From the NCBI GenBank assembly GCA_008330645.1, contig VLTN01000016.1, positions 434,001 through 498,000 of the forward strand: a DNA stretch of 64,000 nt, read 5' to 3'. The DNA comes from Cafeteria roenbergensis. Its lineage: Eukaryota > Sar > Bigyra > Bicosoecida > Cafeteriaceae. Position 1 is the first letter of the stretch. Each line of letters opens with the position of its first letter. The position numbers were made by a program, and so were the translations under genes. A model generated the notes under the pieces. That model saw only the letters and a list, made by a program, of their open reading frames with translations. It was not told where the DNA came from and did not search any database. This document shows, piece after piece, positions 1-64,000 of the stretch.

Positions 1-514
1 TGCAGCAGCGAATGCAGCAACTCCAGCCTGGGCGGCGTCGGCTTGGCCTCGAATGAGCTGCCGCACAGTCCCACGACCTCAATGTCTCGTCCCACGCGAG
101 CAGCGCCACCAGCCGCCGCGGACTCGTCGCCGCTCAAGTCATCGTCGTCATCGTCATCCCCAGCAGCACCGAGCTGGGCCAGCAGCAGCGTGTTGGACGT
201 CTCGACAAGTTGGAGCTCGAACGTTTTGGTTTCTGTGCAGACCACCGCATTGCTTCCTGCTGCCGCCTTGACCCACAGCCTGCACGGGAGAATAGGGCCC
301 GAGGCAAGCACACGAGACCCATGTGGCGGCCAGCCCTGCTCTAGCGAGGCGCTGCTGCCGCCCAGGCCGAGGAATGATTTCAAACTCACGACTTGCCGGC
401 CTCAATGTGCTTGAGAAGGTCGCCTTCCAGGGTCATCAGCTTGTACTCCGACTTGACCAGGCGCGGCGCAAACACCACGAGGCTGTTGTCCAGCCTGGCC
501 TTGATGTCCTCCAT
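1..514 (-). CDS. DSCC1: Sister chromatid cohesion protein DCC1 (5' part, two exons, runs off the window)
   Basis: Exon 1 is 390..514 and exon 2 is 279 down to the window edge. The intron 280..389 has a GTGAGT donor and a GTGCAG acceptor. The join is in frame (AAG TC|G CTG TGG). The protein starts MEDIKARLDNSLVVFAP and then reads HIEAGKSLWVK, VVCTETKTFELQLVETSNTL and a acidic D-run. This follows the DCC1 pattern of an LExG-SL-IKG segment, then a (V/A)-(V/L)CT-KTF-L-STSN-LL core. An SSFEAKP-PPRLELLHSLL segment also fits the family. In the known family DCC1 works with CTF8 and CTF18 in the alternative RFC clamp loader that acts on PCNA in replication and cohesion. The ATG at 514 begins the conserved part and is preferred. 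The C-terminal winged-helix half is outside the window. The call rests on motif resemblance only. Confidence 0.8.
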
Positions 515-1012
515 GGCGCCGGACTGGCCGCCAGTGCTGCTGCAACCGGTGAGCGCACTCGCTGGCGATGGCAGAGCTCGACGCACTCCCGTCGCCAGCT
601 CGACCGACCGGCTGTTCTGCTCCGCCCAGCATGACAGCGATGCGCGCACACACGCACGCACACCGGATCTCAAACGCGCACCGGGCGCATAGCAGAGTGG
701 GCCTCAGCAGTTGCGGACGCGTGACAGCGATCCCAGCGCGGCGCCTCGGAACAGGCTGGGCCTCGCGTCAGTCGGTGCGGCGCGAGCTTGGGACACAACA
801 CACATTCGCCCAGTCGATTGCGGCCACAAGGCGCGGGCGCGCCCGAGGCAGGAGCACGGGGCAGAACGCAACAAGCGGGCAGCGAGGCACCACGAACAGG
901 AGCATCTGTCATCACATGTCCCGAGTGAGCGGCGCGGGCAGCGCGGCGCCGCGTGGCAGCGGGCAGCGCGGCGCCGCGTGGCAGCAGCCAGCCCCTCCTC
1001 GGCGCGACCCGG
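515..1012. other. Intergenic region between DSCC1 and the large disordered gene
   Basis: About 500 bases lie upstream of DSCC1 (-) and downstream of the next - strand gene. They should hold the DSCC1 promoter and the 3' end of the neighbour. Apart from the 25-bp direct repeat at 936..985 I see no RNA gene or coding exon with family resemblance. The open frames here are GC-driven. Confidence 0.4.
936..985. repeat. Perfect 25-bp tandem repeat, two copies
   Basis: Positions 936..960 and 961..985 are the same 25-bp GC-rich unit, ending GCGTGGCAGC. The repeat sits just past the stop codon of the large - strand gene (stop at 1013..1015). It looks like a simple slippage or unequal-exchange duplication. 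No function can be read from it. Confidence 0.85.
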
Positions 1013-4000
1013 TCAAGTGCGGAAGACCGAGGCGGCGGCCTCGAACCTCGCCAGACCGATGGCCACGCCCTGCAGGGCGCTGAACGGAAAGCGCACCTCA
1101 ATGATGGCCTCGTCTGGGTCCAGGGGGCGGCCTGCAACGGCGTCCATGCGCAGCGCGACGCGCAGCGGGTCTTTGGGGGTCGGGTTGACAGGCACGTAGC
1201 GGTTCGGCGCCACGGCCGACTGTGTCGGCGGCGGCTCCACGAAGGACAGCGCTGTGCCAAAGCCGCCTGCGAGGGCCTTTCTGCCGTCCGCCGCCACGCG
1301 CCTGAAGACGTCGGAGAGCGGGGCGTAGCGCGGCCGGGCGGCCCGTGTGGGGGTCGGCGGGTCGCCCTTGGGAGGGGGCTGGGCGCCAGGCGTGCCGTCG
1401 CTGCGACTGCCGAGGCTTGACCCGGACCCCCTCGGCTGCTTCGAGAGCAGGCCCGTCGGAGGGAGCATGGACCGGGGGTCCGGGTTGGAGCCCCCGCTCA
1501 CACGGGAGGAAAGCGGGGGATTGCCGGGGGGTGGGCAGGGCTGCCTTGGGACGCCGGGGCGGCCGGCAGCACCGTCGCTGGCGTTGCGTCTGACTCGCGA
1601 GTCGGCCAGACTGGCCACGCCCCCCGCCCCGAGCAATGACCCGTCGTCACTCAGAGGCAAGGAGCCCTCCCTCGCAAAGCCGCCGCCACCGCCTCCTCCT
1701 CCTCCTCCTCCTCCTCCGCCGCCTCTGCCACCGCCGCTGCTGCTGCTGCCGATGGCCCCGATGCAGGCTGGGGCCAGCGCCCGGCCATCGCCCAGAGCCG
1801 CCCCACCGACCGCGTCCGGACCCCCCGGCCCGCCCGTCGCGCCGGCGCCAAACGCAATCGCCACGGCGGACCGCGGGGACGGCTCTGCGCCGGCGAAGAC
1901 GGCGAAGTCGACCACGCCAGCGTCGTCAACGAACGCGGAGCCGATGGGCGGAGGGGAGGGCAGGGCCATCCGCTGCCGCTGCCGCCCGTGCACCGCCTCC
2001 CTGCTCGCCGAGCCATCAGTGGCGTCCACCGGCCCCGCCGCAGAGAGGTGCCACCTGCCTCCGCTGCCGCCGCCCCGGTGTCCGTTGTCCGCGCCGCGCG
2101 TGGCGTCTGGGGCAAAGTCGGCTCCGAACGCCGAGGCCCAGGGCTGCTCGCCAGCCCGAGGCCCGAAGCCCGCGCCTGACACCCGCGCTGCCCCGGCCGC
2201 AACCGCGGCGTCGTCGCCGTCGCTGTGTCTGGACTCAAGCAAAGCGGCTCTGTGGCGGGAGCTCTGCCCCGCCCCGCCCTCCACGCTGCCCCGGAACGCG
2301 CTTGCACGGTGCCGTGTCCGGCTGCCGCCAGCGTGGGCGCGGGAGCCAAACCCGAAGCCGGCGTCCGGCTGAAACGACGCAAAGTCAGGGTCAGTGGGCG
2401 ACAGGTTGTCTGGCAGAGCCGCCCACGCGAGCTGCGCGCCGGGGGCCGAGGAGGGGCGGGGGTCGTCGCTGTGGCGCGCCTCGGAGGCGGCGCTCGAGGC
2501 GACGCTGCCCGCGCCAGACATGTTGATTGCAGAGCCGGACGGAAGTTGCGGAGTGCGGTGCGCGTCGGTGCTGGCGTCCGTCACGTCGCTGTGGCCTCTG
2601 TGCGGCGCGCCGCGGCGCGATCCGCTGCCCGCGGCGCGCTCGTCCTCGCGACGGCGGTCGGGCTGGTGGCCGTGCAAGTGCTGCTGGCGGGGGGGTGAGC
2701 GGCCAAGCGAGGGCGAGGGGAGTCTGGACCCCTGGGACGCCGGGGCGGGAGCCATTGTGGCAGGCCTCTCAGAGAGAGCCACGTGGCCGCCCGCCCGGCC
2801 AGGCTGCTGCTGGATCGTCGGCGGCATGCCGGGCCGCCGGGCGGAGGGCGGAGCCGGGGGAGCCCCCGCCGGCAGCAGGCGCATCCCAAGCGCCACCCTG
2901 ACCGCTTCGTCAGAGGCGCTCTCATGCGCGATGGGGCGGGCCGCCAATACGGTGACCAGGGCCACGTCCCGCTGGTCCAGGGGGCGCCCCGCCGACGTCT
3001 TCATCAGCACGGTCTCGAGGACTTGCTCGTGGCCTCCTGAGAGGGGCTGGATGACAGAGGCGGTGACGCCTGGCGGGCCCGACACCACCCGCAACTGCTG
3101 CAGGGCTGGCATGGCAACGCGCATCGGGGCGTGAAGGGTGCCCACGAGGCGCGCGGACCTGCCAAAAGCGCTGGCTCCAGAGCTGGCCGCAGGGGCGGTG
3201 CCTGGCGGGTCGGACGCGGAGGGGCCTCGGTGGCCCTGGCCGTCGTGCCTCGGCCTGAGTCGCTGGCGGGCAGGCGCCTCGGATGAGGCCGTGCGGTTTC
3301 GCAGGGACCGCGAGGTGCCGGACGTGGTGGACTCTGGGAAGGAGAGCGCTGCTGCCCCGGCGTCGCCGATCGGCCCGGCACGGACACAATGCGTGGCAGA
3401 GTCGTCGAACGAAAAGCCGGCCCTGCTCCGGCCCGCCCCTGCCGAGGGCACGCTGGACGGGCTGATACAGGCGGCCTCGGCGGCCGACGCAGCTGCGGAT
3501 CGATCCACAACCACACGGAGGCGGCTGGGGGTGGTGGGCTCCCCGGACAGCGCGGGCGGCGAGGGCAGAGGCGTGGACGCCGTCCCCGGGTTCGATCCCG
3601 CGCCGATCCGCTGGGCGTCCGCCAGCCAGGGGCGGGGGGTCGGCATGCCGCCGTGGGCCGCCTTTGAGCTGCGGGCGCCTGCGGCGCAGCCGGCAGCGCC
3701 GGGCACGCCCGACATGGCAGACGGCGCCGCCTCTGAGGAGGCCGAGGCGTCCACGACGTCCCAGGCCGCGGCATCCATGTGCCCGGGCAGGGGCGTGCCC
3801 GGGGAGAAGAGGGGCGATGTGACGTCTCGAAGGCCGTCGGCTAGGTCGGGGCCCTGGGCGCGGCAGGAGGACGAGGCGGCCGAGGAGGCCGGGGCAGATC
3901 TGTCGGCTGCGACTGCGCCCGCTTCCGCTGCCGCTGCCGCTGCCGCTGATGACGCCGAGGCTGCGACAGCCGACGCTGCCGCTGCCGCCGCCACGGCCTC

Positions 4001-6805
4001 CTGTGCTTCCTCTGCCGCCAGCAGAATTGGCAGCGCCCGCTCGCTGGTGGGTGACGCAGGCGACCAGCTGGTGACGGAAGCCACTGCTCGCTGAAGGAAC
4101 GACAAGGGGCCCCTGGGAGCCACGGCGTGGCCGGCATCGCTGGCGGCTCGCGAGCGAGTGGGACTGGTCCCCGGGGAGGAGCTGTCCCCGTGAGCGCCGC
4201 TCTCGACCCCGCTGGCGGAGCCTCTGCCGCTGCCTCCGCTGCCCACGCGCTTGCTGCCACCCAGGCGCCGCGCGCTCCGCGTCAGGTCGGTGCGTCTGGG
4301 GCGCGCGGCGCCCCCGCTGGCCACGAGACCAGCCGCATCGAGCGCCGAGGCGTCGGCGCCACCGGCGCCGCTCGCCACCAAGACGGCAGCCTCAGCAATT
4401 CCGCCCGCGGCAGCAGAGCCTGCGAAGATTGTCTTGGACTGCGGGGAGGGCGTCTGGGGACTCTCCGCCGACCGCTGTCTTCGGTGGCCCTTGCCGCGAG
4501 CCGATTCACGCGGTCGCCCTGCGTCGGGGTCCGTCGCGACCCAGGACAGGTCTGGGGAGGCGGGAAACGCCGCCGGGAGGCGCGCGTCGCCCCCACCCGC
4601 CACAGACGTCACTCGCCCTCTGCTCGAGCTGCGGGAGGCGCCCTGCGCGCCGGACGCTGTCTCGGAGTGCGCCCTGGAGAGGCTCTGCGCCTGCCCTGCC
4701 GAGCGCCGGGCGGCGTCAGCTGGAGCCTCCACCTCGCAAGCGATGAGGACGGAGAGGAGCTCCCGCTGGAGGGCGCGGCGCAGGTCGTCCATGGGGCACA
4801 CGGGACGGCTGGTTGGGTGCAGGTCCTCGAGAATGGGCGGCCGTGGCTCGTCGGGCATGAGCGCAAGGTGCCTGCGAGTGGTGCGCACGCTGTGCGCGAT
4901 GGGCGCGGCGGATGGGTGCAGCCCGGCGTTGAGGAGGGTGAACCGCTCGCAGAAGCGATCCGCGGTGATGCGGCCGGCGACGCAGTGCGGGGCCTCGGTC
5001 AGACCGGGCTTCCACCGCCCCGCCGAGGCGGCAATGATGTCGGCAGGGTCGAGGGTGAGCACCCACTGCGCGTGGGCGCCGCGGGACATGCCTGGAGGGG
5101 TGGAGCCGCGGCCGGACACTCGGCCTGCGAACACGACCAGCACCCGTGGCGGCTGGGTCTGCGCCGCTTGGCCGGAGCCAGGCCCTGAACCCTGCTGGCT
5201 GTGGGACGCGCGGCTGACGGCGGGCTCGGGACTCAGCCCTCCGATGGGAGGAGGCAGGCACAAGCCGTTGCCGCTCGCGAGCGTGTTGTCGCGCAAGCCG
5301 CTGCCGCTGCCGCTGCCGCTGCCGCTGCCGCTGCCGCTGCCGCTGCCGCTGCTGCCTCTGGGGCCGGTGGGAGAAGCGCTGGCGGCCGGCGGGAGGCTGA
5401 GGTGCGGCTGGCACGACACGTTGACTAGGCTTCCAGGGGCACTCTCGGGGCGGTGGGCGCTTGGCGAGGCAGCATCGGCCGCGGGGCCGGGGCGGAGGGG
5501 GATTTCGAACCGGATGCAGAGCTCAATGCCGCGCATCAGAACACGGCTGGCACGGATGCGGAGGGCTGGCTCTGCCGGCGGCAGGGCAGACCCGTGAACG
5601 CCGGGGCCTTGCGCGCCGGTGGATCCAGCTGCATAGCCATCGGCAGAGCCGCTGGCCGAGCCACCAGTGCCGGCTCCAATGGGCAATGACGCCACTGGGA
5701 TGCACAGGGCTGCGATGGCGCGGCGGGAGGCGGCGGCGTCGGCGCGCCATGCGCGGCTTGGGATGGCGCCTGGGACAAGCAAGGCAGCGTCTTCGGAGGG
5801 CTGACCGGCCGGTACGAGAAGGGGGGGCGCGATGGGCAGGAGCAGGGGGAGGGGGAGCGTCGGGGCGAGCAGCGCTTGCTTGAGCACGCCGAGGAGGATG
5901 GCCGAGGGGGGCGCCGCCGGCGCTCCTGGCGCGAGGCTTGGGGGCCGCCTGGCCACCAGGTCATGGGCCGACGTCCTCCTCGTGAAGCCGCCGGTGGAGC
6001 GGGAGGCATGGTACGGCGCACCCGCTCCGGCGGGGGCCGAGTCGGCGAGCTCGTCAGGTCTGTCCCAGGCGCTGCCGCTTCCCCTGGAGCCGACTGAGGA
6101 CGTCGATGCGGGGGGCTCTGCTCCGCCAGGCGAGCACGCGGCGTGCGTTGTGTAGCCGTAGCTCTGAGACATGCTCGCCAGCCTTAGCGAAGGCTCGTCG
6201 TCGCCAAGGTTCCGGGAGCCGATTCCACCGGAGCAGGAGTCGGCGCGTTGGAATGTGGCCCCCGCTTCTGCTTTTGCATCGCGGCCCCTCTCGCCGGAGC
6301 GCCGAGAGCTGTCATGGCTGTTTCCTGGGACGGTGCGGGTGCGCTCGCGCCCACGGCGGTCCGGGAGCAAACTCTTGGACTCGGTGAACGATGACTCGGA
6401 GTTGGAGCTTCTGCCGGCGAGCTCCTGGGCAGGGTCCTGAGCTCCACCCGCGGAAAGCCCGCGCCCGCCCACAGCCTCGATCGACGGCGGGACCCACGCT
6501 GCCCTGCCGGTTGCTGCGGAGGGGGCGCCTCGCGAGGAATCGCGGTCGTTGCCAGCTCGGGCCGCGCCGGCGCTCGACGGCGTGTCCGGCCGCTGCTTGG
6601 CCCCCGCGGCCCACAAATCCGAGGCGCGCGGGTCGTGATCGTATTTCGGCGACGTGGACGTCCACGCGCCGGCTGGCCTAGGTCTGGGCGCGCTGCGGTG
6701 CGCCCGCTCGGCGGTTGTGTCTGCGTCTCCTCGCGCCTTGCTGGTCCCGACCCTCGAAACGTCGGGCGCGGCCCCCATCCAGGCCGAGGACCCCCGCCCG
6801 CTCAT
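1013..6805 (-). CDS. Large, mostly disordered protein of unknown function (1930 aa)
   Basis: A single open frame of 1930 codons with start ATG at 6805 (MSGRGSSAW); the upstream in-frame GTG is not used here. I do not recognise the protein. Most of it is Ser/Ala/Gly/Pro-rich, with a Gly-Ser run (residues about 485-503) and a poly-Gly run (about 1689-1708). Ordered-looking islands lie at about 305-420 (hydrophobic), 558-700 (beta-rich, RVLVVFAGRVSGRG then ITADRFCERFTLL), 1218-1305, and the last 60 residues. The last two share a GRPLD-x-(R/D)-D/E phrase followed by beta-strand-like sequence, suggesting a repeated domain. Shorter frames on + in the same place are shadows rich in Pro or Arg. Further small introns inside the disordered parts cannot be excluded. 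A scaffold or trafficking adaptor is possible but would be a guess. Confidence 0.6.
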   Translation of the reverse strand: MSGRGSSAWMGAAPDVSRVGTSKARGDADTTAERAHRSAPRPRPAGAWTSTSPKYDHDPRASDLWAAGAKQRPDTPSSAGAARAGNDRDSSRGAPSAATGRAAWVPPSIEAVGGRGLSAGGAQDPAQELAGRSSNSESSFTESKSLLPDRRGRERTRTVPGNSHDSSRRSGERGRDAKAEAGATFQRADSCSGGIGSRNLGDDEPSLRLASMSQSYGYTTHAACSPGGAEPPASTSSVGSRGSGSAWDRPDELADSAPAGAGAPYHASRSTGGFTRRTSAHDLVARRPPSLAPGAPAAPPSAILLGVLKQALLAPTLPLPLLLPIAPPLLVPAGQPSEDAALLVPGAIPSRAWRADAAASRRAIAALCIPVASLPIGAGTGGSASGSADGYAAGSTGAQGPGVHGSALPPAEPALRIRASRVLMRGIELCIRFEIPLRPGPAADAASPSAHRPESAPGSLVNVSCQPHLSLPPAASASPTGPRGSSGSGSGSGSGSGSGSGSGLRDNTLASGNGLCLPPPIGGLSPEPAVSRASHSQQGSGPGSGQAAQTQPPRVLVVFAGRVSGRGSTPPGMSRGAHAQWVLTLDPADIIAASAGRWKPGLTEAPHCVAGRITADRFCERFTLLNAGLHPSAAPIAHSVRTTRRHLALMPDEPRPPILEDLHPTSRPVCPMDDLRRALQRELLSVLIACEVEAPADAARRSAGQAQSLSRAHSETASGAQGASRSSSRGRVTSVAGGGDARLPAAFPASPDLSWVATDPDAGRPRESARGKGHRRQRSAESPQTPSPQSKTIFAGSAAAGGIAEAAVLVASGAGGADASALDAAGLVASGGAARPRRTDLTRSARRLGGSKRVGSGGSGRGSASGVESGAHGDSSSPGTSPTRSRAASDAGHAVAPRGPLSFLQRAVASVTSWSPASPTSERALPILLAAEEAQEAVAAAAAASAVAASASSAAAAAAAEAGAVAADRSAPASSAASSSCRAQGPDLADGLRDVTSPLFSPGTPLPGHMDAAAWDVVDASASSEAAPSAMSGVPGAAGCAAGARSSKAAHGGMPTPRPWLADAQRIGAGSNPGTASTPLPSPPALSGEPTTPSRLRVVVDRSAAASAAEAACISPSSVPSAGAGRSRAGFSFDDSATHCVRAGPIGDAGAAALSFPESTTSGTSRSLRNRTASSEAPARQRLRPRHDGQGHRGPSASDPPGTAPAASSGASAFGRSARLVGTLHAPMRVAMPALQQLRVVSGPPGVTASVIQPLSGGHEQVLETVLMKTSAGRPLDQRDVALVTVLAARPIAHESASDEAVRVALGMRLLPAGAPPAPPSARRPGMPPTIQQQPGRAGGHVALSERPATMAPAPASQGSRLPSPSLGRSPPRQQHLHGHQPDRRREDERAAGSGSRRGAPHRGHSDVTDASTDAHRTPQLPSGSAINMSGAGSVASSAASEARHSDDPRPSSAPGAQLAWAALPDNLSPTDPDFASFQPDAGFGFGSRAHAGGSRTRHRASAFRGSVEGGAGQSSRHRAALLESRHSDGDDAAVAAGAARVSGAGFGPRAGEQPWASAFGADFAPDATRGADNGHRGGGSGGRWHLSAAGPVDATDGSASREAVHGRQRQRMALPSPPPIGSAFVDDAGVVDFAVFAGAEPSPRSAVAIAFGAGATGGPGGPDAVGGAALGDGRALAPACIGAIGSSSSGGGRGGGGGGGGGGGGGGGFAREGSLPLSDDGSLLGAGGVASLADSRVRRNASDGAAGRPGVPRQPCPPPGNPPLSSRVSGGSNPDPRSMLPPTGLLSKQPRGSGSSLGSRSDGTPGAQPPPKGDPPTPTRAARPRYAPLSDVFRRVAADGRKALAGGFGTALSFVEPPPTQSAVAPNRYVPVNPTPKDPLRVALRMDAVAGRPLDPDEAIIEVRFPFSALQGVAIGLARFEAAASVFRT
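1680..1745. repeat. CCTCCT/CCGCCG simple-sequence tract inside the coding region
   Basis: A triplet-periodic tract (CCGCCACCGCCTCCTCC and similar) that the - strand frame reads as a run of glycines, ending in Ser-rich sequence. It is in frame and length changes in multiples of three would be tolerated. Confidence 0.8.
5297..5352. repeat. GCCGCT hexanucleotide repeat, about nine units
   Basis: Perfect or near-perfect GCCGCT units. The - strand frame reads alternating Ser-Gly. It is an in-frame coding microsatellite in the large disordered protein and is likely length-polymorphic. Confidence 0.85.
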
Positions 6806-7622
6806 CGGAAGCACACTCGCTCCGAGCCTGGAACGGTACTGTTGTCCCCCGGGTCTCTCCGGCGCACGGGGCGAAGCCAGACGCGGGCAATCAAGTCTCT
6901 GCTGAACACCGAGTCGGCCGCTCAGCCCTTCCGCGGGATAGAATCACGGCGACCAGCCCAGACGAGCCGGACTGCAGCCACCACTCGGACCCGGATACGA
7001 CCCCCTTCGCCAGGGAGGGCCGGCCGTGGTGTGGAGCTGGAGCCGTGGGGCGCGTGCTTGCCCAGCATGCCGACGCACCCCGTCACACCAGAGTTCGAGG
7101 CCTAGTTGGGGGGCCAAATGCTGAGTGCTCAGACCCGAACTACCCGACCGGCCCACAGCCAGCGACAATGCTTGTCTCGCCCGGCCCCCGGCAACTTGCG
7201 GCACCGCATCATCGCTGTCCGCTGCCCTCCCCGAGCCAGTCGCACATGTGTCGCCCTGCCTTTGGCCCCGCAACACGCGGGGCCGGCTCCATCAGCCAGA
7301 CCCAGGCTTCGCGCGAGGCCGTGCGCCGAGTGCACGGGTTGCAGCAACGCAACTCGCGCGTGATGCTGAGCTTGCCTTGTCCGCTCGAGTCCCCCGTCGC
7401 AATCAACGACGCAGCGTGTGTACCGCGTGCGATGGCGACTGCGACTGCGGTCGGGGCGCGAATGCAGCTGCCGCTGGGAGCCGCGCAAGCGAAGCGCGGC
7501 TGCTTCGCCCAATCGAGTCCCGAAACGGGCGATGCATCACTGCTCAGGCAGAGTCCCCGATTCGCACAGCGGCTGGAAGCACTTCTCGTCCGGCCCGCTT
7601 CGTGCCCAGGCCCCGGGGGCCG

Positions 7623-8879
7623 ATGCCGCCAGCTGCGCAGCCAGATGCTGATGGAGTCGCGGCACGGCCTGCGCGGCGCGCCGCCCAGCCGGCTGCCGGC
7701 GGCATTCCGACGGCGCCGGTCGGTTGCTGGCGGCTGCTCGTTGTGGCGGGCCTCGGCTTGCTTGCAACGGGCGCAGTGATGAGCACCATGACAGACACTG
7801 GCAGGGTGCTACGACAAGGGGGGCGTGTTTCGGACCCGCCTGGCGCGGCTGACGGGAGCGGGGCACGCCATCCCCGGAGCGGGCACGTCTCGAACGAGTC
7901 TGGGAACGCGCCGCCAGTCCTGAGCAGCGCGTCTGCGACACCCATGCCTTCGCCATCCCCAGCAGCCACCCCCTCTCCCACGCCACCGCCCCAGCGGTCG
8001 AAGGTGACCTGCATTGGCGTCGGGCCCGTCACGGGCAACCAGGCACGTTGTGTGATCGCTTACTCGCTTTTTGTGCCGCATTCCCGGGCGCTTCCAAAGA
8101 TGGACCGCTACCTCACGGGCCTGCAGGCTCGCCGCTTTGAGGCCGGGTACCACTTCCCGGGGTGGGAGACCAGGTTGTACCTGGACGGGCGCTTCACCAA
8201 GGGCATGGCCGACGTCATTCGCAAGCTCGGCTACAACGTCGTGCACCTCGGCCCGTCCGACACGAGCCTGCCAGAGTGGCACCACATGGCCTCCCGCATG
8301 CTCGTCATCGACGACCCCGAAGTGGACGTGTTTATGATGCGAGACCTGGACTCGGCGCTGTCGCCTCGCGATGCCATCTCGACGTGGGCGTGGATGACCT
8401 CTGGGGCGTCGTTCCTCTCCATGCACGACCACTTTGCTCACGTGGACATCATTCTGGGAGGCATGTGGGGCGGGCGGACAGAGGCGGCGCGCAGGCTCAT
8501 CGCTCCGAATGGCATTGCCGCCTTTCTCGACTCGGCTGCCAAGATGGATGAGAAATTCAAAAACGACCAGATCCTCATCGCCAAGCTGGTGTACCCCAAG
8601 ATCCACCCCGAGGTGCTGCACTTTGACTTGACGCAGGCCGCGTGCAAGCACGACGGAAAGATGTGCGTTCCCTTCCCCATGGTGCCGCACACTGGCCACA
8701 AGATCGAGGGTCACGTCGGGGAGATCGTCGGCAGCCGGGCGCTCATGCCGAGGCACGTGGACGTGGCCTGCAAAGAGCTGGTGGGCGGCCTAGAGAACAC
8801 GCCCGTGTTCGAGGAGGCGGACCTTCAAGCACAGTGGCTGGGAGGCGCCTGGCCCAGGATGCGGGGATTCTGCAAGTGA
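7623..8879 (+). CDS. Type II membrane glycosyltransferase-like protein, copy 1 (418 aa)
   Basis: The chosen start at 7623 (MPPAAQPDADG) gives a short basic tail, one hydrophobic anchor at about residues 33-53 (CWRLLVVAGLGLLATGAVM), a Ser/Pro stem, then a catalytic-type domain from about residue 120. The frame is open back to 7125, but that extension is Arg/Ala-rich and uninformative. The domain has a DxD-like RDLDS at about 238-245, then SPRDAISTW, MHDHF, and GGMWGGR at about 280. This D-DS-x3-RE, DH-x-H, GGMWG signature belongs to a glycosyltransferase-like family I know from protists and large DNA viruses. The DLDS would bind nucleotide-sugar with a metal. The anchor suggests a Golgi lumenal location. 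The sugar and acceptor are unknown. Confidence 0.75.
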   Translation: MPPAAQPDADGVAARPARRAAQPAAGGIPTAPVGCWRLLVVAGLGLLATGAVMSTMTDTGRVLRQGGRVSDPPGAADGSGARHPRSGHVSNESGNAPPVLSSASATPMPSPSPAATPSPTPPPQRSKVTCIGVGPVTGNQARCVIAYSLFVPHSRALPKMDRYLTGLQARRFEAGYHFPGWETRLYLDGRFTKGMADVIRKLGYNVVHLGPSDTSLPEWHHMASRMLVIDDPEVDVFMMRDLDSALSPRDAISTWAWMTSGASFLSMHDHFAHVDIILGGMWGGRTEAARRLIAPNGIAAFLDSAAKMDEKFKNDQILIAKLVYPKIHPEVLHFDLTQAACKHDGKMCVPFPMVPHTGHKIEGHVGEIVGSRALMPRHVDVACKELVGGLENTPVFEEADLQAQWLGGAWPRMRGFCK

Positions 8880-9900
8880 GCAGCCGGCTGGCTGGCGCCC
8901 GGCGCGGCTACCCACACAAGGGCGGCCTTGTCCCGCGCAGCTGCTCGCCGACTCAGCCTCAGGCCCGTGCCGAACGCGGGCGGCCCGTGCCGACCGGGCG
9001 CGGGTTGGGCCCGCAGACGCTGTCTCCCCCTGTCCTGCGCCTCCCTGTTGTTCTGGCGGGGCTCGGCTGTGCTGTGTGGTGTGCGCCAGGCTCGGTGGGT
9101 GTGTCCAAGGCGGATCGCGCCAGGTTGATGCATAGTTGCGAGGGTGGCTTGGGGTGCGAGGGTGGCTTGGGGTGCGGTCGTGAAGAACGGAGTGCTCCTT
9201 GCAATCCCATCCCCCCTTCCCACACGCACGCACGTGTGGCGTGTCGAATCAGCAGGCTGCGGGGCGCGTCGTGGTGGCCCTGGGGCGCAACTCCTCTCTC
9301 CGGCGCACGGGGCGAAGCCAGACGCGGGCAATCGGGCCTCTGCTGAACCGACGCACCCCGTCACACCAGAGTTCGAGGCCTAGTTGGGGGGCCAAATGCT
9401 GAGTGCTCAGACCCGAACTACCCGACCGGCCCACAGCCAGCGACAATGCTTGTCTCGCCCGGCCCCCGGCAACTTGCGGCACCGCATCATCGCTGTCCGC
9501 TGCCCTCCCCGAGCCAGTCGCACATGTGTCGCCCTGCCTTTGGCCCCGCAACACGCGGGGCCGGCTCCATCAGCCAGACCCAGGCTTCGCGCGAGGCCGT
9601 GCGCCGAGTGCACGGGTTGCAGCAACGCAACTCGCGCGTGATGCTGAGCTTGCCTTGTCCGCTCGAGTCCCCCGTCGCAATCAACGACGCAGCGTGTGTA
9701 CCGCGTGCGATGGCGACTGCGACTGCGGTCGGGGCGCGAATGCAGCTGCCGCTGGGAGCCGCGCAAGCGAAGCGCGGCTGCTTCGCCCAATCGAGTCCCG
9801 AAACGGGCGATGCATCACTGCTCAGGCAGAGTCCCCGATTCGCACAGCGGCTGGAAGCACTTCTCGTCCGGCCCGCTTCGTGCCCAGGCCCCCGGGGCCG

Positions 9901-11158
9901 ATGCCGCCAGCTGCGCAGCCAGATGCTGATGGAGTCGCGGCACGGCCTGCGCGGCGCGCCGCCCAGCCGGCTGCCGGCGGCATTCCGACGGCGCCGGTCG
10001 GTTGCTGGCGGCTGCTCGTTGTGGCGGGCCTCGGCTTGCTTGCAACGGGCGCAGTGATGAGCACCATGACAGACACTGGCAGGGTGCTACGACAAGGGGG
10101 GCGTGTTTCGGACCCGCCTGGCGCGGCTGACGGGAGCGGGAGCACGCCATCCCCGGAGCGGGCACGTCTCGAACGAGTCTGGGAACGCGCCGCCAGTCCT
10201 GAGCAGCGCGTCTGCGACACCCATGCCTTCGCCATCCCCAGCAGCCACCCCCTCTCCCACGCCACCGCCCCAGCGGTCGAAGGTGACCTGCATTGGCGTC
10301 GGGCCCGTCACGGGCAACCAGGCACGTTGTGTGATCGCTTACTCGCTTTTTGTGCCGCATTCCCGGGCGCTTCCAAAGATGGACCGCTACCTCACGGGCC
10401 TGCAGGCTCGCCGCTTTGAGGCCGGGTACCACTTCCCGGGGTGGGAGACCAGGTTGTACCTGGACGGGCGCTTCACCAAGGGCATGGCCGACGTCATTCG
10501 CAAGCTCGGCTACAACGTCGTGCACCTCGGCCCGTCCGACACGAGCCTGCCAGAGTGGCACCACATGGCCTCCCGCATGCTCGTCATCGACGACCCCGAA
10601 GTGGACGTGTTTATGATGCGAGACCTGGACTCGGCGCTGTCGCCTCGCGATGCCATCTCGACGTGGGCGTGGATGACCTCTGGGGCGTCGTTCCTCTCCA
10701 TGCACGACCACTTTGCTCACGTGGACATCATTCTGGGAGGCATGTGGGGCGGGCGGACAGAGGCAGCGCGCAGGCTCATCGCTCCGAATGGCATTGCCGC
10801 ATTTCTCGACTCGGCTGCCAAGATGGATGAGAAATTCGGAAACGACCAGATCCTCATCGCCAAGCTGGTGTACCCCAAGATCCACCCCGAGGTGCTGCAC
10901 TTTGACTTGACGCAGGCCGCGTGCAAGCACGACGGAAAGATGTGCGTTCCCTTCCCCATGGTGCCGCACACTGGCCACAAGATCGAGGGTCACGTCGGGG
11001 AGGTCATCGGCAGCCTGGCGCTCATGCCGAGGCACGTGGACGTGGCCTGCAAAGAGCTGGTGGGCGGCCTAGAGAACACGCCCGTGTTCGAGGAGGCGGA
11101 CCTTCAAGCACAGTGGCTGGGAGGCGCCTGGCCCAGGATGCGGGGATTCTGCAAGTGA
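9901..11158 (+). pseudogene. Glycosyltransferase-like copy 2, frame broken by one extra base
   Basis: This is the middle copy of the array. Compared with copies 1 and 3 it carries one extra base near 10138-10142 (GGGAGCGGGAGCACG against GGGAGCGGGGCACG and GGGAGCGGAGCACG). The membrane-anchor frame from 9901 therefore runs on to a stop at 10419 in the wrong frame, while the whole catalytic domain stays open to 11158. An ATG at 10223 (MPSPSPAATPSPTP) could start an unanchored 311-residue protein. All signature motifs (RDLDS, DHF, GGMWGGR) are intact, so the break is very young, a sequencing error, or tolerated. Differences from copy 1 include KFGNDQ for KFKNDQ and GEVIGSLA for GEIVGSRA. Confidence 0.7.
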
Positions 11159-12139
11159 GCAGCCGGCTGGCTGGCGCCCGGCGCGGCTACCCACACAAGG
11201 GCGGCCTTGTCCCGCGCAGCTGCTCGCCGACTCAGCCTCAGGCCCGTGCCGAACGCGGGCGGCCCGTGCCGACCGGGCGCGGGTTGGGCCCGCAGACGCT
11301 GTCTCCCCCTGTCCTGCGCCTCCCTGTTGTTCTGGCGGGGCTCGGCTGTGCTGTGTGGTGTGCGCCAGGCTCGGTGGGTGTGTCCAAGGCGGATCGCGCC
11401 AGGTTGATGCATAGTTGCGAGGGTGGCTTGGGGTGCGAGGGTGGCTTGGGGTGCGGTCGTGAAGAACGGAGTGCTCCTTGCAATCCCATCCCCCCTTCCC
11501 AGACGCACGCACGTGTGGCGTGTCGAATCAGCAGGCTGCGGGGCGCGTCGCGGTGGCCCTGGGGCGCAACTCCTCTCTCCGGCGCACGGGGCGAAGCCAG
11601 ACGCGGGCAATCAAGCCTCTGCTGAACCGACGCACCCCGTCACACCAGAGTTCGAGGCCTAGTTGGGGGGCCAAATGCTGAGTGCTCAGACCCGAACTAC
11701 CCGACCGGCAACTTGCGGCACCACATCATCGCTGTCCGCTGCCCTCCCCGAGCCAGTCGCACATGTGTCGCCCTGCCTTTGACCCCGCAACACGCGGGGC
11801 CGGCTCCATCAGCCAGACCCAGGCTTCGCGCGAGGCCGTGCGCCGAGCGCACGGTTTGCAGCAACGCAACTCGCGCGTGATGCTGAGCTTGCCTTGTCCG
11901 CTCGAGTCCCCCGTCGCAATCAACGACGCAGCGTGTGTACCGCGTGCGACGGCGACTGCGACTGCGGTCGGGGCGCGAATGCAGCTGCCGCTGGGAGCCG
12001 CGCAAGCGAAGCGCGGCTGCTTCGCCCAATCGAGTCCCGAAACGGGCGATGCATCACTGCTCAGGCAGAGTCCCCGATTCGCACAGCGGCTGGAAGCACT
12101 TCTCGTCCGGCCCGCTTCGTGCCCAGGCCCCGGGGGCCG

Positions 12140-13396
12140 ATGCCGCCAGCTGCGCAGCCAGATGCTGATGGAGTCGCGGCACGGCCTGCGCGGCGCGCCG
12201 CCCAGCCGGCTGCCGGCGGCATTCCGACGGCGCCGGTCGGTTGCTGGCGGCTGCTCGTTGTGGCGGGCCTCGGCTTGCTTGCAACGGGCGCAGTGATGAG
12301 CACCATGACAGACACTGGCAGGGTGCTACGACAAGGGGGGCGTGTTTCGGACCCGCCTGGCGCGGCTGACGGGAGCGGAGCACGCCATCCCCGGAGCGGG
12401 CACGTCTCGAACGAGTCTGGGAACGCGCCGCCAGTCCTGAGCAGCGCGTCTGCGACACCCATGCCTTCGCCATCCCCAGCAGCCACCCCCTCTCCCACGC
12501 CACCGCCCCAGCGGTCGAAGGTGACCTGCATTGGCGTCGGGCCCGTCACGGGCAACCAGGCACGTTGTGTGATCGCCTACTCGCTTTTTGTGCCGCATTC
12601 CCGGGCGCTTCCAAAGATGGACCGCTACCTCACGGGCCTGCAGGCTCGCCGCTTTGAGGCCGGGTACCACTTCCCGGGGTGGGAGACCAGGTTGTACCTG
12701 GACGGGCGCTTCACCAAGGGCATGGCCGACGTCATTCGCAAGCTCGGCTACAACGTCGTGCACCTCGGCCCGTCCGACACGAGCCTGCCAGAGTGGCACC
12801 ACATGGCCTCCCGCATGCTCGTCATCGACGACCCCGAAGTGGACGTGTTTATGATGCGAGACCTGGACTCGGCGCTGTCGCCTCGCGATGCCATCTCGAC
12901 GTGGGCGTGGATGACCTCTGGGGCGTCGTTCCTCTCCATGCACGACCACTTCACTCACAGAGACATTATGATGGGAGGCATGTGGGGCGGGCGGACAGAG
13001 GCAGCGCGCAGGCTCATCGCTCCGAATGGCATTGCCGCATTTCTCGACTCGGCTGCCAAGATGGATGAGAAATTCGGAAACGACCAAGTTCTGCTCGCCA
13101 GGCTGGTGTACCCCAAGATCCACCCCGAGGTGCTGCACTTTGACTTGGCGCAGGCCGCGTGCAAGCACGACGGAAAGATGTGCGTTCCCTTCCCCATGGT
13201 GCCGCAAACCGGGCGCCTCATCGAGGGTCACGTCGGGGAGATCGTCGGCAGCCGGGCGTTCATGCCGAGGCACGTGGACGTGGCCTGCAAAGAGCTGGTG
13301 GGCGGCCTAGAGAACACGCCCGTGTTCGAGGAGGCGGACCTTCAAGCACAGTGGCTGGGAGGCGCCTGGCCCAGAATGCGGGGATTCTGCAAGTGA
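12140..13396 (+). CDS. Type II membrane glycosyltransferase-like protein, copy 3 (418 aa)
   Basis: Same length and layout as copy 1: anchor at about residues 33-53, stem, RDLDS and GGMWGGR. It is the most divergent copy, and its changes cluster in the catalytic part. They include HFTHRDIMMGGMWGG for HFAHVDIILGGMWGG, NDQVLLARL for NDQILIAKL, a DLAQAACKH change, PQTGRLIEG for PHTGHKIEG, and SRAFMPRH. The anchor and stem are almost unchanged. Either copy 3 is closest to the ancestral form or it received a tract from a paralogue elsewhere. The frame is open back to 11894, but the MPPAAQ start shared with copy 1 is preferred. Confidence 0.75.
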   Translation: MPPAAQPDADGVAARPARRAAQPAAGGIPTAPVGCWRLLVVAGLGLLATGAVMSTMTDTGRVLRQGGRVSDPPGAADGSGARHPRSGHVSNESGNAPPVLSSASATPMPSPSPAATPSPTPPPQRSKVTCIGVGPVTGNQARCVIAYSLFVPHSRALPKMDRYLTGLQARRFEAGYHFPGWETRLYLDGRFTKGMADVIRKLGYNVVHLGPSDTSLPEWHHMASRMLVIDDPEVDVFMMRDLDSALSPRDAISTWAWMTSGASFLSMHDHFTHRDIMMGGMWGGRTEAARRLIAPNGIAAFLDSAAKMDEKFGNDQVLLARLVYPKIHPEVLHFDLAQAACKHDGKMCVPFPMVPQTGRLIEGHVGEIVGSRAFMPRHVDVACKELVGGLENTPVFEEADLQAQWLGGAWPRMRGFCK

Positions 13397-13788
13397 GCAG
13401 CCGGCTGGCTGGCGCCCGGCGCGGCTACCCACACAAGGGCGGCCTTGTCCCGCGCAGCTGCTCGCCGACTCAGCCTCAGGCCCGTGCCGAACGCGGGCGG
13501 CCCGTGCCGACCGGGCGCGGGTTGGGCCCGCAGACGCTGTCTCCCCCTGTCCTGCGCCTCCCTGTTGTTCTGGCGGGGCTCGGCTGTGCTGTGTGGTGTG
13601 CGCCAGGCTCGGTGGGTGTGTCCAAGGCGGATCGCGCCAGGTTGATGCATAGTTGCGAGGGTGGCTTGGGGTGCGGTCGTGAAGAACGGAGTGCTCCTTG
13701 CAATCCCATCCCCCCTTCCCAGACGCACGCACGTGTGGCGTGTCGAATCAGCAGGCTGCGGGGCGCGTCGTGGTGGCCCTGGGGCGCA

Positions 13789-14101
13789 GATACTCTTCGG
13801 ACGCGTGCAACTCTCATCGCCACACGGCTTCTGCCGGGCGCCTCCAGCGCCTGGAATCCGCAAGACTTGGTTTGGGCATCAGGCGTGTCAACGGCACGAG
13901 GCTGCGGGTGGTGGCAGCGAGGGAATGCCGCGTGTCGCTTTCTCGTCCATCCGAACCTCGCCGCTCTCGCCTCCCGGACGTGCCGCTGCGGCGGTCACGG
14001 CTCTGCCACAGCCACGAACTCCAAACATGCATTGCGAACCTCGGCGACAGCACAGCGCTTGCGCGCAGCCAAGTTCGCAGGCGGCGCACGGACGGTGTAA
14101 C
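13789..14101. other. Unique sequence between the array and the TFIIH gene
   Basis: About 310 bases starting where homology to the repeated unit ends. They should contain the promoter of the TFIIH p52 gene. I see no exon, RNA gene or clear element in them. Confidence 0.4.
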
Positions 14102-17100
14102 ATGGTGCCTGCCAAGGACGAGGAGCGGGTGCTGGGACCGCCCTTGGCTTCCCTGACCCGCGCCGGCTTGATCGTCCCTGGCATGGCCCGCCGCTCCGTC
14201 GTCGCCGACGACACGCTGCTGCACTTCGCGAGGTCGCTTCCAGGTGCCGAGCTCGTCGAACTCTATGCGTGCACGTGGTGCACCCAGTCCATGGTCCAGG
14301 GCCTCGCTCCCGCCGCGCGCCAGTGAGCAAGCCCTCAGCAGGCACATGCTCTTGCCTTGCGCGCAGCCCAGGGAGGAGAGGACAGCTTGCTCCAGGGCGT
14401 GCATAGCCTACTTTGCGTGCTGGTTGGTGAACTGCACTGCCAGCGCTCGGGTTGCGAGTCGTCGCATGGGCCATTGATGCCTCCTGTTTTGCGCTGGGCA
14501 TCGCAGAGTGCTTCTCCGCCTGTCCATCATCAACCATGCCGTCTCAAGCGGCCTTGTTCGCTCCTGGTTTCAGCCTGTCCACCGTGACAATGCGGAGGGC
14601 GCCCTTCAGGAGCTGATCGACCTGCGCATTGTGAGCTGGTGCGGCTGCTGCTGTGTTCTCTGCCCGAGCCGGGCGGATTCGAGGCCGATGCGCGGCCAAC
14701 GGGCGGCACCATGTCTCACTGGTTCGCGGGTGAACCTTGTAGCCGCATTGTTGTTGGAGCGCCAGCCAAACCAAACCCGCGGCGCTGCCGTCCAGCCAGT
14801 GTTGCCCAGCACCACACTGTGCTGCCCCTGCCACCCGCCGTCCCCGTTCCGCGTCCCGATCTCCGCAGCTTGGCCGATCTACCACCCCAGTCAAGGCACT
14901 CACCGAGTCTGGCCGCGTGGAGGTGGTTGCGGGGGCGGTGAAGCTCATCCCAGTCGTTCGCGACCGGGTCCAGCGCCTGCTCGCCGCCCCTGGCACTCGC
15001 CCCTGGAGCGCAGAAGCAGCGGCCCTCCCGTCCGCAGTGCCAGTCATTCTCTCTGATCCGGCCTTGTTGGGGGAGGTTCCCGACGGTGCGGCGCCGGCCA
15101 CCGTCGCCATTGCCCGCGTTCGCCAAGCGGCAGTCGAGGCGGCGGCAGCTCCCTCCCGCGCCTCCATTGAGAGACGTGCGTCTCTCAAGTGGGAGCGCAT
15201 TCTCGCGTTCCTGGTGGGCCAGCCGGGCGCTGCGGCGCCTCCCCCCGACGTCCTTCGCTTCCTCCTGGCGTCTGGGCTGCTCGTGCCTCTCACTGCGTCT
15301 GGCAGACGACGATTCCACGCGCAGGTGGCGGAGGCGGCCCTCGACCGGCCGCCGACACAGGAGGAGTCGAGAGCCGCGGACGGGGCGGCGGGAGGGGAGG
15401 AGGGGGGGGCGGGCGGCGCCTCCGAGGGTGCCGAGGGCGGCAGTGCGGAGAGCTCCGACGAGGCGGCGCTGCGGCGTGTTCTGCGGCAGGGACGGGCCCA
15501 CCTATCCCCCCGCGGCTATAGGTTCCTGCTGGCAGACACGGAGCAGCAGCTGTGGACCGTGGTGCGGCACTACGTGTCGAGCCGAGCGCCCAGGCCTGAC
15601 GCGGCTGGTGGCGCTGCCTCGGGGGGTGGCGGGGCGGGGGTGAGCGCTGGCGCTGTGGTGCGGCTCCTGATGCGTTTGGGTCACTGCTCCCCTGGCGATG
15701 CCGTGCCGCTAGCGGCGCTGTCGGGCGCCGAGAGACTCGTGCTTGCCGACCTTGAGGCCCTGGGCGTTGTTGTCACGGACGGTGCTGCTGCCGCTGCTCA
15801 GCGAGCCAAGGACGCCGCCGTTGCCGAGGCGGCGCTCGTGGCCACGGAGCGGCTTGGAGCAGCGCACGAGCAGGCCTCAGCTGCAACTAGCAGCAGCTCT
15901 AGCAGCAGCAGCAGCAGCTCTAGCAGCAGCAGCTCTAGCAGCGCAAGGGACATGGTGACCGTCGCTGCTGCTGCCGAGGCGCGCCGGCTGGCCGAGGGCA
16001 TGGCAGCGCAGCTCGCGGAACAAGCGGGCGTTGCGGCTGACAGGTTTTATGTGTCCTCGCTGGCATCCGCGCTGCTTTCCTCGACCAAGTCGAGCCAAGC
16101 CAGCGCTGCGAGCCTGGCCGCGGAGGACACGGTGGAGGGCGCAGCTGCGCGAGCGCACGCCGGAAAGCAAGGCGGCCCAGGCGGCGGCCGGGGCAAGCTG
16201 ACGTCGCAGGGGTGGAGCGGGGGACTAGAGGGGCGGGCCTTCTCTCGCTCTCCTGCTCAGGCACTCGTCGCACAGGCCCAAGGCGCAAGCGCTGCTGCTG
16301 CGGAGGCAATGGGGTCTGGGGGAGCAGCGCCGCTGGACGGGCTGCGATTGGAGATCTTTGCGGAGCGGAACTTTCGCCTGTACTCGCAAACAACAAGGGC
16401 GGTCCACGCCAGCCTGCTGGGTAAGCATGTGGTTGGGCCCCGCGGCGGGCAGCGGCAGCGGCAGCGTCGCGCGTCCCGTGACGATTGCTTGCCAATGGCA
16501 CACCTTTGCTTCCGCCGCTCGTGTGCGCTCCCCCTCCCTCCGCCCCACGCACAATTCCGCTGCGCGTCGCAGCGATTTTCTCAGAAGTTGAGTTCCGCCT
16601 GCCGAATATGATCGTGTCACGCCTGACGCGCGAGTCCGTGGGCCGGGCGCTCGACCTTGGAGTGACCGCGGCGTGCATTCGCGAGTTTTTGGAGCGCCAT
16701 GTCCACCGGCGGGCAAAGGAGTCAGGTTTTGGTGTGCCCGACAACGTCAAGGACCAAATTTACCTTTGGGAAATGGTGAGTCTCGCGGCGAAACGCGGGC
16801 GGCGGGCCTCGGCTTGGGGCCAAAACACGACGCGCAAACCCGTCGCCGCAGCCTCCACCCCACAACCCTCGGCTTCCCGTGGCCCCGACTTGCCCGCAGG
16901 AGCGCAAGCGCCTGGTGTCCACGCCAGCGATGAAGATTGACAACTTCAGGGACGAGGGCGAGTGGGAGGTCACTGTGGAGCACCTGCGGTCCAGAAATGG
17001 CTTGCTGCACATGCTTGAGGACCGACGCGAGCTGTGGTGCGCAGCGAGCGAGTTTGACGGCCTGCGCGCGCGCCTGGGCGAGTGGCGAGCGTCACGGGCG

Positions 17101-17109
17101 CCCGTGTGA
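14102..17109 (+). CDS. GTF2H4: TFIIH core subunit p52/Tfb2, five exons
   Basis: Exons: 14102..14322, 14507..14630, about 14896..16420, 16573..16775, 16900..17109. Donors are GTGAGC, GTGAGC, GTAAGC and GTGAGT, and all joins keep frame. The exon 3 acceptor could be 14891 or 14896; only 14896 is in phase. Family landmarks run in order. Exons 1-2 give LVELYACTWCTQ and VLLRLSIINHAVSSGLVRSWF, matching the p52 LY-x-ATCLAVFR...LVMRLLF region. Exon 3 has LSPRGYRFLLADTEQQLW and NFRLYSQT. Exon 4 has AIFSEVEFRLPNMIVSRLT and then RESVGRALDLGV. Exon 5 has ERKRLVSTPAMKIDNF and the terminal p52 domain. In known systems p52 anchors and stimulates XPB in transcription initiation and nucleotide-excision repair. 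A Ser/Ala-rich insert (about residues 430-480) is lineage-specific. Confidence 0.92.
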
Positions 17110-17333
17110 CGATACACGCGCCCTTGCGCAACTTGGCGTGCATGGCCAGGCAGCTGCCAGCGCGAATGTGGCAGTGCAGCAAACGCGCCTGGCGCGCCCT
17201 CTGCCGCAAAAACTGCGACAACGCCCATCACGCACTCCGAGAAAACCGACCCGAGAGCCTGTTGGCCTCTGCCCGCCCTGCGCCGCACGAAAGGCCCCCA
17301 ACGGGGACTCGCTCTTGCCTCTCTGCCGGAGTC

Positions 17334-18053
17334 ATGGGTTCGTGCTCCAGCAAGCAAGTGAGGCCAGGGCCGAGGCTTGCGCCTGGTCGGCGGCAATCGC
17401 GGCGCCGCCGGTCCCGCCGCCAATCCCCGCCAGGCGGGTGTGGCCTCGGCCGATCGCGCTCCCCCCTCCCGCCGCCGCGCGCAATGCGTCAGTGTGGCCT
17501 CGACCGCGCGTGCCTGGGCCGCGCCACGCTTTCTGGCTTGCTAGTGTGTGGCCCCGGCGGGTGTTCTCCTGGTGGCCTCCGCCTCGCAGCCTGTTCATTC
17601 GGAGACGGAGCGCAACTACGCCACCATTCCCTCGGACGGAGGGGGCGAGCGCGTGATCAAAAACAGCATCATCTACAACAAGCAGGTGAGCCTCGCCACG
17701 GCCCCGCGCGGAGTCCGCTCGGGCTCTGAGACTGGCCACCAACGCCTACATCTCTGCACGCGTTCAATGCAGCTCCCCGTTGCCCCGCATCTGCCCCGTG
17801 CTCCCCGCAGGCGCTGCAAGCGCGTAGGGACCGGAAAGAGGAGCTTGCCAAGATCAACGAGCGCCACAAGGCGGAGCGGGAGGAGCTGGAGAGGCAGGAG
17901 CGGGAGGAAGCGGAAGCCGCAACTCCAGCACGCGGGGCGCCCGCCGCCGGTCCAGCCCCGCCTGCCCAAGCCGGGCCCGATGCTGCCGCCGCGCCGGCGG
18001 GAGCCGAGTCTGGCGCTGCGGCTGACGCAGCCTTGGCATCGCCTTCCGCGTGA
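17334..18053 (+). CDS. Small N-myristoylated coiled-coil protein, three exons (120 aa)
   Basis: Exons 17334..17357, 17590..17685 and 17811..18053. Donors are GTGAGG and GTGAGC, acceptors CTCGCAG and CCCGCAG, and every join is phase 0. Exon 1 encodes only MGSCSSKQ, a near-ideal myristoylation signal (Gly2, Ser6, Lys7) with Cys4 available for palmitoylation. Exon 2 gives ERNYATIPSDGGGERVIKN and SIIYNKQ. Exon 3 starts with a charged helix (RRDRKEELAKINERHKAER) likely to form a coiled coil, and ends in a disordered Ala/Pro tail. I do not recognise the family. The sequence predicts a peripheral membrane adaptor anchored by two lipids. It lies tail-to-tail with FAN1. Because the first exon is tiny, ordinary gene finders would miss or truncate it. 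Confidence 0.72.
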
Positions 18054-18405
18054 CCAAGCCGACCTCCGCCCCGCCTTCACAGCCGGCAGTGTCGTGGAGG
18101 CCTGGCGCCTCACCCTGCTTGCGTTTTCATAGGCCGAGTTCATTGGCTGCGTTGGAGAGTCAGATTCATTTGGATGGGCCCCTCAGCTAGTTGGGGGGCA
18201 TTGCGACGCCTCAGTGCGTGGCTTCGTGTGGCCGGCGCTTGCGGTGGGCAGCGCAGCCGGACGCCTGAGGCGTGTCTCAGGGGCCGCCGTTCGTGACCTG
18301 GGTGGTTCCTGGCAGGCGCTGCAAACCAGAGCGCTGAAAGCGCGCGCTGCCCAGCTGCTGCGCATCACACAAACACTGCGGGGCGGCGAGGGGCAGGCGC
18401 GAGCT
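18054..18405. other. Convergent intergenic region
   Basis: About 350 bases between the stop codons of the small myristoylated protein (+) and FAN1 (-). It should hold both 3' ends. No AATAAA is visible and no other feature stands out. Confidence 0.4.
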
Positions 18406-21312
18406 CTAAAGCCGCGCGGTTGCGGCCCCGCCCTCGGCGTGCTGGCGCTTGAACCGCTTGCCGCCCTGCCTGGCCGGCTCCTGAACGCGGCACAGGTCCA
18501 CCCGGCACCCCCCAGCGAGCAGGATGCGCAGCCAGTACCGCTGCTTGTCGGAAAGCCGGTCGCGGGGCCCCTTTACCTCCACCCACCGGCACTCGTAGCG
18601 CGCCCCCGCAACAAGCCGGAGCCAGCCATGCGTTGGGCTGGAGCCGTCCAGGCCAGCAGCTGCGCCAGCCACAGAGCACTGGAGCGCCAGAGAGGGGCGC
18701 GCGCCACCGCTGGCCGCTGCCGCCACCGGCTCCTGCACGCCGCCCCCCGGGGCCAGCACTCGCCACACGAACAAGTCCGGGAGGCCGCCGCTGCGCTGCT
18801 TGTGGTCCCACATCAGCGAGTCCACCATTTGCGCCAGCGCTCGCCCCCCCACGCACACTGCGAAGAGCTGGAGCATCGCAACCGGCCACTCGCGCGGCCC
18901 CCACTGCATGCCGCGGCAGAGCTTCCCGCGCGCCTTGGCGAAGGCCGAACCGACCCAAGCAACAAGGTCCGCCTGCGAGCAGCCCGCCACGGCCCTGACA
19001 AGGGCCTCAATCTTTCCCCGGCGCGCCTCGTAAAAAGCGGGAGACGAGTCCAGGTCGAGGGGCGCGTCCTGGAACGGCGAGGCAAAGACGCCAACAGGCC
19101 CCTCCTCGTCGAACACCACGTCCCACGCCAGCAGCGCGCATACGGCTCTGCCGAGGCTTCCCTCGTCGTGCACGCCGCGCCAGCCCCCCCTTGAGGCGTA
19201 CTCCTGAAGCACAAGCTCCTCGACAGACACCCTCACGCGCGCCGCGGTCGCCCCCCCGCCGTGCCCGCGCCCCCAGTCCACCTCCAGCGACGCCTCCTCT
19301 CCCGCATTGCTCCTTGGCCGCGGCCCCGGCCCGCGGCCTGCAGCGGGCCCGCTGCTGCTCGGCCCGACGTTGCCCGACGACGGCGCGGTGGCAATGCGGT
19401 CGCCGGCTCCATCGGCATCGTTGCCGTCGCTGTCGTTGTCAACCTCGTCCTCGCCCTCGTCCGCTTGATCGGCGACGGCTGCCGCAGCCTCCATCCCGGC
19501 CTCGGCCGCGGCAGCTCCGGCCTCCGCATCGCTGGGCAAGTCACTGCCGCCCCGCCACACTCCCAGCGGCTCCGCAAACGAGTCCGACCGCCCAGCCACG
19601 CGCAGCCCGATGCAGTGGCACGTCCAGTCAGTGAGGTTCACCCACCAGCACCGCGGCGACGATCCGGCGTGCGCTTCCGAGGGATCTCCGCATGCGCCTG
19701 CACTACGACCGCCCCCGCCGATGCCGGTGCCGACACTGCTGCTGCTGCTGCTGCTGCTGCCGCTGCCGGCATCGCCGCTACCAAACGCCACGGCGGGGGC
19801 TATCGCGTCCGCGTCCGCCTCGTCAGCATCGAGCGACAGAGCAAAGGGCACTGGAATCCCTCCAGACTCCGCCGTGCCCAGCCCGCCAGGGCGTCGAGGC
19901 CAAGGCAGCGTCACCACGCCCCGATCAACCCTCGACCCTTCGGGCAGGCCCTCCCCGAGCGGCTCGTCGCCGGCGCTGCCCCTGCCGGAGGACAGCAGCG
20001 CTGCCAGCCTGACCGCCTTGCTGTGAGCGCCCGTGCCGGCCATCAGGGCCTCGTCGCTATCGCTCCCGTCGTTGACGACGTCCCGTCCCACAAAGGCAGA
20101 GCGAACTCCAGTTTCCCGGTTGAGGGGCCTCCGAACCACCAGCGTCTCGCGAAGCCCCCCCGCGGCCACCGAGCGCGTCGCAGCGGCAGCTGACTCCGGT
20201 GATGCGAAGCCGCGACCGCCCGCTCGTGCCCACAAGGTCAGCTGGGCCCCGAGCGGCGACGCTCCGCCGCCAGGGAACCGCTCTTGGCGCGCCTCCTCCT
20301 GGGCCAGACGCATCTGAAACAGCGCCTCGCCACCAAGGGAGGTGCCGGCCGCGGAACCACCGCCGCTTCCACCCCTCCCGTCACCAGCGCCGCCTGCGCC
20401 GCCAACGCCTCTGTCACTGATGCTGCTAGCCGCCCCAGCTGAAGAGGGCGCGCTCGCTCCCGCTGCACCGCGCCGCCTCGGCCTGCGTTTCCTGGAGCTC
20501 GCGGCCGAAGGGGAGGCCGAGGAGGAGGAGGAAGAGGAGGAGGAGGAGGAGCGGCCCTTCTTCGCGGCGGCCGCCCCCTGCTGCTCGAAGTCGGCGTCGT
20601 CGACGGCAGGCGGCAGTTCATCGCCCGAGCTCCAGTCCACGCTCCCATCAGAGCCGCAGTCATCACCCTCCGGCGAGGGGCCACTGCCGGCGCCTTCGCC
20701 AGAGGCAGATGCGCCAGAGCCTCCGGCGGCCCCTCCTCCGGCCTCATCGTCGCCATTTGAGCCCGCCGCAGCAGGGCGTGGCTCCCCGACGGCCCGTCTG
20801 AGCCTCGGCACCCGACGCTCCAGGTCCAGCCGCTCAGCAGCGCGCGTCAGCGGGTCCTCCAGCCCCTCCAGCGCGCAAGCCAGCGCCGCGTCTGGCCGCC
20901 CACAGTGCACCAAATCGATGCAGAGCCGCCCCCACCACCGCCCCCGCCGGTGCGGCAGGAACGGCAGCGAGAGCAGAAGCCTGAACGACGCTGCGGCGAA
21001 CGGGTAGAGCCGAAGCCTCTCCAGCTCCACGCACAGCTCCCCCAGCTGTGACACCAGCAGCGTACCGGCGTCCAGCTGGAGTAAGTGCTGCGCGGGGGGG
21101 CGCCGCTCGCAGTCGCCGTCCAGCCCCACCTCTCGGGCCGAGGCCGCGCACTCACGCACGAGCCTCTCGCACGCGTCCGACGCGCGCCACTTCGCAAAGA
21201 CGGCTAGGCAATACCCGCAGCGAAGAGCCATTCGCAGCGGACGAGGCGCCGCCAGCATCACCGCGCGAAGTAGCTCTGCCGGCGGGGGCGAGGTCGAACC
21301 GGGCGAGCAGTG

Positions 21313-21346
<34 letters not shown>

Positions 21347-24300
21347 GCTCCTCCCCCCTCGCAGATGGAAGCAAATGCTCTGCACGCCTCAGCTCCGCTG
21401 CCAGGGCAGCAGCAAAGCGCGCTCAGGCCGGGGGGGCCTGCCAAGGCGAAAGCCGCTCCCGACAAGGCCGCTCGGAAACCCACGCTCGGCCAGTGCACCG
21501 CCGACGAGCCCGCCATCGACGCGCTCGCGGCAGGCGCCGGCGCGTTCCCGAGCTGGCCCTCGTCGCGGGCGCGCTTGGGGGCGCGGGCGGTGCCGCCCGG
21601 ACCGCCAGGGCTCGCGCCAGCGGTCTCCGCGCGCAGCGAATCGTCCAGCGCAGGCCGCTGCTTGCCGTCCCCCAGGCACAGCAGGAGGGCGTGGGCGGCA
21701 ATGAGCGACTCCTCGGGCGGCGGTGTGGGGCATTGCTCCGCCGCCAGGGCCTCTGCCAGGGCTCTGACTGGGGCAGCGGCGCTCGGCTCAACGGCTCCCA
21801 GCGGGCCCCTGTCAGACGCCCCGCCCGTGCTTGCCAGTGCCCACTCCAACAGGTGGAGGTGCTGGGGCGATGCCAGGCCCGTGAGCGCCTCGCCGCCCCT
21901 CGGCGCGGGGCGAAGCGGGGTCTGGCCGACGCAGAGCAGCGGGTGGACGTCGATCATCTTGAAGGCAAGGAGCATTCCCGGCGAGCACGTGCCGAACGGC
22001 CTGTGAGCGTCCGCGTCGCTGTGCAGAGAGGCGGAGGGGCGGATGAGCAGCGGGTCCCCCGCGCCCGCACCGCTCGCCACGGCCGTCGACGCTGCCGCTT
22101 GGCTGCGCTCGAACGCCGGCTGCGCCCCGCCAAGCGCGGCGGCACACCCGGCCGCCACTTGGGGTGGCAGGCCCCACAGCCGGCCGCCAGGCTTGGCACG
22201 CTGCGAGGATGCCCGGTTCGAGCCTCCAGCATGGCCTGAGAGGCCTGGCCCCGCCGCAGGCGAGCCCACGTCAACCTTCAAGGCTGCCATCCGCGCTGCC
22301 ATCGACAGCCCCCTCACGGCCACAGCTGCAGCCGCTGCCGCCGCTGCAGCGGCCGACGTCCACCCCACGCCCCCCGCTGCCCCCGCCTGGCCTGACGAGA
22401 GCGCCCTGGTGTTCACGCTGGCGTACAGCAGCGCGTGGGCGCGCTGCAGCGCACAGCGAGCGGCTTCTGACACGCGGAGCACAGCTGCCCCGCCTGCGCC
22501 CTCGAGCGCCCTCGCCTGCGCTGCCTCGTCATCGGGGGGCCTTGCCCCCGCCGCGCCGGGCCCGCGAGACCCAGCGGGGTCGGCGTCGTCCGGCGTAGCG
22601 CTCAGGCGATCCCCCATCAGGTCGAAGTCCTCGTCTCCATTCAGGCCCCTCTTGCCGCGACGAAGGCTCCTCGCCGCTGCAGCGGCCCGGCTTGTGCGCT
22701 TGGCCGCCGGCACCACGCCGCCGCCGCGCCTCGCTTTGCGCCCGGTCGGCTTGCTCGGCGCTTGTGCTTTGCGCAGGACGTCGTCTAGCGCTTTTGCCAC
22801 AGGCAGCGGCGTGCCGGCGACCGTGCGCTGCGTTGCACAACACCGCGCGATCCACCGCAGCTGCAACGTGGACTTTCGCGGCACGACGATGGCGCCGGCT
22901 GCGGCAGCCGGCGAAGCAGCATAGGATGGAGCCGCGGCGGCCGTCGTCGCCGAAGACCCTGCCCCGGCGCGGCCGTCGGCGGGCCTCGCCAGCGCAAGTC
23001 CGTCCTCCTCACGAGCATCGCCGGGCAGGGGACCCAGTCCAAGCGCCTCCCTGGCGCTGCCCCACCCGCTCCAGCCCGTAGCATGGCCGTCTGTCGGCCG
23101 CAGCTCGCTGGTGCAAGACACGGCCGGCGGCTCGAGCGGCTGCGCCCGCTGCGGCGGCAACCCCACCTTGAGCCTGCTGGCGACGGCGGCAACCTCCCCA
23201 GCCCGAACAGCCCCCGACTCCATGGCTTCGAGCGCCAGAATCGCGTCGGGCGTCAGTTCGAGTGGCTGCCCGCTGCCCGCTGCGCCTGACCCGCGGCCGA
23301 GTGGCTGTGTCCCCAAGGACAGCTGCGCGCCGACGCCCCCGCGTCGGCTGCCCGCAGCACTTCGGAGCGCCGCGCGCAGCGTGCTCATACTCTGCAGCAT
23401 TCCCGCGGCCAATAGCTCCCCAAGGGCCCGTGCAAGCGCCGCGCCCCTGACGAGGCCGTGCGCACCTGCTTGCTGCCGCGCCATGGCCCCGCGGCTGCCT
23501 CGGCGCTCTCCGGTCATGTCCGGCTCGTACCGGAGCAGCTCTGCGGTGCGGAACCAGGGCCCCTTCCTGTGGAACAACCGGGCGAGCAGCGTGCGCGCCG
23601 GCGGCGTGAGGCCGAGGCAGGCAGCAAGGACGTCCCGCTCCCACTGCCGGAGCAAGGCGCCGTGCTGGGGGCGGGGAGCAACGCCACGGCCGAGGGGGGA
23701 GGCGCACACGGCGCGAAAATGCACCTCGTACGCGGACCACGGCGAGAGGATGGCCTGCCGAAGGAGCCTCGCCGCCTCCCCGTCCCCCTTGGCCGCTTGG
23801 GGCAGAGGGAGTGCCGCGGGAAGCGGCGCCCCGTCCGGCGCAGGCCCGCCTGCACCACAACCACCCCAATCACAGGCATCCAGGTCAAGGTCGCTCAGGT
23901 CGCCTGGCCGCGGATGGGCCTCGAATCGCAGGCGCAGAAGCGGAATGGCTTCTGTTGCTGCCGCAAGGCCGCTTCGGGAGCTGAAGGCAGCCCCGCTGGA
24001 AAGCAGGTCAAGCGGCCATACGCTCAGAGGGTACTCGTGGCTCTGGCTGCCGGCAGCAGTGCCGCTGCAGCCGGAGCAGCTCCCCTGCGCGGGGGTGACC
24101 TCGGCAGCGCCCGCGGCAGTTGGGCTGGCGGCAGCACTCGCCAATACGATACCTTGTCGCCGCGCAGGTGAGTCCTGAGAAAGGGTTCCCTCCTCCTCCG
24201 ATCGAAGAGGGCCGCTGGGGCGCGCAGGGGGGCTGTGAGAGAGCGGAACTCGGGCTGGCGACAATTGCTCGGTGCCAGCCATTTCGGCACCCTCGGGAGA

Positions 24301-24666
24301 ATGCCTCCCAGGGGGCTCCTCCTCATCGTCTGAGGCTTCCAGCAAGTCAATCGCTTCCTCTTCGCGTCCTCGGATTGCTGCCTGCGGCAGCTCCGGAGCG
24401 TCTGGCCGAGGCTGCGTTTCAGCAGTTGCCGCTGACGCGGCTTGCGGAGGCTTCGCGACTCTGGGCAAGTCGGCAGCTTGGCCACGGCCCCGCCTTCGAG
24501 CGAGCTCAAAGATGGCCGATCGGATTGGGGGCAATGCGGCGGACGCCCCGGTCTGCTTCCGGAAGAAGCCTGTCAGCAAGCTCGGCGGTGACGCAACTGC
24601 CGCGTTCGCCGCAGCTTGCCGAGCCGGAGCCGGGCGCTGGCGGCCCTTCCTGGAGAGTGGGGTCAT
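18406..24666 (-). CDS. FAN1: FAN1-type structure-specific nuclease, greatly extended (2086 aa)
   Basis: The C-terminal VRR_NUC domain is clear: SGGLPDLFVWRV, then ECRWVEVKGPRDRLSDKQRYW, giving the PD...E-x-K nuclease residues. Upstream are the other FAN1 landmarks: VEELVLQEYASRGGWRGVHDE, GSLGRAVCALLAWDVVF, and SPAFYEARRGKIEALV. A LLARLFHRKGPWFRT segment matches the SAP/linker part near residue 340-400. In known systems FAN1 trims DNA flaps and unhooks interstrand crosslinks. Human FAN1 is about half this length; here poly-Ser, poly-Gly, poly-Ala and acidic linkers fill the excess. The start at 24666 (MTPLSRKGRQRP) places a PPSLLTGFFRKQ motif, similar to a PCNA-interacting box, near residue 30. 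An open frame back to 24741 lacks good support. I do not see a clear UBZ finger. Confidence 0.9.
20521..20556. repeat. GAG-rich triplet tract encoding poly-Ser in FAN1
   Basis: Repeated GAG/GAA triplets on +; the - strand frame reads a run of about eleven serines after a KKGR sequence. Similar in-frame tracts occur at 21310..21348 (poly-Gly) and 19735..19760 (poly-Ser). Confidence 0.75.
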
Positions 24667-24990
24667 GTGCGCATGTACACGACCCGCTGCTTCACAGTGG
24701 CTTTGCCCCTCGGAGAGGGCTGCGTGGGTGTGTTGGCGCATTCGCGCACGCGCAGAGCAGCAGCAAAGCTTGGCCGTGCAAGCTCAGTTGCGGAGCATTG
24801 CGACAGGGGGGGTTGCAGGCAATTTTGTCACGCCATGGAGTGGCGGGGAACTCCCGCAAATGGCGACGGGGGGAAGGGGGCACCGCGTCAGAGTGGTGTT
24901 GCTGCACCCGGAACCCTGCAGTGCTTGTAGCCGGCAACCGAGTCGCCAGTCAGCTGGCGGTGGCTTGCTGGCCGGCGCCGGCGGCTGGTG
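24667..24990. other. Intergenic region upstream of FAN1
   Basis: About 320 bases between the FAN1 start and the stop of the upstream coiled-coil gene, both on -. It should contain the FAN1 promoter. Nothing else can be supported. Confidence 0.35.
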
Positions 24991-25878
24991 TCAAGTGGCC
25001 GCGCCACATACTGAGGCCTCGCGTCTGCTCATCGCCTGCGCCAGCTCGGTGCCGGCTGCCAGCGTGGGAGCAAGCCCGTCAGCCCCTCGCTCGTGAAGCG
25101 TGTCACACAACCTGCCCAGCTCGCGCAGCTCGGCGTGGATTGACGCAAACTCACACGCTGGTTCCGGCATGGCCTCCGCGTTTCGAAACCACTCGCCGGA
25201 TGACTCCGCGGCGCAGCCGCTCCGGGTCACATACGTGCGCACAGCAGCTGCGAAGAGCCCAGCGGTCCGCGCGCTGCCCGCGTCGGCTTCGTCACCCTCG
25301 GCCTGGGCCGAAGCTCGTGGCACGGGCTTACCCGTTGATTCCTGGCCCAGCAAGGCTGAAACAGAGCTGCGGGGCGCTGGGGAACGGGGGCAGGGATCCA
25401 GGTCGTGGCCTTGGCGGGGTGCGAAACTGCCAGGCTGCCCAGCAGTAAAACGTATCGCTCACGCTGCAACTCCCAGTGGTCCAAATAGGGCCAGCAGCAT
25501 CGCACGAGCCTGCTTCAGAGCCTTCCCAGACTCAGTCGCGTGGTCCGATGCAGGGGTTGCGAAAGACTCTGGGGCGCGGAGCGTCGCTTCCAGTCGGGCC
25601 AAGGCGCTGTCTGCCTCGAGCCAGCGCTTCCTGGCCTGCTCATCAAGCCGGGCCGCAAGCGCTCGAGTGGAGCGCTGGGCTCGTCTTGCTTCCTCAAGCT
25701 GGCGCTCGAGGGCCGTCACCCTCTGCCGCACATCCGACTCTTTGGCTTGAGCAGCGTCGATCAGGCTTTCGCGGGCGCGCAGCTCCTCCGCGGCAGCCTT
25801 CTCCCGGCGATGTGCGTCGAACACTCCACGCTCAAGCAGGTTCACTGCATCTGCGAGCTGGTGGGCTGTGCCTGACAT
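24991..25878 (-). CDS. Coiled-coil protein of unknown function, two exons (263 aa)
   Basis: Exon 1 is 25463..25878 (start MSGTAHQLADAVN) and exon 2 is 24991..25366. The 96-bp intron has a GTGAGC donor and a CCCCGCAG acceptor. The join (GCA GC|C TCT GTT TCA) keeps frame. Residues about 15-110 are a strongly charged heptad helix (ALERQLEEARRAQRSTRAL, LDEQARKRWLEADSALARL). After a short linker comes a second helical region beginning LKQARAMLLALFG. Exon 2 has a helix with IHAELRELGRLCDTLHERG. The length and two-helix layout resemble many small complex subunits (kinetochore, augmin, cilia), but I recognise no family. Without the splice, each half looks like a separate short frame. Confidence 0.6.
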
Positions 25879-26137
25879 TGGGAAGCGCTGGTTTTTGCGG
25901 GTGTGAGGCCTGCGCGTGCGGCGGGCAACTGCCTGCCGGCCGGCAGAGCAACGGGCAGACTCAAGTCCTGACGCCACGCGCACTCAGCTCTGCAGCAGCA
26001 GGGACGGTGAGTGGCATCGCGGCCCCACCGACGGTGCGATACAGCGAAACCACCTCCGCACTCGTTGCTGCCGCGCGCAGGCACCAGCCGCAGGGCCACG
26101 CACATCATTCTGCAATCTTCTCGGGGGGCACCACCAC

Positions 26138-29100
26138 TCATTGGCTGCCGGAGTCTGAGCCAAACCCTGCGACACGCCCCGTCCCACGACGGCCCGGCGA
26201 CGAGGAGCCGGTGCTGGAGCCGTAGCGCATTCCAGCGGCCGCACTGACGCGCCCGGCAACTAGCCGGTGCATCGCAGACGACCCGGAGCTCGAGCTGCCG
26301 CTGGCCACGGACGCAGGAGCCGCATGGTCGTGGCTGTGCGTGTCGCGAGGACGGCGCGGCTCCGCAAGAAGCGGCGCCTCCACGACCACAGGGTGGGCGC
26401 CCCCGTCCTCCAGCTCGGAAGGCGAAGGCGAGAGCTGATCGGCTGGATGCCGTGCCCCAGCGCTGGAGCGAGCTGCCACGCGACGGTCGCCCTGGCTTGA
26501 CGAGCCGCCACTCCCGAAGCCCTCGCTGCTGGGACCGCGCGACGGTCCCTCCTCGGAGGACGCTGTCGCTGCCGCGCCTGGCGCTCGCGAGCGCCTTGCA
26601 TAGCCTGCGAGCGGCTGCCCTTCGTCCATGCTGTCGCTCCACAAGTCTGCCGAGCCCGGTCCGGACCGCCAGCTCTCAGATTCGCCTCCACCACGCGCCA
26701 GGGGATCGCGTTCAAGGCCTCCACGGCCGCCGTCCGGCCGCCGAGCCTCTGCCTCGATCGAGACGGCTGGAGAGGACTCCGGCGAGCTCCAGCGGCCTGC
26801 AGCCATGGGAGCAAGGCTCTGCGCCGCGGCGCGAGAGCTATAGCTCCTTCGGCCGCTGGCCGTCCCCGGGCGCGGCGGAGCTGGGCCCATTCCGGCAGAA
26901 GATGCAGATGCAGAGGCGGAGTCGCTGTGGCCGAGCAATCGGCCGCGCCCCACCACCGCGTCCAGGCCGCCGTGGGCGGCGGGAGGCCCGTATGCCGAGG
27001 CTCTGTCCTCGGTTGCAGACGACTCGCTGAAGGCGTGGCCCATCACCGCCGCGGCGGCTGCTGCACCGGCAGCAGCGGCCGCGTCCCTCGCTGAGCGGCG
27101 AGCGCGTCGCTCCGCCTGCTCGCGACCAAAGCCTGACATGGGGTTGTCGACGCCCATGCGCCCAGTAGCCAGCCTCCACGCTGCAGCCCGACCGCCCTCG
27201 GCTGAGCCGTCACCTTCAGGCCGCCCGGACCGGCCATCGCCAACGGCCGCCCCGTCTGCAGGTGCGTCTTCGAATTCTCCGCCGTCCTCCTCCCCATCGA
27301 CGCCGGCGTAGCCGTCAAGGGAGTCTGAGTGGTCCGCCACCCACGCAACGCCGCTGGCCCCCGGTCCCTCCCTGGCCGCGTCCAGCACTCCCCTTGCTTG
27401 CGCGTAGGCCACCCCCAGCCGGTGCTCCGACGCTGCCAGCCCGGCGGCCTCCGTGTCCATCGCCCCTGCGCCTCGGCGGCCGATTCGCTCAGCGTCCTCC
27501 GCAAAGCCGCGCCTGTCAGCGGCCGCTTGGGCGAGCCGGTGGGCCTCTGCCTCTGCCTCGGCAACGGCGTCAGCGGCCGCTCGCATTGGCGCGTGGGCAT
27601 CACGCCTGGCAACTGCCTCGGCGCGGGATCGAGCCGCAGCCTCCTGCCGGCGCCCCCGCAGCACCGCCTGCTGGGTCGCAGTGGCAGTGCCCTCGCGCTG
27701 CGCCGTGGCACGCAGCCTGCCCGCCGCCCAGTCCGCCTCGTCCTCCACAGCCATCCGCGCCCGCCTGGCTGCCGCCGCCTCTGCCAGGGCCGACTCCCGC
27801 TCCAGCGCCGAGGTCTCCGCGTCCCGCGCTGCCACCCTCGCCCGCGTGCCTTGGGACTGAACAGCAAGCAGCGCCGCCTCTGCGGCCTCCCTCGCCCGCC
27901 GCCGCACCGCCCTCTCCTCCTCTTCGGCCTGCCATTCCGCCACGACTGCCGCCTCCTCAGCCGCCGCGGACCGCGCCTCCGCCGCGGCGGCTTCCTCCTC
28001 CGCGGCCGCAGTGGCCTCCAGCCCGCGCCGGAGAGCCAAGATCCGGGCCCGCGCCCTCGCCTCCTCCTCGGCGATGCGCGACCGCTCGGCCCGCGCCATC
28101 GATGCCGCCCTCGCCCGCGCCCGCCTGTCCGCATCTGCCGCCGCCTCGTGCCGCCGCGCCGCTGCAATGCTGCGCCTCGCACGGGCGGCCTCCAGCGCGG
28201 CGCTCTCACCAGCCTCCAGCGCTGCTAGAGCCGCCGTGCGCCGGTGCTGGGCGCCCTGCTCCCTCGCCCGCTCCTCTGCTTCTGCCTGAGCCCGCTCTGC
28301 CGCCGCCTCTCGGCTCCGGCGCTCCTCAACTGCCACTGCCACCGCTGCCGCGTCGGCCGCCGCCCTGCCTCGAGCGGCTGCCGCCATCGCCTCCGCGTCT
28401 GCCGCCTCAGCGGCGGCGAACCGACGCTCCTCGGCCTCAAAGGCCCGCCGAATGCGCTCCCTCTCCTTGAGCTGGAAGTCCACGCTAAACGCTGGGAAGC
28501 GGCCGAGAGACGGGTACACGTCCGCCTGGGGCATCCACACGGCCGGCCCGCCCTCGTCCCCGGCGCCTGATCCAGCAGCAGAGCCGCCCGCTCCGCCGGG
28601 CGCTCCCTGGCAGTCCGCAGCGCCGTCGGGGTCGCTTCCGCCAGCAATGCCGGGCCAGAGCCGGCTGGCATTGCCAGGCGATGCCACGGCCCACACGTCC
28701 GCAGGCACGCGCTGCCATGTCTCCTGGATGAGCCGCTCAAGGGCGCCCATGTCCGTTGGGAGGTGCTGACGGAGCAGAGCGCACACTTCGGCTGTGCCGG
28801 GGCTCACGGGGGGGCCGGCATGCGATGGCGGGGCGAGCGCAGCTGCTGCCGCAGCGCCGCGGCCATTGAGAGACGGGCGAGCGGGCGCCCGGACCGCGAG
28901 CAGCCTCGACCGATGAAGGCGCAGGTATGCGACGGCGGCAGCAACTGCCCGCGCAGGCGTCGCCGCCCTTGCCACCAGGCCGTCCCAGAGACGGACCCAG
29001 CGGGAGCGGGGCAGAGCCTCCGAGAAGGCCGACCGGAGCAGGGGCCAGGCCCACCGCTCCGGAGTCACCCCGAGCATCGCGAGGTGGTCGGCCAGGCGCG

Positions 29101-32100
29101 GGTCGCACGTGCGAAGGGCCGCCTCCGCCGCCCCAAGCGTCTGCACCGGCGCCATGGGAAAGGCCTGCAGGAAGGTTGCTGCGAAGTTGAGCACCATCGC
29201 GATGCAGAGCTCACAGCGCACGAGCGCTGGGGCTGGAGACCCACTTGTGGTGAGCTTGACGAAGGGAAACACGAAGTTGGGCAGCCACGGGGCGTCCGCC
29301 AGCGCTGGGCACCAGTGGGCGAGCACGGACACGGTGTCCTGCAGCGCGGAGAGGAGGCGGCGGGAGCGCATGGGAAAGCGGTCGCCGAGGTCGTCGAAGG
29401 CGGGGTGCTGGCCGGCCGAGCGGAGGTCGTGGAATGCCCTCGCGTTGCCGGGGAGGCGCAGGAGGAACCGCCACGCGAGCAGGCGCTGGTCGTCGGGAAA
29501 GGCCCCCCCTCCCCGCTGCAGCAGGGCACGAAGCGAGGCGTCGGTCACAGCAGAGCCGCCAGTCGCCATGGCAGCCAGCTGGTGAACAGCGGGCACCTGA
29601 CCCCGGGAGAAGGACCCGGCGAAGCCCTCCGCCGCGCGGTCAGGGCTTGCCCCCGCCACGGCCGCGACGGCTGCCACGCGGCGCTTTGCCAGTCGCTGAC
29701 GGGTCGCGGTGCTCAGGCCACCGCCGCCACGCGCAGCCCGCTCGGCCCCGGCGCCGGAGGGGGCGTTGGGGTTGGCTGAGCGGGGGTGTGCTGGTGGCCA
29801 GGCGCGCCGGCCCGACCGCCCGAAGGGCGCAGACTGCGGCCCGCCGTCCCCGTCGAGCGGCATGGCCAGCGACGCGGCGTCGGCCAGCGCGGTGGCCAGC
29901 GCAGGGTGCGCTGACGATGGAGGCTGTCTCCCCGTGAGGACGAGGCGGTCGGACCAGCCAGCAGCGGGGGGGTCGGCGAACACGTTGCCGCCATGGATGC
30001 GGGCCGGGTCTGGCACGTCGGGAACGGCACCCTCGGCCGCGCCCCACCCGTCGTACGCTCGAACAGGACGCGGCACTCCTGGCATCCCCCCCTCCGCAGC
30101 ACCTGCAGCGGGCGAGCACGAGGGATGGGCGCGGCCTCGCGGCTCGCGCAGCAGCCCAGTAGGGTCCCCCGTGTGGCCGGCAGCCGCGGTGCCAGGATGG
30201 ACGTCAGCGGGCTCCAGGCCAGCGGGGGCTGCCCGGTGAAGAGCCTCCAGCTCGCGGGCGCGATCGACGGCGGCCCGGGCGCGGGCGAACGCGCGGTCGA
30301 GGATGAAACTCGCCTCCGCCGGGGTCGACCGTGATGCCACCGGCAGGCGAGCCGCCCAGCCGCTGCGCACAGGGCCGCTGCTGGGCGGAGGACCGCTGGC
30401 GCCACCGCCACGACCGTCGCCCCCGCCGCCTCCGCCGCCTCCGCCGCCTCTGCCGCCGCCTGCGGCTCCACCTCGAGCTGCAACCGCCTCCTGCCTCGCC
30501 CTGCCATCGGCCTCAGCCTGCGCACGCTCCGCCTCGGCTCGCTCCCGCATGCGACCGGCCCGTCCGATGCGCAGAGCGCCTCCCTTGGCCATGAGCGCCT
30601 CGACGCGCCGGCCCTCTCCGCTGGCAAGCCCTGCAGCCCGCAGCTGCACTCGCCGCCGCCAGCGGAGCGCGGACGAGAGCTCAAACACTTCGGCTGTTCC
30701 GTCGGACCGCAGACAAACCAGCACCTCCACTCTGCTCGGGACGCCAGCCCACCCTGCCTCCTCCTCCGCCTCGCCCTCGTCGTATCCTTCCCCGTAGCTC
30801 TGGTCAGAGCCGCCCTCGAAGCCGCCGCTTGCCTCGCTGCCTCCACTGCGGCGGCGGTCCGCACTTGTCGCCCCATGGCGCCGGCCTGAGAACGGGCCCG
30901 ATGAGGAAGCCGAGGAGCCGCCAGTCGCGGAGGAGCCGGCCTCCGCCCCGGCAGCGTACCCGCTCCCGCTGGCAAGGCCACCACCACCACGGCTACTGCC
31001 GTTGTTGTTGCTCCTGCTGCTGCTCCTGCTGCTGTGGCCGGCCTGGCCGCGCTGGCCCCAGGTGCTCTCGCTGTGGCGGTACTCCGACTCGCTGGCAGGC
31101 CCGCCCTCCCCGTCCGCTGCGGCTCCGCTGGCGGTCGCGCTGGAGCCGCTGCCGCTGCCGCTGCCGCTGCCGCTAACGACGTCACTGGCGCCGGAAGCAC
31201 CGGCTGGGGAGCCTCCGCGGCTTTCGGATGCGGCGTCCCACGCCACGGGAAGCTGGCCGCGGCGCTTCTGGCTGGGAGGGGCCGGCTGGCCGGTAACACT
31301 CACGCGCGCCCGCGCAGTCACGCGAACAGGACGAGGGCCCTGGGTGCGCTCCGTCTGCCGGCGGGCGCCCTCTTGGCCGACTTCCATGTCCACGACATCG
31401 AGCGACGCCCCGTCGCTCTTCGACTCGGAGTCGCCCGTGAAGCGGCCTACCGGAGCCCCTCGCGTGTGCTCCCCGCTGCCGTGGATGTCCCTGTCCCTGC
31501 CGCCGTCCCCCAGGAAGGCAGAGCTCGGCCCGGACCCGGAGCTCGTCTCAGTCGCGGACCGCGACGGCGAGGCCGATCGCGCGCCGAGGCCCGGCCGGCT
31601 GCGGCGCCTGGACGACGACGCGATGCCCCTGCCCTCCGCCTGGCCGTGCTCCTCCTCCCCGCAGAGCAGGGACCCGCCCTCCAGGCTGTCCCCTAGGAGG
31701 CCCGCTCCCGCCCAGCGCACTGCCACGTCCACCACTGGCGCCGCGCCGCCCGCCACCTCGGCCAGCGCCCTCCACGCCGAGCCGTCCCGGGCAAGGACGC
31801 GCACGGTGCCGGCGTCGTCGAGGACCGCCAGGCGCACCCCCCAGAGGCTGCCGGGGTGGAGGCCTCTGCCCCCTGCGCCCGGCGCAGCCCGCGGCAGCAG
31901 CATCACTTTGACCACAGCTGCTGCCGATGCGGGCATATCGACGATGGAGCGCAGAGCCGCTGCCCCTGGGGACACTGTCCACACGAGGACGCTCCCCGTG
32001 CGGGTGCCGGCGGCCACCAGTGCGGTCCACGGCGGGCAGGCGCGCGCTTCGTGGCCGGCCAGCAGCCCAGCCTCCACGGCCTCCCCCCCATCGGGGCTGC

Positions 32101-33022
32101 CGACCGTCACGATGGCGTCCACGCTCGAGAGCACGGATCCGGTGGAGGCCTCCTTGGGAGGCACGGTCAGCTTGGCGACGGGCGAGAGGGTGTCGCCGAG
32201 CCAGACGACCACGGAGTCGTCCCGGAAGCCGGCCACTAGGACCGACCTGCCGGCCACAGAGGCGGCGCTGGAGCTGGGCGAGGGGCCGAGCCTGCCAACC
32301 ACGGACGCAAACGCTGCGTCCACGATTGCGGCGCCAGCGCGCAGCGTGCGGCGCCGGGTCCAGGTCGCCGTCTCCCAGATGATGGCCCGCTCCGCAGACA
32401 CTGTCAGCAGCAGGGAGCCGTCCGGGGACGCGACCACGCGCTGGACGGCGGCCCTGTGGGCTCGCAGCACTGCAAGGGGGGCGGCGCCGGGCCCGATGCC
32501 GGCCCGGGAGCTGCTGTGGGCGGCGGGAGGCCCGCGCTCGGCGTGGTCGTCGGGCGAGCCCAGGCCGAACACGCGCACCGCGCCGTCTGCGCACCCCAAG
32601 TAAAGCTCGTCGCGGGCGCCCAAGGTCGGGCCGAAGGCGGCCGCCGTGGGACGAGAGCCGGAGTGGCCGACCCAGGCGTGGCGGTTGCCGTGCATCCAGA
32701 ACGCGTCCACGTTCGCGTGACGCCCGGCCAGAGCCAGCAAAGAGCAGTCGGGGGAGATGGCTGCCGCCGCGAACGGCGGACGCGAAGCGCTTGCGCGCTC
32801 GCGCGGGCGGTTGACCACGCGCAGCACCAGCCCGTCGCGCCGGTGCGCCGGCCGCGAGGGCCACACCTGCCCGGACGACGAGGCGAGGTCGCTGAGTGGT
32901 GCTTCGGAGTCGCCGTCCCATGCTGCCCACCCGCCGCTGCCGGCCTCGGTCCCGTCGTCCGGCGAGGCGCTAGGAGGGGCAAACGGTCGCCGCTGTGCCG
33001 CGACGCGAGGCCTGGCGAACAT
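26138..33022 (-). CDS. TBC1D31: TBC1D31-like WD40 / TBC / coiled-coil protein (2294 aa)
   Basis: Domain order: WD40 repeats at about residues 50-500 (ISPDCSLLALAGRHANVDAF, ASPDGSLLLTVSAERAIIW, LVAGFRDDSVVVW). Next is a long Ser/Gly-rich linker. A TBC-type helical domain lies at about 1165-1385 (PDDQRLLAWRFLLRLPGN, WLPNFVFPFVKL, ELCIAMVLNFAATFLQ, WAWPLLRSAFSEAL, VRLWDGLVA). Then FPAFSVDFQLKERERIRRAF leads into a very long Ala/Arg/Glu coiled coil (about 1510-1890), followed by a Ser-rich tail. This order, and the phrase before the coiled coil, match TBC1D31 (WDR67), a centriolar-satellite and cilium-assembly protein in animals. The usual TBC catalytic Arg and Gln fingers are not evident, as in TBC1D31, so GAP activity is doubtful. 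The start is the ATG at 33022; the longer frame begins with GTG. Confidence 0.82.
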   Translation of the reverse strand: MFARPRVAAQRRPFAPPSASPDDGTEAGSGGWAAWDGDSEAPLSDLASSSGQVWPSRPAHRRDGLVLRVVNRPRERASASRPPFAAAAISPDCSLLALAGRHANVDAFWMHGNRHAWVGHSGSRPTAAAFGPTLGARDELYLGCADGAVRVFGLGSPDDHAERGPPAAHSSSRAGIGPGAAPLAVLRAHRAAVQRVVASPDGSLLLTVSAERAIIWETATWTRRRTLRAGAAIVDAAFASVVGRLGPSPSSSAASVAGRSVLVAGFRDDSVVVWLGDTLSPVAKLTVPPKEASTGSVLSSVDAIVTVGSPDGGEAVEAGLLAGHEARACPPWTALVAAGTRTGSVLVWTVSPGAAALRSIVDMPASAAAVVKVMLLPRAAPGAGGRGLHPGSLWGVRLAVLDDAGTVRVLARDGSAWRALAEVAGGAAPVVDVAVRWAGAGLLGDSLEGGSLLCGEEEHGQAEGRGIASSSRRRSRPGLGARSASPSRSATETSSGSGPSSAFLGDGGRDRDIHGSGEHTRGAPVGRFTGDSESKSDGASLDVVDMEVGQEGARRQTERTQGPRPVRVTARARVSVTGQPAPPSQKRRGQLPVAWDAASESRGGSPAGASGASDVVSGSGSGSGSGSSATASGAAADGEGGPASESEYRHSESTWGQRGQAGHSSRSSSRSNNNGSSRGGGGLASGSGYAAGAEAGSSATGGSSASSSGPFSGRRHGATSADRRRSGGSEASGGFEGGSDQSYGEGYDEGEAEEEAGWAGVPSRVEVLVCLRSDGTAEVFELSSALRWRRRVQLRAAGLASGEGRRVEALMAKGGALRIGRAGRMRERAEAERAQAEADGRARQEAVAARGGAAGGGRGGGGGGGGGGDGRGGGASGPPPSSGPVRSGWAARLPVASRSTPAEASFILDRAFARARAAVDRARELEALHRAAPAGLEPADVHPGTAAAGHTGDPTGLLREPRGRAHPSCSPAAGAAEGGMPGVPRPVRAYDGWGAAEGAVPDVPDPARIHGGNVFADPPAAGWSDRLVLTGRQPPSSAHPALATALADAASLAMPLDGDGGPQSAPFGRSGRRAWPPAHPRSANPNAPSGAGAERAARGGGGLSTATRQRLAKRRVAAVAAVAGASPDRAAEGFAGSFSRGQVPAVHQLAAMATGGSAVTDASLRALLQRGGGAFPDDQRLLAWRFLLRLPGNARAFHDLRSAGQHPAFDDLGDRFPMRSRRLLSALQDTVSVLAHWCPALADAPWLPNFVFPFVKLTTSGSPAPALVRCELCIAMVLNFAATFLQAFPMAPVQTLGAAEAALRTCDPRLADHLAMLGVTPERWAWPLLRSAFSEALPRSRWVRLWDGLVARAATPARAVAAAVAYLRLHRSRLLAVRAPARPSLNGRGAAAAAALAPPSHAGPPVSPGTAEVCALLRQHLPTDMGALERLIQETWQRVPADVWAVASPGNASRLWPGIAGGSDPDGAADCQGAPGGAGGSAAGSGAGDEGGPAVWMPQADVYPSLGRFPAFSVDFQLKERERIRRAFEAEERRFAAAEAADAEAMAAAARGRAAADAAAVAVAVEERRSREAAAERAQAEAEERAREQGAQHRRTAALAALEAGESAALEAARARRSIAAARRHEAAADADRRARARAASMARAERSRIAEEEARARARILALRRGLEATAAAEEEAAAAEARSAAAEEAAVVAEWQAEEEERAVRRRAREAAEAALLAVQSQGTRARVAARDAETSALERESALAEAAAARRARMAVEDEADWAAGRLRATAQREGTATATQQAVLRGRRQEAAARSRAEAVARRDAHAPMRAAADAVAEAEAEAHRLAQAAADRRGFAEDAERIGRRGAGAMDTEAAGLAASEHRLGVAYAQARGVLDAAREGPGASGVAWVADHSDSLDGYAGVDGEEDGGEFEDAPADGAAVGDGRSGRPEGDGSAEGGRAAAWRLATGRMGVDNPMSGFGREQAERRARRSARDAAAAAGAAAAAAVMGHAFSESSATEDRASAYGPPAAHGGLDAVVGRGRLLGHSDSASASASSAGMGPAPPRPGTASGRRSYSSRAAAQSLAPMAAGRWSSPESSPAVSIEAEARRPDGGRGGLERDPLARGGGESESWRSGPGSADLWSDSMDEGQPLAGYARRSRAPGAAATASSEEGPSRGPSSEGFGSGGSSSQGDRRVAARSSAGARHPADQLSPSPSELEDGGAHPVVVEAPLLAEPRRPRDTHSHDHAAPASVASGSSSSGSSAMHRLVAGRVSAAAGMRYGSSTGSSSPGRRGTGRVAGFGSDSGSQ

Positions 33023-33716
33023 GGCCGAACGCGCGCCCGCCGGGCCAGACACTGCGCTTCCCTGGGGTCCGTTCGCCCCTGTCCCGGTGCCTCGCGGCCG
33101 GGGGAGTGCCACGGGCCCCCAGCGAGAGGCGAGGCGGCTGGCTTGGCAGCCGAGGCCGGCTGCAGATTCAAACTGCGGCGGCAGAGCAAGTTACCAAGAG
33201 GCAGCCTCAACTACGCGCTGCGACCGCGCGCGACTGCCGCTGTCGGGCTCCCTGGACTGCGCGCTCCGCGCCCCCAGCTGTGTTTCCGCTCCACGCACTC
33301 CAACCGGCAGCCGCGTCCGCGCCTCGAGTAGAAGCCCGGGCCTTGTGGGGCGGGGCTGCCAAGGGCGGTCCGGTCGCTGGGCTGTTTGGCAACTGCTCCG
33401 GACGAAATCACCGGGAGCTGAGGTGCTCAAGGCGGTCAAAGTCCCGCGTGTCAAAACTGGCCGCCACTCCGTTGGAGGCGCGGCGCGGCTTGGCCGACGG
33501 CCGGACCCCAATTCTCCTCTCGCGTGGAAGCGGGCACGCGGCTTGTTCAACTTGGCGGGCAGCGACTTGACTTTCGCCGCGAACTGCCTCTCTGCGCCCC
33601 GGCGCAGCGAAGCGGGGGGGGGCAGTTCAACAAAGGCTTCGGCCCTGCAGAGTCGCTCCATTCCGGACAACCGTCACGGAACTCTGGGCATGCACTCTTG
33701 GCACCCGACTTGGAAC
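33023..33716. other. Divergent promoter region, about 690 bp
   Basis: This lies between the start of the TBC1D31-like gene (-) and the start of the secreted-protein gene (+). It probably holds both promoters and 5' leaders. I found no TATA box or clear operator by eye, and the open frames here have no family resemblance. Confidence 0.45.
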
Positions 33717-35208
33717 ATGCGCTCCATCATCGCTGCCCTCTGCGTGGCGGCCGCCGTGGCGGTCCCTACCTTCCCGCTTGACTGGCAGGTGAGTGCGCGA
33801 GTGGGCCGCGAGGGCCGCGCCCTGCGTGCGCGCCGAGCCCTCTTCCCGCCAACAGTCTTCGACAGGAGCGCTGCCGGATTTCCCGTTGCCCGCGGCCTTG
33901 GCCGCCGCCCAGCCCGCCGCCTCTCCCTTCGCCCTGCCATGGGCCCCATTTGTCCTGTGGGCGTCCTCGGCCTGGAGCGTGGGGGCGGGGCCTTCCGGCT
34001 GCCACGCCGGGCGCGGCGGCCGCTTCGGCGGAACTGCCTGCGCCTGAAGATCGTGCGCCCAAAGCCAGGTCTCGCAACCGACTGGCGGCTTCCGCCAGGC
34101 CCCTCGGGCAAGCGCTGCCCCTTTCTCGGCTCCGGGCTCGGCGAGCGGCGTGCGCCTCGTCTGCCGTTGACCGCCTGGCCCCTTGTCCCACCTCGACCGA
34201 CCCCGTTCCGCAGGCCATCACCACCGACAGCATCCTCCTGAACCAGGGCGGCTCCGTCAACCCCGACGGCTCCGTGTGCTGCTCGGCCAACGCCCCCCAG
34301 TGCAAGATCCAGACTGCCTTCCAGATGGCTCGCCAGTACTTCGCCTACTCCAAGGTGAGCTGTGGCGCGCGCGCGCGTCCCAGCTGCGCCTTGGCTCTTC
34401 TGTCGCGCGCATTCGCTGCGTGCTCGGCCAGCTCCCCGCGAGTGTTCGGCGCGCCACCTCGTCCCGCCGCCCTTGGGCCCGCAATTCCTCCCCGTCGCAG
34501 AACCTCACGGCCATGAAGAACCCGGACAACTCCGGTGTCATCACGGACTACTCCGTGGGCAAGGAGTACCAGGTGGACGGCCAGGGCAACTGCCAGGCGT
34601 ACTGCCCCCTCCCCAACCGCGGCAACGAGCTCTTCCCGTTCGCCATCGACCCGAACGCCACTCTCGTCGGCTCCACCCAGTGCGGCGCCCAGACCTGCCA
34701 GCACTGGCGCTTCGTTGAGGTGATCCCCATCCTCAACATCACCATGGAGGAGACCGACTCCTTCGTCGCCACCGTGAACGGCGCCCCCGCCCCTGTCTAC
34801 ATCACCCAGCACATCGAGCCCCTCGGCGAGCAGATCGGCGACGAGAACCAGACCTTCTCCCAGTGGCAGGACATGGACGGCAAGACCTTCGCCCCGTCCG
34901 TCTTCACCGTTGTCGGCGCCGCCTCTTGCCCCATGAGCCAGCAGTGCCAGGGCGACGACGATGGCCAGAACAAGCAGGACGACATGCCCATGACCGAGAA
35001 CTCCGAGCTCTTCCTCCGCTTCGGCATGAACGTGCCGGGCGAGGGCCGCCGCTCCGTGCTCTTCTCCGAGACCGCCGTCCGCTTCGAGGCCGCCCAGGCC
35101 GCCGCCAAGCGCACCCAGAAGCTCTCTGCCGCCCTCGAGGAGCAGATCGCCATGGTGCCCGCGCACCTCCAGGCGAGCGCCCGCGCCGCCCTCATGGCCC
35201 GCCTCTGA
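33717..35208 (+). CDS. Secreted protein, probably highly expressed; possible ependymin-like fold (306 aa)
   Basis: Exons 33717..33788, 34214..34354 and 34501..35208. Donors are GTGAGT, GTGAGC and acceptors CCGCAG, GTCGCAG; all joins are phase 0. Exon 1 is almost entirely a signal peptide (MRSIIAALCVAAAVAVPTF); an ATG 27 bases upstream is also possible. The mature part has many cysteines and N-glycosylation sites (NLT, NAT, NIT, NQT). The core reads ITDYSVGKEYQVDGQGNCQ, then CQHWRFVEVIPILNI, then PAPVYITQHIEPLGEQ. This alternation of YxxGKEYQVD..C and later W-containing strands recalls ependymin-related secreted proteins, but that is tentative. It ends in an Ala-rich helix. Codon choice is almost uniformly C-ending (ATC, AAC, TTC, CTC), far stricter than in neighbours, which suggests very high expression. 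Confidence 0.72.
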
Positions 35209-35562
35209 GCGCCAAGTCGTGCGCGATGCCTTGCTGATTGGCTGCCGTCCGCGACTGCCACGTTGCTATGTGGCTGGCGCGGAGTGGCACGCCTCGCACC
35301 GGCACGCTGATGCGCGACCGTCGTCAATGTGTGGCCGGTTTGCGCCTTTTCGCAACAAAGTCGGCCCATAGGCGCTTGTTGACACTTGCCTTCGGCCCGC
35401 ACTCTCTCACACATCTAAGCGTCGCGGCATGGCCTTGTCTCGTTGACAGGTCTTGCAGACCGTAGCCCTCAGGTCTAGCCGCTGGGCTCGGCAGGAGGCC
35501 CCGCAGGGGCGCGGTTGGCGATGGCGCCAGTGAGCCAGCCGCCGCCGCCAGGAGCCGCGCCG
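35209..35562. other. Convergent intergenic region
   Basis: About 350 bases between the stop codons of the secreted-protein gene (+) and the RCC1 gene (-). It is somewhat less GC-rich than its surroundings and should hold both 3' ends. No other feature is seen. Confidence 0.4.
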
Positions 35563-37124
35563 TCACTCCCCTGTCCCACGCACGGCAACGCACGCCATGT
35601 GGTTTCGCCCCGTGGCCAGCGCCTGCACTTCCCAGCCGTCGAGCCCGCCGCCATGCGGCCAGTACAGTGGCCGCGCCGCCCCGATGCGATGCGGATTCAT
35701 CATGTAGCACTTCATAGCGTCGACCGCTGCCGGCCGCCCTTCGCCCTTCATGTTGAGGAACCGCTCCACGCCGCAGCGGCCGTCGTTCGATCCGCAGCCC
35801 CAGGCCCACGCTCGGCCGTCGCTCCCGACCATGGCCGAGTGAATGTGGCCGCTCACAACGGCGCGAATCGGCCCCACACAGTCGTATGGGGGAGGCCACA
35901 CGCTCAATGGCGAGAGCGGGCAGCAGGCCGTGCCGTTCCGGACCCCGGACCCGAGCCGATACGGGGACAGCTCGTCCCACTCCGCGTGGCCGAAGCCGCC
36001 CGTCTTGCTGCCTAGGTTCCCGAGCACGCCCTTGTGGCACGTTCCAAACGAGAAGACGGCACCGTCGTCCGTCAGCGCGAGCGTGTGAGGCCCCTCTGCC
36101 CCGCCAGATGCCGCGCCCGACGGGCCGCCCTTGAACCCGGCCTGCCCGCGAGTGCAGGCCACGGCCACCACCCGTCGGCCGGAAAGCGCGCCACCGACTT
36201 GCCTGGGCACCAGCTGGCACCGCACTCGGGAGCCGACGCCCAGGTTTCCGTGGCCGCCCCAGCCCCACGCCAGCAGCCGGCCGTCGCGCGTCACTGCCGC
36301 TCCGTACACGGACCCCAGGCTCACTGCCAAGACGTCGCCGGCTCCCGAAGGCTTGACGCCACCGCTTGCGTCCGAACCGGCGCTTGCGGCAGCGCCGTGG
36401 GCGGCGGCCGCGGCTGCGCCGGCGCCGGTTGCGCCGCCTGCCTCCTCTGCGGCCTCGCCGCTCGCATGGGCACCCGCCGCGGCGCTCTCGTCTGGTGGCG
36501 GCATGCTCACCGGCTCTGGGAGGGCACAGTCCCGCTTGTGGCCGACTCCGAGGTTCCCCCACGCGTTCGAGCCCCACACCCACAAATGCCCCCCGACGAT
36601 GGCGGCGGAGCAACCGTGCTCGGCGTCCACCGCATGGGCTGGGCCGGACAGACCCACGAAGGCTGGCTCCTTCGCCGGCGCCGACGCTGCCCCAGCGGTG
36701 TCCCTGCCCAAGCAGCCCTTGTTGGCAGCCCCCCATGTGCAAACCCGCCCGTCTCGCAGCAGGGCAACGCCGTGCCAGTCCCCGCACACCGCGCGCGCCA
36801 CCGAAGCTCCCACGTCTCCAAGCACGCCAGTTGCGACGCGGGTGGGCCGGCTCACGTGCCTCTCGTGGCCCAAGCCGAGGCGCCCCTTGAAGTTGTTCCC
36901 GAACGAAAACAGCGCGCCAGCGTCGGTCACGGCAAAGGTGCAGCCCTGCTGCCCCCCCCCACAGGACACATGCACAACCCGCTCGAGACCCGCAACGGGG
37001 TACGGGATAGCGCAGCACCGCTGCTTCCCCTTGCCGGGGTGCGACACCCTGTCTTGGCCAAGCTGGCCGTCGCTGCCGCGCCCCCAGGTGAAGAGCTGCC
37101 CAGGGACATGTGCCAGACCCGCAT
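35563..37124 (-). CDS. RCC1-repeat seven-bladed propeller protein; 5' end unresolved
   Basis: Seven RCC1-type repeats can be counted: LFTWGRGSDGQLGQD, LFSFGNNFKGRLGLGH, VCTWGAANKGCLGRD, LWVWGSNAWGNLGVGH, LLAWGWGGHGNLGVGS, VFSFGTCHKGVLGNL and AWAWGCGSNDGRCGVE. That is one full propeller, ending with HMACVAVRGTGE. It may be a chromatin GEF or one of many RCC1-domain proteins; a Ran-specific role cannot be read. The frame is open to 37587, but no ATG exists on this strand between 37125 and 37594. The ATGs at 37124 and 37109 are out of frame with the first blade. So the first coding exon must be spliced in from elsewhere, or a non-ATG start is used. The end coordinate here is only approximate. 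An acidic/Ala-rich insert splits blades 4 and 5. Confidence 0.8.
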
Positions 37125-37448
37125 CTATGCTCGGCGCCGAACCGTCCCGCTCGCCGCCGCCCCGCGGGCCGGCACCTGCGGCGCAGGGATCAAGCGGTTG
37201 CACTGCAGGCAAACTGCTGAGAGTCGCAGACTCGGCCCCAAGGCCCGACCCCAAGACGCGCCCCGTGGGCTCACACTCGCTGGCCGCGGCCAGAATGACG
37301 ACGCAGCCCCGCTGTGTGTCCGCACACCCTGCGGCCGCAGCGTCGCGATGAGCGGCGCTGCAACGCTGCACTGACCAGGCTCTGCGCGGCGATTGTGGCC
37401 GAGGGTGGAGCGCACTCGCCCACTGGGGAGCGACTGGAAGCCCCTGAA
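37125..37448. other. Shared 5' region between the RCC1 gene and the sugar transporter
   Basis: About 320 bases between the last securely coding part of the RCC1 gene (-) and the transporter start (+). A bidirectional promoter is likely. The - strand frame remains open across it, so part may be RCC1 coding or 5' leader. Confidence 0.4.
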
Positions 37449-39582
37449 ATGATAGATTCGGAAGACCGCCTGGGGTTTGACGGCCTGTCGTCGGAGCGGT
37501 TTCTGGACTCCGAGGCAGCCTCGGTGATACTGCGCGAGGCGGCGGACAAGGCTGTGGAGGATGCGGAGCCGCCCCCTGAGCCTCCACTGCAGCCCATGGT
37601 GTTCATGTGAGCAGGGCGTCACCGTTCGGCGCGCTATGTGCGGCAGCGTGCTTGCTAGGTCGCGGCCTGGCAAGCCTGGTCCCGGCCTTGGAGCGCTTGC
37701 GGCGCGGGGCTGCCGGTGACACGTCGCGGCTGCGCGGGGTGGCTGCGCACTCGCCGTCGCGCGCCCCGGGAGCCTCCGTAGCCCCCCCCCCGGCTTTGTG
37801 GTGCATGCACAGTCCGCGTTTGATCGGTCGTCATCGTGCGGTGGCCACCCAAGCGCGCCTGGTGTTGACGCTGCCCTCCCGCCGCAGCTATGTCGTTCTG
37901 GTCGCGATGGGCGGGGCGCTGTTCGGCCTCGAGATCTCCAACATCTCGACCGCCCACGAGCTCCTCTGCAACCACGACTTCGCCAGCGTGTGCGGCCCGA
38001 AGGCCAAGTCGACCGCCTTCTTCCAGGGGCTCGTGACATCGTGCATCACTATCGGCGCGTTTTTTGGAACTGCAACGTCGGGAATTCCCCAGGAGCGGCT
38101 CGGCAGGAAGTTCACGCTGGTCGTCGCAAGCGTCATTTACATCGTTGGCGTGGTCATCGAGATCGTTTCGCCGTCCTACGCAATCCTTGTGACCGGGCGG
38201 ATCCTCGTTGGCATCGGAGTCGGCTGGTTTGCCGCGACCGTGCCCATGTACATTGCCGAGCTCAGTCCGTCCTCCATCCGCGGCCGCCTTGTCACTGCAA
38301 ATCAGGTAAGCCGTCGCCTGTGTGCGACAGGGCGCGGCACGGCACCCGAGCGGCCGGGCGAAAGGGCAGCTGCGACTGTGCCGCCCCTCGCGCTGCGTGG
38401 AATGCGCGCTCCTTCGCAGCTGAACATCTGCATTGGCATCCTCCTTGGATACGTGGTCAACTGGGGCTTTGCGGGAGGCGCCTCCCCGCCGTCGGCCACT
38501 GCCTGGCGCTGGATTTTGGGCGTGGGAGTTGCCCCCGCAGCAGTTTTGTTCTTCGCCTTTCTGCTCGTCACTCCGCGCAGCCCTCGCTGGCTGGCCAAGC
38601 AGCACAGGTGAGCGGCGCTCGGGCGTGGATGCGACGCGCTTGGCCTCCCTTGCGTGGAAGGAGGGGCCGAGAGCGAGGGCGCAGCCCGTCGGTTGGTACA
38701 ACCGCCGCCGCCGCCGAGCACCCATGCCCCACGCAGCCCAGCGCGCACACCTTCCCCTTCCGCAGGCACGAGGAGGCGCGGCAGGTCCTTCTCAGTCTGC
38801 GCGGAGACTACCCAGCCTTCGTGGAGTGGGAGCTGCAAGGCATGATTTCGGCAACCACCGAGTCGGCGAGCGGGTGGGCCAAGCTTCGCGAGCCTGCCGC
38901 GATGCGCACCGTCCTCGTTGGCATCGCCATCAGCGTCATCCAGCAGATTGTGGGGGTCAACTCCGTCAACGGGTACGCGCCCCAGATCCTCGTCTCCGCC
39001 GGCTTCAGCGGCAAGAGCTCCCTCACGCTGAGCATCGTGATCGGCGTCGTCAAGGTCGGCTTCGTTGCCGTGGCCTTGGGGCTCATGGACTGCCTCGGCC
39101 GCAAGACCCTCCTCATCGGGGGCACCGTCGTGATGGGCGCTTCCATGATCGTGCTGGGCGTGCTCCTGGACAAGTACTCCTCGGACCCCCCGACATCCGT
39201 CGCTTGGGGCTCGGCGTCGATGCTCTTCCTGGCCATGGCATCATTTGAGCTGGGCCAAGGGCCCGTCGTTTGGCTGCTCATGTCCGAGATCTTTCCCCTC
39301 AACATCCGCGGCGCGGCCATGTCGCTTGGGTCCGCCTCGAACTTCTTGTTCAACTTCATCGTCATGCTCACGTTCCCCCTGCTCAAGTCCCCGCACGCGC
39401 TGGGTGAGGGCGGTGTCTTCTACCTCTATTCTGGCATTTGCTTTGCATCGTGCGTCTTCATCGGGGTGTTCGTTCCCGAAACGCGCGGCCGAACGCTCGA
39501 GGACATCGAGCAAGTCTTCCGACGAGGCACCGACCGGAAGCCCGCGTCCTCCGCGGCTGTCGGCCTGGCGCTCAACCAATAG
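37449..39582 (+). CDS. MFS sugar porter (hexose transporter family), four exons (526 aa)
   Basis: Exons 37449..37606, 37888..38305, 38420..38607 and 38766..39582. Donors are GTGAGC, GTAAGC, GTGAGC; acceptors GCCGCAG, TTCGCAG, TTCCGCAG; frame is kept throughout. Exon 1 gives an acidic cytosolic N-terminus (MIDSEDRLGFDGLSSERFLD) and enters the first membrane helix at the splice (MVF|IYVVLVAMGG). Sugar-porter signatures are present in order: RLGRK after helix 2, GRILVGIGVGW, PRSPRWLAK (PESPRWL box), QQIVGVNSVNGYAPQI in helix 7, LGRKTLLIGG, and the C-terminal PETRGRTLEDIEQVF. Twelve helices fit. The expected role is uptake or facilitated exchange of a monosaccharide across the plasma membrane or an internal membrane. 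The exact sugar is not readable. Confidence 0.93.
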
Positions 39583-39834
39583 CCCCGCTCCATACGGCCC
39601 CGAAACTTCCTGTGTCGCTGGTCGCCCGTGATGCTCCCCCGCCAGCCCCAGCCGGGTCGGCTGCTCTGTTCTTGTCGCTCCCGCGCTCGGTCCGCACCGG
39701 GCAGCGACATGGCGTGGCTTCCTTTGCCTGTGCTCCTCAAGTTCATATGCGTGGATGCTGCGCAGGCCCAACCCTGCGCGCTCGCCCGTTCCAGTTTGCG
39801 GCGCGCGAGCTCTCGAAAGAGCGGAACGCCACGG

Positions 39835-42800
39835 TCAAGCGCTGAGCTGGACAGCTGCAACGGCGAGGGGCCGTGCCTCCACAGCGCCTCCCACATCCAC
39901 AACAGCAACGTCCACGCCAAGTACCGCGTCACAAACGCACCCCATATCCTTGGTAGCCCCGGCCCCGGAGCAGGCCGCCGCACAGGGCCCGCGAACCACA
40001 ACATCGAACGCCGCCAGCCTGTGGCCGGGCTGGCCCTCAATGGCGCTCAGGTCACCGACAGACACGCACTTTGGCGCCACCAACGACGCCCGCATGCAAA
40101 GGGCGGCGTCGCTCCCGTCGTCGCCCTCCGGAAGCGCCACCACAACTTGGACCTCAGCGACACGCGCCGCGCGCTCGGTATCCCAGCCGCCGTCGCTCGC
40201 CACGTCGAGCCGCAGACCCCACGCGCCCGCCTGTTGCTGCTGCTGCAGCAATTGTTGCTGGGTTCTCGCTCCCTCAGCAGCGTCGGCGTGGGCCGGCGCG
40301 GCAGGGGCCGCGATGGCGGCCCAGGCGCCCCTCACAGCCCGCATGAGGACCTGGGACCACTCCCGCATCGCCAATGGCGACAGCAAGACGGCGCGAACGC
40401 GCTGCGCAAGGGCGGCCCTGCCAGACCTGCGAGCCGCTGGCACCATTGCCGCGCGCGACTCCGCCACAGTGAGTGCCCTGGCGACGAGCTCCTCCCGAGA
40501 GCGCACTGCCCACTCGTGGAGGCCCGCGGCACTGAGGACAGCCTGGCTGAAGCGGCCCGACAGGGCGGTGCCGTGGGGCAAGGACACCACAGGCGTGCCC
40601 TGAAGCAGGGCCTCCATGGTGGAAGTGCACCCTCCAAAGGGGTACGTGTCCAGGACGACGTCTGCGCTTGCGAGGAGGCGGAGGAAGGCAGTGTGACCTC
40701 TCTGTGGCAGGAAGCGCACGTGTGAGAGGAGGTGCGCCACTGCCAGCTCCACGCCCAGCGAGACGGCGCTTGGGGCGTCGTTGGTGTGGGGCAACTCGGG
40801 TGCGGCGCCGGCCTCGGGGAGGGGCGCGCTGCCTGGACCGGGAGTCTGGGAGGGGAGCGAGAAGCCTAGCGAGCCTGCCTCAGCCTGGACTGCGGCGCGC
40901 AGCCTGGAGACGAACCGCCCTGAAACGGCCCTTGCTGTCGCCAGGGCGTCCGGCATGAGCAGCTGCACGATCGGCTTGGCCTCCGACAGGACCATGGACA
41001 GAATGGCTGCGTCGCCGTCGGGATGAATCTTCGCGATGGCCTGAGGCACGAGGACCCTGGGGCGGCGCTGGGGCGATCCGTCGGGGCGCTCGCTGCGGAG
41101 AGTCGACGGCACGGCAACTTGCCGCTCCAGGGCCGCAACGATGCTGCCGGCAACGATGCGAACCTCCGTTGCGTTGATCGCCTCGGGGACGGTGATGCTG
41201 CCGATGTTCGCCAGGTCAGACACGGCCCAGACAGCCTTGGAGGCGTTGAACACATCGCCGTCGTGGTGACTGGCCAGCGCCACCTCGCTGGGGGGCTCGG
41301 GCGAGGCGCGGGCTCCTGGGCCAGCGAAAGCTGCTGCCGCTGCCGCGGCCTCGTCGGCCTCGTCAGAGTCGACAATGAGCGGCGGGGCTTCCCAAAAGGG
41401 CGAGTGCGCCCCTGCGATACGGACCAGCTGCTCGGTGTAGCGCCACCAGCCGCCGTCCTCCTGTGCCGAGGGCTCTGCTGCGCCGGCTCGGCCAAGCCTG
41501 CTGAAGCGAAGCGCCGACCCTTCTCCCCACCCCGGCGCGCTCTCCCCAGGCCCTGCCACCTCTGCCTCGTCAAGAGAGACGAAGCCGTCGATTGTGTCGC
41601 TGAAGCCAGACGTGGTGGAATGCCCGTGAGTGACAAGCTGAAGGGGAGCAAGCCTTGCGGCTGCCAGGGAGAGGACCCTCGCGCTCATTCCCAGCTCAGG
41701 GTAAACCACGGCGTCGCACTGCAGCTGCCGTACCGCCAACCGGTCGGTGCCTGCGGATCCGCGCTCGTGGGCCGAGAGCGTAGGTGGCAGCTTCACGAGG
41801 GCGATGAGACCCTGCTCCTCGGCGCGCTCCAAGGCCTGGGCAGCGTCGCCTGTGGCCGAAGTGCCGTCGGCAAGCACGGCAACCACATCGAACGCGGGTG
41901 ACGCCGCCAGCCCGAGAACCAGCGGAAGGGCCACCTTGGACACGCTGTGGCGGTCGGGGAACGCGGTGATGAAGCAGACCCGCACGGGGCGCCGCTGCAC
42001 CGACGGGCCGGGGCCAGATGCGGTGTGGACAGAGCCAGACGGACTCGAGGGCGCGGCGTAGGCCGGCTCCTCGTCGGCTCCGGCAGCCGCCGCAGGACGG
42101 GGCTTTGGCCGGCTGAGCGGCAGCGTGAACGGGGAGAGGGCTGCTGCTGAGGCGGGAGTGAGAAACGGCCAGGCAGAGCCGCTGGCCGCTGCTTGCTCAG
42201 CCGGGTTGCACCCGTCGGGGAGCGCGAGTCGCGTTGCCAGCTGCGAGAGGGCATGCTTGAGCGACGCGTCGTTGCTGCCGTGGTAGGCTGCAGAGAAGGC
42301 GGCAGAGCCCCACACTGACTGCGAGGAGGACGTGCACGCGAGGGTACGCAGCCAGCGCCACTGGACGGCGATGGAAGGATCAGCGACTCCGGCCGCCCTC
42401 GCGGGCTGGTCGCCCCGCGCCTCCTCCTGCCCCGCGCGCGTGCAGGCCCAAGTGAGAGCACCCAAGCCGGTGGAGGCGTTCGCGGCCCACGCGAGAGTGG
42501 CGCCCAGGGCGGCCCGCTCCAGCGAGCGGGTGGGCTCCTCCTGTGGCGCAGCGGAAACGAGCGCCGAGGCTGCGGCTGCCACGGAGCAGGGGCAGCGGGC
42601 GAGCTTGCTGAAGGCGCGATCGGCCACGTCAGCTGCCGTTCCGCCCTGCCTATCGGACACGAAGAGAGCGGCAGTGCACTCCCCCGCACGCGATGCCATG
42701 GCCAAGGCTGCAGCGTTGTCGGCTGCCGCGGCGGCGTCGTCAGACAGCTGCAGCTCGGCGGCGCGGGGCAGCACAAGCGCTGAGCCTTGTGAGAGGGCCT

Positions 42801-43374
42801 CCAGCCGCTCCACAGCGCGCACGAGCGCCGATTGCGACACGCCTTGAAGCGGGATGCCCCAGGCGAGCGCTCTCAAGGAGCCAAGCGCCGACGTCGGAAG
42901 TGCGCTGACGTTGGCACTGCCGCCAGCTCGGAACACAGAGAGCACGTCCACACCGCCAAGCCGAAGAGCGTCCAGGAGGGTCGACTGCGCTTGCACGGCC
43001 AGACCGCTGAACAGCTGCGCCACGCCCAAGTTGTGGAGCACCATGCCCAGCACCTCGCGCGACGTCTCGCCGCCTTGGCCGGATGCCAAGTCTGCGTGAA
43101 GGGCGTCCGCTGCGCTTTCCAGGTACGGCATAGCGCTCCGAGCCCCGCCTTGCACCATCTGTGCTGTTGCTTGGCAGCCAAGCACGAGGCCGTCATCGCC
43201 GCAGGCCGCGTCGAGGCTGGCGAGGACCTCAGCGGCACCAGGCACCCCCGTGCTTTCAAGGGCGTCCAAGCATCGACGCCCGCCTTGCTTGCACGCGCTT
43301 TCGCCACCGGTCGCGCCAGCGATGCCGCACAGGACGCCACTGAGCGCCAAGGCGCATGCGACAGCGCCGCGCAT
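39835..43374 (-). CDS. GT41-family (O-GlcNAc-transferase-like) protein with signal peptide (1179 aa)
   Basis: The start at 43374 gives a textbook signal peptide (MRGAVACALALSGVLCGIAG). The frame is open to 43512 but that extension is Arg-rich and would bury the signal. Residues about 30-450 are helical and Ala-rich, with at least one TPR-like unit (VLHNLGVAQLFSGLAVQAQS). The catalytic region starts at about 460 (VRVCFITAFPDRHSVSKVA). It has the GT41 block APLQLVTHGHSTTSGFSD with IDGF, and the UDP-binding region VVLDTYPFGGCTSTMEALL followed by GTPVVSLPHG at about 900-930. A poly-Gln stretch lies near the C-terminus. Classical OGT and SPINDLY act in cytosol and nucleus, so a secretory-pathway member is unusual. 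The substrate is unknown. No introns are needed. Confidence 0.82.
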   Translation of the reverse strand: MRGAVACALALSGVLCGIAGATGGESACKQGGRRCLDALESTGVPGAAEVLASLDAACGDDGLVLGCQATAQMVQGGARSAMPYLESAADALHADLASGQGGETSREVLGMVLHNLGVAQLFSGLAVQAQSTLLDALRLGGVDVLSVFRAGGSANVSALPTSALGSLRALAWGIPLQGVSQSALVRAVERLEALSQGSALVLPRAAELQLSDDAAAAADNAAALAMASRAGECTAALFVSDRQGGTAADVADRAFSKLARCPCSVAAAASALVSAAPQEEPTRSLERAALGATLAWAANASTGLGALTWACTRAGQEEARGDQPARAAGVADPSIAVQWRWLRTLACTSSSQSVWGSAAFSAAYHGSNDASLKHALSQLATRLALPDGCNPAEQAAASGSAWPFLTPASAAALSPFTLPLSRPKPRPAAAAGADEEPAYAAPSSPSGSVHTASGPGPSVQRRPVRVCFITAFPDRHSVSKVALPLVLGLAASPAFDVVAVLADGTSATGDAAQALERAEEQGLIALVKLPPTLSAHERGSAGTDRLAVRQLQCDAVVYPELGMSARVLSLAAARLAPLQLVTHGHSTTSGFSDTIDGFVSLDEAEVAGPGESAPGWGEGSALRFSRLGRAGAAEPSAQEDGGWWRYTEQLVRIAGAHSPFWEAPPLIVDSDEADEAAAAAAAFAGPGARASPEPPSEVALASHHDGDVFNASKAVWAVSDLANIGSITVPEAINATEVRIVAGSIVAALERQVAVPSTLRSERPDGSPQRRPRVLVPQAIAKIHPDGDAAILSMVLSEAKPIVQLLMPDALATARAVSGRFVSRLRAAVQAEAGSLGFSLPSQTPGPGSAPLPEAGAAPELPHTNDAPSAVSLGVELAVAHLLSHVRFLPQRGHTAFLRLLASADVVLDTYPFGGCTSTMEALLQGTPVVSLPHGTALSGRFSQAVLSAAGLHEWAVRSREELVARALTVAESRAAMVPAARRSGRAALAQRVRAVLLSPLAMREWSQVLMRAVRGAWAAIAAPAAPAHADAAEGARTQQQLLQQQQQAGAWGLRLDVASDGGWDTERAARVAEVQVVVALPEGDDGSDAALCMRASLVAPKCVSVGDLSAIEGQPGHRLAAFDVVVRGPCAAACSGAGATKDMGCVCDAVLGVDVAVVDVGGAVEARPLAVAAVQLSA

Positions 43375-43964
43375 GCCGCTTCGTCGGCAAACACGCGCCG
43401 CTTCTGCTCGTCCCCGGGGCTCAAACCACCCCTGCCTCGCACTCCCAGCCCAAGCACCAGTCGCAGGGCTTGCCGGGGAGGGCGTCGTGTGGCGTCTCCC
43501 GGCGCCACGCAACGCCTGATCGAGTGGCTCTGCCGCGGAGCGGGGCCACGAGTGCGCGAGGTCCGACGCCCGGGCTGGCGTGAGAGACGGGAAGCAGGCT
43601 AGCCGCGCCCAAGGTCTATGTCAGGGGCTCGAGGACGGAGCGAACCGACGCGCTAGGGCCCAACGCGGGGCGGATCGCTGGATACTGAGGCTGCAGCAGC
43701 CATTCTGATCAGTGCAACACCCAGAAGCAGATCACGCACCGATGGGAAAATTCCCCTCCGACACGTACGAGTCGTTTGGTAGCTGCGGGCCGTGGGCCTG
43801 GCGAAAACTTGCCGTGCGGCGAGCTGGGCCCGAGCTAGACCAGGCAATGGCGGCTCAACAGGCCTCTGCGAGATGCCGCCAAGTTCAAACCACCTGCTGC
43901 AGGCTCTGCCGGTGGGCACCCTCCGGAGCACTCGGCCAGCCGCCCTCAGCTGGCCTTGCCTGCC
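43375..43964. other. Divergent promoter region, about 590 bp
   Basis: This separates the GT41 gene (-) from the FHA-domain gene (+). A short stretch near 43680-43780 is less GC-rich than its surroundings. No coding exon is supported, although an exon 0 for the + strand gene cannot be excluded. Confidence 0.4.
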
Positions 43965-46900
43965 ATGGAAGACGATGGCATCGACTGCGACCCGATCGGT
44001 GTGCTCACGATCATTCGCCGGAAGGGCCAGCGTGGGTCGTCTCTCGAGGTCTGCGAGCGGCTGCTCCTTGGCAGGTGAGCTCAGCCCGTTAACGGTAGCC
44101 ACCGTCGTCGCCTTCGCAACGCTCCAGTGACGCAACACGTGGCTTGCCGCCCCCTCCTCCTTTGCGCGTGCAGACTTGAGTCGTGCGACGTGCGCATCCG
44201 GATGAGCCAAGTTTCCCGCGTCCACGCAACAATCGAGCCGGACTACGAGAACGGCACCGTGAGCTCGAGCAGGCTTCCGCCCGCCCTGGCCCTTGCGCTG
44301 CACAACGCGCGACGCTCGCCCTCCGCACCCAAGCCCATTCCCCCCTCGGTCGCTTGCTAGCTGTGGCGCCCATCTAACGGTGCAGGTCTTCGTCGTGCCC
44401 CAGCCCGGGAGGCTTGTCAAGGTCAACGACGAGGTTGTGGACGGCGCAAGGATGCTGCTGTCCGGCGACCGCATTGGCATCGCCACCCGAGTTCTGGAAT
44501 TTGTGTACAGTGAGATGTCGCCCGTGCCTCGGCGAGGCTGTCTTTGGCGGTAGCGGAGTGTCCCCGTGGAACTCTCGTCGTGCCTGGCCGAACTGGGCTG
44601 CTTGGCTGCGCTCCGGCACTCTGCTGCCTTTTCAATGCCCCCCCTCTGCGCGCGCCGCTGCCTGCCCGATGCACGGCTCAGGTGATGAGGACTCCGCTCC
44701 CACAGAGCGGGACGAAAGGGCCGAGCGCGCCATGGCGGCGCGAGTGACTGGACACGATGCAGACGCTTTCGACGACGACGACGAGGAGGACGACACAAGC
44801 GGGCCTCGGGGCGACCCCACCGCCACGCTGGACCCGCGCAGCATCCAGGCCCTCCTCAGCATTGAAGCGAGGCAGACGCGCGCCGAGGCTGCCGCTGCGG
44901 CGATGGCCGCAGCCGCCTCGCCCAAAGTGGCACGCTCCCCGGCCGCGTCCAAGGCTGCCACTCCCAGCCGCAGGTCGTCCCGTGGGAGCGCGGCGGCAGC
45001 AGCCATGCCCTCCAAGGCCAGCCCCGCGCCGCGCCCCGCATCGGCTCGCAAGCGGTCAGCCCGAAAGGCCTCCGCACCGCGCCGCGCCAGCTCCATGGGC
45101 CTGACTGCCGCCCCGCTGCGCGGCCTCCGTGCTGCTGCTGCAGCCTTCGGCGCCGCAGACGTGGAGTCGTCGCTCGCACGCAGCCCCGCTGCAGCTGTCA
45201 TCGAGGCTGGTCGCCGCGTCCCGGCGCACGCGATTCAGCGGACGCCTGTCAGGACGCCCCGCCGCTCCAACGCGGGCTCTGCCTCCCGCCATTCGGCAAA
45301 GAAGGCGGCAGCCGCCGAGGCCGCTTCCGCAGAGCGCGCCCGCCACCTTCGCAGCCTCGTCCCGGCGCTGCGCCAGCAGATCGAGGAGCACGCCGGCATC
45401 GCTTCCTCTGAGCCAGTCACGGTCGGGGGCGTCACCCTGTCAGCCGACGCCCGCGACGAGCTGGCCCACGCCGCCGGTCTGCGAGGCGCTATCATGGCTG
45501 CCGAGCGCGTGGCTGCTATCGCTGGCGAAGATGCAGGCGCGTCAGAGGACGACGAGGAGGAGGAAGACGAGGCGGAGGAGGGGGACGACGACGAGGAGGA
45601 GGACGAGGAGGAAGACGAGGACGATGTTGGTGACGCCGCCGCCTCCCGTGGAGTGCCCCTCACCCCCAGCCAGCGCGATCGTCTGGACAACGTGGCTGAC
45701 GCTGCTGTCCGCAGCGCTCTCCACAGCGCCTCGAAGCCCCGCCGGCTGCAGACGCCGCTGCGCCATGAGATCGCCAACGCAGCGGCGCAGCGCGGTCTGA
45801 CGTTGGACGACACGGCGTCTGAGATCGCGACCGCTGCTGCGGCAACGAAGCTCCGGCGCGTGCTGTCGACGCCGCTGCGGGCGGCCATCGAGGCCCGCCT
45901 CTCGGCCGGGCAGGCAGACGAGGAGGAGGACGAAGACGAGGACGAAGACGAGGCGGAGGACGAGGAGGAGGACGATGAGGAAGACGATGACGAGGAGGAG
46001 GAAGACGAGGACGATGTTGGTGACGCCGCCGCTTCCCGTGGAGTGCCCCTCACCCCCAGCCAGCGCGATCGTCTGGACAACGTGGCTGACGCTGCTGTCC
46101 GCAGCGCTCTCCACAGCGCCTCGAAGCCCCGCCGGCTGCAGACGCCGCTGCGCCATGAGATCGCCAACGCTGCGGCGCAGCGCGGTCTGACGTTGGACGA
46201 CACGGCGTCTGAGATCGCGACCGCTGCTGCGGCAACGAAGCTCCGGCGCGTGCTGTCGACGCCGCTGCGGGCGGCCATCGAGGCCCGCCTCTCGGCCGGG
46301 CAGGCAGACGAGGACGAAGACGAGGACGAGGAGGAGGACGTCGACGAAGAGGAAGAGGAGGGGAAAGATATGCTTGCCCCTCGCGACGGCTACATCCAGC
46401 ACACGTTCTTTGACGACGATGGCAACGTCGTCAAGGTGGAGTTCGTGCCTGTTCGCGACGTCGCCGGGGCACACGTGTCCGTGTACGGAGAGGACGGCGA
46501 AGAGGTGGATTCCTATGTCCAGGCCGAAGAGGAGGCTGAGCATGAAGACGACGAGGACGAGGAGGAGGGCGAGGAGGAGCCCGAAGCAGTTGCGCAGCAG
46601 GCTCCATTGCGCACTGTGCCGCTGTGGGCCCTGCTCGGCGCCAACCGTCACGGCGTCGTAAGGGACTCGTTCGGCATGGGCTCGGGCGAGGGGCGGCCCA
46701 ACTCTCGGCTCGTGTTCGACGACAGCGAGCCCAGCCCTTCGCTGCGTCGCAGCCGTCGCCGGTCCTCTGCCGGCCGGCGCGAGAGCCAGGGCTCCGTGTA
46801 CCCTCCCGCAGGGTTCTTCGCCGTTGAGGACGACGACAGCGAAGACGACGGCGTGGTAGTTATGTCTGCCCGCCGTCGCAGCAGCGGTGGCAGCTCCCGC

Positions 46901-49900
46901 CGGTCGCTCCGCCAGTCGACTGGCCGCCGTTCCAGTGCAGGGTCGCGCCGCTCGTCGGGCGTCGCCAGCGTGGCGTTCCCTCCCGACATGTTCGCCCTGG
47001 AAGACGGCCAGGACACCGACGAGTCCGACGACATCCCTGACGCGGAGCTCGAGGGAGAAGAGCTCCGCAGGGAGCAGGCCGCGATGGCAGCTGCCCGCGA
47101 AGCGGCTCTTGAGCGGGACGCTGACCGGCGAGCGCGGGGAATCGTTCTCCCCTCCCCGATGGCACGTGACATCCACGCCCGCCGCGTGGCCACTCCCAAG
47201 AGCGCCTCGCGCCGTTCCAGCAGCTCTGGATCAGCGTCGGACCTCCTCTCCCCGGCGGAGCGCCGCATGGTGCGCCAGGAAGCGGAGGAAGCCGTGGACG
47301 CCGCCCTGGACCTTGCTGCGTCGAGGAACGCAACCCCGGAACAGACGCAAGCCATGGTTGAGCGCGCCGCTGAGTCGGCCGTGAGGAGCGCGGTCCGCAG
47401 CGCACTTCGCGGAGGCACCCCCGGCCGCACCAAGACCCCGAACCGTCGCGTGAGCTGGGGCAGCGAGCTTCGCCGCACCCGGGAGTTTGACAAGAACATG
47501 GAGCCGTCCGACGTGGGGGGCCGCAGCTCGTGGGGCGAGGAGGGGGAGGACCAGATCGCAGAGCCCGTGACGCTCCTCCAGGCCTTGGACGCGGCAGAGG
47601 CGGCGGACGACGAGCACGGAGAGTCCGGGAGTGAGAGCGAGAGTGAGGACGAGGGCAGCAGCGAGGAGGAGGCCGCCGACCAGGACGCCGACACGGAGGA
47701 CGAGGCAGAGGATGCGGCTGTCCCCGCTGGGCTTGGTCGCCCCCTGCGAGTGCTGCAAGGGGACCCCGACGAGCTCGAGGCCGCCGGAATCATCCACCTG
47801 GGCCCCGGCGCTGCCGCGCTCCAGAACCAGCTGGAGGCCGAGGCAGGCTTTGCCGAGGCCGACGAGGAGGTGGAAGAGGAGGACGACGGCCTGGACACCG
47901 TTCACGAGCACGAGGACGAGGACGAGGACTATGACGCCGCCAGCCTCGCTCGTCCGAGCCTCCTCCGCCCCGGAGAGGCCATCCTCCCGGCGCCCAGGCG
48001 TCGCTCATCCGTGGGGAGCATCAAGGCCCGCTCTCAGCCAACTCCTCCGGCGCGCCGTGCATCGTCTGTCATGGCTTCGAGCGGAAAGCGCGCGCTGAAG
48101 CGCCCTCGTGACTCATCCGGCTCTGCGATTCGCCTCTCTCGCGGGGCGTCCCCGGCGCCGGCGTCCTCGGCAACCCCCTCGGCGAGAACGTCTCCGGCAG
48201 CTGCTGCAGCTGCCGCTTCAGCTGAAGTCGAGCTGGGTGCGGCCGCCCAGGCCGCAGTTGACCGCGCAATGAGCGTCATCAGCCTCCAGTCACCCGCAAA
48301 GCGCTCGCGTCGCGGGTCCATCGGCAGCCCGGGTTCCAGCCCTGCGCAGGCAGCGGCGGCTGCGGCCAGCCCCGAGGCGATGGCGCTGTCTGCCGAGCTC
48401 TCAGACCTTGAAGCCCGGCTTCAGTCCGTGGGCTCCATGCGCGTTGTGGACGCCGTGGACACGCTCGCTTGGCTCGGGCAGGACTCCAAGAAGTGCAAGA
48501 AGGCCATTCTCGTCGCCAAGGTCACGGCGGCACTGGAGGCGCGCATCGCAGAAGTGGAAGCGGCCCTCGCCGCCGTCCTTGCCTCTCGCAGCGCTGCCGG
48601 TCCTGGCGCTGCCCCGTCCCCCGCTGCGTCGGCGCACGCTGGCAGCGGCGCGGAGAGCGACGCGTCGGGCTCGGAAGACAGCGGCGAAGATGACGACGCC
48701 GACGACGAGGGCGCCTCTTCGGACGGCGAAGAGCCCGACCCCGCTGATGTGGCCCGCCTCGTCGATGAGCTGCAAAAGCAGCGGGTGGTTGACCTGCGCG
48801 TCATGGCCACAGCCCGCAACGTCAGCTGGAACGGCATGCGCAAGCCTCAGCTCCTGCAAGCCCTGGCCTCGGAGATGGCCAAGGCGCAGGCGAGCAAGCC
48901 CAAGGCAAGCTCTACCCCAGCCAAGCGCTCGCCCTCCCGCGCCGGCGCTGCCTCGTCCTCCCCCGCCTCCGCCTCGCATCCCTCCGCGGCGTCTGTTGGC
49001 AAGGTGCTGCGCGAAAGCCTCCGCTTCGCCGACCTCAACGACCTCTGCCTTCAGGTGGACGCCCCGCGCGGCTCCAAGGCGACCAAGAACTCCATGGCTC
49101 TCTCCCTCGCCAGGCACCACCTGACCGTTGAGCCCATTGCCAAGGTGGCCGCCCTGCTCCAGGAGCTCTCGCCAGCCGAAGCTGCTGCGGCCAGCGTTGT
49201 GAGGGCGTCGCCCGGTGCTGCCGCGGCAGCACCGGGGACTCCGTCTGCTGTGGCAGCTTCGCCGTCTCGCGCTGCAACTGCTGATGCCGTTGACGACGCA
49301 ACCGCCAGCACTGACAGCGCGGCCGTGGCCGCAATGGCTGACTTGCTCAGCAACCGCTCCTTCAACCAACTCAGGAAGGAGGCTTCAGCCCGTGGCATCA
49401 AGTTCAGCACTAGACCGAACAAGGCCATGCTGGTGGAGACACTGTCCCTTGTGCTTGCCAAGGAGAGCGTTGAGGGCGACGAGTCCGACGATGACGAGAC
49501 TGACGGCGAGGGCGAGCAGGACCAGGACCAGCCTGCGCAAGAGTCGACGCAAGCGCCTTCCCGGGCAACTGCCACTGCGGCGGGGCTCGAGGAGGATGAT
49601 GCCGACGAGGACGTCGACGCTGCCCCGGCTGCAGCGGCGTCTGCTGCGTCCCCAGCCCGCGCCACCACGGCGGGCGGCCTCCTGAAGCTTGAGCCGTTGA
49701 GCGACATCGAGGCGTCCATCGCTCGCCGCGGCATCACCGACCCCGCGGATGTGGAGCTGGTGACGAAGGACATCAATCACCACCGCCGTCGCTTCAGAGG
49801 GCGCAGCCATGCATGGCTCGCGAACTCCCTGCGAGAGCACGGCGTGGACGTCAAGCCCTCTTTCACCAGGCAGCAGGTGATTAACCTCTTGGCGGACCAG

Positions 49901-49933
49901 TGCGCCTTCGATGCGCACGACCAGCGCGACTGA
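43965..49933 (+). CDS. FHA-domain chromatin protein with PP1-docking-like motif and SAP-like repeats, four exons (1856 aa)
   Basis: Exons 43965..44074, 44174..44258, 44386..44509 and 44682..49933. Donors are GTGAGC, GTGAGC and GTGAGA, and joins are in frame. Exons 1-3 encode an FHA domain (residues 1-107): GVLTIIRRKG, LLLGRLESCDVRI, MSQVSRVHATIE, LVKVNDEVVDGARMLLSGDR. GR, SRxH and N are the phosphothreonine-reading residues. Exon 4 is mostly disordered and acidic. Near residue 1027 is RRVSWGSELRRTREFD, an RVx(F/W) motif laid out like the PP1-docking region of Ki-67 and Repo-Man. The C-terminal third has SAP-like helices (VVDLRVMATARNVSWNG, FNQLRKEASARGIKFST, WLANSLREHGVDVK). A nuclear, mitotic chromatin scaffold is inferred; true Ki-67 orthology is not shown. 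Confidence 0.8.
45608..46313. repeat. Internal direct duplication in the FHA gene (316-bp core, offset 390)
   Basis: The core at 45608..45923 recurs at 45998..46313 with only a few silent changes. Each copy encodes the same segment (RGVPLTPSQRDRLDNVAD ... LQTPLRHEIANAAAQRG ... VLSTPLRAAIEARLSAGQ). Acidic runs of variable length flank both cores. The TPLR-x2-I phrase appears twice per copy. Copy number probably varies between alleles. Confidence 0.92.
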
Positions 49934-50136
49934 GTGGCTTGGCCCTGGGGTGTTTTAGCGTGCGGGGTGGACTGATTGGACCTTGTTTGAACTTGAATGC
50001 GAATGCGTGGGGTGCCCCCCTCTGAAGCGAGGCCTGAATCTTGCCGCTGCTCGCCGGGTTCAAGGGCCTCGGCTTCCGCACGCAAACGACGGCTCCACCC
50101 ACGACAGCTCGCACGCGCTCTCTGGGGGACCAGCGA

Positions 50137-53100
50137 TTACTGCTTGCGCTTGCCCTTGCGGGGCTTGCCCGACGGCTTGCCCTTGCCCTTGGGCTTGGCC
50201 CTCTTGGCCGCCGAAGTGGTAGGGCGCTTCGCAACGGCGGAAAGCGCCGATGCAGCAGGGCGCTTGATCCAGCGCAGCTTGGTGGCCCACTCGACGATTT
50301 CGCCGACTGCGAATCCAGCAAAGGAGCAGGGCGCCGCTCCGCGGGTCGTGCAAGGCACCCTGCTGTCCGGCACAGACGGGCTGGTCCAAGCCTCAACGGC
50401 GTCGCCAAGGGCCACGGGCCCATCTGGGATGGGCAGGAGTGGGGACCCCTCTGGGTCCGTGGCGGGAACGGTGCCGGCAACGACAAGGCGGTTCAAAGTG
50501 CCGTCCTGCGCAGTGAGCCACGTGCCGCGGACAGCGAGAGAGGGGGTCAGAGCGAGCGAGCGCGCGCGCAACTGCAAAGGATGCATCGCTGGATGCGAAT
50601 TCTTGAAACTGTGGCCGCCGGCTCCCGAGGCCACTGCACCCACCGGAAGCACAGGGGCACGGACCATGCGGCGGATCGCAGGCGGACCAGCGACACTCAC
50701 GCCGATTGTCACTTGCATCGCCCAGTCAAAGCGGTCCGACACTTGCTCGAGGATGCTGTCCAACACGCTGGCAACGCGGCACGCGATGTTGATCACTACG
50801 CAGCCGCCAGGGCGCAGGCACGCCTTGGCGTCCGCCAGGAAGGCGCTGTCGACAAAGACCTGCGAAGAAAACACGCGGGCAAGAGGGGAAGAGGGCGTTC
50901 GCGAGGCGTTTCGCGGGGCAACAGCACCACGACAAACTAGGCGCTGCTCGGCGACAAACGACGAGCCCGTGGCTGCGCGGCACAACGGGAGCGTACCTTG
51001 GGCGGGAAGGAGAGGCCAGAGGAGAGGTCCTTTGCGTCGACGTCCACCACGATGGCGTCCAGACCCCACGCGCTTGTGAGCTCCCATGGCGCGCCAGCCG
51101 CTCCCTCAGCGCCGCGTTCGGCCGCGCACGCCTCCGCGCGCGCACGAATATGAGCGACCCCGTCCCCGACGGTGAGCACGCACCTGCCGTCGTCGTTGTC
51201 GGGCAGGAACCCGAAGTAGTCTCGGGCAACGGCTGCGACCGTTTCGTCCAGCTCCACGCAGTGCACGCGAGCGGGAGGAGCCACGCAGCGAACCGGGGCA
51301 GCGCCTGAGCCCGCACGCCCGTCCCGGGGCACGCACCCGTACGGGTCAAGCGGCCCCGCGGGTGGCTGCCCAGCTGGCGCAGCGGGCAGGGTCGGAACGC
51401 GGCCCCCGCCCAGGCCCCGGGCCAGGAACATCGCCAGCCCTCCCCCGCCCAGACCAAGCACGCACACGCGCATGCAACCTGGGTGCGAGGTCCCCGGGGG
51501 ACCGCTGGAGGGGCCCGCGGCAGCCCCGTCGCCCAACGCTGCGAGCCGAACAGCCCGGGCGCCGGCCTGCGCCGCCGGCAGCGCCAGGCAAGCCAGCACG
51601 GCCTGGTGGTACTCGAACGGAAGATGCGAAAAGTCCACAGCAGGCACGGTCACGCCAGACTCGGCCGGCGGCAGCGTGGTGGGCTGCAAAATGCCTGCAA
51701 CGCCGGCAAGCGGGAGCGTCGCGACCGTCTCCGTCGGGGAGCTGGCGTCGTCTGTGTCCTTGTGAGCAGCGCCCCCCCGCCTTCTCTTCTTGGCCCTCAG
51801 GGGCCCTGTGATGCGCGCCTCGCTCTGCACCGCTGCCTGGTTGGAAAAGAAGACCAGGCGCCGAAGCCGGGGGTAGCCGAGCGCGTCCTCCTCAGTGGAG
51901 GTCTCCGCCCCGGCGGCGGCGGCGGCGGCGGCGCGCCCGCTGGCCTTGGCCTTTGCGGAAGAGGCTGTCTCGCTGTCCGGGTCTGGGACGTCTTCGATGG
52001 TCATTGCGCCGCTGAGCGGTGAGGTGACTTCTGCTACGGTGAGCACGACGTCGTCCTCACTGGCCACTCCCATCCAAGCGATGGGGCCTGCGAGATCGGC
52101 CGGCGCGGCTGCCGCAACGGCGCCTTCTACCTCGGCGCGAACCGCCGCCTCGTCGCCGAACGAATGGCCGCGGTTGCACCGCACCACGAGAAGACGGCCC
52201 ATGCCCGTCTGAGCCGCGAGCGACGCGCGTCCCTCGTCCGTCCCAAAGGTCCACTCGGCCTCCCGTCCCCTGGGCACAACGAGAGCGCAGCAGGTGCGCT
52301 GCTCCGAGGCGTCCACGGCAAAGAGCGTGAATCGAGCAGACGAGCGCGTGGCTTCGGCCGCGGCCTCGGGCCTCGAATCGAACAGGTCCATGGAGAGGGC
52401 TTGGCCCGCCTTGGTGGTCTGCAGGAGCTGCTTGGTGCGGTGGCGCACCCCTGCGGCGTGGACGAGGACCTGGAGCGCGCCGGACGAGGCCACTGCTTCC
52501 CCGGCCTGTGTGGCCGACGCGACTGGGGCCGGCGCAGGCACGGCGGAGTCGAGGAAGCGCCAGTTCTCAAGGACGATGCTGGGCGCACTGGCCTCGGGCC
52601 CGGAGGCGGCAGAGCTGGATCCCGGACTGGTGGGAGCGGCTGCCGGTGCCCCTGCGGCCCCCGCCAGCACAGCGGCGACGACATCAGGAGCTGGGGTTGT
52701 GGCTGCGTCCGCTGCCGCCTTTCGCACCACCACGATGAAGGGGCACAGCATCGACTGCTCTCGCGGCTGGAAGGGCGCCACGGTCACCTCCCACGCCCTG
52801 CCTGCGAAAGTGGCCGCCAGGCACTGCAGCACCTGGCTCTGCAGGAGCGACACGCAGACATAGACACCACCGGCCTCGAGGACACGGCCGCCCTCGGAGA
52901 GAAGGGCTGCGGCGTCTGCGGCCGCATCGGCAAGCGGCTCGGGCAGAACTGCGTCAAGCGTTCCCTTGTCCACGACAGACCCCACGCTGCCCGCATCCAG
53001 GCCGGTGGCACGCGCGTCGCCGACTTCCCACTTCATCTCGGGCCGGTCTGCAGTCTTGCGCCGCATCGACTCGATCACGCCCTCGGAGTAGTCCATGCTG

Positions 53101-53348
53101 ACAATGTCAGTCAGGCCAGCGCCGAACAGCTCTTCAGAGAGCGTCGAGTTGCCGCAACCGGTCACCAGTACCGGCCGGCCGGAGGGAATCGCCGCCAGCA
53201 TGGCATCGCGAATGTCCTCCCAAGCCCCGTACCACTCGAAGGCCTTGGTTCCGCGCCGCGCGAAGAAGTCGTCCCAGTAGGCCTTTTTCCGAAAGGACTC
53301 CTGAGACGACGGAAGCAGCCCAGATGCGTCAGCCATGCCAGAGGCCAT
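50137..53348 (-). CDS. METTL13: METTL13-like double methyltransferase (eEF1A methyltransferase), three exons (959 aa)
   Basis: Exons 50997..53348, 50701..50859 and 50137..50505. Donors are GTACGC and GTGAGT, and joins are phase 0. The N-terminal class I methyltransferase (residues about 15-230) has the family opening SYWDDFF-like KKAYWDDFFARRGTKAFEWY, motif I VLVTGCGNSTLSEELF, MDYSEGVIESM and VVDKGTLDAVL. The second methyltransferase (from about 625) has CVLGLGGGGLAMFLARG, VHCVELDETVAAVARDYF and IVVDVDAKDLSSGLSFPP. It continues through the splice into VFVDSAFLADAKACLRPGG. Human METTL13 has the same two-domain layout and methylates the eEF1A N-terminus and Lys55. The protein ends in a Lys/Arg-rich tail (PKGKGKPSGKPRKGKRKQ), likely nuclear or RNA-binding. 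Two starts are possible, 53348 or 53336. Confidence 0.92.
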
Positions 53349-53940
53349 CGCGTGTGCGCGGGACAGCACCGGGCTGGCTTGCCTGCGCACCAAAGTGCCG
53401 CAGTCCTGGCACCGGGCATTGAGGCTGGTTCTTGTCGCTGCTTTCCGAGGCTCTGCCAGGGCTGACACGGACGACGCGGAGTTGCCAACCAGAGCGGGCG
53501 AGCAGGCCGGCCGACACCCGCGACAACGCCCCGCTGCGAATGGCGGATGCGCATCCTCGCTCGGAGCGGCGGAGGCGTGCGCGCCTCGCGATCGGAGCTG
53601 GTTCGATTGAGGCATCGTGGTGGCCGCGCTGCACGCCTCCACGAACCCAACACTTGGTGGCGACGGGAGCATGCAGGGATCAGTCACGCACGCACACACA
53701 CACACACGCACACGGCACTCGCGCAAGAGAGCGTCATGGCTCACGTTCGCAGCTCTGGCCCCGCCAGTGCGGGAGCAGGGCATCCGGGAGCCGGCGGGTC
53801 TAGCCCCAGCGTGGCTCTCCGATGCTGGCGCGATGCCCGCAGTCGCGCGCTTCCAGGGCCCCCGCCTTCCTCGCGGCCTGGAACCGAGGAGGGGGGGGAC
53901 CGCAACGAAGTGGCCACCGCAGGCCGGTCAGTACATTCAG
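53349..53940. other. Intergenic region upstream of METTL13
   Basis: About 590 bases between METTL13 and the small membrane protein gene, both on -. It contains the CA-rich microsatellite at 53685..53713. The long - strand frame extends into it but has no family resemblance before the METTL13 start. Confidence 0.4.
53685..53713. repeat. CA-dinucleotide microsatellite, about 29 bp
   Basis: CACGCACG followed by CACACACACACA and CACGCACAC. It is noncoding, about 340 bp upstream of the METTL13 start. Confidence 0.85.
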
Positions 53941-54366
53941 TCAGCTCCGGTCGCCGTCGCGAGCGAGTTCGAGTCCGTTCGCGACCAAGCGGTCCCCGCC
54001 ATCAGCGTGAGCTTCGGCAGCCCCCGCGGCAGGCCACGAGTCAACCTTGACTGGGGCGTAGCCCTTGATGGGCCAGCCAATCTCCATGCCACTATCGGTC
54101 CAGCGGACGGCGCCCATGCCGGTCCCGAGTCCCGGAAAGTTGGAAAACTTCGCCATGTTGCGAGGTGACACCGCAAGCGTGACCTCCCCTTCGTCCGCAG
54201 TCCACCTCCCCACAACCCCGCGCGCGTGCTCGGGGGTGGTGGTGAATGCCTGATTGGCTGCGAAGTAAAAGAGCGGGCTTGCGAGCATCAGGCCAAAGCC
54301 AGCGCCGGCCATCATCATGCCGTTGCGCGCTTTGGCCAGCACCTCCTTCGTTGCCTTTGTTGACAT
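53941..54366 (-). CDS. Small single-pass membrane protein of unknown function (141 aa)
   Basis: Start ATG at 54366 (MSTKATKEVLAKARNG). A charged N-terminal helix is followed by one hydrophobic segment at about residues 17-38 (MMMAGAGFGLMLASPLFYF). Then comes a compact region with Gly/Trp strands (GVVGRWTADEGEVTLAVSP, GAVRWTDSGMEIGWPIKGY). I do not recognise a family. The length and layout suit a mitochondrial inner-membrane or ER-anchored factor. It is head-to-head with the thioredoxin-fold gene. The frame extends upstream to 54747 but overlaps that gene's start, so the internal ATG is preferred. Confidence 0.6.
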   Translation of the reverse strand: MSTKATKEVLAKARNGMMMAGAGFGLMLASPLFYFAANQAFTTTPEHARGVVGRWTADEGEVTLAVSPRNMAKFSNFPGLGTGMGAVRWTDSGMEIGWPIKGYAPVKVDSWPAAGAAEAHADGGDRLVANGLELARDGDRS

Positions 54367-54562
54367 CGCACTGCTCCCTGCAGGAGTGGCTTGGCTCGCA
54401 CGGGGCTGAGGCGCGGTGGTGGCGCACGTGCGTTTGGAGGGCTGTGCGGCTGCAGAGCCTTGCTGGCGGGGGGCGGAGTTGAGTGGAAACCGGCGGGGCT
54501 TGCCACTTGCCTGGGCTGGCGGCAAGGCGCCTCGACGAGACCCAGGCTCGGAAGTGCGCGAC
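54367..54562. promoter_or_regulatory. Putative bidirectional promoter (196 bp)
   Basis: Only 196 bases separate the start codons of the small membrane protein (-) and the ER thioredoxin-fold protein (+). Both promoters and leaders must fit here, so shared control is likely. No specific motif is claimed. Confidence 0.45.
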
Positions 54563-55582
54563 ATGCAGCGGGCGCTGGCTGCCCTGCTCGCTCTGGTGGC
54601 ATGTGCGGCCGCTGAAGCAACGGCAAAGGACGAGCACCCCGATGCGCCGCGATTGGGCGCTCGTCCCGGCGACCCCGACCTCCTTGACCCAGACCTGGCC
54701 ACCAAGGTGCTCTCAGACCCAACGCAGACGCAGGTCGTCGTGTTCATGGATCACCAGCGCCGGCTCGGCCAGCAGTCAGTGTCACTCGCGCGCGGGCTGG
54801 CCACGTGGTTTCGCTCGTCGCAGCGCCAGGCCGTCCAGAGCACTGAGCTCGCGGCCTCGGGGGCAAGCAGCTCCGTCCCTGCCGAGGAAGGCAGCCTCGG
54901 GGGCACGTCCGGGGCACGAATTCGCGTGATGTTTGGCGATTGCGGCGTTCACCCTGGCTTGCTGTCCCATTTCGGCCTCCTCGCGCTCCCTGCAATTCGA
55001 GTTTTCCCTGCGGGTGTGGCGGGCGCTCTTGCTTTGGACGTGCCATTCCATGAGGATGCACGCCTGGATAACTTCACGGCCGTCATCGAGCGCATCCACC
55101 ATGCTGCCACTGACGTCCACATGGACATGGACGGCGTCGTTGGCCCAAGCGGAGCCATCCTTCAACACGCTGCCACACTCACAGACCTGGACAGCGCTAG
55201 CGATACGGACGTGAATGAGACGAACACTACCGTTGCGTGGGCGGGTATCCGGGACCTCAGCGACGCCATTCTGGCGCGAGCAGAGCATGCCCGCCGGCTG
55301 CTGCTGTCCCGGGCAAAGCGCCTTGACATGCTGACTTCGGCCGTGAAGCAAGTAGCGGCTGGGCAGGACCAGGCCGCGCTCACTTCGGACTTGGCGGCCA
55401 CCATGGACAGCCTGCTCGAACGCGCTGTCGATGAGGGAGCGCCCGGGGACGACTTGCTTGACTCGCTCATGTGGGCTTCAACGCTTCGCGGGCTTCTCAA
55501 GGCGCGCATGGCGGCGGAGCATGCGTCGAAGAGCGGCCCGACCCCAGTTGACAAGTTCGTGCGCATGTTGCTGCAGCAGTGA
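54563..55582 (+). CDS. Secretory-pathway protein with thioredoxin-like fold lacking CxxC (339 aa)
   Basis: The start at 54563 gives a signal peptide (MQRALAALLALVACAAAEA). Residues about 50-150 look like a thioredoxin fold: a strand QVVVFMDHQRRLG, then IRVMFGDCGVHPGLLSHFG and LLALPAIRVFPAG, which fit the middle beta-alpha-beta and cis-Pro region. There is no CxxC, so redox catalysis is unlikely. N-glycosylation sites are present (NFT, NET, NTT). The C-terminal 120 residues are helical (ARAEHARRLLLSRAKRLDML). A non-catalytic PDI-like chaperone such as ERp29 is the nearest layout I know. The family call is an inference. No retention signal of the KDEL type is seen at the C-terminus (MLLQQ). Confidence 0.6.
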   Translation: MQRALAALLALVACAAAEATAKDEHPDAPRLGARPGDPDLLDPDLATKVLSDPTQTQVVVFMDHQRRLGQQSVSLARGLATWFRSSQRQAVQSTELAASGASSSVPAEEGSLGGTSGARIRVMFGDCGVHPGLLSHFGLLALPAIRVFPAGVAGALALDVPFHEDARLDNFTAVIERIHHAATDVHMDMDGVVGPSGAILQHAATLTDLDSASDTDVNETNTTVAWAGIRDLSDAILARAEHARRLLLSRAKRLDMLTSAVKQVAAGQDQAALTSDLAATMDSLLERAVDEGAPGDDLLDSLMWASTLRGLLKARMAAEHASKSGPTPVDKFVRMLLQQ

Positions 55583-55702
55583 ACGGAGTGACAGCATGAT
55601 GCAACGGCTCACAACTGGTGCAGCACCATACGATGTGTCGGAGGCTGCGACGTGGCAGCATGCACGGGCAGAACACGAACGCACACACGCAGTGGGCGTG
55701 AA

Positions 55703-56932
55703 TCACGGGTCGGCGTCGGCATCGGCACCGGAGGCCGGCAGCAAACTGTTGAGCTCCGCAAGCGCCGCCCGCAGCTCAGCCGTGAGCGCCAGGTACTTGT
55801 CCGCGTGCATTGTGAAAGAGACCTGCGGCAGCGACTGCCCGCACGCCGCCGCCGTTTTGGCCCTGACTGACTCGGCCGCTGCGCGCACGTCCGCGTGGGC
55901 GTCGAGGGCCGCCTGCAGGGCGCTCTCGGCTTTGCGCTCGGCCGCATACCGCGCCGGGTTGGACAACACTGCCGCCTTTGCAGGCGGAAGCGGCTGGGCC
56001 TCGGTCAATCGGTGGCTGGTAGCGATGCGCATGGTCACGGACGGCAGGGGGCATGACGAAGGCTCCGACACGGGGAGCTCGGAGGATGCGAGCACGGCGT
56101 CCACCCGCCAGTCGGAGGAGGCAAGCGTGGGCAACTGCGGCGAGGGGCGAGCGGGAGGGTGTCGATACCATCGCAGCCCCGGGGCGACGCGGCAGCAGTC
56201 AGGAAGCGCCCCGCCCAGCGCAAGCGCCACAGGCCGCACACGGCCAGACGGCACGGCGGCGGATGTGCCCCCAGACGGCCTGCACGCCGCTCACGGTGAG
56301 AGAGGACTTGGCCAGGTACTCCACCAGCAGGTCCCTGTTGTTTCGGAACGGGCGCGAGATGCCGTCGCTGTTCTCCTTGGGGAGGCCAAGCTGCTGCAGC
56401 TCGCGGTTGAGCACCTCGTCGGAGACGGCATTCACGGAAGCGCTCCGAAGGAGAAAGTTCATTGCGGCCAGGGCGGCCCTGGTGTCCGCCGGCGTGAAGC
56501 CTTTGTCGCGCGGGATGAGGCGCTGCACTTTCGCGAACCCAACCTCGCCGCCAAGCAGCTCGTTGATAACCTGCTTGCAGATCAGCTTCATCCGTACACA
56601 CGACTGCGTGCAAGAAGGGGTGCAGGAGGGGGGAGGCGGGGAGATGTCGGGATAGTCGCGGGCGCCGCCACTTGCGCAGCAGCACGCTTTCCGGCCTGGT
56701 CGGCCCGCTTCGCCAGTCCCAGGCCGCAGACGCCTCACAATCTTGGACAGCACAGAGATCTCGGCGACCACCCAGTCCGGCACATCCCTGTCGCCACAGA
56801 ACTTGAATCGCTGCGAGAACAGAATCGGGCCACAGCCAACGAGCTCCGGCCTTCGGACAGCGCCTCGCCAGCAGGGCATCGCGGCCGCGGCTGCGGCCTC
56901 GCGAGCCTAGGTTGCGCGCCAAACCGCACCAT
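55703..56932 (-). CDS. COMMD4: COMM domain-containing protein 4
   Basis: Exon with RFKFCGDRDVPDWVVAEISV (56739..56810), then 56295..56603, then 55703..56134. Joins are phase 0 with donors GTGAGG and GTGAGC. The order matches COMMD4: RF-FCGD-D-PDWV-AEIS; MKLICKQVINELLGGEVGF; VLNRELQQLGLPKE; then the COMM domain (DWRVDAVLASSE ... VSFTMHADKYLALTAELRA). The first of these exons begins right after a CTCGCAG acceptor with no in-frame ATG nearby. The family protein starts M-RF, so exon 1 may encode only Met; a candidate is the ATG at 56932 followed by GTGCGG. COMMD4 belongs to the Commander complex in endosomal recycling. The COMM half carries a lineage-specific insert between its strands. Confidence 0.9.
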
Positions 56933-57189
56933 TGGCTCCCCTGTCTTGTCGCCGCCTGATTGAGCAGGTGGCGGGGGCTTGGGGATCCGCATGCCGCCGC
57001 CGCCAAGTTGAGGCAGAGCTGCTGCGGGCCACAGTGTTGGCTGACCCCTCAAATATGGCCCGAGTTTCGCAGTTGCCGATATTCCACAGGGGCGGAGCGC
57101 GGCACACCGAGCGCGAGGCGCCCGGAACGGCCGACTCTGGTTGATCGAGGGGCGCGGCAGTTGCGTGTGGCTTCCGTTTCTGCCCGGCC

Positions 57190-60100
57190 ATGTCCGCGGC
57201 CGAGACGGGCCCTTGGTTTCCCAGCCCCCTGCGGCGGCGCCCGGAACCGCGGCTGCTTTCGCCCCTACCAGCGATGCCCCAGTCGACAGCATCGCCGCAC
57301 AAACACAAGAGGGCTGGTTCAGGGTCTGGAGGCGCATCTCCGTCCCGGCTGCCGCGCCACTTTCGCACGGCCCCGAGCAGGGCGCCCGCTCCCCTGGGGC
57401 GGACACGCCCAAGCGGCATGGAGGAGCACACGGCCAGGCACCCGCCCCAGGTGTCGCAGGGCTCGCAACCAAGGACATCACCTCCGAGCTCTCCTCTTCG
57501 CGCGGGCTTAACTTCGAGGCGAGAGATGCCGCTGGTGACCGGCCGCAAGTCCGACAGCTCTTGGCGCAGCGGTCGACTGGGAGCTCAGGCGCTTGCTGTC
57601 GTGGACGGCTTCGACGTGATGGACACGTCGACGCTTTCCATCCCCGAGCTTCAAGCGATTCTCCGCAACCTGCCAGACCCAACAGGGCCCGCCGGCAGAG
57701 CGGGACGACGTGCGCACACCACAGCTGGCTCGCGTCGACCTGGCGTGCCGAGGCTCTCGGACCGGCCGTGGATTCGGTGGCACGTCCTTCAGCCGAAGAA
57801 GGGTGGCAGCAAAGCGGTCGACGCCAGCGCCAGGGGAGATGCCAAGGAGGCGCCTTGGGACTCGACGCTGTCCGAGGAGCCCAGTGAGGCTGAGGCGTTC
57901 ACGCTGCCGCCTGCCGACTCCCTTCTTCCCGGTGGCCACGGCGCCGGAGGCAGGCAGCAAGGCTCCACGGAAGGGGGAGGTGGGCGCTCCGGGGGTGAAA
58001 GCGAGGGAAGTTCGGGCGCTGGCCGTTCTGAGTTTGAAGGGTCAGACGGCCTCGGCGACGGAAAGGAGCACGGCGTGGGACTGACTGAAGAGGAAATGGT
58101 TGTGGAAGAGGCATTCCGAACAGGAAAAGGGCTTTGGAAACTGCTTGCAAGGAGGATCAAAATCATCGGCAGACTGATGAATCTGGGCAAGTCGGCCCGC
58201 TTCGTGCCGCTCGACCACCCGATCCTCAATGTGTCGTGGCTGCGGCACGGCATCGAAGACTCAGTGCCGATCCGCTGTATTCTCCGCCCGCCAGATGGAG
58301 ATGCGCTGGCGCGGGTCGGGCCGGGACCTCTCTTTGTCCGCGCAGCAACGCGCAGGGGCTTCCGCTTCCAAACAGACGCGCTGTCGCTCGACATCCCAGA
58401 TACCGGCAAGCCGCTCCCGCAGTTCGGCAGCAACGGGGCGTGTGCCCAGATGTTGGCAGCAGCCGAGGTGGCCTACCAGCCCGGGCCAGGGCGCGGCTGC
58501 TGCGACATCACAGCCACGTGGGACGGGCCGGCGCTCGTGCGCGGTGCGCGTCACGCCGCCTCCTCCAAGTTTTGTTTTTCGGCCACCGTCGGAAAGCAGC
58601 CCCTCAAAGCGTGCCGCACGGTCTTGGTTCCCATCAACGTCGGCGCTCCTGGTCATGCCACGGGTGTTGCTGGGGCCAAAACAATGGTCCGAGTGACACC
58701 ATTAGCGCCGAGGGTGCCGTTCAACCCGAAGCGAAGCACCGCGCTGGGCTTCAAGTTCGAAGAGGTGGACCTCGATGATTTGGCCATGGTTCTGCACGAC
58801 GAGACCTTGCTAGGCAGCCTCGACCTGGATGGACGCAACACCACTGACTCCCTTCGCCTGCACTGCGTCATTTCGGGCGGGTACATGAAAGGCGAGGATC
58901 GCCTCCTGCTGCTGGCGACTGCTGCCGAGGCGGAGAATGCGGTGGAGAACTACCGAGTCAGCTGGAACACGGAGGACGGCGTGCTCACGATTGCTCCAAA
59001 GTCAAACAAACTGACCCTGCCCGAGCTGCTCGGAATCCTCCCCAGAGTGGCATTTGCCAACTCGCGCGGGATAGTCCTGGAAGTCGGCGAGAGAGTGGTG
59101 GAGGCTCGCCTCGTGGACCCCATCGTCGTGCGGTGCAACAACGCGGCGGCGCCTGCCATGCAGGACCTGTGCGATGCGGAGAGGCAGTTGCTTCTGAAAA
59201 CGACCATCGAGCGGCGCACGGGTGTGATCAGCATGAAGGTTGCTCGGCTCTACGCCGACGCCGACGCTGGAAAGACCGCAAAGGCCTCGTCGGAGCAGCT
59301 CAAGATGAGGCACGCACGGAAGGCAATGCTTGCAACCCTTGGAGACTTCCGCGACGCTCACTACGACCTAGCGACTCGCAAACTACAAAAGGTGATCGCC
59401 GTGCGCCGGGCTGAGAGGGTGCTGCGCATGCAATTCCTGCCACTGGTGCGCCCGATCCTCTTTGCGATCAGGATGAGGCTCGCTGCTGCCGCCAAGGAAA
59501 AGGAGCAGGCTGAGCAAACTCGCCTGGACGAGCAGCGGGAGCGTGCAACCTCTGGCCAGGTTCCCCCACGAAGCGCTGACTCGCACCAAAGCCGTCCCGC
59601 TGTTGGTGGGAGGCAGGATGTGCCCCGAGGCAAGGCTGGGGAGCCATCATCGGCTGGAAGCTCCGATCCAGCGCCCCACCTCCTCCGCCGAAAAGTTCGA
59701 GACGTCGCAGGCGAAGGCATCGTGCCAGGGGCGCGAGCCAGGCCCTCGACAACCGGCCTGAGCGGCGGAACCGTCGACATCCCGGCGGGGCATCCGAGCA
59801 TTAAGGCGCTCGAAGGCGGGCACGCCGAGTCACCAGGTGCCTCGGGGGTGGCTGCAAATGTCCGGTCTGCAGGGCGCGGAACGACTGCGTCTGCCGCGCT
59901 GACAGACGCGTTCCGCATTTCCAGCGAGGATGATGGCCATCGGTCGGCGACGTCGAGCAGGCAGGCACTCATGCGCCGCCCGGCGCAGGATGATGAGCCA
60001 GCCGGGGCTGGCACAGACCAGGCACCCGCGCAGCTCGGCGGGCTTCCAGGCCCAGCCCCTGCCGGGGGCGAACCACTTTGGCCTGCGGGCCATGGCAAAT

Positions 60101-62949
60101 ACGACAGCGTTGTTGGCCTGCCAGACTCGTGGGAGCAACACGGAGCACATCAGCCTCCGCGAGCGCGCGGTGGTTCGGTCGCCTACGACGAAGCAGGCAG
60201 CGACATCGGGGACTGGCAGCTCGCAGGCAGCGAAGGCAGGCACCGCGGCCCAGGGTGGTCATTTGATGATGCCTCCAAAGCAAGACCGCTTGCGGCTGAC
60301 CTTGCTGCCTGCGGCGACAGTGTCTCCGACCCCGCACCATCAATCGGCACGTCTGATCTGGGGACTGAGTGGCGCGATGCCGAGCCTGTGGCGTTGCACA
60401 CAGGCTTCCAAAGCTCGGGCCTGGGCTCGGAGTGGTCGGCGGGGGGTGGTTCTCCAGACAGCCTGGCAGCAGCAGCGACGCCAAGAGGGGCGGCAGGCCT
60501 CGACCTGGCGCTCCAAGCGTCTTCGCACAGCGGCCCGCCCACCGAGCCAAGTGGCGCAGCGGGGCCAGAGAGAGGGTGGCAGGCGCCCGAGAGCCCGTCT
60601 GCGGCGGCATTGAGCGTGCTGCCGCCGCTGCCTCCGGGCTGGAAGTGGTCCAGTCGCCAGCAGCACCGCGTTCCTGACCCGCAGGCTCGAGGCGTCGCCT
60701 TGTCGGTCGCGTTCGAGCCGAGCTTCGGTTGGGGCAAGCTGTTTCAGAAGCACCAGGAGGTGCTGGAAGCCATGGCCACCCCAGGGGTTGACCCTTCTGA
60801 GATGCTGGTGTCATTGCTTGGCGAAGCTCGGACCTCGCTTGGCCGCTCCAAGCAGGAGCGAAGTATGGTGGAGCCGGTTTCGAGACTGCTCCGGGAGAGC
60901 GGCACGCAAATGAAGGGCATGGATGTGCTGGCCTCCCTCAGCGGGCTCCGTCGTGCGCGAATGCTGCTGCGCGAGGTGTTCGCCAGCGCGCCAGCCGGGA
61001 TGTTCCCGGAACTGCAGCTGAACGACTCGTGGACAGGCTCAACTTGGGCCGACGGGTGGCGCTTCTTCACCATTCGGGTGCCGCCACTGGAGAACTCCCC
61101 CACCCTAGAAGTCTCGGTGATCCCCGCCACATGCGCTCGTGCGTCGACAAGCGCGCCAGACGGCCAAGACGCACTGGAGCGACGGCTGTGCGCGCAATCA
61201 GTCATCTGGCTTTCATCCCAGGTGCTCCCGACTCCAGCTGACTACGAAAAGCGGTCGGCGATGTTCGGCCATGGGATGAGCCGCGTCGTCGTCTCTTCCA
61301 CGGACGAGTGCTACATCCATTCCGCCCTCGAAGGCCCGACGGCCGACTGCTATTTTGTGGCTGTGTGGGTGGACTCTAACGACCCCACCCCCATCCAAGT
61401 AGCCACGCGGACGTGGACGCGCCCAGCGGCTGCACTTGGGGAGTTCGTCTCGGTCTCGCCCGATGAAGCCGCTGCCAAGGCTGCTGCAAGCCAAGTCGCC
61501 GAGCAGCTTGATTCCTCGGAGCCAGACCGTCGAAGCGGCGGAGACTCCAAGAAGTGGGACCGGTTCCTTCAAATCGTCGACCGTATCACGCGCATGTCTG
61601 CCCAGCGAGACCTGCCCCCCACAGGAGGGGAGGCCCGCGGAGGCGACTCAAGCACCGACAGCGAGAGCTCAGGAGTGAGCTTCCTGGACGAGGGAGTTCG
61701 CTCCACTGACCACGAGGGCCATGCTGCCTACGAGAATCGCCGCCAGCGGAGGCGAGACCGGCGTGCAGCACGCTGGCTCCGGAAGCGAGCGCGAGAGGCG
61801 ATGGCCGAGCAAGCCCAGGCAGCGTACCAGGAGGCAATCGGAAAGCGGAGCCGCAGGCTGCCGTTCGATCTCGGCGCAGCGGCGTCGTCCGTTGCCAAGG
61901 CACGAAAGCGAGCTGAAGTCGCATGTGCCCGGGCGCTGAAGCGCTCCAAGCTGGTCAAGGACGAGGGTCTTGACTCCGTTGACGGGCCCAAGCTCACAGA
62001 GCGTGAGAGGCAGCGGGCGGCAGAGGCGGCAGCAGACGATGCCGCGCTCGCTGCAGCTGAAGCGCTCGGCAAAGTCGACAGGTCATCCCAGGCTGCAAAC
62101 GAGCGGACACTGGCGCTTCTTGACGAGCCGGAGTTTGCGCCAGAGCCAGACCCGTCCAGCGAGGTGTACCAGCCGCACTTCGCTCTCAGCCTTGGGCTGG
62201 ACGCGGGGGTGGAGCTCCTTCTGGGGGACAACCCCTCCATGGCAGACCTTGACGTGATTCGCAAAGTGCGCGAGACGGCGCTCAGGCGTGGCGAGGGAGA
62301 GGCCGACATTCTGTCTCGGCGAGTCGAGCACGCTGCCGCCTCCCTTGACCTGCTGCTTCGAGCGACGAAGGTTGCGACAGTCCCCCTTGTGGACTCCACT
62401 CCCGCCGCAGCCGGAAGGCCTGCCCGTGCGACAGCCAAGGCGGCGGCTGCCAGGCTCACCCGCGCAGTGGCTGGGGGGAAAACCCTCGGAGCCGCGATCG
62501 ACGCGGGCCTGGACCGCCGAGCCAACGTTGCCGCTGCGGCCAAAGAGCAGCGCCTCAAGGCGGAGATGCGCCAGTACCGCCAGTCAGTCAGGGTGGCCAA
62601 GCGAGAACTCCGCAAGTCAGCCAGGCGCGCTCGTCGCGCAGCTCGCTCGAACAGTGGGCGCGACGACACCTGTGCTCCGCGTGGTGCAGACGAGCCGTCG
62701 GGAGCCGCGGCATCACGCCTTGCGGCTCGGCTGGGTCGGGCCCGACGCGACAGCGAGGGGGAAGCTGCAGGCGAGGAGAAGCAGGCTTCAGCAGGCATGG
62801 CGGTCGAGGCTCCGCCGAGGGCACCTCCCCAAGTTGCCAAGCCGCACGACTGGCTGACTCCGGTGAGCCTGGTTCATCCGCGGATGGCTGTGATCAAGCT
62901 GCCCCGACTAGGCGCATCGCACACGGCTTCAGAATCCGCAGTTTCGTAG
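57190..62949 (+). CDS. Large protein of unknown function (1919 aa)
   Basis: A single open frame with ATG at 57190 (MSAAETGPWFPSPLRRR). I do not recognise it. Residues 1-290 are basic then acidic and disordered. Residues about 300-770 look ordered, with alternating strands (DHPILNVSWLRHGIEDSVP, LRLHCVISGGYMKGEDRLL) and a basic helix that could bind calmodulin (LATRKLQKVIAVRRAERVL). After a disordered linker, a second ordered region at about 1150-1430 has WTGSTWADGWRFFTIRVPP and CYIHSALEGPTADCYFVAVW. The last 400 residues are Arg/Ala/Glu coiled coil with many basic patches. There is no signal peptide or membrane span. Continuous coding without introns over 5.7 kb and the conserved-looking islands support a real gene. 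A cytoskeletal role is only a guess. Confidence 0.65.
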   Translation: MSAAETGPWFPSPLRRRPEPRLLSPLPAMPQSTASPHKHKRAGSGSGGASPSRLPRHFRTAPSRAPAPLGRTRPSGMEEHTARHPPQVSQGSQPRTSPPSSPLRAGLTSRREMPLVTGRKSDSSWRSGRLGAQALAVVDGFDVMDTSTLSIPELQAILRNLPDPTGPAGRAGRRAHTTAGSRRPGVPRLSDRPWIRWHVLQPKKGGSKAVDASARGDAKEAPWDSTLSEEPSEAEAFTLPPADSLLPGGHGAGGRQQGSTEGGGGRSGGESEGSSGAGRSEFEGSDGLGDGKEHGVGLTEEEMVVEEAFRTGKGLWKLLARRIKIIGRLMNLGKSARFVPLDHPILNVSWLRHGIEDSVPIRCILRPPDGDALARVGPGPLFVRAATRRGFRFQTDALSLDIPDTGKPLPQFGSNGACAQMLAAAEVAYQPGPGRGCCDITATWDGPALVRGARHAASSKFCFSATVGKQPLKACRTVLVPINVGAPGHATGVAGAKTMVRVTPLAPRVPFNPKRSTALGFKFEEVDLDDLAMVLHDETLLGSLDLDGRNTTDSLRLHCVISGGYMKGEDRLLLLATAAEAENAVENYRVSWNTEDGVLTIAPKSNKLTLPELLGILPRVAFANSRGIVLEVGERVVEARLVDPIVVRCNNAAAPAMQDLCDAERQLLLKTTIERRTGVISMKVARLYADADAGKTAKASSEQLKMRHARKAMLATLGDFRDAHYDLATRKLQKVIAVRRAERVLRMQFLPLVRPILFAIRMRLAAAAKEKEQAEQTRLDEQRERATSGQVPPRSADSHQSRPAVGGRQDVPRGKAGEPSSAGSSDPAPHLLRRKVRDVAGEGIVPGARARPSTTGLSGGTVDIPAGHPSIKALEGGHAESPGASGVAANVRSAGRGTTASAALTDAFRISSEDDGHRSATSSRQALMRRPAQDDEPAGAGTDQAPAQLGGLPGPAPAGGEPLWPAGHGKYDSVVGLPDSWEQHGAHQPPRARGGSVAYDEAGSDIGDWQLAGSEGRHRGPGWSFDDASKARPLAADLAACGDSVSDPAPSIGTSDLGTEWRDAEPVALHTGFQSSGLGSEWSAGGGSPDSLAAAATPRGAAGLDLALQASSHSGPPTEPSGAAGPERGWQAPESPSAAALSVLPPLPPGWKWSSRQQHRVPDPQARGVALSVAFEPSFGWGKLFQKHQEVLEAMATPGVDPSEMLVSLLGEARTSLGRSKQERSMVEPVSRLLRESGTQMKGMDVLASLSGLRRARMLLREVFASAPAGMFPELQLNDSWTGSTWADGWRFFTIRVPPLENSPTLEVSVIPATCARASTSAPDGQDALERRLCAQSVIWLSSQVLPTPADYEKRSAMFGHGMSRVVVSSTDECYIHSALEGPTADCYFVAVWVDSNDPTPIQVATRTWTRPAAALGEFVSVSPDEAAAKAAASQVAEQLDSSEPDRRSGGDSKKWDRFLQIVDRITRMSAQRDLPPTGGEARGGDSSTDSESSGVSFLDEGVRSTDHEGHAAYENRRQRRRDRRAARWLRKRAREAMAEQAQAAYQEAIGKRSRRLPFDLGAAASSVAKARKRAEVACARALKRSKLVKDEGLDSVDGPKLTERERQRAAEAAADDAALAAAEALGKVDRSSQAANERTLALLDEPEFAPEPDPSSEVYQPHFALSLGLDAGVELLLGDNPSMADLDVIRKVRETALRRGEGEADILSRRVEHAAASLDLLLRATKVATVPLVDSTPAAAGRPARATAKAAAARLTRAVAGGKTLGAAIDAGLDRRANVAAAAKEQRLKAEMRQYRQSVRVAKRELRKSARRARRAARSNSGRDDTCAPRGADEPSGAAASRLAARLGRARRDSEGEAAGEEKQASAGMAVEAPPRAPPQVAKPHDWLTPVSLVHPRMAVIKLPRLGASHTASESAVS

Positions 62950-63283
62950 TCCCGACATGAGTTTGGCACGTGGGTGCAATAAATGCCTGCGGCCACGAGC
63001 GCGTGCAATGGAGCCCACCGAACCCGCCCTAAGGGTGAGCGGTTTCTCCAGTCAGTCGCATGTCTCGCAATTCCGTCCACAGCGCTCGCTGGGGTTCGCG
63101 GACAGGCCAACCTTCCAACAGGAGGCCCGCAATGTCCCCGACGAAGGCTGTGCGGCGGTTCGAACGTCGCTATGCACGTCTCTTGTCCGGCACTGGAGTC
63201 GCAGCCGGCGGCGAGTGGGTCACAGCTCTGCTGCCACTCAATCGAGCCAGGGTACAGCGGCATCGCGCACTGTGGTGGACTGG
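62950..63283. other. Intergenic region before glucosidase I
   Basis: About 330 bases containing the AATAAA at 62978 for the upstream gene, and presumably the promoter of the glucosidase gene. No exon is supported here. Confidence 0.4.
62978..62983 (+). terminator. Putative polyadenylation signal AATAAA
   Basis: A canonical AATAAA lies 29 bases after the stop of the 1919-residue gene. In so GC-rich a sequence a chance match is uncommon, but it is close to the stop and use is not proven. Confidence 0.45.
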
Positions 63284-64000
63284 ATGCGCAGCGCCCTGGC
63301 AGCAGTGGCAGCGTTGCTGGCCCTGGCCGCGCGGCCAGGGCTGGCGGAGCCGAGCTGGCTTCCCAAGCCAAACTTGTACATGGGCATCAAAACAGCCGAC
63401 ATTCCAGCCGTGGAGGTGAGCGCTTCACCGGACGAGCCCGGCCCAGACCCGCCCCCTTACAACAGGAGCACAGGGGGGTCCAGGAATGTCCCTTGTGATG
63501 GGCAGTACAGACTGGAGGGTCCTCCCGCTGGCTGCAACGCCCACGTTTGCAGTCTACGTGGCAAACCCGCGCACGGGTCCGGCGCGCCGCTGCTCGTGCC
63601 GACTGCACTCGCCGCCCCCTCCCTCTGCCTGGAGTGGGACTCTGTTTCTGGCCCGCAGGTGAGCGTTGCGTGGGTGCAGGGCGGATCGGAGCGCTACTTG
63701 CGCCACCAGGCCAAGAACGAGGACGGCACGTCCAATTGGGGGTGGGGACGCCACGACGGCCGCGGCTTCGGAGTTTCGAACATCACCGACCGCCACAACA
63801 ACTTCGTGAGACCTTGCTTGCCTTTCACCGCTTGAAGCGCGGACGCCGCTGCCGCGCTCAGGGCCTGGTCGCAAGGCGCATCGAGCAGCGGCTGTCGCAG
63901 AGAACTGGGAGCCTGTTGTCCTGGAGACGCCCCGCCTCTCGCAGGCTGGCACGATGGCGTACATGGCCGACAACGCGGAGGACGCGGCGACGCGGTCCGG
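63284..64000 (+). CDS. MOGS: Mannosyl-oligosaccharide glucosidase (ER glucosidase I), 5' exons; runs off the window
   Basis: Exon 1 is 63284..63415: a signal peptide or anchor (MRSALAAVAALLALAARPG) then WLPKPNLYMGIKTADIP. Exon 2 is 63659..63805: SVAWVQGGSERYLRHQAKN, then NWGWGRHDGRGFGVSNITD. Donors are GTGAGC and GTGAGA; joins are phase 0. This follows the glucosidase I start: RPNLYFG-R...GLMW...LRH-C-Q-D-L--YGW--HDGR-FG-Q-I-D. The enzyme removes the terminal glucose from Glc3Man9GlcNAc2 on new glycoproteins in the ER. A further in-frame segment from about 63903 (NWEPVVLETPRL) may be exon 3, but I could not match it to the family. The GH63 catalytic domain is outside the window. Confidence 0.8.

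What the first reader, a model, noticed from the sequence alone, without database searches (positions are those of the whole stretch)
43965..49933. FHA protein with a Ki-67/Repo-Man-like PP1-docking segment in a protist
The N-terminal FHA domain, a long acidic repeat-bearing middle, an RRVSWGSELRRTREFD segment near residue 1027 and C-terminal SAP-like helices form an unusual set. The segment shares RVS(F/W)-G-x2-L and a following FD with the vertebrate Ki-67/Repo-Man PP1-binding stretch, although spacing differs by one residue and the downstream part is not conserved. FHA plus that motif is the Ki-67 N-terminal plan. If real, a mitotic chromosome-surface PP1 scaffold could be far older than usually thought, or has arisen twice. 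RVxF-type motifs are short, so convergence is possible.
Basis: partly seen in the sequence, partly recalled or inferred. Interest (0 to 1): 0.72.

Follow-up and report, generated by a model that had tools for sequence, protein, structure and literature searches.

The report
Ki-67-like FHA and phosphatase-docking protist protein
A marine flagellate carries a large protein whose front domain most resembles that of the human dividing-cell marker Ki-67 and which also holds a likely phosphatase-docking stretch like Ki-67's, hinting that this way of managing chromosomes at cell division may predate animals and fungi.

Summary
The core observation holds. The gene lies at 43965-49933 (+), four modelled exons, 1856 aa, in an assembly that fits Cafeteria strain BVI. 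Its N-terminal FHA domain (Pfam 34.6 bits) has human Ki-67 as best sequence match among solved structures (E 4e-4; next TIFAB 0.024); in reverse, Ki-67's FHA ranks it first of 14 FHA sequences of this genome, narrowly. A degenerate anchored pattern, chosen after seeing the match, appears in 0 of 100000 shuffles. Pattern-free similarity to Ki-67 is modest (10 of 2000 shuffles; 3rd of 1620 open segments), to Repo-Man not significant, and Pfam PP1_bind misses it. Ki-67 repeats are absent and no clear basic C-terminus is seen. Bridgin of fungi and Amoebozoa already extends the Ki-67 plan beyond animals. Best reading: a stramenopile Ki-67/bridgin-like PP1 scaffold of mitotic chromatin, probability about 0.5. 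No orthologue could be examined.

The parts
43965..44074 (+). exon 1, start of the FHA region (to R37, split codon)
   Evidence: spliced open frame, GT-AG
44174..44258 (+). exon 2, FHA core GRxxxCDVRI...VSRVH
   Evidence: PF00498 34.6 bits on the spliced protein, residues 34-97
44386..44509 (+). exon 3, FHA second half (VND...LLSGDRIGI), ends in the codon of residue 107
   Evidence: Ki-67 2aff aligned over residues 14-107
44682..49933 (+). exon 4, rest of the protein and stop codon
   Evidence: codon-position GC 0.75/0.55/0.79 for the whole CDS; join to exon 3 rests on GT-AG and phase only
45548..46597 (+). acidic middle, residues 396-745
   Evidence: pI 4.05, net charge -87
45644..45919 (+). 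92-aa repeat, copy 1, with two TPLRxxI motifs
46034..46309 (+). 92-aa repeat, copy 2, identical protein
47447..47506 (+). PP1-docking candidate R1029-P1048 RVSWGSELRRTREFDKNMEP
47978..48367 (+). basic stretch, residues 1206-1335, pI 12.0
48746..48889 (+). helix-extended-loop-helix candidate 1 (residues 1462-1509)
   Evidence: Rho_N 17.4 bits, below cut-off
49319..49477 (+). SAP-like candidate 2 (residues 1653-1705)
   Evidence: SAP 15.2 bits, below cut-off
49688..49930 (+). C-terminal four-helix domain, residues 1776-1856
   Evidence: AlphaFold2 pLDDT 88.8, pTM 0.76; no solved match

Best explanation
A Ki-67/bridgin-like phosphatase scaffold of mitotic chromatin. Steps: (a) the FHA domain binds a phospho-threonine partner on chromosomes, the nucleolus or the kinetochore (FHA shown by profile; partner inferred); (b) RVSW and the following FDxNMxP stretch dock PP1 through its RVxF pocket and part of the KiR pocket (inferred from sequence and from intact pockets in both PP1 genes); (c) an Aurora-type basophilic kinase phosphorylates the S of RRVS early in mitosis and keeps PP1 off, as reported for human Ki-67 S507 (inferred here); (d) at mitotic exit PP1 is delivered to chromatin (inferred); (e) the long acidic, repeat-bearing middle is a charged spacer, and the basic stretch with the C-terminal helical modules holds DNA or chromatin (inferred).
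For: Ki-67 is the best solved match of the FHA, and in reverse the window FHA ranks first of 14 FHA sequences of this genome. Segment: RVS(F/W)GxxL, then FDxN(L/M)xP; the two residues in hydrophobic PP1 pockets (Ki-67 F517, P523; Kumar 2016, PMC5005033, passages) stand 6 apart in both (here F1042, P1048). A degenerate RVxF...FDxx(hydrophobic)x(P/A) pattern arises in 0 of 100000 shuffles. Both PP1 genes keep R20, R74, E77, Y78, F81 and Q294, and all 12 further pocket positions checked except 287 (D for E in one gene). Outside the FHA, (S/T)P sites number 37 against 13.8 expected and (R/K)(R/K)x(S/T) 17 against 3.4 (0 of 2000 shuffles each), as in a mitotic phosphoprotein. N-terminal FHA with an acidic middle (pI 4.45 for 111-1205) parallels bridgin (pI 4.65, PMC7794384, passages).
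Against: Pfam PP1_bind does not match the segment, and its genome search gave only two weak matches elsewhere (17.4 and 16.8 bits, cut-off 27). Pattern-free similarity to Ki-67 is modest (10 of 2000 shuffles; two of 1620 open segments score higher), to Repo-Man absent (1364 of 2000). RVxF to FD is one residue longer, the hydrophobic pair is R-E, and N(T/S)PL(R/K)(R/K)G is missing. In Kumar 2016 the alanine change of the buried F did not harm Repo-Man function, and a search of Swiss-Prot with the degenerate KiR motif found only Ki-67 and Repo-Man (passages). PP1 position 23 is R in both genes, as in human PP1alpha, not K as in gamma. R20 is common outside PP1alpha (recalled), so it discriminates little. 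No Ki-67 repeats. Residues 111-395 are basic (pI 10.78) and 1206-1856 as a whole are not (pI 5.78). FHA score margins are small. No orthologue, no transcript and no localisation seen.
Confidence: 0.5

Rival explanations
1. An unrelated nuclear FHA scaffold that gained an RVxF PP1 site on its own (convergence; NIPP1 also joins FHA and RVxF, recalled). It docks PP1 in the nucleus but not for a Ki-67-like mitotic role.
For: RVxF motifs are short; the segment differs in spacing and lacks the second half of the KiR stretch; FHA score modest and close to that of another FHA of the genome.
Against: The FHA has no match to NIPP1 (2jpe) at E up to 10, although 2jpe is in the library (it appears); the KiR residues F and P would have to arise by chance as well.
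Confidence: 0.3
2. The RVSW segment is not a PP1 site; the protein is a DNA-damage or chromatin adaptor of the MDC1 kind (N-terminal FHA, acidic middle, TP-rich repeats) with a lineage-specific C-terminus.
For: TPLR motifs (4, two per duplicated unit, against 0.02 expected) could be phospho-docking sites; pattern-free similarity of the segment to Ki-67 is modest.
Against: No BRCT or other C-terminal reader in Pfam scans of exon 4; MDC1 structures do not match this FHA at E up to 10, though they match another FHA of the genome.
Confidence: 0.15
3. The gene model is wrong: the FHA exons and the long frame belong to two genes.
For: No transcript data. Exon 3 ends just after the FHA, so its join to exon 4 rests on GT-AG and phase alone; the long frame is open upstream of 44682 and has an in-frame ATG at 44669. 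Long open frames are common at 70% GC.
Against: Four exons join into one open frame with GTGAG donors and CAG acceptors throughout.
Confidence: 0.05

Closest known systems
Ki-67 (MKI67), animals
   Same: N-terminal FHA (best solved match); RVSF-GxxL...FDxNLxP segment partly shared; long low-complexity spacer
   Different: PP1 candidate at residue 1029 instead of 505; no Ki-67 repeats; one extra residue and no NTPLKRG half; no LR-type basic C-terminus shown
Bridgin (Bgi1), fungi; bridgin-like proteins in Amoebozoa
   Same: N-terminal FHA, acidic middle with repeats, putative PP1 docking site (PMC7794384, passages)
   Different: Bridgin's putative PP1 site lies at 161-164, after the FHA, and its residues 1005-1295 are basic (pI 11.2); here the basic stretch is 130 aa and is followed by acidic and helical parts. 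Sequences not compared: none of the libraries searched returned a bridgin
Repo-Man (CDCA2)
   Same: RV(S/T)(F/W)GxxL and FD
   Different: alignment not significant (1364 of 2000 shuffles); no FHA in Repo-Man (recalled)
NIPP1 (PPP1R8)
   Same: FHA plus RVxF in one protein (recalled)
   Different: FHA of another type (no match at E up to 10); much shorter protein (recalled)

Membership tests
Ki-67 | N-terminal FHA of the Ki-67 type | tested here: inconclusive
   best solved match, E 4e-4, first of 14 in reverse; margins 23.8 against 18.0 bits and 22.5 against 20.8 bits
Ki-67 | PP1_bind domain (PF15276) | tested here: not met
   no match at E up to 10 to the segment nor at this locus in the genome search; only some residues are kept
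Ki-67 | Ki-67 (K167R) repeats | tested here: not met
   no Pfam family at E up to 1 in the 1749 aa of exon 4, and none of that kind among the weak matches of its pieces
Ki-67 | LR-rich basic chromatin-binding C-terminus | tested here: inconclusive
   basic 1206-1335 (pI 12.0) but 1206-1856 pI 5.78
Ki-67 | perichromosomal localisation in mitosis | not testable with these tools
   needs imaging
bridgin | N-terminal FHA | tested here: met
   PF00498 34.6 bits at residues 34-97
bridgin | sequence similarity of the FHA to bridgin FHA | not testable with these tools
   no bridgin sequence was available; supplements not readable
bridgin | acidic middle with repeats | tested here: met
   111-1205 pI 4.45; two identical 92-aa units. 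The repeat motif was not compared with bridgin's
bridgin | middle part unstructured | not tested
   no disorder predictor run
bridgin | basic C-terminal domain | tested here: inconclusive
   as above
KiR-SLiM regulators | FDxxLP(P/A)N(T/S)PL(R/K)(R/K)Gx(T/S)P after RVxF | tested here: not met
   only FDxN(M)xP present; then SDVGGRSSWG
NIPP1 | FHA of the NIPP1 type | tested here: not met
   2jpe not matched at E up to 10
MDC1 | C-terminal BRCT pair | tested here: not met
   no Pfam family in exon 4 at E up to 1

The most novel reading that the evidence does not exclude
The joined plan of Ki-67, a phospho-reading FHA plus an RVxF-KiR-type PP1 dock on one long charged chromatin scaffold, is inherited from the common ancestor of Amorphea and SAR, close to the last eukaryotic ancestor; in this stramenopile it survives with a reduced KiR stretch and its own C-terminal four-helix module.
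Probability: 0.3. Interest if true: 0.75.

Novelty: new variant of a known kind. Interest (0 to 1): 0.52.

Why it matters
The passages that I read place Ki-67 in animals and its relative bridgin in fungi and Amoebozoa, all Amorphea. A stramenopile protein with the same plan would move the origin of FHA-PP1 chromosome scaffolds to before the split of major eukaryote lineages, and give a single-celled organism in which to ask what the scaffold does without the animal repeats. It would also show which part of the KiR docking stretch is old.

Tried and rejected
Pfam PP1_bind over the segment and over the genome: nothing at this locus. NCBIfam: nothing relevant. The segment against solved chains: only a SNAP-25 construct, E 1.2, taken as chance. 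Relatives in viral contigs (two scans) and genome contigs (one scan): pattern matches, none confirmed. Second copies of the C-terminal parts or of the repeat in the genome: none at the locus's level (all 5 matches are this gene, next best E 0.28); the FHA was not searched this way. Weak matches of acidic pieces (PPP4R2 E 9e-4, DUF2457, DUF3246 and others, all below cut-off) rejected as composition. Foldseek for the C-terminal 521 aa and the last 81 aa: best E 2.9 and 1.8. A TFIID-1 hit to the last domain, E 0.04, rejected as weak. Paper search for the TPLR motif by letters: 0 papers; my recollection that animal and fungal relatives carry similar TPLR motifs stays unverified. That R20 in PP1 shows co-evolution was dropped (R20 is common, recalled). 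Paper searches on Ki-67 or bridgin outside Amorphea: (0 papers), and listings of 25 of 28, 10 of 4,266, 15 of 52, 10 of 10 and 10 of 784 (probably noise from words such as bridging); no listed title or abstract start reports a stramenopile member, and unlisted papers were not seen.

Full report
What is there. The window is contig 16, 434001-498000, of a genome of 36,303,456 bases in 167 contigs; the window is 64-75% GC in 2-kb steps. Published assembly CrBVI of Cafeteria (170 contigs, 36,327,047 bases, 70.1% GC; PMC6972860, passages) fits closely, so the organism is very probably this bicosoecid stramenopile; the tools did not name it. The gene model has three short exons (43965-44074, 44174-44258, 44386-44509) and one long one (44682-49933), junctions GT-AG, one open frame, 1856 aa. 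Codon-position GC is 0.75/0.55/0.79. The join of exon 3 to exon 4 falls just after the FHA and rests on GT-AG and phase; an in-frame ATG lies at 44669. No Rfam family reaches its gathering score in the window. The C-terminal parts and the repeat have no second copy in the genome.

FHA domain. The spliced N-terminus matches PF00498 with 34.6 bits. The whole-genome family search listed 13 FHA matches, none at this locus, where the domain is split over three exons. Against 177,635 distinct solved sequences the first two matches are the two Ki-67 FHA entries (E 3.8e-4 and 4.1e-4, query residues 14-107), then TIFAB (0.024, 37 residues), kanadaptin (0.38) and a terminase (0.83). NIPP1, MDC1, CHFR, Rad53, RNF8, Chk2 and nibrin are in that library (they appear) but do not match at E up to 10. 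Control: 3 of the 13 other FHA matches were searched in the same way; their first hits are MDC1 (33.6 bits), an uncharacterised protein 2n84 (32.5 bits) and CHFR (41.1 bits). The last one also reaches Ki-67 with 22.6 bits, as fifteenth hit, so 23.8 bits by itself is not special; the rank is. In reverse, Ki-67's FHA scores the window protein 22.5 bits, the CHFR-like one 20.8, and the best of the other twelve 11.7 (14 sequences given, 11 listed; several of the 13 others are single exons and so incomplete).

The PP1 segment. PDB letters: Ki-67 RVSFGGHLRPELFDENLPPN, Repo-Man RVTFGEDLSPEVFDESLPAN; window RVSWGSELRRTREFDKNMEPS. Kumar 2016 (PMC5005033, passages) gives Ki-67 505-508 as RVxF, 515-516 as the hydrophobic pair, 517-535 as the KiR stretch, with F517 and P523 in two hydrophobic pockets, and S507 as an Aurora B site that hinders PP1 binding when phosphorylated. 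The same paper says that changing the buried F to alanine did not harm Repo-Man function. The window keeps RVS, G, L, F, D, N and the second P, with F-to-P spacing of six as in Ki-67, one extra residue before F, R-E at the pair, and nothing of NTPLKRG. RRVS fits a basophilic kinase, and two TP sites lie just upstream.

How unlikely is it? Shuffles of the protein: loose RVxF 6586 of 20000, RV(S/T)(F/W) 378, R(V/I)(S/T)(F/W) then FD 5, with GxxL 2, FDxN(hydrophobic)xP 7, combined 0; a more degenerate combined pattern 0 of 100000, RVxF...F(D/E) alone 76 of 100000. These patterns were set after seeing the match, though RVxF and FDxxLP(P/A) come from the paper. A test without chosen patterns is weaker: Smith-Waterman of the Ki-67 peptide (gap opening 11) gives 42, reached by 10 of 2000 shuffles; the Repo-Man peptide is not significant (1364 of 2000). 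Among 1620 open segments of at least 100 aa (383,001 aa; window plus 20 stretches of 10 kb) the window segment ranks third, behind scores of 44 and 43; the GxxL and FDxN(hydrophobic)xP patterns each occur once, here. Pfam PP1_bind does not find it.

PP1 itself. Two PP1 genes are present (88% and 78% identity to the typed human PP1gamma over residues 31-302). Both have R at position 20, and R74, E77, Y78, F81, Q294; both have R at 23, where PP1gamma has K. Of 12 further pocket positions, listed from memory, one gene differs at 287 (D for E). The docking surface is there; this is expected of most PP1 (recalled) and only fails to contradict.

Rest of the protein. Residues 111-395 are basic (pI 10.78), 396-745 strongly acidic (net -87), 1050-1205 too (-48), 1206-1335 basic (+16). 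The middle holds a 92-aa unit twice with two TPLRxxI motifs each (4 TPLR in all against 0.02 expected; the duplication doubles that count). Outside the FHA, (S/T)P sites number 37 against 13.8 expected and (R/K)(R/K)x(S/T) 17 against 3.4. Helix-extended-loop-helix candidates at 1462-1509 and 1653-1705 stay below Pfam cut-offs. The last 81 residues give a confident four-helix model (pLDDT 88.8, pTM 0.76) without a solved counterpart. Pfam finds nothing at E up to 1 in the 1749 aa of exon 4 in one piece, hence no BRCT and no Ki-67 repeats; pieces give weak, below-cut-off matches to acidic stretches.

Comparison with what is known. Booth 2014 (PMC4032110, passages and section 6) aligned the Ki-67 PP1 segment from animals as far as Hydra and Trichoplax. 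A review says that the PP1 motif is conserved in all orthologues of Ki-67 (PMC8354752, passages). Sridhar 2021 (PMC7794384, passages) describes bridgin with FHA 1-124, a putative PP1 docking site at 161-164, an acidic middle (pI 4.65) with 13 repeats and a basic C-terminus (pI 11.2), and calls Ki67 the metazoan homologue; a review adds Amoebozoa and Dictyostelium (PMC9252888, passages). The supplements, which list the non-fungal homologues, could not be read, so a stramenopile member may already be in that list. The listings of my paper searches (several cut short) show none. It works like a Ki-67/bridgin scaffold in plan; it fails two Ki-67 membership tests (PP1_bind, repeats) and is therefore filed as a variant, not as Ki-67.

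Verdict. The decisive test, conservation in related protists, could not be run.

Noticed in passing
window 45644-45919 and 46034-46309: A 92-aa unit duplicated in tandem with identical protein sequence, carrying TPLRHEI and TPLRAAIEAR motifs; looks like a young duplication inside a coding exon (inferred).
   Followed up: partly
window 49688-49930: An 81-aa C-terminal domain predicted with high confidence from a single sequence, without a solved or above-cut-off Pfam counterpart.
   Followed up: yes
G000 contig 41, 30823-31638 (L012, L014): A second, more diverged PP1 gene (78% against 88% identity to human PP1gamma) with R at position 20.
   Followed up: partly
window 50937-53783 (-): Neighbouring frame with methyltransferase domains (Methyltransf_11, 34.2 bits); looks like a long methyltransferase of the METTL13 kind (that name is recalled).
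   Followed up: no
window 57190-62949 (+): 1919-aa open frame with no Pfam match at E up to 0.001.
   Followed up: no
window 39835-43512 (-): 1225-aa frame with a below-cut-off match to glycosyltransferase family 41 (22.9 bits, cut-off 25).
   Followed up: no
window 37798-39582 (+): 594-aa frame with a strong Sugar_tr transporter match (181.3 bits); ordinary.
   Followed up: no
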